From: an uncultured Sphingobacteriales bacterium
GTDB lineage: Bacteria > Bacteroidota > Bacteroidia > Chitinophagales > Chitinophagaceae
Assembly (NCBI GenBank): GCA_946479435.1
Contig: CAMLFX010000027.1
Span: 1-33,114 of the forward strand
DNA length: 33,114 bases
Direction: 5' to 3'
Shown here: positions 1-33,114 of the stretch, piece after piece
How positions within the stretch are numbered: position 1 is the first letter of the stretch
Layout: every line of letters begins with the position of its first letter
The notes under the pieces: model-generated
Database searches by the model: none
Seen by the model: only the letters and a program-made list of their open reading frames with translations
What the model was told of the DNA's origin: nothing
Translations under genes and position numbers: made by a program

Positions 1-425
1 ACCCGTGTAAGTAACTGAAGGTATTTATCTAAGGCTGCTTTTTCCTGGGGAAAGTATTGTAGTAGTTGCTCCTTAAAATTCTCTTTGCCTATGGCTTGCG
101 GGTAAAGCTGCTCTTCATTACCAAAGGCTATTTTATCGAAAGCATTGTTATCGTAGGCCTTCAGTTGCAGCTTATCCATAATGCCTGCATAGCTGAATAT
201 CTTATTCAGCGTATGACCATCGCCCAAGCCTCCGATATAGTGTACACAACTATCGAAGACCTTCTTTTGCAGGCTAAAGGTTTGCAGGCAGCCGCCTATT
301 TGCTTGTCTTTCTCCAATACACAAACCTTCATGCCTTCTTTTGCAAGAAGCACAGCACTCAAAAGGCCACCTAAACCACCGCCTACAATTACAACATCGT
401 ACGTATTATTTGCAGGCGGTAGCAA
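1..425 (-). CDS. FAD/NAD(P)-dependent oxidoreductase, CrtI/phytoene-desaturase-like (partial, C-terminus outside window)
   Basis: Reading the minus strand gives an N-terminal dinucleotide-binding fold: a hydrophobic strand, then GGGLGGLLSA (the GxGxxG FAD motif), then the acidic strand end VCVLEKD and IGGCLQTF. This is the typical opening of phytoene desaturase, retinol saturase and amine-oxidase-like flavoproteins. About 140 residues are inside the window and the rest runs off the left edge. The frame has no ATG before the Rossmann motif. A TAA closes it upstream inside glmM, so the best start is TTG at 423-425, 17 bases after the glmM stop; this start is inferred. It lies directly downstream of glmM and may be co-transcribed. 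Substrate unknown: carotenoid or related isoprenoid, or another flavin-oxidised lipid. Confidence 0.75.
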   Translation of the reverse strand, partial: MLPPANNTYDVVIVGGGLGGLLSAVLLAKEGMKVCVLEKDKQIGGCLQTFSLQKKVFDSCVHYIGGLGDGHTLNKIFSYAGIMDKLQLKAYDNNAFDKIAFGNEEQLYPQAIGKENFKEQLLQYFPQEKAALDKYLQLLTR

Positions 426-442
426 GTTGGTTATGATAAATT

Positions 443-1837
443 TTAATGAACGTTTTCCAGCATCATCTCTTTAATATCGGCCATTATACGTTTGGCTATA
501 TTGTTAGAGGTAGTTTCGGTACCGCTTTCGGCATAAATGCGGATGATAGGCTCTGTGTTAGAGGTACGCAGGTGTACCCAGTCGCTATCGAAATCTATAC
601 GCAAACCATCTTCGGTATTAATAGGTTGCTTTTTATATTTATCTTTTATCTGTGCGAAGATGTTCTTAACGTTCACATTTTCGTTCAACTCTATCTTATT
701 CTTCGATATGAAGTAGTTAGGGTAAGTGCCACGCAAAGCTTTGATGCTTTTGCCAAACTTAGCCAGGTGGGTAAGGAACAATGCAATGCCTATCAAAGCA
801 TCGCGGCCATAATGCAGTTCAGGTACAATCACACCACCATTGCCTTCGCCGCCAATTACAGCATTTACCTCTTTCATTTTCTTTACCACATTCACTTCGC
901 CCACAGCACTTGGAAAATATTCGCCACCATGTTTTTCGGTGACATCGCGCAGCGCACGCGTAGAAGAGAGATTGGAAACTGTATTGCCTTTTTTGTGCGA
1001 TAAGATATAGTCGGCAATAGCTACCAATGTATATTCTTCGCCAAACAAGCTGCCATCTTCGCATACAAAGCAAAGGCGGTCAACATCAGGATCAACAGCT
1101 ATACCCAAATGTGCATTTTGTTTTTCAACAGCACTGCAAAGTTCGCGTAGGTTTTCAGGAAGTGGCTCCGGGTTGTGTGCAAAGCGTCCGGTAACTTCTT
1201 CATTTATCACAGTAACTTCTTCAACACCCAGGGCTTTCAATAGCTGTGGTACTGAAAGTGAACCTGTTGAGTTGACAGGATCGACAATTATTTTGAAGTT
1301 CTTCTCTGCAATAGCTTTTACATCAACCAAAGGGTGAGCTAATATCTCATCGATATGTTTTTGAATATACGCATCATTGTATGTAAGGGTGCCCACTTTA
1401 TTGATGTCGGCAAATTCGTGTTCGTTCTTATCAGCATAGTCCAGTATCCACTGGCCGGCATCAGCGCTTAAGAATTCACCATCTGCATTCAGCAGTTTCA
1501 ATGCATTCCATTCTTTAGGGTTATGGCTGGCAGTTAGTATGATGCCACCACCAGCTTTTTCCATTTTTACCGCCATCTCTACGGTTGGGGTAGTGCTTAA
1601 GCCAAGATCAATAACATCGAAGCCAGAACTTTGCAACGTAGCAGCTACCAGGTTGCGTACCATTTCGCCCGATATACGGCCATCGCGGCCAATAATTATT
1701 TTGTTATTGCTGCCTTGTGCAGCTATCCACGCACCATAAGCTGTGGTGAATTTTACTACGTCAATAGGGGTGAGTCCTGAACCAGGTTTGCCACCAATGG
1801 TGCCCCTGATGCCGGAAATAGATTTGATAAGTGCCAT
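443..1837 (-). CDS. glmM: Phosphoglucosamine mutase
   Basis: 464-residue member of the alpha-D-phosphohexomutase family, which converts glucosamine-6-phosphate to glucosamine-1-phosphate for UDP-GlcNAc, peptidoglycan and LPS synthesis in the cytoplasm. The phosphoserine loop TASHNP places the catalytic Ser at residue 104. The metal loop DPDVDR gives Asp249, Asp251 and Asp253. The sugar-binding loop is GEGNGG at 330-335, and the phosphate-binding loop RTSNTEP is at 424-430. The GEGNGG loop differs from the GEQSGH of E. coli GlmM and resembles archaeal-type phosphoglucosamine mutases, so a broader phosphomannomutase/phosphoglucomutase activity is possible. Length is normal and the ATG start is clear. 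A PAS kinase gene lies upstream, separated by 124 bases. Confidence 0.92.
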   Translation of the reverse strand: MALIKSISGIRGTIGGKPGSGLTPIDVVKFTTAYGAWIAAQGSNNKIIIGRDGRISGEMVRNLVAATLQSSGFDVIDLGLSTTPTVEMAVKMEKAGGGIILTASHNPKEWNALKLLNADGEFLSADAGQWILDYADKNEHEFADINKVGTLTYNDAYIQKHIDEILAHPLVDVKAIAEKNFKIIVDPVNSTGSLSVPQLLKALGVEEVTVINEEVTGRFAHNPEPLPENLRELCSAVEKQNAHLGIAVDPDVDRLCFVCEDGSLFGEEYTLVAIADYILSHKKGNTVSNLSSTRALRDVTEKHGGEYFPSAVGEVNVVKKMKEVNAVIGGEGNGGVIVPELHYGRDALIGIALFLTHLAKFGKSIKALRGTYPNYFISKNKIELNENVNVKNIFAQIKDKYKKQPINTEDGLRIDFDSDWVHLRTSNTEPIIRIYAESGTETTSNNIAKRIMADIKEMMLENVH

Positions 1838-1873
1838 GCTAAAATAAAACTATAAGAGGTATAAATGAGTATG

Positions 1874-1881
1874 CGAAGATA
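1874..1881 (-). promoter_or_regulatory. Possible -7 promoter element of glmM
   Basis: On the minus strand this reads TATCTTCG, one mismatch from the Bacteroidota -7 consensus TAnnTTTG, 36 bases upstream of the glmM ATG. No convincing TTTG element sits 19 bases further upstream, so this is a weak call. Confidence 0.3.
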
Positions 1882-1961
1882 AGCCTTTACAAGTCATTTT
1901 TCTTTTGTGACTAATGGATTTTAACCGGCATATAATGTGCCAAAAGCTGTGGTTTGAAGTA

Positions 1962-4730
1962 TTAAGCAGGGATTATAATTGTAAATACAGAGCCCTTACC
2001 AGGATCGCTATCGGCGTAAATGGTGCCGCCATGATTTTCTGTTATTTTTTTGCATATTGCCAGTCCTATACCCGTACCCTCGTAATCGCTTTTGCTATGC
2101 AAACGCTGGAAGATAGTGAATATTTTATGCTCGAATTGTTTATCGAAACCAATACCATTATCTGCCACCTGGATTTGTAAATATTTTTTTGAAGGATTAA
2201 TGCCATCAATATTTACCTCAGAAGCCTTTAAATACTTATAGGTAATAAATATTTCGGGCGCCTGGTTTTGTTTTGAAAATTTTAATGAATTACTGATAAG
2301 GTTTTGCAATAACTGGCCAAATTGAAGACGTACTATTTTGGCCGTAGGCAGGGCATCAGTTTTTATAATTGCCTTTTTTTGCTCAATCCTGTATTCGAGT
2401 GTTTGCAAAACATCATTCAGTACTTCGTTCAAATCAGTTTGTTCGAATGCTTTATTGCCGGATATTGTAGATATGGTAAGTAAATCGTTGATCATATCTT
2501 GCATCCTGATGGCAGAATGTACTATTTTATCCAGATACATTTTACCACTATCGGTAAGCAATTGCTTTTGCGTAGTTTGTAGCAGATCGCCGAAAGTTGC
2601 AATTTTTCTAAGTGGTTCTTTCAAGTCGTGGCTTGCTACGTAAGCATATTCGCCCAGGCTGGCATTCGATTGCTGCAGTTCCAGATTTTTATAATTCAAT
2701 GCTTCTTCTGCCTCCATTTGTTCCGTAACATCTACCGAAACATTTAAAATGTGTTCTATTTTACCTTCTTCATTTCTATCGAAAATAATACCGTACGTGT
2801 TGAACCATTTATAGGTGCCATTGGCATGCAGTATGCGGTATTTAAACTCTACTACTCTTTCATTATCATATTCTGCCGATGACATATTTGCTTCCGCTAC
2901 AGCATTATTATGTTTATCCAGCACGGCAGTTACATCATCGGGGTGTACAAGGCTTACTAAATATTGAAAACCTTGCTGCATAATAAAATCAACATTGTAG
3001 CCTAATAAACTTTCTATTGCACTGTTTATATATGTGAAGGCACCTGTATTGGCGTTGAATGTAGTGATAAGAGATGGGGTAGTGTTTGCTATTTTTTGTA
3101 TGAATTCGCGGTTGTCGCGCAGGGTATTTTCAATAAGTTGCTGTTTAGTTACATCTTGTGCAGTGCCAAACATTTTTACGGCTATACCATTTTCATCAGT
3201 TTTCACTTCGCCTTTGCTTAGTATATACTTAATAGTGCCGTTTTTCATTACTAATCTATGATGCACTTCGTACGGAGTATGATTGGTAAAACATTCCTGT
3301 ATAACGGTGCTTACACGTGCAACATCATCCGGGTGAAGTAATGACATATATTCCTCGAAGGTTACTGCGCCATACGACGGCTCAAGGCCAAATATCCTGT
3401 ATAATTCATCCGTCCATTCTATTTTATTGTTCGGTATATCCCATGTCCAGTTGCCTATTTTTCCAAGCTCCTGCGCCTGTTTGTATAATGCCTCACTACG
3501 CTGTAACTGTAACAATAACTGGTGCCTGTTTGTAACATCCATTACCGTTCCTGTCATTATCTTACGGCCATTTTTTATGGTTACTGTGCCGCGCGACCAG
3601 ATAACTTTTTCGTCTCCATTAACATTGTACCTGTATTCGGTGTCATAATCGCCTGTTTCCTCTATTGCCTTATTTCTTACAGCAGCTATTCTTTCTGCAT
3701 CTTCGGGGTGTAAATGCTTCTGCATATCCTTGGGCATTGCGCCTTCAGCAATATTGAGCAAGCGCCTGTAGTTTGGTGAAGGGATGAATATGTTATTATC
3801 TATATCCCACTCAAAGCTGCCCATGCCCGCCTGTATTTGTGCTGTATTGAGTTGCGCCTCACTCTTTTTCAATTCTTCATCTCTGCGCTTTTGTTCATCT
3901 ATATCCAGCGTGATGCCTATTATTTGGGTAGGTAAACCACTGCTATTTCTTTTAAATACAGACCGATAGCTTCTTGACCATTTATAGCTGCCATCTTTTT
4001 GCTTTACCCGATATTCTATTTTTCTTATTTCGCCATCATCAGCATTTTTAAAAGCTTCCTGGTCGGCTTTTATAAGTACTGCATCTTCCGGGTGTAGCTC
4101 ATCGCCATCTTTACCTAAGGCATCGTTGCTATATATGATTTTTTCGTGCTGCAGATCGTACACATATATATTACCCGGTGTTGTATTGGCAATACTTTCA
4201 ATAAAATATGCGTGCTGGTTGGTGCGCTGCCTGAATATATTGATGTATGTATTGGTTGATGCCGTGCTTGATTCAGCTTCATACTCCTCGATCTCTTTTA
4301 TGATATCGAGCATTAGCATAGCATCTGAAGTGTACAATGGCAAAAATTTGAACTGGGCCATTTTGCGGATGTAGCTGCCCAGTGTAATATCTTCGGCAGA
4401 AAGGTCGTCGCGGCTCATTACACCTATCTCATCATTCTCCCAAACCTTTAACGCCTTCTCCAGGCGTTCTTTCAAACTATTATTTTCAACTGCCAGCAAA
4501 AACTCTTCGTGTGAAACTTTTCCTATCTCCAGCATCTGTTCTTTGGAAAGATGTTGCAAATAGGCTAGTATAGGCAGGTTGAGCTTGAATGATAGATCTA
4601 TTTGCTCAGTTATGTATTCAACAAGGTGATTTTCGCGTATATATTTTGCGAAGGCAGGGTAAAATTTAAAGGTGAAATCTTTCCCCTCAACTACATTATT
4701 GTTCTGAAATGGTGTAGCTGTTGTTGACAA
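1962..4730 (-). CDS. Cytoplasmic multi-PAS sensor histidine kinase
   Basis: 922-residue protein with no membrane segment or signal peptide. Residues 1-150 form a helical acidic region I cannot assign. Four PAS/PAC units follow, at about 185-285, 300-400, 425-530 and 545-670, with repeated HPED/HPDD and GT..DVT motifs. The dimerisation/phosphoacceptor helix has VASHDLKEPLRK with His701. The ATPase domain shows an N box (LLQNLISNSLKFS, about 808-820), a G1 box (DNGIGF, 857-862) and a G2 box (GTGIGLAI, 886-893). It should autophosphorylate in response to soluble signals, perhaps redox, light or small ligands, through the PAS domains. No receiver domain or response-regulator gene is nearby, so it is an orphan kinase. 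The start is TTG at 4728-4730: a TAA lies just upstream in frame and the first in-frame ATG is 64 codons later. Confidence 0.92.
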   Translation of the reverse strand: MSTTATPFQNNNVVEGKDFTFKFYPAFAKYIRENHLVEYITEQIDLSFKLNLPILAYLQHLSKEQMLEIGKVSHEEFLLAVENNSLKERLEKALKVWENDEIGVMSRDDLSAEDITLGSYIRKMAQFKFLPLYTSDAMLMLDIIKEIEEYEAESSTASTNTYINIFRQRTNQHAYFIESIANTTPGNIYVYDLQHEKIIYSNDALGKDGDELHPEDAVLIKADQEAFKNADDGEIRKIEYRVKQKDGSYKWSRSYRSVFKRNSSGLPTQIIGITLDIDEQKRRDEELKKSEAQLNTAQIQAGMGSFEWDIDNNIFIPSPNYRRLLNIAEGAMPKDMQKHLHPEDAERIAAVRNKAIEETGDYDTEYRYNVNGDEKVIWSRGTVTIKNGRKIMTGTVMDVTNRHQLLLQLQRSEALYKQAQELGKIGNWTWDIPNNKIEWTDELYRIFGLEPSYGAVTFEEYMSLLHPDDVARVSTVIQECFTNHTPYEVHHRLVMKNGTIKYILSKGEVKTDENGIAVKMFGTAQDVTKQQLIENTLRDNREFIQKIANTTPSLITTFNANTGAFTYINSAIESLLGYNVDFIMQQGFQYLVSLVHPDDVTAVLDKHNNAVAEANMSSAEYDNERVVEFKYRILHANGTYKWFNTYGIIFDRNEEGKIEHILNVSVDVTEQMEAEEALNYKNLELQQSNASLGEYAYVASHDLKEPLRKIATFGDLLQTTQKQLLTDSGKMYLDKIVHSAIRMQDMINDLLTISTISGNKAFEQTDLNEVLNDVLQTLEYRIEQKKAIIKTDALPTAKIVRLQFGQLLQNLISNSLKFSKQNQAPEIFITYKYLKASEVNIDGINPSKKYLQIQVADNGIGFDKQFEHKIFTIFQRLHSKSDYEGTGIGLAICKKITENHGGTIYADSDPGKGSVFTIIIPA

Positions 4731-4834
4731 GTTGTATAAGTTTTAAGCAATGAGGTTACCTGTTATCATTGAAATTACGAAAGACTACCTAATGCTAAAC
4801 ATAAAACTCATACCACAAATAATATTGCTGATAT

Positions 4835-4863
4835 AAAAAAAGCGCCATGCAATTGCATGGCGC
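4835..4863 (-). terminator. Intrinsic terminator of recA
   Basis: A perfect 22-base palindrome at 4842-4863 (arms GCGCCATGC/GCATGGCGC around AATT) is followed on the minus strand by seven T at 4841-4835. It begins 25 bases after the recA stop and separates recA from the PAS kinase gene. Confidence 0.9.
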
Positions 4864-4888
4864 CCTAATGGACTTACTAACCCATTAA

Positions 4889-5887
4889 TTAGCTTGCGGG
4901 TTGCAGCGCTACACGTATCCTGCCTTCTATTTCATCCATCACTTCAGGATTATCGTGCAGGAAGTTTTTAACGGCATCGCGCCCCTGGCCTATCTTATTA
5001 TCGTTATAGCTGAACCACGAGCCACTTTTGCCAAGTATGCCCAGTTCTACACCCATATCTATTACTTCGCCTATTTTGCTGATACCTTCACCAAAGATTA
5101 TATCGAACTCAACCTGGCGGAATGGGGGAGCTACTTTGTTTTTTACCACCTTAACGCGGGTGCGGTTACCGCTGGCCACATCTCCATCTTTTATCTGGCT
5201 GATGCGGCGTATATCCAAACGAACTGACGCATAGAATTTCAATGCATTACCACCGGTAGTAGTTTCAGGGTTACCGAACATCACACCGATCTTTTCGCGC
5301 AGCTGATTGATAAATATACAGCAGCAACCTGTACGACTGATAGTAGCAGTAAGCTTACGCAGCGCCTGGCTCATAAGGCGTGCCTGCAGCCCCATTTTAC
5401 TATCACCCATTTCACCTTCCAGTTCGCCCTTGGGTACCAGTGCTGCTACCGAGTCGATAACAACTACATCTACCGCGCCTGAAGAAATAAGGCGATCGGC
5501 AATTTCCAAGGCTTGCTCGCCATAGTCGGGTTGCGAAATAATAAGGTTATCTACATCTACACCCAGTTTCCTGGCATACGATGCATCGAAGGCGTGTTCC
5601 GCATCTATTATTGCGCAGATACCGCCTTTCTTTTGTGCTTCAGCTATGGTATGTATTGCTATTGTTGTTTTACCTGAAGATTCAGGACCGTATATTTCAA
5701 TAACACGACCGCGGGGGAAACCACCTACGCCAAGTGCTACATCAAGCCCTAAAGAACCTGTGCTTATGACTTCCATATCACCTTGCTGCTTATCTCCCAA
5801 CATCATAATAGATCCCTTGCCATAGTCCTTCTCAATTTTATCAAAAGCGAGTTTCAGGACCTTTAATTTTTCATCTACAGTTGCCAT
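4889..5887 (-). CDS. recA: Recombinase RecA
   Basis: 332-residue RecA, the ATP-dependent strand-exchange protein for homologous recombination and DNA-damage signalling. The Walker A motif GPESSGKT is at 67-74, the Walker B strand [12 protein letters not shown] at about 139-150, and the L2-region pattern [13 protein letters not shown] follows INQLREKIG. Length is slightly short because the acidic C-terminal tail of enteric RecA is missing; the protein ends soon after the conserved C-terminal domain. The ATG start is unambiguous. The gene has its own terminator and a 264-base upstream region with a possible duplicated operator (see 5944-5975), so it is probably monocistronic and regulated separately from rpsG upstream. 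Confidence 0.97.
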
Positions 5888-5914
5888 AACCTTTATATTA
5901 AATAGTAATTTTTA

Positions 5915-5957
5915 CAAAAATAAACAAAAATTCAATATTGTTACACAATTGTACAAA
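5915..5957 (-). promoter_or_regulatory. Probable recA promoter region
   Basis: Minus-strand candidates for the -7 element are TATTTTTG (5922-5915) and AATTTTTG (5932-5925). The second has an upstream TTTG at 5957-5954 with a 21-base spacer, so neither fits the TTTG-N19-TAnnTTTG consensus exactly. The region is very A+T rich, so position is uncertain. Confidence 0.35.
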
Positions 5958-5975
5958 TATTTATCCACAATTGTA
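5944..5975. promoter_or_regulatory. Duplicated CACAATTGTA palindromic element upstream of recA, overlapping a DnaA-box sequence
   Basis: The ten-base sequence CACAATTGTA occurs at 5944-5953 and again at 5966-5975, exactly 22 bp apart (about two helical turns). Each contains the palindrome ACAATTGT. The candidate -33 TTTG box of recA lies between the copies. A perfect DnaA-box match, TTATCCACA, is at 5961-5969 and overlaps the second copy. The layout resembles a dimeric repressor operator, but the binding protein is unknown. Confidence 0.4.
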
Positions 5976-6094
5976 GTTTTTATTTTATTGTTGCTTTAGT
6001 TTGCTGTTTCGACTCAAATGTATAGAAATTAGCTAAAGGCAACCTATTATGGCAATAGCAAGTTGTCAACATAAGGTGTAAATCTTATAGGGGT

Positions 6095-6128
6095 AAAAAT
6101 GAAAATGCCACCCGGAAGGATGGCATTT
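6095..6128 (-). terminator. Intrinsic terminator after rpsG
   Basis: On the minus strand an 11-bp stem (AAATGCCATCC pairing GGGTGGCATTT, one G-T pair) closes a TTCC loop at 6128-6103 and is followed by TTCATTTTT. It lies 23 bases after the rpsG stop, so transcription of rpsL-rpsG appears to end here. Confidence 0.85.
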
Positions 6129-6151
6129 CTATATATCGTATAGATAAATAA

Positions 6152-6619
6152 TTAGATCTTGAAGTGCGAGAACGCTTTATTGGCATCAGCCATACGGTGT
6201 GTATCTTCTTTCTTTTTGAAAGCACCACCTTCACCTTTAGCTGCTGCAACTATTTCGTTGGCAAGCTTATCGGCTATGGTTTTACCATTACGTTCCCGGC
6301 TGAAGCGGATCAACCATTTCATGCTTAAAGATATTTTACGGTCGGGGCGTACTTCTGTAGGTATTTGGAAGGTAGCACCACCAATACGGCGGCTACGTAC
6401 CTCAACAGCAGGAGTAACGTTTACCAAAGCACGTTTCCATACTTCGTAACCATCTTCGCCAGCCATTTTAGTCACTTTATCAAGCGCATCGTAAAAAGCA
6501 CTTAAAACTATTGTTTTGTTGCCGCCCCACATAAGGCAGTTAACGAAACGTGTAACTTGTTTATCGTTAAATTTTGGATCTGGTGCTAAAGGAAGTTTTT
6601 TAGCTTGTGCCTTTCTCAT
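6152..6619 (-). CDS. rpsG: 30S ribosomal protein S7
   Basis: 155-residue uS7, a primary binder of the 3' major domain of 16S rRNA that helps build the head of the small subunit near the E site. Recognisable parts are the basic N-terminus, [13 protein letters not shown] in helix 1, and the [20 protein letters not shown] hairpin; residues up to FSHFKI complete the C-terminal helix. Length is normal for the family. It follows rpsL by 33 bases and precedes a terminator. fusA, the usual next gene of the str operon, is not present. Confidence 0.97.
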
Positions 6620-6652
6620 CTAATGAATTGGCTTTAATTACTTTATTAAAAA

Positions 6653-7033
6653 TTATTTTTTAGCTTTTTCGCGTTTCGTACCGTATTTAGAGCGGCTTTG
6701 TTTGCGGTCTTTAACACCTGCAGTATCCAAAGCACCACGCACGATATGGTAACGTACACCCGGAAGATCTTTTACACGACCACCACGTATCAATACGATA
6801 GAGTGTTCTTGCAGGTTGTGGCCTTCACCAGGAATATATGCGATAACCTCAATTTTGTTGGTAAGGCGCACTTTGGCAACTTTACGCAAAGCTGAGTTTG
6901 GTTTTTTAGGAGTGGTAGTGTACACACGGGTACATACGCCGCGGCGTTGCGGGCAAGCATCCAAAGCACGAGACTTTGATTTTGCGCGAATTTGCTGACG
7001 ACCTTTACGAACTAATTGTTGTATTGTAGGCAT
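6653..7033 (-). CDS. rpsL: 30S ribosomal protein S12
   Basis: 126-residue uS12, which contacts the decoding centre and helps control translational accuracy. The streptomycin-associated loop [12 protein letters not shown] is intact with Lys43 and Lys44, and the second loop [13 protein letters not shown] keeps Lys88 and Pro91, so the sequence looks wild type at the classic resistance positions. The ATG start is preceded by a near-perfect Bacteroidota promoter at 7067-7097. First gene of a two-gene rpsL-rpsG transcript. Confidence 0.97.
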
Positions 7034-7066
7034 TTGCTATACCGTTAGTAAAAAATTAATGGAGTG

Positions 7067-7097
7067 CAAAGGTAACTGTTTTTATATAACCAACAAA
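7067..7097 (-). promoter_or_regulatory. rpsL-rpsG promoter (TTTG-N19-TAnnTTTG)
   Basis: On the minus strand TTTG (7097-7094) is followed by exactly 19 bases and then TACCTTTG (7074-7067). This matches the primary-sigma promoter consensus of Bacteroidota at every defined position. Transcription would start near 7060, leaving a leader of about 25 bases before the ATG. Confidence 0.85.
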
Positions 7098-7533
7098 ATT
7101 AACAACAAAAAAATATTAGCTTTTTACACTTATTCTGCTAAGATTATTGTTTCATGTCGGGCATAAAAGCACATGTTCCCCTGCGGGATGCAAATTTATG
7201 GTATTTCAGCATGCAATAGCATATAAAATAAACGCACCACATAATGTGGTGCGCAAATCTGTTATGTATAAGTCAGGAATGGCATCCTGAATAGGGAAAA
7301 AGGCGGATTGGGGTTGTCGGTTATGACTGTAAGGGCACAATAGAGGGTTTAAGGGGGCTGGTCGTTTACGCGTAAAATTTGATAGGCTAAATAAGCTTGT
7401 TGTCAGGGTAAGAGTGTAAATAGGTGGTTAGTGCCTATGCACAAGAAGACCAACACCGGCATAAAACGGTTGGGAATAATCAAATATATTTATTTGATTT
7501 ATATTTTTATGGATAAATATTAGTTAATAGCAA
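7098..7533. other. Intergenic gap between the rpsL promoter and the LptF/LptG-family gene
   Basis: About 430 bases without a supported gene. The part from 7254 to 7533 would be a long 3' untranslated tail of the permease transcript, pyrimidine-rich on the minus strand. It holds two small inverted repeats, TCAGGA/TCCTGA at 7273-7290 and CCAAC.CCG/CGGTTGG at about 7451-7474. It ends at the hairpin at 7233-7253. I see no convincing coding frame, tRNA or known RNA family. 7098-7232 shows nothing recognisable. Confidence 0.5.
7222..7253 (-). terminator. Intrinsic terminator downstream of the LptF/LptG-family gene
   Basis: Perfect hairpin CGCACCAC-ATAAT-GTGGTGCG at 7233-7253, followed on the minus strand by TTTATTTTAT. 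It is 280 bases after the permease stop codon, so the transcript carries a long tail. Confidence 0.75.
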
Positions 7534-8613
7534 TTACTTTATTTGACGACGATATAGATAAATAGCAACGCCACCAAATATAAAATTGGGTATCCAGACG
7601 GCAATAAAGGGATTAAGGCCCGCTTTAGTAGAGAATGTAGTGGACAATTGCAGTGCCATGATATACATAGCGCTTATAACAATACCTAATGCCAGGTGAA
7701 GGCCGCTACCACCACGTATTTTGCGGCTGGCTATACACACCCCAATAATTGTTAGAATAAAACCCGCAAAAGGCTGTGCTGTACGCCGGTGTTTTTCTAC
7801 ATAAAAAAAGTTAAGGGTTTCGCGGCCACGTAGTTTTTCGCGGGCTATATATCTGTCAAGTTCCGGAGTAGTGAGTGCCTCTTTTATGGCATCGTCTTCT
7901 TCAAGGTCTTTTGGTGTAAATGAAGTGTATTGCCGTGTTAATTCGGGGAAAGTAGTGAGCGATTCCTTTAGGCCATCGTTTGTGCGTATCAGCACGTTAT
8001 ATAGTTTCCATTGTTTTTTTACGCTATCGTAGCTGGCGCGGTCGGCAAACAGCTTTTCTTTTAGCAGCGTACCATCCATTTTTTCGGCGGTGAACCGGTA
8101 GCCGACATTATTGCGATAGTCGTAGCTCTGCATATACACATATAAGCCTTTGGCTAATTGCAAGTGTACATTCCTGTCGGATGAGGTGATAGCATTATGT
8201 ATATATTTATCTTCAAATGCAAGCCGTTGTTTATTGGCTAATGGTACTATCCAATGGTTAAAAACAAGAGAAAGCATGCAAAGAAAGCCCCCCCCAATGA
8301 GGTACGGCCTCATAAAACGCTGAAACGAAGTACCTGAAGCCAATATGGCTATGATCTCGGATTTATAAGCCAGCTTGGAGGTGAAAAATATAGTAGCAAT
8401 AAACAGAAACAGGGGAAACAGCAGCGCTGTAATATGCGGAACAAAATTTTTGAAATAGTTGAGAATGGCCAAAGCAGGTGCTTTCTTCTCAACAAAATCT
8501 TCCACCTTCTCGGTGTAATCGATAACGCAGGCTATAACAGCCAGTATTATGATGGCGAAGAAGAAAGTGCCTACAAACTTTTTAACTATGTACCAGTCTA
8601 ACTTTTTCAACAC
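7534..8613 (-). CDS. LptF/LptG-family permease (YjgP/YjgQ)
   Basis: 359-residue inner-membrane protein with the six-helix layout of the LPS-export permeases: helices at about 13-32, 58-79 and 102-122, a periplasmic beta-rich region of about 150 residues (jellyroll), then helices at about 276-292, 302-322 and 332-354. LptF and LptG pair with the LptB ATPase to extract LPS from the inner membrane and hand it to LptC. Whether this is LptF or LptG cannot be decided here. The start is GTG at 8611-8613, immediately after the tgt stop TAA with no gap, which implies translational coupling to tgt. The N-terminus LKKLDWYIVKKF fits the family. Confidence 0.88.
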   Translation of the reverse strand: MLKKLDWYIVKKFVGTFFFAIIILAVIACVIDYTEKVEDFVEKKAPALAILNYFKNFVPHITALLFPLFLFIATIFFTSKLAYKSEIIAILASGTSFQRFMRPYLIGGGFLCMLSLVFNHWIVPLANKQRLAFEDKYIHNAITSSDRNVHLQLAKGLYVYMQSYDYRNNVGYRFTAEKMDGTLLKEKLFADRASYDSVKKQWKLYNVLIRTNDGLKESLTTFPELTRQYTSFTPKDLEEDDAIKEALTTPELDRYIAREKLRGRETLNFFYVEKHRRTAQPFAGFILTIIGVCIASRKIRGGSGLHLALGIVISAMYIMALQLSTTFSTKAGLNPFIAVWIPNFIFGGVAIYLYRRQIK

Positions 8614-9744
8614 TTAGAGCCTTTGTTTTAAAACAGCTATTTGTTCAGCCTTCCACTGTGCGAAATCGCCCTGCAAAATATGGGTACGCGCTTGCTTTAC
8701 CAAATGCAGGTAAAATGCCAGGTTGTGCACACTGGCTATTTGCATACCTAGTATCTCGTTGGCTACAAACAAGTGGCGTACATAAGCCTTACTGTAAAAA
8801 TTGCTGGTATGGCAATCGATGCCTTCATCGATTGGTGAGAAATCTGTTGCCCATTTCTTGTTTTTTATATTTACTACACCTTGCGATGTGAACAGCATAC
8901 CATTGCGGCCATTGCGGGTAGGCATCACACAATCGAACATATCAATGCCTAGTGAAATATTTTCTAATATATTCCATGGAGTACCAACACCCATCAGGTA
9001 GCGGGGTTTATCGGCAGGCAGATATTCACAACAATGCGCAGCCATTTCGTACATCATTTCCTCTGGCTCACCTACTGACAGTCCGCCTATTGCGTTACCC
9101 TCACATTCCATACCGGCAACAAACTCAGCTGACTGCTGGCGCAGGTCTTTAAACGTGCTGCCTTGTACAATCGGGAAAAGGGATTGATTGTGGGCGTATT
9201 TAGGTTCTGTTTCACCCATGCGTTGTACACAACGCGTTAACCAGCGGTGGGTTAACTCCATGGATGTTTTTGCATAAGCATAGTCCGACGGATAGGGTGG
9301 GCATTCATCAAAAGCCATGATGATATCGGCGCCAATACTGCGTTGAATATCTATTACTTTTTCCGGCGAGAACATGTGTTTTGAGCCATCGATATGCGAT
9401 TGGAACATGGCACCCTCTTCATTCAGCTTACGGTTGTTAGATAATGAGAAGACTTGGTAACCACCGCTATCAGTTAGTATGGGCCTGTCCCAACCATTGA
9501 ATTTGTGCAAACCGCCTGCCTGTTCCAGTACATCGGTACCGGGGCGCAGGTATAGGTGGTAAGTATTACCCAGTATTATTTCGGCCTTTATTTCTTCCTT
9601 TAATTGCAGCTGGGTAACGGCTTTTACGCTACCAACCGTACCTACAGGCATGAAGATGGGTGTTTCTATCTGCCCATGATCGGTAGTTATGATACCTGCT
9701 CTTGCCTGCGACCGGCTATCCTTCGATAAAAGTTCAAATTCCAC
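8614..9744 (-). CDS. tgt: Queuine tRNA-ribosyltransferase (tRNA-guanine transglycosylase)
   Basis: 376-residue Tgt, which exchanges guanine 34 of GUN-anticodon tRNAs for the queuosine precursor preQ1. The base-binding TDSGG motif (Asp92), GGLSVGE at about 220-226 and the nucleophile loop FDCVMPTRNGRNG (Asp271) are intact. The C-terminal zinc site is not: where other bacteria have CxCxxC followed by His, this protein has IDCHTS, keeping only Cys311 and His340. The start is GTG at 9742-9744; the next methionine is residue 32, and family members begin with the same MxFEL pattern, so GTG is well supported. First gene of a tgt-permease pair, divergent from a glycosyltransferase 14 bases away. Confidence 0.95.
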   Translation of the reverse strand: MEFELLSKDSRSQARAGIITTDHGQIETPIFMPVGTVGSVKAVTQLQLKEEIKAEIILGNTYHLYLRPGTDVLEQAGGLHKFNGWDRPILTDSGGYQVFSLSNNRKLNEEGAMFQSHIDGSKHMFSPEKVIDIQRSIGADIIMAFDECPPYPSDYAYAKTSMELTHRWLTRCVQRMGETEPKYAHNQSLFPIVQGSTFKDLRQQSAEFVAGMECEGNAIGGLSVGEPEEMMYEMAAHCCEYLPADKPRYLMGVGTPWNILENISLGIDMFDCVMPTRNGRNGMLFTSQGVVNIKNKKWATDFSPIDEGIDCHTSNFYSKAYVRHLFVANEILGMQIASVHNLAFYLHLVKQARTHILQGDFAQWKAEQIAVLKQRL

Positions 9745-9758
9745 TTATTGGTTTGTTT

Positions 9759-10901
9759 ATGTTTCTTTGCCCCGTGTTAACAGAGGCACTATTCATCATA
9801 TTCTTACTGGCAGTGACCATACAAATGGCCTTTGCCCTTTATTTTTTTGCAAGAATATTTCAATTGCCTTCCCAACAGTCTATTTCTGTCAATCAATTAC
9901 CCATCTCTGTTATTATTTGTGCTAAAAACGAAGCGGATAACCTTAAAAACAACCTGCCGGTAATTTTGGCGCAAAGATACATGAACGCCGCTGGTAAACC
10001 TATGTTTGAGGTTGTGGTGGTGGATGATGTATCGGGAGATTGTACTGCGCAAGTATTATTGGAATTAGCAAATGCCTATCCAAATATTAAAATAGTTACT
10101 ATAAGACCTGAAGAAGAACGCAGTCTGCCCGGTAAGAAATTTGCCTTAGGTAAAGGTGTGGCAGCAGCTAGTTACCCTTATTTATTAATGACGGATGCCG
10201 ATTGTATGCCTGCAAGCGAACTGTGGCTGGTTAAGATGGCTTCCGGGTTTAAAGATGGGAAAGAGATAGTATTGGGTGTAGGTAAATATGAGTATCAACC
10301 CGGCTGGCTGAATGCATTTATACGCTGGGAAACGCTGCATACTTTTCTGCAATACAGCACATACACATTGGCAGGCAGGCCATATATGGCTGTAGGTAGA
10401 AACCTGGCTTGTAGCAAAGCTGCTTTTATAAAAGCACAACAAGGTGAAGTATGGTCGCAATTGCCATCTGGGGATGATGACCTGCTGATAAGGAATGTAG
10501 CAACTAAGAATAACGTAGCTATTGTTTGCGATGTGGAGGCTTTCACGATCTCGCCAGCTAAAGACAATGTGCGCGACTGGTTTTTGCAGAAGCAAAGGCA
10601 TATGTCGACAGGGAAATATTATAAGCCATTTGTGAAACTGGCTTTAGGTAAATATGCATTGAGCCATGCTTTAATGTGGCTGAGTTTTATTGTATTATTA
10701 TTTACACCTATGTGGCAAGAAGCTTTAGGTGCTATGCTGTGCAGGTGTATCGTATATTATTTGTTTTGGTGGGAGACAGCGAATAAGATGCAAGAGAAGA
10801 AACTGATACGTTGGTTCTTGATGGCCGATATTGGCTGGATGGTTTATAACTTTGTTTTGTCGCCGTATATAATCTGGAAAAATAAAAAGCAGTGGAAGTA
10901 A
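9759..10901 (+). CDS. Membrane-associated family 2 glycosyltransferase
   Basis: 380-residue GT2 enzyme that should transfer a sugar from a nucleotide donor on the cytoplasmic face of the inner membrane. An N-terminal membrane helix (about 8-32) precedes the GT-A fold: LPISVIICAKNEADN, then VVVVDDVSGD, then the metal/donor DAD motif (about 146-148) in LLMTDADCMP. GDDDLL and QKQRHMSTGKY follow, the latter resembling the QxxRW region of processive GT2 enzymes. Two or three C-terminal helices finish the protein. A longer start at 9702 exists but would overlap tgt by 43 bases; ATG 9759 opens directly before the first helix and is preferred. It overlaps rsmG by 10 bases. Acceptor unknown. Confidence 0.88.
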   Translation: MFLCPVLTEALFIIFLLAVTIQMAFALYFFARIFQLPSQQSISVNQLPISVIICAKNEADNLKNNLPVILAQRYMNAAGKPMFEVVVVDDVSGDCTAQVLLELANAYPNIKIVTIRPEEERSLPGKKFALGKGVAAASYPYLLMTDADCMPASELWLVKMASGFKDGKEIVLGVGKYEYQPGWLNAFIRWETLHTFLQYSTYTLAGRPYMAVGRNLACSKAAFIKAQQGEVWSQLPSGDDDLLIRNVATKNNVAIVCDVEAFTISPAKDNVRDWFLQKQRHMSTGKYYKPFVKLALGKYALSHALMWLSFIVLLFTPMWQEALGAMLCRCIVYYLFWWETANKMQEKKLIRWFLMADIGWMVYNFVLSPYIIWKNKKQWK

Positions 10902-11524
10902 TACTTAAATACTTTGATGACTTTACAAACGAGCAAAAAAAGCAACTGGAGCAGTTGGAAGGTTTGTATAATGAATGGAATGAGAAGATAAATGTGATAT
11001 CGCGTAAAGATATTGATACACTGTATGAGCGCCATGTGCTGCATTCGCTGGCTATCGCAGCGTTGTGCCATTTCGATGATGGAGCGCAAGTAGTAGATAT
11101 AGGTACAGGAGGAGGTTTCCCGGGTATACCATTGGCTATATTCTTTCCTAATGTGGAGTTTCTGTTATCTGATAGTATTGGTAAGAAAATAAAAGTGGTG
11201 CAGGAAGTAGCTGATGCTATTGGGTTGAAAAATGTAACGGCTGTACATAGCCGGGTAGAAGATATAAAAGGCAGGAAGTTCGACTATGCGGTATCGCGCG
11301 CTGTGGCACCACTTGGCGATCTTTGGCGATGGGTGGAGCCTGCATTGAGGATAGGCCAGAAAAGTGATGACTTGCCAAACGGTCTTATCTGCCTGAAAGG
11401 TGGCGACCTGAAAGAAGAGATAAAATCATCGGGTGTGGGTAATAAAGCGCAGGCCTGGAGCGTACATGATATTTTCCAGGAGCCGATGTTTGAAGATAAG
11501 TATGCGGTATATGTACCGAAATAA
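10892..11524 (+). CDS. rsmG: 16S rRNA (guanine527-N7)-methyltransferase
   Basis: 210-residue RsmG (GidB), an S-adenosylmethionine-dependent enzyme that makes m7G527 in the 530 loop of 16S rRNA. The AdoMet motif VVDIGTGGGFPGIPL starts near residue 68; the upstream NVISRKD and YERHVLHSL blocks and the later AVSRAVAPL block are family signatures. The start is GTG at 10892, within the last codons of the upstream glycosyltransferase (10-base overlap), and gives the expected N-terminus MEVILKYF. Likely translated by coupling to the upstream gene. Confidence 0.94.
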   Translation: MEVILKYFDDFTNEQKKQLEQLEGLYNEWNEKINVISRKDIDTLYERHVLHSLAIAALCHFDDGAQVVDIGTGGGFPGIPLAIFFPNVEFLLSDSIGKKIKVVQEVADAIGLKNVTAVHSRVEDIKGRKFDYAVSRAVAPLGDLWRWVEPALRIGQKSDDLPNGLICLKGGDLKEEIKSSGVGNKAQAWSVHDIFQEPMFEDKYAVYVPK

Positions 11525-11545
11525 TAAAATTTGTAAATAAACCCT

Positions 11546-12169
11546 ATGAGATTTTTATCATTAATGCTTGTTTTGTTGCCTGTAATTTTATCGGCACAAG
11601 AGAAAAATGCACAATCTATTAAACACCCAGATAAGCGCCCAACTTTATATTTTGAAGTAGGAGCAGGCACAGGCAATTTTAATACGCTTAAGTTCGGGCT
11701 AAATACCATCATTAAGGAAAAACATTCAGTTTCGTTATTGGCTTATGTGCATTGGAAAGTGGTCGATAACTATCCTGCTGATTTTACACCTGGTTGGGGT
11801 GCAGGAATAGAACCGGGAAAAGGTTATCCGATTAATTCGGTTATATACGGTGCTGCGACGTATGGTAGAATTATAAAAGTGGATGAAATGGTTAGGTTCA
11901 ATTTGAAAGGTGGTGTAGCAGCCGGGGCATATTCAGAACCCGTGAATTTTAGGCGGATAGGTTTTCAGTTATTTGATTTCGACGATCGTAATTATTCATA
12001 TGATCGTCAAAGTCAGTTTTTACTAGGTATTCTGCTCAACCCAACTATGGAATTTACATTTACACGAGGATGGGGACTAAATGTTGGTATATCGTCGTGT
12101 TTGAACAACAGTAAATCTACCATAGGTATTGAAGTCGGTACTATATTTGGTAAACTAGGCAGGCGATAG
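11546..12169 (+). CDS. Secreted protein, probable small outer-membrane beta-barrel
   Basis: 207 residues with a clear signal peptide (hydrophobic core LSLMLVLLPVIL, cleavage likely after SAQ at about 18-20). The mature part is rich in glycine and aromatics with alternating beta-strand patterns such as LYFEVGAGTGNF, VIYGAATYGRI, MEFTFTRGWGLNVGI and IGIEVGTIFGKL, which is typical of small beta-barrels of the outer membrane. No enzyme motif is visible. It starts 21 bases after rsmG and could be co-transcribed, but there is no functional link. Family not recognised. Confidence 0.7.
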   Translation: MRFLSLMLVLLPVILSAQEKNAQSIKHPDKRPTLYFEVGAGTGNFNTLKFGLNTIIKEKHSVSLLAYVHWKVVDNYPADFTPGWGAGIEPGKGYPINSVIYGAATYGRIIKVDEMVRFNLKGGVAAGAYSEPVNFRRIGFQLFDFDDRNYSYDRQSQFLLGILLNPTMEFTFTRGWGLNVGISSCLNNSKSTIGIEVGTIFGKLGRR

Positions 12170-12171
12170 TC

Positions 12172-12200
12172 TTGCACTCTGAAAACAATTCTTATTTTTG
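12172..12200 (+). promoter_or_regulatory. yebC promoter
   Basis: TTG at 12172-12174, an 18-base spacer and TATTTTTG at 12193-12200 fit the Bacteroidota promoter pattern. The leader to the ATG at 12238 would be about 30 bases. Confidence 0.65.
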
Positions 12201-12237
12201 CGCGCACAATACTTAATATAAAAAATATACAATATAA

Positions 12238-12948
12238 ATGGGCCGGATATTTGAAGTAAGGAAATCAAAGATGTTTGCGCGGTACGATCGCATGGCAAAA
12301 CAATTTACCCGTGTAGGTAAAGAGATAGCAATAGCAGTAAAAAAAGCTGGTCCTGATCCGGATACCAACCCGATGCTGCGCCGTATCATGCAGAATGCGA
12401 AAGGCCTTAATATGCCGAAGGAACGCATTGAAGGCGCGATTAAAAATGCATTAGGTAAAGATACCAGTAGTTATGACGAGGTTTTGTACGAAGGCTATGC
12501 GCCACATGGCATAGCTATTTTGGTTGAAACTGCGACCGATAACACTACACGTACGGTAGCTAACGTACGCATGCACTTCAATAAAGGCGGTGGTACACTG
12601 GGTAATAGTGGTTCGGTTGGTTTTATGTTCAAGCACCTGGGTATTTTTAAACTGGAACCCACAGGTTTGAGTATGGAAGACCTGGAACTGGAATTGATAG
12701 ATTTTGGACTGGAAGAACTGGGTGAAGACAGCGAAGGCAAACTGATCATACGTTGTGAATTCACTGAATTTGGTAACATGCAAAAAGCGCTGGAAGAAAA
12801 AGGTATTACGCCAATATCAGCCGAGCTGGAATGGATACCACTAAATACCGTTGAACTAACAGAAGAACAAGCTGATGATGTGTTCAAAATGATAGAAAGG
12901 GTAGAGCAGGACGATGATGTTCAGCGCGTGTTCCACAATATGGCCTAA
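12238..12948 (+). CDS. yebC: YebC/PmpR/TACO1-family protein
   Basis: 236-residue member of the YebC family, described variously as DNA-binding regulators and as translation factors that help ribosomes at difficult sequences such as proline stretches. Conserved pieces are the basic N-terminal helix with KMFARYDRMAKQFTRVGKEI, DPDTNPMLRRIMQNAK, MPKERIEGAIKNALG, YEGYAPHGIAILVET, the TDNTTRTVANVR strand and the FNKGGGTLGNSGSV loop. The N-terminus deviates from the common MAGHSKW opening (here MGRIFEVRKSK), as in many Bacteroidota homologues. It has its own promoter and is followed by a strong hairpin terminator, so it is probably monocistronic. Confidence 0.92.
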   Translation: MGRIFEVRKSKMFARYDRMAKQFTRVGKEIAIAVKKAGPDPDTNPMLRRIMQNAKGLNMPKERIEGAIKNALGKDTSSYDEVLYEGYAPHGIAILVETATDNTTRTVANVRMHFNKGGGTLGNSGSVGFMFKHLGIFKLEPTGLSMEDLELELIDFGLEELGEDSEGKLIIRCEFTEFGNMQKALEEKGITPISAELEWIPLNTVELTEEQADDVFKMIERVEQDDDVQRVFHNMA

Positions 12949-12969
12949 TAAATTCTTATATAATTTTAC

Positions 12970-12998
12970 AGCGGTGGGTTCGTAGCCTGCCGCTTTTT
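12970..12998 (+). terminator. Intrinsic terminator after yebC
   Basis: Stem AGCGGTGGG (12970-12978) pairs with CCTGCCGCT (12986-12994) with two G-T pairs, around a TTCGTAG loop, and runs into TTTTT. It ends only 5 bases before the ATG of the next gene, so it may act as an attenuator for that gene. Confidence 0.8.
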
Positions 12999-13003
12999 AG
13001 TTT

Positions 13004-13198
13004 ATGGCAGTAAAGCAATGCGTGAAATGTGGTAAAGAGTTTGCATGCACCATGGAAACAGGGCATTGCTGGTGCTTTGCTTATAAACTGGATGAAGCGG
13101 CGCTAAACCAGCTAAAAAAACAGTATGCAGACTGCTTGTGCCCAGATTGTTTAAAACAATATGAAAGCCTTCCCGAGAACAAAACGAACAAAGAATAA
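13004..13198 (+). CDS. Cysteine-rich CWC family protein
   Basis: 64-residue cytoplasmic protein matching the Cys-rich CWC family. Eight cysteines fall at residues 6, 9, 15, 22, 24, 44, 46 and 49, in the pattern CxxC, C, CWC and CxCxxC, suggesting a small metal (zinc)-binding fold. Its molecular role is unknown. The ATG is five bases after the yebC terminator, leaving no room for a separate promoter between them. It ends 22 bases before the RNA methyltransferase gene and is probably co-transcribed with it. Confidence 0.85.
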   Translation: MAVKQCVKCGKEFACTMETGHCWCFAYKLDEAALNQLKKQYADCLCPDCLKQYESLPENKTNKE

Positions 13199-13220
13199 AG
13201 CTATTTTGTAGGTTTGCCGC

Positions 13221-13970
13221 ATGAAGCCTGTTCGTTCCCTGCCGTTACTTATTGGTCGTAAGCCTATTCTGGAAGCTCTGGAACAGGGCACTACTATTGA
13301 AAAAATATTCCTGTTGCGCACGGCAACGGGTCCCGAAGTGATCACTATTAAACAACTGGCACGCGAACGCAATATCCCCATAAGCCAGGTACCCGTTGAA
13401 AAACTGAATAACATGACCAAGGCGCAACACCAGGGTGTTGTAGCATGGACAAGCCTTTTACAATATATAGAACTGCAGGATGGTATATCGCATGTGGTAG
13501 ACCAGGGTATCACGCCTTTATTTGTAATGCTGGATGGGGTGACCGATGTGCGTAATGTAGGTGCCATAGCACGCAGTGCCTTATGCTGTGGTGCCCAGGG
13601 TTTGATATTACCTACTTCATCATCGGCATCGCTTACAGAAGAGGCAATTAAAACATCGGCAGGTGCATTGAATAAGATATTGTTGTGCCGGATACCATCA
13701 GTACAACAAGCGGTTGATGTATTGCGATTGAATGGTATACAAGTATTAGGCACACAAATGAAGGGTAGTATACCCGTTCACGAAGCTAACCTTACCGGGC
13801 CTACCTGTATAGTGATGGGCGCTGAGGATACAGGTATTAGTAAAGATGTGATACGCCGCGCCGATACCCTGATACGTATCCCCATGGCTACTGCATTCGA
13901 TTCGCTGAATGTATCTGTAGCTACGGGTATGATACTATACGAAGCTATGCGCCAGCGTATTACTTCGTAA
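13221..13970 (+). CDS. rlmB: SpoU-family 23S rRNA 2'-O-methyltransferase (RlmB-type)
   Basis: 249-residue SPOUT (trefoil-knot) methyltransferase. The N-terminal substrate-binding domain (about 7-80) has LIGRKPILEALEQG, and the catalytic domain shows motif 1 DVRNVGAIARSA, motif 2 MGAEDTGIS and motif 3 IPMATAFDSLNVSVATG. The family methylates the ribose of a guanosine in rRNA (G2251 in E. coli 23S rRNA) or tRNA. Domain order and length favour RlmB over TrmH. Motif 2 has GAEDTG in place of the commoner GSEGxG. The ATG at 13221 immediately precedes the conserved domain. A second SpoU gene (trmH-like) is at 32582. Confidence 0.88.
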   Translation: MKPVRSLPLLIGRKPILEALEQGTTIEKIFLLRTATGPEVITIKQLARERNIPISQVPVEKLNNMTKAQHQGVVAWTSLLQYIELQDGISHVVDQGITPLFVMLDGVTDVRNVGAIARSALCCGAQGLILPTSSSASLTEEAIKTSAGALNKILLCRIPSVQQAVDVLRLNGIQVLGTQMKGSIPVHEANLTGPTCIVMGAEDTGISKDVIRRADTLIRIPMATAFDSLNVSVATGMILYEAMRQRITS

Positions 13971-13995
13971 TTCACAGCGTGTTCATAAAATAGTT

Positions 13996-14026
13996 TTTTA
14001 TTTTCTTCTGCTGTTCTCTACATTTG
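13996..14026 (+). promoter_or_regulatory. Promoter of the cobalamin-riboswitch operon
   Basis: TACATTTG at 14019-14026 matches the -7 consensus, and TTTT sits at the -33 position (13996-13999) with exactly 19 bases between. The predicted start point, near 14032, coincides with the first base-paired strand of the riboswitch. Confidence 0.7.
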
Positions 14027-14030
14027 CACC

Positions 14031-14206
14031 ACGAAGGTTTCCATGTTGTGGTTATATCATAACAGGAATGAAAAGGGAACCGGGTGTAAATCCCGGACAT
14101 TACCCGATGCTGTAAGCTTCAATAACAGCTTTTGTACCCGCTGCCACTGTTTGAAAAATAACGGGAAGGCCACAAAAGTGAAGTAAGTCAGAAGACCTGC
14201 CTTTGT
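14031..14206 (+). ncRNA. Cobalamin (AdoCbl/B12) riboswitch
   Basis: Conserved blocks appear in order: GGGAACCGGGTGTAAATCCCGGAC with CCCGATGCTGTAAGC, GCCACTG at 14143-14149, CGGGAAGGC at 14162-14170, and the B12 box AGTCAGAAGACCTGCC at 14186-14201. The outer P1 stem pairs ACGAAGG (14031-14037) with CCTTTGT (14200-14206). Cobalamin riboswitches normally turn the downstream gene off when the vitamin is abundant. Here it precedes four genes consistent with B12 capture and uptake, which supports the call. Confidence 0.95.
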
Positions 14207-14230
14207 AAATATACTTATCGTTGCTTTCGG

Positions 14231-14286
14231 GATAAAAGCACAGATGGGACAAAGGCGCCACCTAACAGTTCAGGCTTTTATCTTTT
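14231..14286 (+). terminator. Possible riboswitch expression platform (conditional terminator)
   Basis: GATAAAAGC (14231-14239) is complementary to GCTTTTATC (14274-14282), followed by TTTT. The 34-base loop contains ACAAAGGC (14249-14256), a perfect complement of GCCTTTGT at the 3' end of the riboswitch (14199-14206), so P1 and this alternative helix exclude each other. Whether it stops transcription or controls translation is inference. Confidence 0.5.
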
Positions 14287-14337
14287 CTGCAATTTTCCGT
14301 AGCTGCGTTTGACACAGTTTTTAAACTATCAAACTAT

Positions 14338-15327
14338 ATGCGCAGACTTACACTTTTGTTCTTAGCCGTTTTAGGCTTCACTGCTACTAAAGCACAAACA
14401 GTAGCTATTTTCGATACGCTGACCCTGCCGGGTGCAGATACGTTTTACGTAAATATGAATAACTCCGGTACAGATGTAGGTTTTGACGATGGCCTGGCAC
14501 ATTTTGAGTGCTATTACCAAAGCAGCCAGTTTGGCACCTATTGGGATCATGGTTTCTCTTATTCCAATGTTGTTGATTCCCTGACGGGTGACTATACTAA
14601 CGACCATGCTACCATTGCAGGTTATGGTTATAACAATTCACCACAGTACGTTGTTGCATGGGGGCCTTCAAGCAAAGTGTTCCTAAAAGGTAAGGCACAA
14701 GGCCAACCCGTAAATGGTTTTTACATATCTAATGCTACTTACCCATATTTCATAATGAAAGATGGTGATCCATTTGGCTTTGCTAAAAAAATGGGTGGCC
14801 CAAGTGGTAACGATTCTGACTGGTATAGCGTAATAGTAAAAGGCTATCATAATGGCCAACTGACTACAGATAGCGTAGAAACTTTTCTGGCGGATTTCCG
14901 TGACCCAAGCAATGTCACAGATACGCTTTACCGTGGCTGGAGATGGGTAAACCTTTTGCCACTTGGTGAAGTAGATAGTCTGGTATTTACCATTAGCTCA
15001 TCAGATGTTGGTCAATTTGGTATGAACACCCCGGCTTATTTCTGTATTGACAACTTTGGCACCTATGAAACAAGTTCCGTAAAATCGGTTAAAGAAAATA
15101 TAGCTAAAGTTTATCCTAACCCTGCTACTGATAAATTGTACGTTGAAATGCAGAACAATAACGCAACTGAATTGTATGTATACGATATGAGTGGTAAAAT
15201 AGTAATGAGCACGAAGACAAACGATAAAGTAACTTTGCTTTCTACTAACGCATTGACACCGGGCAACTATATGCTGCAAATTGTGAATGGCAATAGCAGG
15301 GCTGCGGTACGTTTTGTAAAACAATAA
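14338..15327 (+). CDS. T9SS-secreted DUF4465 protein, probable surface cobalamin-binding protein
   Basis: 329-residue exported protein: signal peptide 1-19 (LLFLAVLGFTATKA), a DUF4465-type beta-sandwich domain at about 20-245 (FDDGLAHFECYY, GYGYNNSPQYVVAW, NGFYISNATYPYFIMKDGD, CIDNFGTYE), and a type A T9SS sorting domain at about 255-329 with YPNPATDKLYVE and a final GNYMLQIVNG strand. As first gene after a B12 riboswitch and in front of BtuG- and BtuB-like genes it most likely captures cobalamin at the cell surface. From memory, surface B12-binding BtuH lipoproteins of gut Bacteroides belong to this or a related family. Unlike them, this protein has no lipobox and should be exported through T9SS. 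Confidence 0.85.
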   Translation: MRRLTLLFLAVLGFTATKAQTVAIFDTLTLPGADTFYVNMNNSGTDVGFDDGLAHFECYYQSSQFGTYWDHGFSYSNVVDSLTGDYTNDHATIAGYGYNNSPQYVVAWGPSSKVFLKGKAQGQPVNGFYISNATYPYFIMKDGDPFGFAKKMGGPSGNDSDWYSVIVKGYHNGQLTTDSVETFLADFRDPSNVTDTLYRGWRWVNLLPLGEVDSLVFTISSSDVGQFGMNTPAYFCIDNFGTYETSSVKSVKENIAKVYPNPATDKLYVEMQNNNATELYVYDMSGKIVMSTKTNDKVTLLSTNALTPGNYMLQIVNGNSRAAVRFVKQ

Positions 15328-15330
15328 TTG

Positions 15331-16329
15331 ATGCGAAAAATTTTATTAATAATATGCTTTGTCCTGGTGCAATTGGGGGTACAAGCCCAATTTGCACCAC
15401 AGGCAGGGGTAAGTGGCACAACAGCCATTGGTAAAACCAGTGGTTTGTTCACCGGTTGGGCTACAGGTTGTAGTATAAATCGCGGGTATATAGATATTGC
15501 AGATCCCGCACAAGGCAATGTATCGCTAGGTACTGATGCTGATGCAGTAGGTATGGCTGATAATATGATCGTTAGCCTGGGAGATAGTGGTATTGCTACG
15601 CTTACATTCAGCCACCCGATATATAATGGCCCCGGTGCCGACTTTGCGGTATTTGAAAATGGTTTCTCTAATCCTGCAAATGCAGAAGAAGCATTTTTAG
15701 AACTGGCTTTTGTTGAAGTAAGTTCTGATGGCATCAACTTCCATCGCTTTGCACCATCATCGCTTTCATCTGAAACTGTGCAGGTACCTGCTGCGGGTGT
15801 GTACATGACTGCACGGCTTATCAATAACCTTGCAGGTAAGTATGTTGGCGGTTATGGTACTCCTTTCGATCTGCAGGAACTGGAAAGCATATCAGGGCTT
15901 GACATAAATAATATAACACATGTGCGTATTGTGGATGTTATAGGTTCATTGACCGGACATGAAACATACGATAAAGACGGCCATAAAATAAATGACCCAT
16001 ACCCAACTGCATTTGCAGGTGGCGGGTTCGATCTGGACGGGGTGGGTGCCTTTTATCAGCATGGTTTATTTCCTGTATCTGTAAATAGCTTAGCTACAAG
16101 TCCGGTAAAGGTTTACCCTAACCCGACTACGGATAGAGTATTTATACAAACCGAAAATGAAGGTAATTATACATTAGTACTTACCGATGTAACAGGTAAA
16201 ATTTTACAACAGATCAATTCAGCGAAAAATAATAATATAGACATGTCTGCTTATAAAACAGGTATATATGCGTTGATAATTGAGGATGCAACCGGTAAAC
16301 GATGGGTAGAAAGAATAATCAAACTATAA
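15331..16329 (+). CDS. T9SS-secreted surface protein of the B12 operon
   Basis: 332 residues, with a signal peptide (ILLIICFVLVQLGVQA) and a T9SS type A sorting domain at the C-terminus (YPNPTTDR at about 262-269, then TGIYALIIED and WVERIIKL). The central region has beta-sandwich patterns found in secreted Bacteroidota proteins: FAVFENGFSNP, AFVEVSSDGINFHRF, THVRIVDVIGS and GGGFDLDGVGAF. No catalytic motif is visible. The previous stop codon ends at 15327; TTG at 15328 is possible, but ATG at 15331 is the natural start. Its position between the DUF4465 and BtuG-like genes suggests a second cobalamin- or corrinoid-capture subunit; function is inferred only from context. Confidence 0.8.
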   Translation: MRKILLIICFVLVQLGVQAQFAPQAGVSGTTAIGKTSGLFTGWATGCSINRGYIDIADPAQGNVSLGTDADAVGMADNMIVSLGDSGIATLTFSHPIYNGPGADFAVFENGFSNPANAEEAFLELAFVEVSSDGINFHRFAPSSLSSETVQVPAAGVYMTARLINNLAGKYVGGYGTPFDLQELESISGLDINNITHVRIVDVIGSLTGHETYDKDGHKINDPYPTAFAGGGFDLDGVGAFYQHGLFPVSVNSLATSPVKVYPNPTTDRVFIQTENEGNYTLVLTDVTGKILQQINSAKNNNIDMSAYKTGIYALIIEDATGKRWVERIIKL

Positions 16330-17384
16330 GTAAGCTATTATTAGCTTGCATTGTGTTTTTTACGGCCTGTGTAAAAGACAAGCCAGATCCGTATGTACCA
16401 CCTGTAGCCGTTGATAGCACTAATAATGTATATATAGTTTGTGAAGGAAGCCTCGGTAATGGCAATTCATCTCTTGGCCTTTACCAGACAGAAGACGGAC
16501 AAACTTTTGAAGATGTTTACAAATCGGCAAATAACCATGACCTTGGTGACGTATTGCAAAGCATCACACCAATTGGTGACCGCTTTTTTCTGTGTGTAAA
16601 TAATTCTGATAAAATTGTGATCATTAATAAAGATGATCACAAGCAAGTTGGCTCTATCAGCATTCCTAAGCCAAGGTATATATTACCTATAAATCCTAAT
16701 AAGGCTTATGTTTCCACACTATTCAGCAAAAAACTGTATGTGATAGATCCTCAGGCTATGTCGGTAACAAAGATCATCGACCTGCCTTATGAAAATGCAG
16801 AAGGTATGTTGCTGAGAGATGGTATAGCTTATGTTTGCCCCTGGGATACTGCTACGGATAAAGTGTTGCTTATGGATACACAGACTGATGAAATAAGGCA
16901 AACTGTTGCAGTTGCGGGAAGAGCACCACAAGATATACTAACAGATAAGAATGGTAAGTTGTGGATATTATCCGGTAATGTGTATAAAAATAAAGATGCA
17001 GCATTAACCTGTATCGACCCTAATAGTAATCAGGTTGTAACGTCTTACCTGTTCCAACATAAAGTTGATCCTATAAGATTAGTGACAAACAACGCGAAAG
17101 ACCAGTTATATTTTATTGAAGTAGACTATAACGCAGGGATTGAAAACAACGGTATCTATCGTATGAATATTAATGATGCTTCACTACCCACACAGGCATT
17201 GATACCGGCAGCAAAGTTTCAGTACTTTTGGGCACTGGGTATAGAGCCTGGTACAGGCAAAATATATGTTGGTGATCCCAAAGGGTTTATTCAGAAAGGA
17301 TCGGTCGGTATTTATAATACCGATGGTGTAAAAGAAAAAGAGTTCAGTACAGGCATAGGTCCAGGTCATTTTTATTTTCAGTAA
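16302..17384 (+). CDS. BtuG-like beta-propeller surface lipoprotein
   Basis: 360-residue lipoprotein: lipobox VFFTAC with Cys23, followed by VKDKPDP, then YncE/YVTN-type propeller repeats (VYIVCEGSLGNGNSSLGLY, ILPINPNKAYVSTLFSKKLYVID, ILTDKNGKLWILSGNVY, ALGIEPGTGKIYVGDP). BtuG of Bacteroides is a propeller lipoprotein that binds B12 very tightly and sits as a lid on BtuB; this protein has the same architecture and operon position, next to a BtuB-like receptor. The ATG overlaps the 3' end of the preceding gene by 28 bases, implying translational coupling. It is followed with no gap by the receptor gene. Cobalamin specificity is inferred from the riboswitch and neighbours. Confidence 0.82.
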   Translation: MGRKNNQTISKLLLACIVFFTACVKDKPDPYVPPVAVDSTNNVYIVCEGSLGNGNSSLGLYQTEDGQTFEDVYKSANNHDLGDVLQSITPIGDRFFLCVNNSDKIVIINKDDHKQVGSISIPKPRYILPINPNKAYVSTLFSKKLYVIDPQAMSVTKIIDLPYENAEGMLLRDGIAYVCPWDTATDKVLLMDTQTDEIRQTVAVAGRAPQDILTDKNGKLWILSGNVYKNKDAALTCIDPNSNQVVTSYLFQHKVDPIRLVTNNAKDQLYFIEVDYNAGIENNGIYRMNINDASLPTQALIPAAKFQYFWALGIEPGTGKIYVGDPKGFIQKGSVGIYNTDGVKEKEFSTGIGPGHFYFQ

Positions 17385-19322
17385 ATGCATTTAAAGAATT
17401 CAATAAAGAGAAAACAGGTAGCATTGCTTTTAGTAATGCTATTTTCTTTTTGCGAGGTAAAGGCGCAGATAATAAAAGATACACTTACGGAAGTAAAGGT
17501 AAAGACACACAGAAAAATAAGAATATCGAACGACGAACGTATCAATACCTATTCACCTGGGCAGAAGGTACAGACAATAGATAGTATTACACTGCAACAA
17601 TACCAGTTTCAAAGCATGGCAAATTTGCTGTCGCAGCAAGTGCCGGTATTTGTAAAGTCTTATGGTTTCAATTCTTTAGCGACGCTCAATTTTCGCGGAG
17701 CGTCGGCGGCACAGTCGCAGGTATATTGGAATGGTATACCTATCCAGAATGCAGCTTCCGGCGTGGCTGACGTTTCATTGCTGCCTGTATCATTACTTAG
17801 TAAAGTGAATGTAGTTTATGGCAGTTCATCGGCATTATGGGGTAGTGGCAATGTGGGCGGTGCATTATTGGTTGAAACTGAACATCCGGATTTCGATTCC
17901 GTGGGAGGTTTTGAACATGCTGTTTCTGCAGTTGTCGGTAGTTACAATCAATACCAATTAGGTATCAAATCAGGACTGAAGACAAAACGTTTTGCATTAG
18001 GCATTACAGCCTTTGGGCAGACTGCTGAAAATGATTTTAAGTATTACGATGGTAAAGCCGATCAACATACCAATAATTCTAAACTGCAAAGTGGAGTGGT
18101 AATGCTGAATAGCGGTTATAAGCTGAACAACAAAAATGAATTGTCGGTAACAGGTTGGTATCAACAATATTATAGAGAAATACCTAAAGCATTATTCGAA
18201 GATGTATCAGTAAAAAACCAGCGCGATGAGTCGTTGCGTTTATTGGCTGAATGGAAACGAACAGGTAACAAAACAAATACCTATAGCAAAGTGGCGTACC
18301 TGCGCAATAATATGTTGTATAGTGATGATACGATTAAGTTAAGGTCGCAGTACAGCACAAATCAACTATTTGGTGAGGTGGGAGTCAATCATCGTTTTAA
18401 TAGTCATCACCAGTTGCTGGCTTTTATACCAGTGCAAGCGTCGTGGATACGCAGGGAGCTAATGAATGATGTGAAAACGCAAAACAAGGCTGCGATTGCA
18501 TTGGCTTATGCAGTTAATTATTTCCAGGAGAAGTTGAATATGTCTGTAACAGCACGTGGAGAGGTTGTGAATGGCTGGAGCGCATTTCTGCCGGGCATCA
18601 ATGCTTCGTACCAATTAACTGATTGGCTGAAGATCAGGGCCAATGTGCAAAAAAGCTTCAGGGCACCTACGCTTAATGAACTGTATTATGTACCGGGCGG
18701 TAATGAATTGTTGAAACCCGAAGAAGGTTGGAATGAAGATGCAGGTTACGTAATAAGGGTTGGTGCCAACAGAAGATTGACCCTAACACATGACTTTGCA
18801 GTATTCAATCGTGTAATAGATAATTGGATCGTTTGGTTTGGCGGTGCTATCTGGACTCCTCACAACATTGCCTCAGTACACAGCCGTGGTATAGAAACGC
18901 AAAATAAACTGAACTATAAGATCAATAAAAGTTGGTCTGCTTATATAGGTGCCAATACTTCTTATGTGCTGGCTACTACTTTAGAAAGCTATTTACCAGG
19001 CGATGGAAGTATTGGTAAACAAATACCATATACACCTCGCTATAACTACCAGGGTAATATCGGTTTCTCATACAAAACCCTATTTGTTAACTATAACCAT
19101 ACTTATACCAGCTATCGTTTTGTTACTATCGATGAATCGCAATACTTGTTGCCGTATAATACAGGTAATATTCAGGTGCTGTATAGTTTAGCTAATAGCA
19201 GGTTGCCATTGCAGTTTACAGCCCAATGCAACAATGTATGGAATTCGAAATATGCTGTAGTGAATGCACGCCCAATGCCGGGTGTCAACTGGTTGGTAGG
19301 TATAAAAGCAAGCATTAACTAA
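17385..19322 (+). CDS. TonB-dependent receptor, BtuB-like cobalamin transporter
   Basis: 645-residue outer-membrane receptor. A signal peptide ends at about residue 27 (EVKA|Q). A plug domain at about 55-165 follows (LSQQVPVFVKSYGFNSLATL, FRGASAAQSQVYWNGIPIQN, VYGSSSALWGSGNVGGALL), then a 22-strand-type barrel with FRAPTLNELYYVPGG and a C-terminal strand ending VGIKASIN. There is no N-terminal carboxypeptidase-regulatory domain, so it resembles classical BtuB more than SusC-type receptors. ATG immediately follows the BtuG-like stop (TAAATG). With the riboswitch upstream, TonB-driven uptake of cobalamin is the best prediction; the btuFCD inner-membrane importer is not in the window. Confidence 0.88.
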   Translation: MHLKNSIKRKQVALLLVMLFSFCEVKAQIIKDTLTEVKVKTHRKIRISNDERINTYSPGQKVQTIDSITLQQYQFQSMANLLSQQVPVFVKSYGFNSLATLNFRGASAAQSQVYWNGIPIQNAASGVADVSLLPVSLLSKVNVVYGSSSALWGSGNVGGALLVETEHPDFDSVGGFEHAVSAVVGSYNQYQLGIKSGLKTKRFALGITAFGQTAENDFKYYDGKADQHTNNSKLQSGVVMLNSGYKLNNKNELSVTGWYQQYYREIPKALFEDVSVKNQRDESLRLLAEWKRTGNKTNTYSKVAYLRNNMLYSDDTIKLRSQYSTNQLFGEVGVNHRFNSHHQLLAFIPVQASWIRRELMNDVKTQNKAAIALAYAVNYFQEKLNMSVTARGEVVNGWSAFLPGINASYQLTDWLKIRANVQKSFRAPTLNELYYVPGGNELLKPEEGWNEDAGYVIRVGANRRLTLTHDFAVFNRVIDNWIVWFGGAIWTPHNIASVHSRGIETQNKLNYKINKSWSAYIGANTSYVLATTLESYLPGDGSIGKQIPYTPRYNYQGNIGFSYKTLFVNYNHTYTSYRFVTIDESQYLLPYNTGNIQVLYSLANSRLPLQFTAQCNNVWNSKYAVVNARPMPGVNWLVGIKASIN

Positions 19323-19372
19323 ACATTTAACTTGTATTTGATATTTCGTAAATTGTAGCATAACTTCCTGAT

Positions 19373-19987
19373 ATGCGTGCCTTCCTTATACTTTTTATAG
19401 TTCTAACTACCACACTTACACAGGCAAAAGACCGGCATTATGTGTTTTATTTACATGGCGCAATAGTAGAGGGCACAACTGAAGACCCATCGAGTCCTAC
19501 CTATGGCGTTTACGAATACAGCAACATTGTCAAATCGCTGAAAGACAAAGATTACGTAGTGTATTCAGAAGTAAGGCCAACAGGCACAGATGTGAAAGCG
19601 TATGCTGAGAAAATAAAGCTACAGATAGATAGTTTAAAGAATACAGGTGTGGCCAGCACCAATATATGTGTTATTGGTGCGTCGAAAGGCGCATTAATAA
19701 CCATGCTGGTTTCTGGTTTGGTAAAAGATAAGAGTGTGAAGTACGTAATAATGGCTGCATGCAATGAAAGCAATAAAAGCGCATATAACCCTGATCTTTA
19801 TGGGCAAATATTATCGATATACGAAAAGAGTGATGGAATAGGTAAAAGCTGCGAAGCAATAAAACTTGATTCAAAAGGTATTAGCCGGTATAAAGAGATA
19901 CAGTTAAACACTGGACTGGGACATGGTTTTTTATATAAGCCTTTAATGGTTTGGATGAAGCCGGTAGAAGAATGGATAGTGCGCTAA
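19373..19987 (+). CDS. Secreted alpha/beta hydrolase-like protein
   Basis: 204 residues with an N-terminal signal peptide (FLILFIVLTTTLTQA). The alpha/beta-hydrolase features are YLHG near the first strand (oxyanion region, 26-29), a nucleophile elbow GASKG with Ser104, and a late GHGF with His184; Asp154 in EKSDG is a candidate third residue. It therefore probably acts as an esterase or similar hydrolase in the periplasm or outside the cell. It begins 50 bases after the receptor gene on the same strand with no visible terminator between them, so read-through from the B12 operon is possible. Substrate unknown. Confidence 0.75.
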   Translation: MRAFLILFIVLTTTLTQAKDRHYVFYLHGAIVEGTTEDPSSPTYGVYEYSNIVKSLKDKDYVVYSEVRPTGTDVKAYAEKIKLQIDSLKNTGVASTNICVIGASKGALITMLVSGLVKDKSVKYVIMAACNESNKSAYNPDLYGQILSIYEKSDGIGKSCEAIKLDSKGISRYKEIQLNTGLGHGFLYKPLMVWMKPVEEWIVR

Positions 19988-20032
19988 ACTCTGGCACAAA
20001 CAAGATATAATGAGTATTATTGCAAGCAAATA

Positions 20033-20872
20033 ATGCAATACATGAGGTTGAGAATGTTGCTGTTGCCTGTTTTGTTTTGCGCCTGTATTTACAATGCGTC
20101 AGCGCAAAATGAAGAGCCGATAGGTATATATACAGAAAATGGTTTTACCCGTTACGTATCGGTAGGGGCAGGTGCTGTATATCAATCATTCAGAGATGAG
20201 GCGATTTCTAAAAGTATATATGAAGGCTTGAGCGCCAGCCCGGTTTTGAAATTGGTGAAAACACGTGAAAACACTTTATCTGAAATTGCTTTACAAGCCT
20301 CAAGGATGAGTTTTAAACGTGATAGCGACCCGTTGCTGGAACAAAAAGTAAAAACCTGGAGGGCTGTTGCTGATTATCGATATATGCAAACACTGCCATT
20401 GTTTGTAGAGGAAGAAAAGAATAAACTATTTATTGGGGGGCAACTATCAGGTATGTTTTGCTATAAAAATGCCCCAAAGCTTGCGGGCTCTTCATCGGTA
20501 TATGAATATGCTATTACATTAGGCCCCAGTGCTAGATTTACCAAGAAATTCGAAATGAAAGATAAGTACCACGGCTTATCTATCGACATATCGGTACCGG
20601 TACTTAACTATACTGCAAGACCATCCTATTTAAACCGTACCAGTTCGCTGGAAGATGATAATGTAAGTGCCCGTGATGTTTTCTCTAAGGCAAAACTGAG
20701 TTCTTTCGGTGGCATGTTTCGCTTAAATACAGGTATATCATACATGTATATGCTAGATAATGGCAATGCAGTAAATATTGCCTACAACTGGGATTATTAT
20801 CATATCAATAATAACACTGAAGTTTACTTTGCCAGTCATACCCTTTCACTTTTATTTATGTTCAACTACTAG
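20033..20872 (+). CDS. Probable outer-membrane beta-barrel protein
   Basis: 279 residues if started at ATG 20033; ATG 20042 or 20054 are alternatives because the signal peptide proper begins at RLRMLLLPVLF. Cleavage is likely after SAQ. The mature chain alternates hydrophobic and polar residues in predicted strands (FTRYVSVGAGAVYQSF, LFIGGQLSGMFCY, AITLGPSARFTKKF, NAVNIAYNWDYYHI) and ends with strand LSLLFMFNY, whose terminal aromatic is typical for BamA-inserted barrels. The signal contains LFCAC, but cleavage at SAQ fits better than lipidation. Family not recognised. It precedes the S41 gene by 3 bases and is surely co-transcribed with it. Confidence 0.7.
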   Translation: MQYMRLRMLLLPVLFCACIYNASAQNEEPIGIYTENGFTRYVSVGAGAVYQSFRDEAISKSIYEGLSASPVLKLVKTRENTLSEIALQASRMSFKRDSDPLLEQKVKTWRAVADYRYMQTLPLFVEEEKNKLFIGGQLSGMFCYKNAPKLAGSSSVYEYAITLGPSARFTKKFEMKDKYHGLSIDISVPVLNYTARPSYLNRTSSLEDDNVSARDVFSKAKLSSFGGMFRLNTGISYMYMLDNGNAVNIAYNWDYYHINNNTEVYFASHTLSLLFMFNY

Positions 20873-20875
20873 CAG

Positions 20876-21913
20876 ATGAGGACTTATATTCTATTGCTTA
20901 CTTCTGTATTGATTATTCTCTTTTCTTCCTGCGAAAAAATTTTAATGCCCAAGGAAAATAAAGATCTGGATCCTGTTGAAGTATTTGATGAATTGTGGAA
21001 GGCTGTTGATAGAGGTTATGGCAATTTCGATTTCAAGAAAGTGAATTGGGATTCAGTGTATCGTGTTTATAAGCCTATGGTAAGTCCTGCGCTTACTGAA
21101 GAACAGTTGTATGATGTTTGTGCCTCGATGCTGCAAGTATTTAGAGACCATGAAATAAATCTGGACGCAGGTTTTGCCCAGGCTTCTTATGTTGATACAG
21201 GTAGTTATCCCGCAAATTTTAGCGAGCTTTTGCTGAAACAACATTATTGGAAAGACTATGGTGAAACAGGTCCGCTTTTATATAGTGTAATTGATTCGAT
21301 GGCTTATTTCTATTATCGCGATTTCGATAATGGTGTGACCGAAGAACAAATGAATGCAGCCATAAAACGTGTGAAAAGTATGGGTGGCGTGCATGGTACT
21401 ATCATAGATATTCGTAACAATAGCGGTGGCATAGCTAAAAATACATGGGAAGTTTTGCGCCATGTAGATATCCCAGACTCGCTGAATAATATCACATCAT
21501 TCTTATATCAATCGCAATATAAGAATGGCCCCAAACACGGGGATTATAGCGAATATGAAGATGCTTATATAGATGAAAGTGGTGGGGAGAAGTACCCCGG
21601 TAGGGTAATGATACTTACCAACAGAGGGTGTACAGGTGCATCAAATTTACTAGCAGCAGGTTGCAGCTCATTTGCCAAAGTTGTAGTAATTGGAGATACT
21701 ACTGGTGGTGGCGGTGGTTTTATTAGTGCTAATGAGTTGCCTAACGGCTGGCGTATTTACTATCCATCATCGCGTACGTTATCCTCTTCCGGAGATAATA
21801 TTGCTAATGGTTTGGCCCCGGATATTGTTATATATATGCAGCCTGCAGACGAGGCTGCAGGTAAAGATTCCATTATTGAAGCAGCTATTACAGAGCTAAA
21901 AAAAGATTTATAG
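20876..21913 (+). CDS. S41 (C-terminal processing protease-like) family lipoprotein, probably catalytically altered
   Basis: 345-residue lipoprotein with lipobox LFSSC (Cys19) and an S41 peptidase-type fold: N-terminal helical cap (about 33-95), then IIDIRNNSGG (about 176-185), MILTNRGCTGASNLLAAG (246-263) and GDTTGGGGGF (273-282). In related Bacteroidota S41 proteins the nucleophile lies in TNRxxxSA; here that position is Gly254, with Ser256 two residues later. It may be an inactive binding protein or use a shifted serine. No PDZ domain is visible. It is the last gene of the plus-strand series and ends two bases before the convergent GT39 gene. Confidence 0.82.
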   Translation: MRTYILLLTSVLIILFSSCEKILMPKENKDLDPVEVFDELWKAVDRGYGNFDFKKVNWDSVYRVYKPMVSPALTEEQLYDVCASMLQVFRDHEINLDAGFAQASYVDTGSYPANFSELLLKQHYWKDYGETGPLLYSVIDSMAYFYYRDFDNGVTEEQMNAAIKRVKSMGGVHGTIIDIRNNSGGIAKNTWEVLRHVDIPDSLNNITSFLYQSQYKNGPKHGDYSEYEDAYIDESGGEKYPGRVMILTNRGCTGASNLLAAGCSSFAKVVVIGDTTGGGGGFISANELPNGWRIYYPSSRTLSSSGDNIANGLAPDIVIYMQPADEAAGKDSIIEAAITELKKDL

Positions 21914-21915
21914 TG

Positions 21916-23355
21916 TTATTTAACTCTCGCCAGGCACCAATTATCAAATGCCTGGTTGCATTCTATTTGCTCGCTTACGTTATTATCGATCCTAGTTTTT
22001 TCTATTAATAATACCTGGCCTTTGTGCTGAGCAAGTTCTTTTGTTACATCAACACGATTGAAGCCTAAGCCCATCCATGTCATTTTCAATAAAATATTTT
22101 GTGGTGTTGCAGATACAACAACGTAGTTGGTATTAGCAAGCATCTTATTGTTTTTATTTAAGACACTGGTCATTTCTTTAGGCAAAGATTGGAGATATGC
22201 AATATGTCTTACAAAGAGAAATGTAAATAACAAGCCATACACAGCATAAGATACTTTCCATTTGTTACCGAGATACACAATACATTTTGCAATGAGAAAA
22301 GCGATAAATCCCCAAGTGGGTGCTAAATACCAGTCGTGCTTATTTGTTGCAAAACTCAACACTAGCACTAATGGGGCAATAGTGCATAGTGAAAAAAGCA
22401 TAGGCTTGTTACTTTTTATATAACCACGCAAATTCTTTCGACTTTTGTAAAGCAGGGCAACACCTATCAATAACGACAAATAGAAAAGATAGTTCCAAAC
22501 ATTCATCCGGACATCCAGCGAGTTGAAGAAAAAAGCATGATCCTTTTTATAAGTCGCTGATTCGAATGCAGGGTCAGTCAACCTTCTGAATGTATCATGC
22601 ACCAACATTGTTTCTAGGTTGTTTTTGCTGCCATAAAATGAATGTCCTGTTGTTTTGCCATATATAGATAGCAGTATAGGCCATGATGCTACAATTGCTA
22701 CTAACAGAAGGATAGAGATGTAAGCCTATCTGCTTTTAATTGTGTTTTTGAGATTACCACTTATAAGCAGGTATAAAAGAAAACCCGGCAAGAAAATAAA
22801 TGCTGCAGAACCTTTGGTGTAAAATGCCAGGCCGGTATATAGTGCAGTTAATAGTATTTGATTTTTATCTCCATTTTCAGCATATCTGTAGAAACTGTAT
22901 GCAGAAAGGGTTAGGAATAATACTAATGTTGCATCAAAATCGCCATTTAGCCCTACGTGCCAACCAATAATAGCCTTGCACGATAATAAGATGAGGCAAG
23001 TGATAAATGCTGTTAAAGCTGTATCAAATAATTCCACCAGTCTGAAGAGTACATAAAAGAATAGCATGGTAGCAAGTGTAGAAACAAGCCTGAGAGCAAA
23101 CTCATTGAAACCGAATATTTTGTAGCTGGCAACTATTAACCAAATGACTAGTGGTGGTTTTGCGTTCCAGGTATCCAATTCACCGGCATAATATGAATTT
23201 ACATAGTCGCCATTATGGTACATTTCAAAGGCATTCATCCCATTTCTAGATTCATCCCATTCACTTAAGCTAACAGTACCTATTGTTGTAAATAATAGAG
23301 AAGCTGCAAAGACTAGTATTATTAATAAATATGTATTTTTCCGTGTATGTTTCAT
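21916..23355 (-). pseudogene. GT39/ArnT-like membrane glycosyltransferase interrupted by an in-frame TAG
   Basis: On the minus strand one continuous frame of 480 codons runs from ATG 23355 to the stop at 21916, interrupted only by TAG at 22728-22726 (codon 210). Before it (209 residues) are the family hallmarks: a first membrane helix, then SEWDESRNGMNAFEMYHNGD with the catalytic-type Asp and NAKPPLVIWLIV, followed by several helices. The downstream 269 codons continue in the same frame with more helices and a soluble tail. Such enzymes move sugars from polyprenyl-phosphate carriers onto lipids or proteins. TAG is an ordinary stop for other genes here (12169, 20872, 21913), so this is most simply a nonsense mutation or sequencing error. 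Both halves would be needed for function. Confidence 0.8.
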
Positions 23356-23474
23356 GATAGGGTATGTATCAGATAGGGTTCTTATCTATATAGTAGTATA
23401 GCGGAACAAGTATATGTCTATTAAAGGTTTTTCGCAAATCATTGATTTTCAATACGAATTTTCTCTAATATTTT

Positions 23475-23504
23475 TTTAATTTTTCCAATATATCCATATC
23501 TTTG
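23475..23504 (+). promoter_or_regulatory. rpsA promoter
   Basis: TATCTTTG at 23497-23504 matches the Bacteroidota -7 element, with T-rich sequence (TTTT) at the -33 position. The start point near 23511 would leave a 30-base leader containing the Shine-Dalgarno sequence. Confidence 0.65.
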
Positions 23505-23525
23505 CACTCCCAAAATTCTACTTAA

Positions 23526-23532
23526 AAGGAGG
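23526..23532 (+). promoter_or_regulatory. Strong Shine-Dalgarno sequence of rpsA deciding a TTG start
   Basis: AAGGAGG, complementary to the anti-Shine-Dalgarno end of 16S rRNA, lies 9 bases before TTG at 23542-23544. Few other genes in the window show such a site, as expected for Bacteroidota. The first in-frame ATG is 88 codons later, inside S1 domain 1, so the TTG start is firm. Confidence 0.85.
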
Positions 23533-23541
23533 AACTTACAT

Positions 23542-25362
23542 TTGGAAGAAAATCAAATTATTAACCAAAATCAAAGCGCCCACGACGATTTCGACTGGAG
23601 CGTAGACAAACGCAACGTTGCATCTTATTCAAAAGAAAAGCGTGAGCAACTGGAAGGTGTTTATGACAACACTTTCAAAACCATTGAAGAATCTGAACTT
23701 TTGCAAGGTACTATCGTAGGCCTTACTAAGACAGATGCTATCATCAACATCGGTTTCAAATCTGATGGTTTGGTGTCACTCAACGAGTTCCGCGATATGC
23801 CCGAAGTAAAAATCGGCGAAGATATCGAGGTAATGGTAGTTGAAAAAGAAGACCGCAACGGTCACCTGCACCTGAGCCGCAAACTTGCGCGCGCAGCACG
23901 TGCTTGGCAAAAAATCGTTGACTTCTACAAAACCGGCGAAGTTGTTACGGGTACTATTACCTCTAAAACTAAAGGTGGTCTTATCGTAGATGTTTACGGT
24001 CTGGAAACCTTCCTGCCGGGTTCGCAAATTGATGTGAAACCTGTAACTGATTACGATCAGTATGTAGGAAAAACTATGGATTTCAAGGTAGTTAAGATCA
24101 ACGAAGCTATCCGCAATGCCGTAGTATCTCACAAAGCGCTTATCGAAAGCGATATCGAACAACAACGTAGTGTTATCATCTCTCAGCTTGAGAAAGGACA
24201 AGTACTGGAAGGTACTGTTAAGAATGTTACCGACTTTGGTGCGTTCATCGATCTTGGCGGCGTAGATGGTTTACTGTATATCACTGATATCAGCTGGGGC
24301 CGCGTAACGCATCCTAGCGAAGTATTGGAAAATGGCCAAAAACTGAATGTGGTTGTTCTTGACTTTGATGACGAGAAAAAACGTATCAGCCTTGGCTTGA
24401 AACAACTGACTGCCCATCCTTGGGATAGCCTTCCTGCTGAAATAGTAGAAGGTGCTAAAGTGAAAGGTAAAGTTGTGAACATTGAAGATTACGGTGCATT
24501 CCTTGAAATTCTGCCTGGTGTAGAAGGCCTGGTGCACGTATCTGAAATCACATGGTCTTCTCAGCCTATCAACGCGAAAGAATTCTTTAAAATGGGCGAC
24601 GAATACGAAGCAGTAGTTGTTACCCTTGATAAAGATGAGCGCAAGATGAGCCTTTCTATCAAGCAATTGACAGAAGATCCTTGGGAAACTATCGAAAACA
24701 AATTCCCTATCGACAGCCGTCATAAAGGTGTTGTGAAAAACATCACTCCTTATGGTGTGTTCGTTGAACTGGAAACTGGTATCGGTGGTATGATCCACAT
24801 CAGCGACCTTAGCTGGATCAAACGCTACAATCACCCAAGTGAGTTCACTAAAGTAGGTGATGAAATAGATGTTGTTATCCTGAGCATCGATAAAGAAAAC
24901 CGCAAACTGGCTCTTGGTCACAAGCAAATAGAAGAAGATCCTTGGAACACTTTCGAAACTGTATTCCCAATAGGTTCGGTACACGAAGGTAATGTTACCA
25001 AGAAAGATGATAAAGGTGCTACTGTACAATTGCAATATGGCCTGGAAGCATACGCCCCCGCACGCCACTTGCGCAAAGAAGACGGTAGCAATGTAGAGGT
25101 TGAAGAAGTTCTTCCTTTCCAGATCATCGAATTCGATCGTAACGACAAACGCATCATGGTATCTCACTCAAGAATTTGGGAACAAACCAAAAACGATGAG
25201 AAAGAAGCAGTGAAAAAAGAAGCAGCTTCTGAAAACGAGAAAACCAAGAAAGCGGTTAAGAATATCCAGACTAAAGTTGAAAAACCAACTTTGGGCGACC
25301 TGGGCGCACTGGCTGCTCTGAAAGACAAAATGAAGAAAGCTGAAGAAGGCGATAACAAGTAA
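23542..25362 (+). CDS. rpsA: 30S ribosomal protein S1
   Basis: 606 residues with six S1 RNA-binding repeats at about 52-123, 132-201, 219-290, 304-376, 393-463 and 476-545, then a Lys/Glu/Ala-rich tail. Repeats 3-5 carry the clearest signatures (VTDFGAFIDLGGVDGLLYITDIS, EDYGAFLEI, TPYGVFVEL with MIHISDLSW). bS1 binds mRNA and helps load it on the small subunit, which matters more where Shine-Dalgarno sequences are rare. It starts at TTG behind a strong Shine-Dalgarno sequence. The gene is monocistronic: it has its own promoter and a hairpin terminator 27 bases downstream. Codon choice (CGT/CGC, CTG, AAA) looks more biased than in neighbours, fitting high expression. Confidence 0.96.
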   Translation: MEENQIINQNQSAHDDFDWSVDKRNVASYSKEKREQLEGVYDNTFKTIEESELLQGTIVGLTKTDAIINIGFKSDGLVSLNEFRDMPEVKIGEDIEVMVVEKEDRNGHLHLSRKLARAARAWQKIVDFYKTGEVVTGTITSKTKGGLIVDVYGLETFLPGSQIDVKPVTDYDQYVGKTMDFKVVKINEAIRNAVVSHKALIESDIEQQRSVIISQLEKGQVLEGTVKNVTDFGAFIDLGGVDGLLYITDISWGRVTHPSEVLENGQKLNVVVLDFDDEKKRISLGLKQLTAHPWDSLPAEIVEGAKVKGKVVNIEDYGAFLEILPGVEGLVHVSEITWSSQPINAKEFFKMGDEYEAVVVTLDKDERKMSLSIKQLTEDPWETIENKFPIDSRHKGVVKNITPYGVFVELETGIGGMIHISDLSWIKRYNHPSEFTKVGDEIDVVILSIDKENRKLALGHKQIEEDPWNTFETVFPIGSVHEGNVTKKDDKGATVQLQYGLEAYAPARHLRKEDGSNVEVEEVLPFQIIEFDRNDKRIMVSHSRIWEQTKNDEKEAVKKEAASENEKTKKAVKNIQTKVEKPTLGDLGALAALKDKMKKAEEGDNK

Positions 25363-25389
25363 TTGCCACGAAGCTTTTTGAAATAACGA

Positions 25390-25424
25390 AGAAGCCATCT
25401 CATAACGAGATGGCTTCTTTATTT
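25390..25424. terminator. Bidirectional terminator between rpsA and the KdsC-like gene
   Basis: A 12-bp perfect stem, AGAAGCCATCTC (25390-25401) with GAGATGGCTTCT (25407-25418), closes an ATAAC loop. The plus strand continues TTATTT, and the minus strand continues TCGTTATTT. It can serve rpsA and the convergent seven-gene run. Confidence 0.88.
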
Positions 25425-25434
25425 AATAAATGAC

Positions 25435-25932
25435 TTATTGCCAGTCGGCATGAAGCCTCAATACTTTTTCTATTACATCGCGAACACAGCCATTGCCTCC
25501 GTTTTTAGGCGAAATGTATTTGGCTATGGCTCTTACCTCATTAACGGCATCATTAGGGCAGCAGGGTAGCAAGCATAGCTTCATAGCCTCTGTATCAGGT
25601 ATGTCATCGCCCATATACAGCATACTGTTAAATGTGTGGGCATTGTCGGTTATCAACTCTTGTAAAAATGCTTTTTTATCTTTTATATCATTGTATACAG
25701 TTACACCCATTTCTGTGAGTCGCAGCCTCAATGGTTCTGATATCTCGGATGTGAGTACCCAAATAGTATATCCCTTGCTAACGGCATAGCGAAGCGCAAA
25801 AGTATCCTTTATATTCATACTGCGTAATAGGGCACCCTCCTCAGTGGCTAATATGGTACCATCGGTCATTACGCCGTCAAAATCGAAAATAAAAACACGT
25901 ATATGAGAGAAAAGATCGAGCAAATTATCCAT
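25435..25932 (-). CDS. kdsC: HAD-family phosphatase, probable 3-deoxy-D-manno-octulosonate-8-phosphate phosphatase
   Basis: 165-residue HAD hydrolase without a cap domain, the size of KdsC, which removes phosphate from Kdo-8-phosphate for LPS core synthesis. The nucleophile motif DFDGVMTDG has Asp17 and Asp19, motif II is VLTSE, and motif IV is MGDDIPD. The C-terminal GGNGCVRDVIEKVL matches the KdsC tail that reaches into the neighbouring subunit of the tetramer. The related N-acylneuraminate-9-phosphatase-type enzymes are an alternative. Last gene of the minus-strand run, 3 bases after the DUF2520 gene. Confidence 0.88.
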   Translation of the reverse strand: MDNLLDLFSHIRVFIFDFDGVMTDGTILATEEGALLRSMNIKDTFALRYAVSKGYTIWVLTSEISEPLRLRLTEMGVTVYNDIKDKKAFLQELITDNAHTFNSMLYMGDDIPDTEAMKLCLLPCCPNDAVNEVRAIAKYISPKNGGNGCVRDVIEKVLRLHADWQ

Positions 25933-25935
25933 AAT

Positions 25936-26700
25936 CTACTTGTTGTACATTTCTTTTATAGATGCAGTTAGTGCCTTATACACATTTTGCCAGGCTTCAT
26001 GCTGCTGCAATAGTTGAATGTGCTTTTGGAGGGTGTTCTCGTCACCTCTTTTGGCAGGCCCGGTTTGCAATAATTGCGGCGAGTTGCTTTGTAGTCGTTC
26101 TACTGTTTGATTGATTATTGGACGCAGTATGTCAAACTGAAGGTTTTGTTCTTTGCACCATTGTTCTGCTATGGCAAATAAATGGTTGGAGAAGTTATTA
26201 CTAAATACAGCTGCAAGATGCAATGCGGTTCTTTGCGTACTGTTAGCCTCCGTAAGAATATCTGTTACAGCATTGGCTACTGCGAGTATGATTGCCTTTG
26301 CTTTGGCTGTATTCGCCTCCCATGCACAAGGAATAGCCCTATGTGCAGGTAAGTTATCTTTTACTATAGAATAGATAGGCCAAAGCACAGCTTTATCGGT
26401 ATGCGTATTAAAGCTATGTATGTCGAGCGTACCGGCGGTATAAATAATAACGGTATTGTTATTCAGGTATTGATTAACCTCCAACACTGCATTATCAGTA
26501 ACTGCGATAATGCAGCAGTCAGCCTTCTGATTAACTCCATCAGCAATCAGCCGAACATTCGTGACGTTTGAAAGTTTTGCTAATTTTTTGGCCTTCTCTA
26601 TATCACGGCCATAAACACCCATGCATTCATGACCTGCAGCAATCATTCTGCCGGTTATAAACCAAGCCATGTTACCCGTGCCTACAATAGTAAATGTCAT
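25936..26700 (-). CDS. Rossmann-fold DUF2520 protein (P5C-reductase-like)
   Basis: 254 residues. The N-terminal NAD(P)-binding domain opens with FTIVGTGNMAW (GxGxMA at 7-12) and continues with VYGRDIEKAKKLAK and CCIIAVTDNAV. The C-terminal helical domain (about 150-250) has LHLAAVFSNNFSNHLFAIAE and LRPIINQTVERL, as in DUF2520 proteins. The fold resembles pyrroline-5-carboxylate reductase and F420-dependent NADP reductases, but the reaction is unknown. Its start overlaps the plsC stop by four bases (ATGA-type coupling), and kdsC follows 3 bases later. Confidence 0.87.
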   Translation of the reverse strand: MTFTIVGTGNMAWFITGRMIAAGHECMGVYGRDIEKAKKLAKLSNVTNVRLIADGVNQKADCCIIAVTDNAVLEVNQYLNNNTVIIYTAGTLDIHSFNTHTDKAVLWPIYSIVKDNLPAHRAIPCAWEANTAKAKAIILAVANAVTDILTEANSTQRTALHLAAVFSNNFSNHLFAIAEQWCKEQNLQFDILRPIINQTVERLQSNSPQLLQTGPAKRGDENTLQKHIQLLQQHEAWQNVYKALTASIKEMYNK

Positions 26701-27446
26701 TTCTTATTGAAGGCAATATAGTGCGCCTCCATAATATCGTGTAGCTTTTGTTTTAGTTCGGCTACATTTTCCAAAGTTAAGCCTTCGGTTGACACTGGTG
26801 GTAGAAAATGAAAATGGATAGGCATTGGCCTGGCCCAGGCTATTTTATCGTGTGGTAAAATTTTACCGGTATTGAAGATAACGCCCGGTATAATTGGCTT
26901 TTGAGATTTTATAGCGGTTATAAAAGCACCATCGTAAAACCGTTGTATCGGTTCTGAGGTTTTATTTCTTGTGCCTTCAGGGTACAAACAGAGATGTATG
27001 CCATTCATCAAGGTTTCGTGCATACGTGTAAAGCTTTCTCTGCGGCTGTTCTCTTTTTTTCGGTTCACCAGTATAGAACCTGCCTTGTAGATAACACCAA
27101 AGATGGGGATCTTAGCCATTTCAACCTTTGCCAGGGTTTTGTTTGGGCCGGGTATCCACGGCGAGGATACAGGTATATCAACTAAAGAATTATGATTTAC
27201 GATAACCACATAATTTTCTCCTTTTTTAAAATTCTCTTTGCCGCGGCGTATAACAGGGCAAAACACTAGTGGCATAAAAAAGCTCATCCAACCTTTAAAT
27301 ACAGGATGCAGTGCTTTTGATTTTTGTGGTTCCGGTAGTAACGAGATGAGCCATATAGGGATGAATACAATAAGCATAGAAGCCATAAACAGCAACATGC
27401 CATATATAAAGTAAACACGACCTAGAATATTTTTAAGCAAATTCAT
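26697..27446 (-). CDS. plsC: 1-acyl-sn-glycerol-3-phosphate acyltransferase (PlsC family)
   Basis: 249-residue membrane-bound acyltransferase that adds the second acyl chain to lysophosphatidic acid in phospholipid synthesis. Two hydrophobic segments at the N-terminus (about 10-40 and 53-66) anchor it. The HX4D motif is NHNSLVD with His85 and Asp90, and the glycerol-phosphate motif is PEGTR at 156-160; IPGVIFNTGKILP forms motif IV. The homologous family also contains ornithine-lipid and other O-acyltransferases, so the acceptor is inferred. Overlaps the next gene by four bases and is 15 bases downstream of ung. Confidence 0.9.
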   Translation of the reverse strand: MNLLKNILGRVYFIYGMLLFMASMLIVFIPIWLISLLPEPQKSKALHPVFKGWMSFFMPLVFCPVIRRGKENFKKGENYVVIVNHNSLVDIPVSSPWIPGPNKTLAKVEMAKIPIFGVIYKAGSILVNRKKENSRRESFTRMHETLMNGIHLCLYPEGTRNKTSEPIQRFYDGAFITAIKSQKPIIPGVIFNTGKILPHDKIAWARPMPIHFHFLPPVSTEGLTLENVAELKQKLHDIMEAHYIAFNKK

Positions 27447-27461
27447 GCGTTGGTTACAAAT

Positions 27462-28136
27462 CTAATCAAGCGACCAGTCAATAGGTTTCTCGCCATGCTC
27501 TTGCAGCCAGTGGTTGGCTTTGCTGAAGTGCTTGCTGCCAAAGAAACCATTATGTGCTGAAAGCGGTGAAGGGTGTGCTGCTGTAAGTACCAGATGTTTA
27601 CCAGTATCTATCAGGTCTTTTTTACTTTTTGCAAACCCGCCCCATAGCATAAACACAATATGATCTTTACGTTCTGAAAGTATGCGTATCACATCATCGG
27701 TAAAATGATGCCAGCCAATTTTACTGTGCGACATGGGTTGATGTGCTTCTACAGTCAATGCTGCATTCAATAGCAACACTCCTTGTTTGGCCCATTTCTC
27801 CAGGTTGCCGGTCTTAGGTATGGATATACCCAGGTCTTCGTGTATTTCTTTAAATATATTAATTAATGAAGGTGGTGGTGGCACTTTATCGGGCACTGAG
27901 AAGCTTAGGCCATGTGCCTGGTTAGGATTGTGGTAAGGGTCCTGGCCAAGTATTACCACCTTTACTTTATTGAAAGGGGTAGTATTAAACGCATTAAAAA
28001 TATTAGGCCCCGCTGGGTAAATAGTTTTTCCTTCTTTCTTTTCAGCTTTCAGGAAGTTGACTATTTTCTCGAAATAAGGCTGTTTAAATTCCTCTTTCAG
28101 TTCTTCATTCCATTGTGGCTCTATTTGCACATTCAT
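27462..28136 (-). CDS. ung: Uracil-DNA glycosylase
   Basis: 224-residue family 1 UDG, which removes uracil from DNA as the first step of base-excision repair. The catalytic water-activating loop GQDPYHNPNQAHGLSFSV has Asp66 and His69, the uracil-binding strand LLLNAALTV follows, and the DNA-intercalation loop HPSPLSAHNGFFGSKHFS starts with the catalytic His188. All family 1 residues are present and length is normal. ATG start; 7 bases downstream of the secreted-protein gene in the same run. Confidence 0.97.
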   Translation of the reverse strand: MNVQIEPQWNEELKEEFKQPYFEKIVNFLKAEKKEGKTIYPAGPNIFNAFNTTPFNKVKVVILGQDPYHNPNQAHGLSFSVPDKVPPPPSLINIFKEIHEDLGISIPKTGNLEKWAKQGVLLLNAALTVEAHQPMSHSKIGWHHFTDDVIRILSERKDHIVFMLWGGFAKSKKDLIDTGKHLVLTAAHPSPLSAHNGFFGSKHFSKANHWLQEHGEKPIDWSLD

Positions 28137-28143
28137 AGCAAGC

Positions 28144-28614
28144 CTATTTTTTTTCTGTATCGTTTGGTTTTTCCATAATAGAAAAGCTACCGCATACAGA
28201 ACCTTTTTTTATTTTTTGCGTAAGCACCACAAGATATATATCTGTTTTTTCGGGTACGAAAGAGTAGAGCAGGTAATTTGTCTGTGCGGGATCAGATAAA
28301 GTCTTTGAATCAAGTTTGTTATCTTTTTCATCAAATAACTCAAAATTCAGTTTTGCCGCTGTGTTATTACCTATGTATAGCATTTGATACATTTTACCCT
28401 TTTCAAGCTGTACTGCTATGGGGTAAGGCTGCTGCGATTCCATGCCTATCATAGCATCGCGGTATACGGTCATCCCCTGAGCTTTCAAGCCTTGTTTTAT
28501 CTGTTCTGATTGCAGGCGTATGGCACGGTCATTACAACCTATATTGGGTTGCGCAACTGCGGTAACATTAAAAAGGAAAATAATTGCGCTTACTAAAAGT
28601 AGTATCTTTTTCAT
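28144..28614 (-). CDS. Secreted protein of unknown function
   Basis: 156 residues beginning MKKILLLVSAIIFLFNV, a clear signal peptide with cleavage after VAQ or AVA. A longer frame reaches 28662, but the extra 16 residues would precede the signal, so ATG 28614 is chosen. The mature part has two cysteines (about residues 27 and 142 of the precursor), a helix with RLQSEQIKQGLKAQG, then beta-strands including KGKMYQMLYIGNN, LNFELFDEKDNKL and DIYLVVLTQKI. The pattern resembles a small periplasmic beta-sandwich. Family not recognised. It lies 7 bases ahead of ung. Confidence 0.72.
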   Translation of the reverse strand: MKKILLLVSAIIFLFNVTAVAQPNIGCNDRAIRLQSEQIKQGLKAQGMTVYRDAMIGMESQQPYPIAVQLEKGKMYQMLYIGNNTAAKLNFELFDEKDNKLDSKTLSDPAQTNYLLYSFVPEKTDIYLVVLTQKIKKGSVCGSFSIMEKPNDTEKK

Positions 28615-28629
28615 GTCAGTAGATTGTAA

Positions 28630-28637
28630 CGAAGATA
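28630..28637 (-). promoter_or_regulatory. Possible internal promoter -7 element
   Basis: On the minus strand TATCTTCG, one mismatch from TAnnTTTG, lies 15 bases before the secreted-protein ATG. No good -33 element is seen. Confidence 0.25.
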
Positions 28638-28673
28638 GGTAATACAAGGTTAACGGATACATTGTGTCAGCGA

Positions 28674-29558
28674 TTACGGTACAAGTATCTCACATATATG
28701 TTTTTGAATATTATTGGCTATTTTTCCCATAGGCAGGTCGTTCTCATCCATACCAAAGGGGTCTTCAATTTCTTCGGCTATCACTTCAAGGCTTGCCAAT
28801 ACATAAAATACGATGGCTACCACCAGCATCACCCAATAACCCAGTGTAAATGAATAGCCAAAAGGCAGCATCATTACATACAAAAAAATGAATTTTTTAA
28901 TAAAAGCACTGTAAGAGTAGGGTATTGGCGTGTTTTTAATTCGCTCGCACGCACCGCATATATCTGTAAAGCTCATCATTTCATTATTTAGAAAGATAAG
29001 CTGCTCGCCACTTACAGTGCCTTTTTTATGAAGCTCTATTATACGGTTAGTTATAAACGATGCTATCTGGTTAGGTGCATGTTTATCGGCGTCAAGATAT
29101 TTGAGATCTGGATGTTCTTTTTCATCTAATGTCAGCCTCGTGTATTCCAGTTGCAGGTGCTCTTTTAATACCTTTGCATACAGCGGAATCATGCGGCTAA
29201 AATATTCGCGATTCTCAATGTCATCATCAGGTAGCAGTGCGTTTAATTTAATAGCAAGATTGCGACTGTTGTTAACTAATGCACCCCAAAGTTTACGCCC
29301 TTCCCACCAACGGTCGTACGCTGTATTGGTACGAAAAACAAGAAGCAATGACAGCGCAAAGCCTAATAGTGTGTGTAGATGGAATAAATTTTTGAGGTAA
29401 TTATTTTCAAAATTGCTGAATACGTTAAACTCAAGAAAAGCAACCGCGCCGGAATATAAAGCTATAATGACAATAAGCTTAGCCAGTCGGCGTAATGTAT
29501 CGGACTTATGGAATTGAAATAATATTTCAAACCATTTTTGTGGGTTGTAAATGCGCAC
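28674..29558 (-). CDS. Bestrophin-family membrane channel protein
   Basis: 294-residue bestrophin/UPF0187 protein. Prokaryotic homologues are pentameric ion channels, in studied cases cation-selective. Four hydrophobic helices occur at about 25-45, 57-76, 213-233 and 238-256. The family signature FRTNTAYDRWWEGRKLWGALVNNSRNL follows helix 2, and DPFGMDENDLPM near the C-terminus corresponds to the acidic calcium-clasp region of bestrophins. The start is GTG at 29556-29558, directly after an in-frame TAA. It lies 32 bases downstream of the FAA-hydrolase gene and 59 bases upstream of the secreted-protein gene. Confidence 0.92.
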   Translation of the reverse strand: MRIYNPQKWFEILFQFHKSDTLRRLAKLIVIIALYSGAVAFLEFNVFSNFENNYLKNLFHLHTLLGFALSLLLVFRTNTAYDRWWEGRKLWGALVNNSRNLAIKLNALLPDDDIENREYFSRMIPLYAKVLKEHLQLEYTRLTLDEKEHPDLKYLDADKHAPNQIASFITNRIIELHKKGTVSGEQLIFLNNEMMSFTDICGACERIKNTPIPYSYSAFIKKFIFLYVMMLPFGYSFTLGYWVMLVVAIVFYVLASLEVIAEEIEDPFGMDENDLPMGKIANNIQKHICEILVP

Positions 29559-29590
29559 TTATATAGTGTATTAGTGGTTGTCCGTTATTG

Positions 29591-30202
29591 TTAGCGAATA
29601 TCTACGTGTAATAATTTTTGTCCTTCCAGATAGCCTTCCAATTTATCATATACCGTTAATGACCCTACGCCTGCAGGGGTGCCAGTAAAAATCAGATCAC
29701 CAATGTTAAGGGTAAAAAATTTAGATACATATTCTAAAATAGTATCCACACTAAATATCATGTCTTTAGTGTGGCCATTCTGCACAACAGAATCATTGAG
29801 CTTTAGCTGAAAATGCAGATCTGAAATATTTATTTCAGGAGTAATGTCTATAAAACTACCAACTGCTGCAGACCCGTCAAATGCTTTTGCAATCTCCCAC
29901 GGCAGGCCTTTGCTTTTTAGCTTTTGTTGAATATCTCTTGCTGTAAAATCTATACCTAGCGTTACCTGGTTGTAGTATTTATGTGCAAATTTCTTCTGAA
30001 TGTATTTGCCATTTTTATTAATCTTCACTACAAGTTCACATTCATATTGTAAGTCGTCAGTAAATTCGGGATAGTACAATGGCTTTTCGGGGAATAATAC
30101 CGCATTCTTTCCTTTCATGAAAATTACAGGCTCCGTAGGAACCTCGTTATTCAGTTCTTTGGCATGTTCGCTGTAATTTCGCCCGACACAAATAATTTTC
30201 AT
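29591..30202 (-). CDS. Fumarylacetoacetate hydrolase-family protein
   Basis: 203-residue single-domain FAA-hydrolase protein, the group that includes acylpyruvate hydrolases and oxaloacetate decarboxylases. Features are VGRNYSEHAKEL at the start, FMKGKNAV, metal ligands in LQYECELVV plus GIDFTARD, KAFDGSAAVGSF, and the closing IFTGTPAGVGSL. The longer reading to 30310 would add 36 residues and overlap the divergent thioesterase gene; family members begin at MKIICVGRNY, so ATG 30202 is chosen. First gene of the seven-gene minus-strand run, 15 bases from its divergent neighbour. Precise substrate unknown. Confidence 0.9.
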   Translation of the reverse strand: MKIICVGRNYSEHAKELNNEVPTEPVIFMKGKNAVLFPEKPLYYPEFTDDLQYECELVVKINKNGKYIQKKFAHKYYNQVTLGIDFTARDIQQKLKSKGLPWEIAKAFDGSAAVGSFIDITPEINISDLHFQLKLNDSVVQNGHTKDMIFSVDTILEYVSKFFTLNIGDLIFTGTPAGVGSLTVYDKLEGYLEGQKLLHVDIR

Positions 30203-30217
30203 AGCTAAATTGGTTTT

Positions 30218-30661
30218 ATGCCACGTGTAAAAATAAAATTTCCTGACGAAAAACCCTTGTTTCAAACATCTATACCTATACGTATTAGCGATATAAACTA
30301 TGGCGGCCACCTTGGCAATGATGCAGTGTTATCCATAATACATGAAGCGAGAATGCAAATGTTGGCGAATTGGGCCTATACTGAATTGGAAGCTGGAAGT
30401 GTAAGCCTGATAATGGCCGATGTAATGATAGCATATAAATCGGAAGCTTTTTATGGCGATATAATATGGGTATCAATATATGCCAATGAATTGGGTGAAC
30501 GTTCTTTCGACCTGTTATATCATTTAAGTATAAGCACCGATAATGGGCATAAAGATGTGGCACATGCTAAAACAGGCATGGCATGTTTCAATTATAAAGA
30601 ACGAAAGACAGTAGCTATTTCGGAAGAATTGAAAAACAAACTTTTAGGGCTTGGTATTTAA
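30218..30661 (+). CDS. Hotdog-fold acyl-CoA thioesterase-like protein
   Basis: 147 residues of the 4-hydroxybenzoyl-CoA thioesterase/YbgC type. The active-site strand and helix are ISDINYGGHLGNDAVLSIIHEARMQML, with Asp and His in the places used by the family. The long central strands (VMIAYKSEAFYGDIIWVSIYA, DVAHAKTGMACFNY) complete one hotdog unit; the protein should be a dimer or tetramer. Substrate acyl group unknown. ATG 30218 is 15 bases from the divergent FAA-hydrolase gene, so the promoters of both must lie within each other's coding DNA or in this short gap. The downstream tRNA has its own promoter inside the last codons. Confidence 0.85.
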   Translation: MPRVKIKFPDEKPLFQTSIPIRISDINYGGHLGNDAVLSIIHEARMQMLANWAYTELEAGSVSLIMADVMIAYKSEAFYGDIIWVSIYANELGERSFDLLYHLSISTDNGHKDVAHAKTGMACFNYKERKTVAISEELKNKLLGLGI

Positions 30662-30681
30662 TTTCAATCTCATTACCTTTG
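30651..30681 (+). promoter_or_regulatory. tRNA-Met promoter
   Basis: TACCTTTG at 30674-30681, identical to the rpsL -7 element, with TTGG at 30651-30654 and a 19-base spacer. The -33 element lies in the end of the thioesterase gene; start of transcription is near 30689, about five bases before the tRNA. Confidence 0.7.
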
Positions 30682-30693
30682 CCATCCAAATTT

Positions 30694-30770
30694 GGCGAGG
30701 TAGCTCAGTTGGTTAGAGCACAGGATTCATAACCCTGAGGTCGGGAGTTCAAATCTCCTCCTCGCTACCA
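30694..30770 (+). tRNA. tRNA-Met (anticodon CAT)
   Basis: A 77-base cloverleaf with encoded CCA. Acceptor GGCGAGG pairs with CCTCGCT (G1-U72 wobble), the D arm is GCTCAGTTGGTTAGAGC, the anticodon loop TTCATAA at 30726-30732 carries CAT at 30728-30730, the variable loop is AGGTC and the T arm contains GTTCAAATC. The D arm and lack of three G-C pairs in the anticodon stem favour elongator Met; initiator or lysidine-modified Ile tRNA is less likely. The closing anticodon-stem pair is A-C. Confidence 0.93.
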
Positions 30771-30776
30771 GATCTC

Positions 30777-30812
30777 AAAAAAGCCTTTCAGTAAACTGAA
30801 AGGCTTTTTTTA
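30777..30812 (+). terminator. Intrinsic terminator of the tRNA gene
   Basis: AAAAAAGCCTTTCAG (30777-30791) pairs with CTGAAAGGCTTTTTT (30796-30810) around TAAA, giving a 15-bp stem with a T tract. Confidence 0.92.
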
Positions 30813-31011
30813 TAAATCAATTAGTACTGATTGTTCTTATATTTATTCGGTATGTATAACACAATATCTAATTGAATTTATTTCATTCTTAATAAAAGGC
30901 TATTGGCATAATAACTGTGAGTTAAAGAAGGTTTTTTTAGAGTTTTTAAGCTCTTTTTCTTTTTGGATTTTAGGTATGGTAGTAATATATTTATGTATAA
31001 CTATTTGCCCT

Positions 31012-31980
31012 ATGTTACAATCAACATGCAATCTACCCTGGATAGAATCTCCTTTTTTTGAACGTGAATTAGAGAGTGCCAGCTTAACTGCTGAGGACAA
31101 AGAATTCATCAGGTTTTATGCTGATAACGGCTATGTTATTATTGATCCGCAAATTGATGAAAATGTTATTGAGTCCGTAAAAGTAGAATTAGTAGAATGG
31201 CAAAAAAAGAATGCGGGGAAACCAACAAAGCTTTTTTCACCATACCGCATTCAGGATGCCTGGACATTCAACGAAAATGTAAAAACAATTTGTACGTCTC
31301 GTATTGTACTCGAAAAACTGAAATTATTATACAGGCGTCAGCCAATTCCTTTCCAAACATTAAATTTTGACAGAGGTACCCAGCAATGTACACATTCAGA
31401 CATGATACACTTTAGTTCCATCCCTGAACGTTTTATGTGTGGTGTATGGGTGGCACTAGAAGATATAACAGAAGATAACGGCCCGCTACATTATTATCCC
31501 GGCAGCCACAAATTACCGTTTTATGAAATGTCTGATATGGGTGTTAAAGCTTCTGATAGTTTAAAGATGAAGAATGGGTATATGGATTATACCGATTATT
31601 ACGAAATATTTATACAGGAAGTTATTAAAAGCCTGAAGCTTGAAAAAAAGAAATTGATCATAAAAAAAGGCCAGGCATTGATATGGGCTGCGAACCTGTT
31701 GCATGGCGGAGAGCCCATTAATAAAGCTGGTGCAAGTAGATACAGCCAGGTATCGCATTACTATTTTGAAGACTGCACATACTATACTCCGCTTTTTACT
31801 GATTTGGTGATAAAGAAAATATTTCTTCGCAAAGTGGTTAATATTTCTACTGGTGAAAAAGTGCCAAATATGTATTTAGGTGATGTAGTTAAAGATACAA
31901 TTGGTAATACACTAATAGATACTTTAATCAACTTGGTACCACAACCCTTACTCAAAATATACAAATCATTCAGAGGTTAA
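31012..31980 (+). CDS. Phytanoyl-CoA dioxygenase (PhyH) family protein
   Basis: 322 residues from ATG 31012; an ATG at 30976 would add 12 residues of unlikely sequence. This is an Fe(II)/2-oxoglutarate oxygenase with a double-stranded beta-helix. Iron ligands are His128 and Asp130 (THSDMIHF) and His231 (NLLHGGEPI), and the 2-oxoglutarate-binding arginine is Arg243 in SRYSQVSHYYF. VWVALEDITEDNGPLHYYPGSHKLP is typical of the family, whose bacterial members hydroxylate lipids, small metabolites or natural products. It is a single gene between terminators with no pathway neighbours, so the substrate cannot be guessed. Confidence 0.88.
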   Translation: MLQSTCNLPWIESPFFERELESASLTAEDKEFIRFYADNGYVIIDPQIDENVIESVKVELVEWQKKNAGKPTKLFSPYRIQDAWTFNENVKTICTSRIVLEKLKLLYRRQPIPFQTLNFDRGTQQCTHSDMIHFSSIPERFMCGVWVALEDITEDNGPLHYYPGSHKLPFYEMSDMGVKASDSLKMKNGYMDYTDYYEIFIQEVIKSLKLEKKKLIIKKGQALIWAANLLHGGEPINKAGASRYSQVSHYYFEDCTYYTPLFTDLVIKKIFLRKVVNISTGEKVPNMYLGDVVKDTIGNTLIDTLINLVPQPLLKIYKSFRG

Positions 31981-32106
31981 TAGATTAATTCCACCCAATA
32001 TTATCTCTATTTTAAATAATGTGTGTTAGGGATAGTATATTGTTGCTATGGTGTAGCTTACAAGATAGTATGGTATGAATTTTTTATGATTATCAAAAAG
32101 TCTTTT

Positions 32107-32304
32107 ATGCTTGCCACAAACAAAGTCTCATTTCGGGCTGAACGTGTTGACCTGGATGGAGATAGCCTAAGCTATTGGCTAGACTATTTCAAGATGTCTG
32201 AAGAAGCTTTGCGCCAGGTTGTGAATGAAGTGGGTAACCTCGCCATAGTTGTGGAAAGTGTGATACACCAAACAGGCCTTATGTTGCTGGAAACTAATTA
32301 TTGA
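32107..32304 (+). CDS. Small DUF3606 protein
   Basis: 65 residues from ATG 32107; ATG 32086 or 32023 are also possible but add unlikely hydrophobic sequence. The core SYWLDYFKMSEEALRQVVNEVG matches the DUF3606 pattern: a short helix, a helix-turn-helix-like turn and AVxxVG. Such proteins are small, cytoplasmic and of unknown function. It is isolated, with a hairpin terminator 24 bases downstream. Confidence 0.65.
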   Translation: MLATNKVSFRAERVDLDGDSLSYWLDYFKMSEEALRQVVNEVGNLAIVVESVIHQTGLMLLETNY

Positions 32305-32328
32305 ATTTTTCTACTTATAATAAGATTT

Positions 32329-32360
32329 AAAAGCCTTGCAGATATGCAAGGCTTTTAAAA
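32329..32360. terminator. Hairpin terminator after the DUF3606 gene
   Basis: AAAAGCCTTGCA (32329-32340) pairs with TGCAAGGCTTTT (32345-32356) around a GATA loop. The only T run is inside the stem, so strength is moderate. Confidence 0.7.
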
Positions 32361-32581
32361 TTGGTGAATACTCACAAAACTAACATAGTCCACTTTATTA
32401 TTAATGATTATTTTGCTGTATATTTGCTATTTAAAACAAATGTATGTTGAAGCTTTTGATATACAAATGTTGCAATTTGTTTTATTTTGTTGTGGGTAAT
32501 TAATATAAGTGTTTGATAATCAAATAAACGTTTCGAATAAGGGACCAAACACCACAAAACACAACAATATTTAGCTTAATC
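32361..32581 (+). other. Upstream region of trmH
   Basis: A+T-rich stretch with no coding frame. TATATTTG at 32419-32426 matches a -7 element, but the nearest upstream box is TTTA with a 21-base spacer, so a promoter here is only tentative. Nothing else recognisable. Confidence 0.35.
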
Positions 32582-33114
32582 ATGACTCCCGAACGCAGAA
32601 ATAAGATAAACAGGGTACTCAGTTACCGTCAGCCCGATCTTACTATTGTATTAGAAAACGTACACGATCCTCATAATATTTCGGCTGTAATGCGCACTTG
32701 CGATGCAGTAGGTGTGCAGGAAATATATATCCTTAATACGCGTATTGCAACACATAATAAGTTTGGTAAGAAAAGCTCCGCAAGTGCAGCCGGCTGGCTT
32801 ACCATACATCAGTTTGATAATACGGAAGAGTGCATAAATCAACTTAAGGCAAGGAGCTATAAGCTGTTTGCTACTCACTTAGGTGAAAATGCAGTATCCC
32901 TGCATGAGTTGGAGCTGACCCAACCTGTAGCTATGATATTTGGTAATGAACATGCCGGCGTAACTGATGAATTATTGGGCTATTGCGATGGCAATTTTAT
33001 TATACCTCAAGTGGGTATGATACAGTCTCTGAATATATCTGTTGCCTGTGCTATTAGTTTATATGAAGCATTCAGGCAACGAGCCAGCAAAGGGTATTAC
33101 AATGGAGAAAGCAG
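32582..33114 (+). CDS. trmH: tRNA (guanosine-2'-O-)-methyltransferase TrmH-like (C-terminus cut by window)
   Basis: The frame is open from ATG 32582 to the window edge, giving at least 177 residues. SPOUT-fold motifs are intact: motif 1 VLENVHDPHNISAVMRTCDAVG, motif 2 FGNEHAGVTDELL and motif 3 IIPQVGMIQSLNISVACAISLYEA. The lack of an N-terminal SpoU substrate domain and the TPERR start match TrmH, which makes Gm18 in the D loop of tRNAs. The missing part would be a short C-terminal extension. Confidence 0.9.
   Translation, partial: MTPERRNKINRVLSYRQPDLTIVLENVHDPHNISAVMRTCDAVGVQEIYILNTRIATHNKFGKKSSASAAGWLTIHQFDNTEECINQLKARSYKLFATHLGENAVSLHELELTQPVAMIFGNEHAGVTDELLGYCDGNFIIPQVGMIQSLNISVACAISLYEAFRQRASKGYYNGES

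Follow-up and report, generated by a model that had tools for sequence, protein, structure and literature searches.

The window, the whole 33,114-nucleotide stretch of DNA analysed here, comes from a host whose nearest relatives are among the Chitinophagales (Bacteroidota). Its forward strand carries a cobalamin riboswitch aptamer (RF00174, 14018..14218) that scored 103.9 bits against a gathering cut-off of 31.5 (E 3.2e-25) and covers the full model (1-189). Four ORFs follow on the same strand, P1 (14338..15327), P2 (15331..16329, ATG at 15331), P3 (16302..17384) and P4 (17385..19322), the start of the P3 ORF sharing 28 nt with the end of the P2 ORF. This confirms the riboswitch and four-gene order described in an earlier note on this DNA, and supports, as a prediction, its proposal of a riboswitch-controlled B12-capture operon. 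No BtuF, BtuC or BtuD gene was found in the interval from 13221 to 21913.

Directly downstream of the aptamer, positions 14219..14300 contain a hairpin with the CTTTCGGGA motif, then a longer hairpin and a T-run, and form a putative expression platform or terminator hairpin. The CTTTCGGGA motif was present in 33 of 37 leaders. Across 36 loci, the hairpins ahead of T-runs averaged -15.5 kcal/mol compared to -6.8 kcal/mol in simple shuffles; positions 14219-14320 folded no better than dinucleotide shuffles (z -0.53). The sequence CCGTAGCNGC, 3' of the aptamer, was rejected as a general element, occurring in just 5 of the 37 leaders. In this species, cobalamin would be expected to repress the operon.

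P3 matched PF16819 (DUF5074) at 73.4 bits (cut-off 27.2) and its PDB matches were BtuG-type chains, the best being 8p97_B (E 1.3e-36). The lipobox cysteine, Cys23, was identical in all 70 aligned BtuG-like proteins, and P3 is described here as a BtuG-like beta-propeller surface lipoprotein. PF00593 and PF07715 mark P4 as a TonB-dependent receptor. Three PDB chains matched it at E<=1e-8 (8p97_A, 8p98_A, which is named BtuB, and 8bmx_C), all of them receptors of the kind found in the B. theta B12 system. Since P4 reached only 85.1 bits against the TIGR01779 equivalog, far under the cut-off of 599.7, it is called BtuB-like.

P1 contains a DUF4465 domain (PF14717, ~14530-15057) at 151.2 bits (cut-off 25). 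DUF4465 proteins make up the BtuJ family, for which papers of 2025-2026 (PMC12751083, PMC13398666) reported B12 binding, including that of eight other members in PMC13398666. In a PDB sequence search P1 matched BtuJ1 (9fct) with an E of 1.4e-17, and MNTPAYF at aa 229-235 corresponds to the B12-binding HI loop (NTPAY) of BtuJ. In an alignment read by eye, Tyr86, Tyr135 and Tyr234 of P1 align with the BtuJ1 halo tyrosines Tyr97, Tyr146 and Tyr245. Among 56 DUF4465 relatives, Tyr135 was present in 52, Tyr234 in 41 (Phe in 15) and Tyr86 in 26 (Phe in 19). P1 is thus predicted from its sequence to be a BtuJ-type cobalamin-binding protein. The capture role given to it earlier stands as a prediction, while PF14717 places it in the BtuJ family and not with the BtuH or BtuG types to which comparison had been proposed.

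Both P1 and P2 end in a type A sorting domain of the T9SS (TIGR04183) above the cut-off of 23, with 53.9 bits in P1 (~15109-15324) and 49.0 bits in P2 (~16111-16323). Their signal peptides were read by eye, with cleavage placed before Gln20 in both; Gln20 was kept in 74 of 77 P2 relatives and was invariant among the DUF4465 relatives. A tail was matched in 77/77 P2 proteins and 56/56 DUF4465 proteins, compared to none of the 70 BtuG-like neighbours, all of which have a lipobox Cys, and the tail is therefore specific. A model of the tail overlays the NucA domain from a structure that includes the translocon, and SprA_N was detected in all 27 relative genomes chosen for the test and in 0 of 14 controls. 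These results suggest that the tails of P1 and P2 are working signals, and export of both proteins through the T9SS is predicted. They also agree with the earlier view that two of three capture proteins carry such tails and that the third, with its Cys23, is a lipoprotein.

Outside its tail, P2 matched no model in a Pfam search. When P2, its family profile and its core profile were searched against PDB chains by sequence, only T9SS tails or chance matches were returned and none for the core. By structure comparison, the core (~15385-16074) has the fold of the C-terminal B12-binding domain of BtuH. The structures nearest to the core model were 7biz and 8blw, a match that was clear only when VIA-align was used to re-rank Foldseek's own candidates. 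In Foldseek itself the core model found 8blw_B in fourth place (E 7e-3), with 7biz absent among the best 50 matches listed, and the full-length model of P2 found multi-domain proteins at TM < 0.25; neither search gave a convincing match. A chain of profiles led the same way, from the P2 core to 22 distant relatives (99.7%) and from those relatives to BtuH (95.6%); a merged profile gave 95.0%, compared to 0.1-5.3% for controls. The direct P2-BtuH profile comparison was weak (7.9%, or 28.2% once 7biz was added). Profile comparisons led us to reject P2 as a relative of DUF4465 (0.3%) or of BtuG (0.1%). Together, these results point to the P2 core as a probable distant relative of the BtuH domain. 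The comparison with BtuH and BtuG proposed earlier thus favours BtuH. The P2 family has neither a name nor a Pfam model, in keeping with the earlier idea of an undescribed family, but its members are probably not unrelated new binders. The family is large and has the look of a reduced relative of a B12-binding protein known from the gut.

The association of P2 with the riboswitch is more than chance, since in 73 of the 80 closest loci RF00174 precedes P2 on the same strand. A sample of 296 genomes spread evenly over the phylum gave 36 matches; 35 were fetched wide, the 36th being the seed genome, and the 35 include L145 (31 bits), probably a false match. RF00174 was found in the stretch fetched for 19 of these 35 loci and not for the other 16, and same-strand neighbours up to 3.5 kb away included a BtuB-like gene in 24 and a BtuG-like gene in 29. 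The riboswitch link as an artefact of picking the nearest relatives was therefore rejected. With a BtuB-like receptor or RF00174 nearby in 28/35 loci, the homologues do not lie mostly away from riboswitches and btuB, the pattern that the earlier note had named as counting against it. DUF4465 was near P2 in 59 of the 80 closest loci, and in three of the 80 the two are fused in a single ORF with a single tail. It was absent from 21 of the 80 and from all 35 of the wider sample, so that pairing with P2 is not obligatory and was rejected as a universal feature. P2 lies directly 3' of the riboswitch in L057 and L074, and in the latter it is followed by DBI_PRT (cobT), CobS and a histidine phosphatase. 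Of the four lone loci, only these two have P2 as their first gene; a small cysteine-rich ORF intervenes in L065 and L071.

B12 binding has been published for relatives among DUF4465, BtuH, BtuG and BtuB proteins, and we consider it probable, with good confidence, that the locus is a B12-scavenging operon in which P1 and P2 are T9SS-exported cobamide catchers feeding P3 and P4. When cobalamin is scarce, the riboswitch would permit expression of the operon. P1 and P2 would use Sec to pass the inner membrane and the T9SS to pass the outer one, shed their sorting domains and catch cobamides outside the cell, either anchored or released. They may then pass the ligand to P3, the lipoprotein lid on P4, from which P4 would import it. 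A narrower version, in which P1 and P2 are released soluble B12-binding proteins ('cobalophores', the B12 counterpart of hemophores) that would pick up cobamides at a distance for the BtuG-BtuB pair to take, is rather doubtful.

The alternatives turn mainly on P2. The BtuH2 ligand contacts Asn399 and Phe401 align with P2 Asn110 and Phe112, which were kept in 76 and 74 of the 77 relatives, respectively. The BtuH2 ring contacts His476, Tyr510, Trp511 and Trp577 could not be assigned to P2 positions, the half that holds them giving no profile alignment. Cobamide binding by P2 is probable. It is unlikely that P2 is instead a surface adaptor or a glycan-binding (CBM32/discoidin-like) protein docking the capture machinery onto the cell surface or onto P3/P4, leaving B12 to P1, P3 and P4 alone. 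Many polar residues, including Asp85, Asp104, Glu109, Lys170, Tyr171, Asp202, Asp214 and Asp234, were identical in 77/77 P2 relatives, and cobT and cobS are neighbours in L071 and L074. Both would fit an enzyme freeing B12 from carriers or remodelling extracellular corrinoids, for example at the nucleotide loop. However, the nearest folds are binding domains rather than enzymes, and the acidic residues are equally explained by metal sites like the calcium and sodium of BtuH2, as given in PMC8941943, making this role very improbable. If the tails were idle or unused, P1 and P2 would be carriers in the periplasm, linking P4 to the inner membrane; PMC13398666 attributes periplasmic targeting signals to DUF4465 proteins that are not lipoproteins. 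The specificity of the tail, its superposition on the NucA domain and the presence of SprA_N in the relative genomes argue against idle tails, and we regard this reading as extremely improbable.

In proposing P1 and P2 as exported catchers, we suggest a function for a widespread family that Pfam does not cover and whose members carry database names such as hypothetical protein or, at most, T9SS-sorting-domain protein. The proposal also extends to environmental Bacteroidota the BtuH domain, which was described in 2022 as lacking structural homologues. The data also suggest that in these lineages the non-lipoprotein DUF4465 proteins, periplasmic in the 2026 paper's reading, are T9SS cargo. If so, vitamin scavenging would join the uses of the T9SS, with a division of labour between a lipid-anchored BtuG lid, which needs to stay docked on the transporter, and secreted catchers.

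P2 shares a stretch around aa 97-147 with the LIC_13355 family lipoprotein of Leptospira (NF033170), a model that matches 60 of the 77 P2 proteins at E<=1e-3 and P2 itself at 29.2 bits, under the cut-off of 120; the main text of a paper on this lipoprotein family does not contain the words 'vitamin' or 'cobalamin'. Compared to BtuH2 (BT_1956, PDB 7biz) and the H-domain of BtuG1 (BT_1490, PDB 8blw) of Bacteroides thetaiotaomicron, P2 is 16-18% identical and carries a T9SS tail. It lacks the PKD/Ig-like N-terminal domains: its core begins directly after the signal peptide, and Pfam found no PKD domain in P2 or the other A2 members. Some btuH homologues are likewise without extra domains, according to PMC8941943. 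P2 also has no lipobox Cys, a lipobox-like pattern occurring in 1 of its 77 relatives, and it is therefore named BtuH-like rather than BtuH. P3 and P4 resemble BtuG and BtuB of the BtuBG uptake complex of gut Bacteroides, from which the locus differs in the low TIGR01779 score of P4 and in having no BtuF, BtuC or BtuD genes in the interval searched. P1 resembles BtuJ1 (BT_1491) in its domain, NTPAYF loop and aligned tyrosines. In contrast to P1 with its T9SS tail, both BtuJ1 and BtuJ2 are vesicle-borne lipoproteins, and if P1 and P2 do act as cobalophores, the T9SS would play the part that vesicles play for BtuJ in B. theta.

The cobalamin riboswitch operon in the window is real and recurrent. 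A full-length cobalamin riboswitch (RF00174, 103.9 bits) lies at 14018-14218 on the + strand and is followed on that strand by four ORFs that overlap or almost touch. P1 (14338-15327, +) contains a DUF4465 domain and a T9SS tail. For P2 (15331-16329, +), the T9SS tail is the sole Pfam or NCBIfam model above cut-off. The DUF5074 propeller P3 (16302-17384, +) matches BtuG, and P4 (17385-19322, +) is a TonB-dependent receptor that matches the receptors 8p97_A, 8p98_A and 8bmx_C. The earlier note, which had claimed a riboswitch-led B12 capture operon with T9SS-exported capture proteins, was correct in its coordinates and domain reading. Behind the aptamer, a CTTTCGGGA-type hairpin motif was found in 33 of 37 leaders, and T-runs in the leaders are preceded by strong hairpins; together, these features suggest attenuation as the leader's regulatory mode. 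The predicted fold of the window leader was not significant. In this leader (14219-14300), an AAAAGC segment is common to alternative hairpins, the CTTTCGGGA hairpin versus GAUAAAAGC/GCUUUUAUC, an arrangement like a riboswitch expression platform. Elsewhere in the window, two adjacent ORFs on the - strand (22726-23355 and 21916-22608, together 21916-23355) resemble, by eye, halves of one membrane glycosyltransferase-like protein.

DUF4465 is a known B12-binding family, with eight members that bind B12, including BtuJ1 and BtuJ2 of Bacteroides thetaiotaomicron (PMC13398666, 2026, and PMC12751083, 2025). The genes often adjoin those of further DUF families that look like accessory B12 proteins (PMC13398666). 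P1 matched the sequence of BtuJ1 (PDB 9fct) with an E-value of 1.4e-17, and the B12 loop of BtuJ1 is kept in P1 as MNTPAYF. Reading the alignment to 9fct by eye, the BtuJ1 halo tyrosines 97, 146 and 245 correspond to P1 Tyr86, Tyr135 and Tyr234. Tyr135 is kept in 52 of the 56 aligned DUF4465 proteins, the Tyr234 position is Tyr in 41 and Phe in 15, and the Tyr86 position is Tyr in 26 and Phe in 19.

Profile comparison linked the P2 core (the part between signal peptide and T9SS tail) to 22 distant relatives at 99.7%, and these relatives to BtuH at 95.6% (E 1.3e-8). Compared directly, the P2 core and BtuH scored 7.9%, or 28.2% with 7biz (B. thetaiotaomicron BtuH2) added. With profiles merged, the score was 95.0%, over the initial third of the BtuH domain, and the DUF4465, BtuG and reversed-profile controls scored 0.1-5.3%. 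The BtuH set comprised 60 sequences, filtered from the 120 search matches listed together with the query and two BtuG-BtuH fusions. The query came from a Bacteroidales region (L176) and, at E<=0.1, matched no PDB entries except 8blw (the BtuG1 H-domain) and 7biz. Besides a stand-alone BtuH, this region (1809-12474) encodes a BtuG-like protein, two BtuB-like receptors and a fusion of BtuG with BtuH; its protein at 1809-3548 appears, by eye, propeller-like with a T9SS-like tail.

In the merged alignment, BtuH2 Asn399 (phosphate contact) corresponds to P2 Asn110, kept in 76/77 P2 proteins, and BtuH2 Phe401 (lower base contact) to P2 Phe112, kept in 74/77. The BtuH2 numbering was checked, and a single offset fits all eight contacts published for BtuH2. 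The ring contacts of BtuH2 fall in the part of BtuH without alignment to P2. The acidic residues that are identical in all 77 aligned P2 proteins would be consistent with metal sites of the BtuH2 kind. In a wider sample, the BtuH profile matched two distant P2 relatives with 29 and 26 bits. The LIC_13355 lipoprotein family (NF033170), matched at E<=1e-3 by 60/77 P2 proteins, may share the P2 fold; in the window, sub-threshold similarity to this family covers 15619-15771 (P2 aa 97-147). One P2 relative, P0036 (555 aa), apparently has two tandem P2 cores and a single tail in the alignment.

To describe the gene neighbourhood, contigs from one genome per species were scanned, giving at least 593 stretches, at least 582 of them confirmed; the best 80 loci (L001-L080) were kept and are the closest relatives, not a random sample. 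With riboswitches assigned to loci by matching contig coordinates, RF00174 was found upstream of P2 on the same strand in 73/80 (37/40 in L001-L040 and 36/40 in L041-L080), 84 nt to 3.3 kb from the P2 core. A check of the locus DNA found two or all three of the aptamer core motifs in 64/73 riboswitch stretches. The remaining nine were aptamer-like on inspection, and cmscan confirmed the riboswitch in two of these, in L057 and in L071. Four of the seven negative loci (L017, L033, L034 and L050) start inside the operon, and L059, L072 and L078 had no RF00174 match. With 0 to 5 cobalamin riboswitches per genome of roughly 2-6 Mb, the probability of such closeness by chance was estimated at well below 1% for each locus.

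Within 6 kb of P2 on the same strand, with incomplete contigs scored as misses, we found DUF4465 in 59/80 loci, a BtuG-like gene in 70/80, a BtuB-like gene in 56/80 and all three in 44/80. DUF4465 and P2 form a single ORF with a single tail in three of the 80 (L015, L018 and L038; Pfam scan of L015 and L038). In L057, L065, L071 and L074, P2 lies less than 0.5 kb from the riboswitch, and none of DUF4465, BtuG and BtuB was found near P2. Nothing lies between riboswitch and P2 in L057 and L074; a small cysteine-rich ORF with a CARCGSSFEC or CKRCSSAFEC motif lies there in L065 (7603-7995) and L071 (689-1150). In L071 (1147-4437) and L074 (7959-11277), P2 leads a string of genes behind the riboswitch that continues with DBI_PRT (cobT), CobS and a histidine phosphatase. 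Other proteins also occupy the DUF4465 position between riboswitch and P2. By domain scan, this is a T9SS-tailed DUF4430 protein in L051 (6379-8001), a domain that we take to resemble part of animal transcobalamin, and T9SS-tailed ORFs of the same length as this gene lie between riboswitch and P2 in L053 and L073. A T9SS-tailed protein of ~430 aa, propeller-like by eye at its N-terminal start, replaces DUF4465 in L045 (2596-3894), L046 (4486-5751), L056, L058, L059, L064, L069, L077 and L080. No Pfam domain besides the T9SS tail scored above cut-off in the seven scanned (L045, L046, L056, L059, L064, L077 and L080).

An even draw of 296 genomes from the phylum gave P2 matches in 36, eight close (including the seed) and 28 distant, and 35 of these loci were fetched with wide surroundings. 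RF00174 was present in 19/35 fetched stretches; within 3.5 kb of P2, a BtuB-like gene was found in 24/35 and a BtuG-like gene in 29/35. DUF4465 was found near P2 in 0/35. Seven of the 35 were close loci, with RF00174 in five and BtuB in three. By these counts, P2 has an old and widespread association with BtuB and BtuG, while its pairing with DUF4465 is a trait of the window's closer relatives. A BtuB-like gene or RF00174 was found near P2 in 28/35 here; with the riboswitches of the best 80 loci, this speaks against P2 homologues occurring mostly away from riboswitches and btuB.

The T9SS sorting domain (TIGR04183), claimed earlier for P1 and P2, was confirmed at E<=1e-3 in 77/77 P2 proteins (window, 58 of the best 80 loci and 18 database proteins) and 56/56 DUF4465 proteins (window and 55 proteins from 54 of these loci). 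BtuG-like neighbours differ sharply in delivery signals from both: TIGR04183 was found in 0/70, and all 70 have a lipobox Cys, 63 with Lys at +2, whereas a lipobox-like pattern occurs in 1/77 P2 and 2/56 DUF4465 proteins. Substrates of signal peptidase I in Bacteroidota typically carry Gln behind the cleavage site. SprA_N, a T9SS translocon marker, was detected in 27/27 relative genomes tested and 0/14 controls.

Collectively, the operon is best read as a variant form of the B12-scavenging operon of Bacteroidota, in which the BtuJ-type and BtuH-like catchers are delivered by T9SS, P2 binding and export being predicted. In the most likely scheme, low cobalamin would switch the operon on, P1 and P2 would be exported through the T9SS and act as free catchers, and captured ligand would pass to the BtuG-like lid (P3) and then the BtuB-like channel (P4). 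Among the literature matches listed from open-access journals, and in passages of PMC9723704, PMC12016528 and PMC12578637, we found neither a link between T9SS export and B12 capture nor a description of the P2 family. PMC13398666 describes more than 70% of DUF4465 proteins as predicted lipoproteins and the remainder as carrying signals for periplasmic targeting. The gut Bacteroides counterparts of P1 and P2 are lipoproteins (PMC12751083), whereas P1 and P2 of the window carry T9SS tails.
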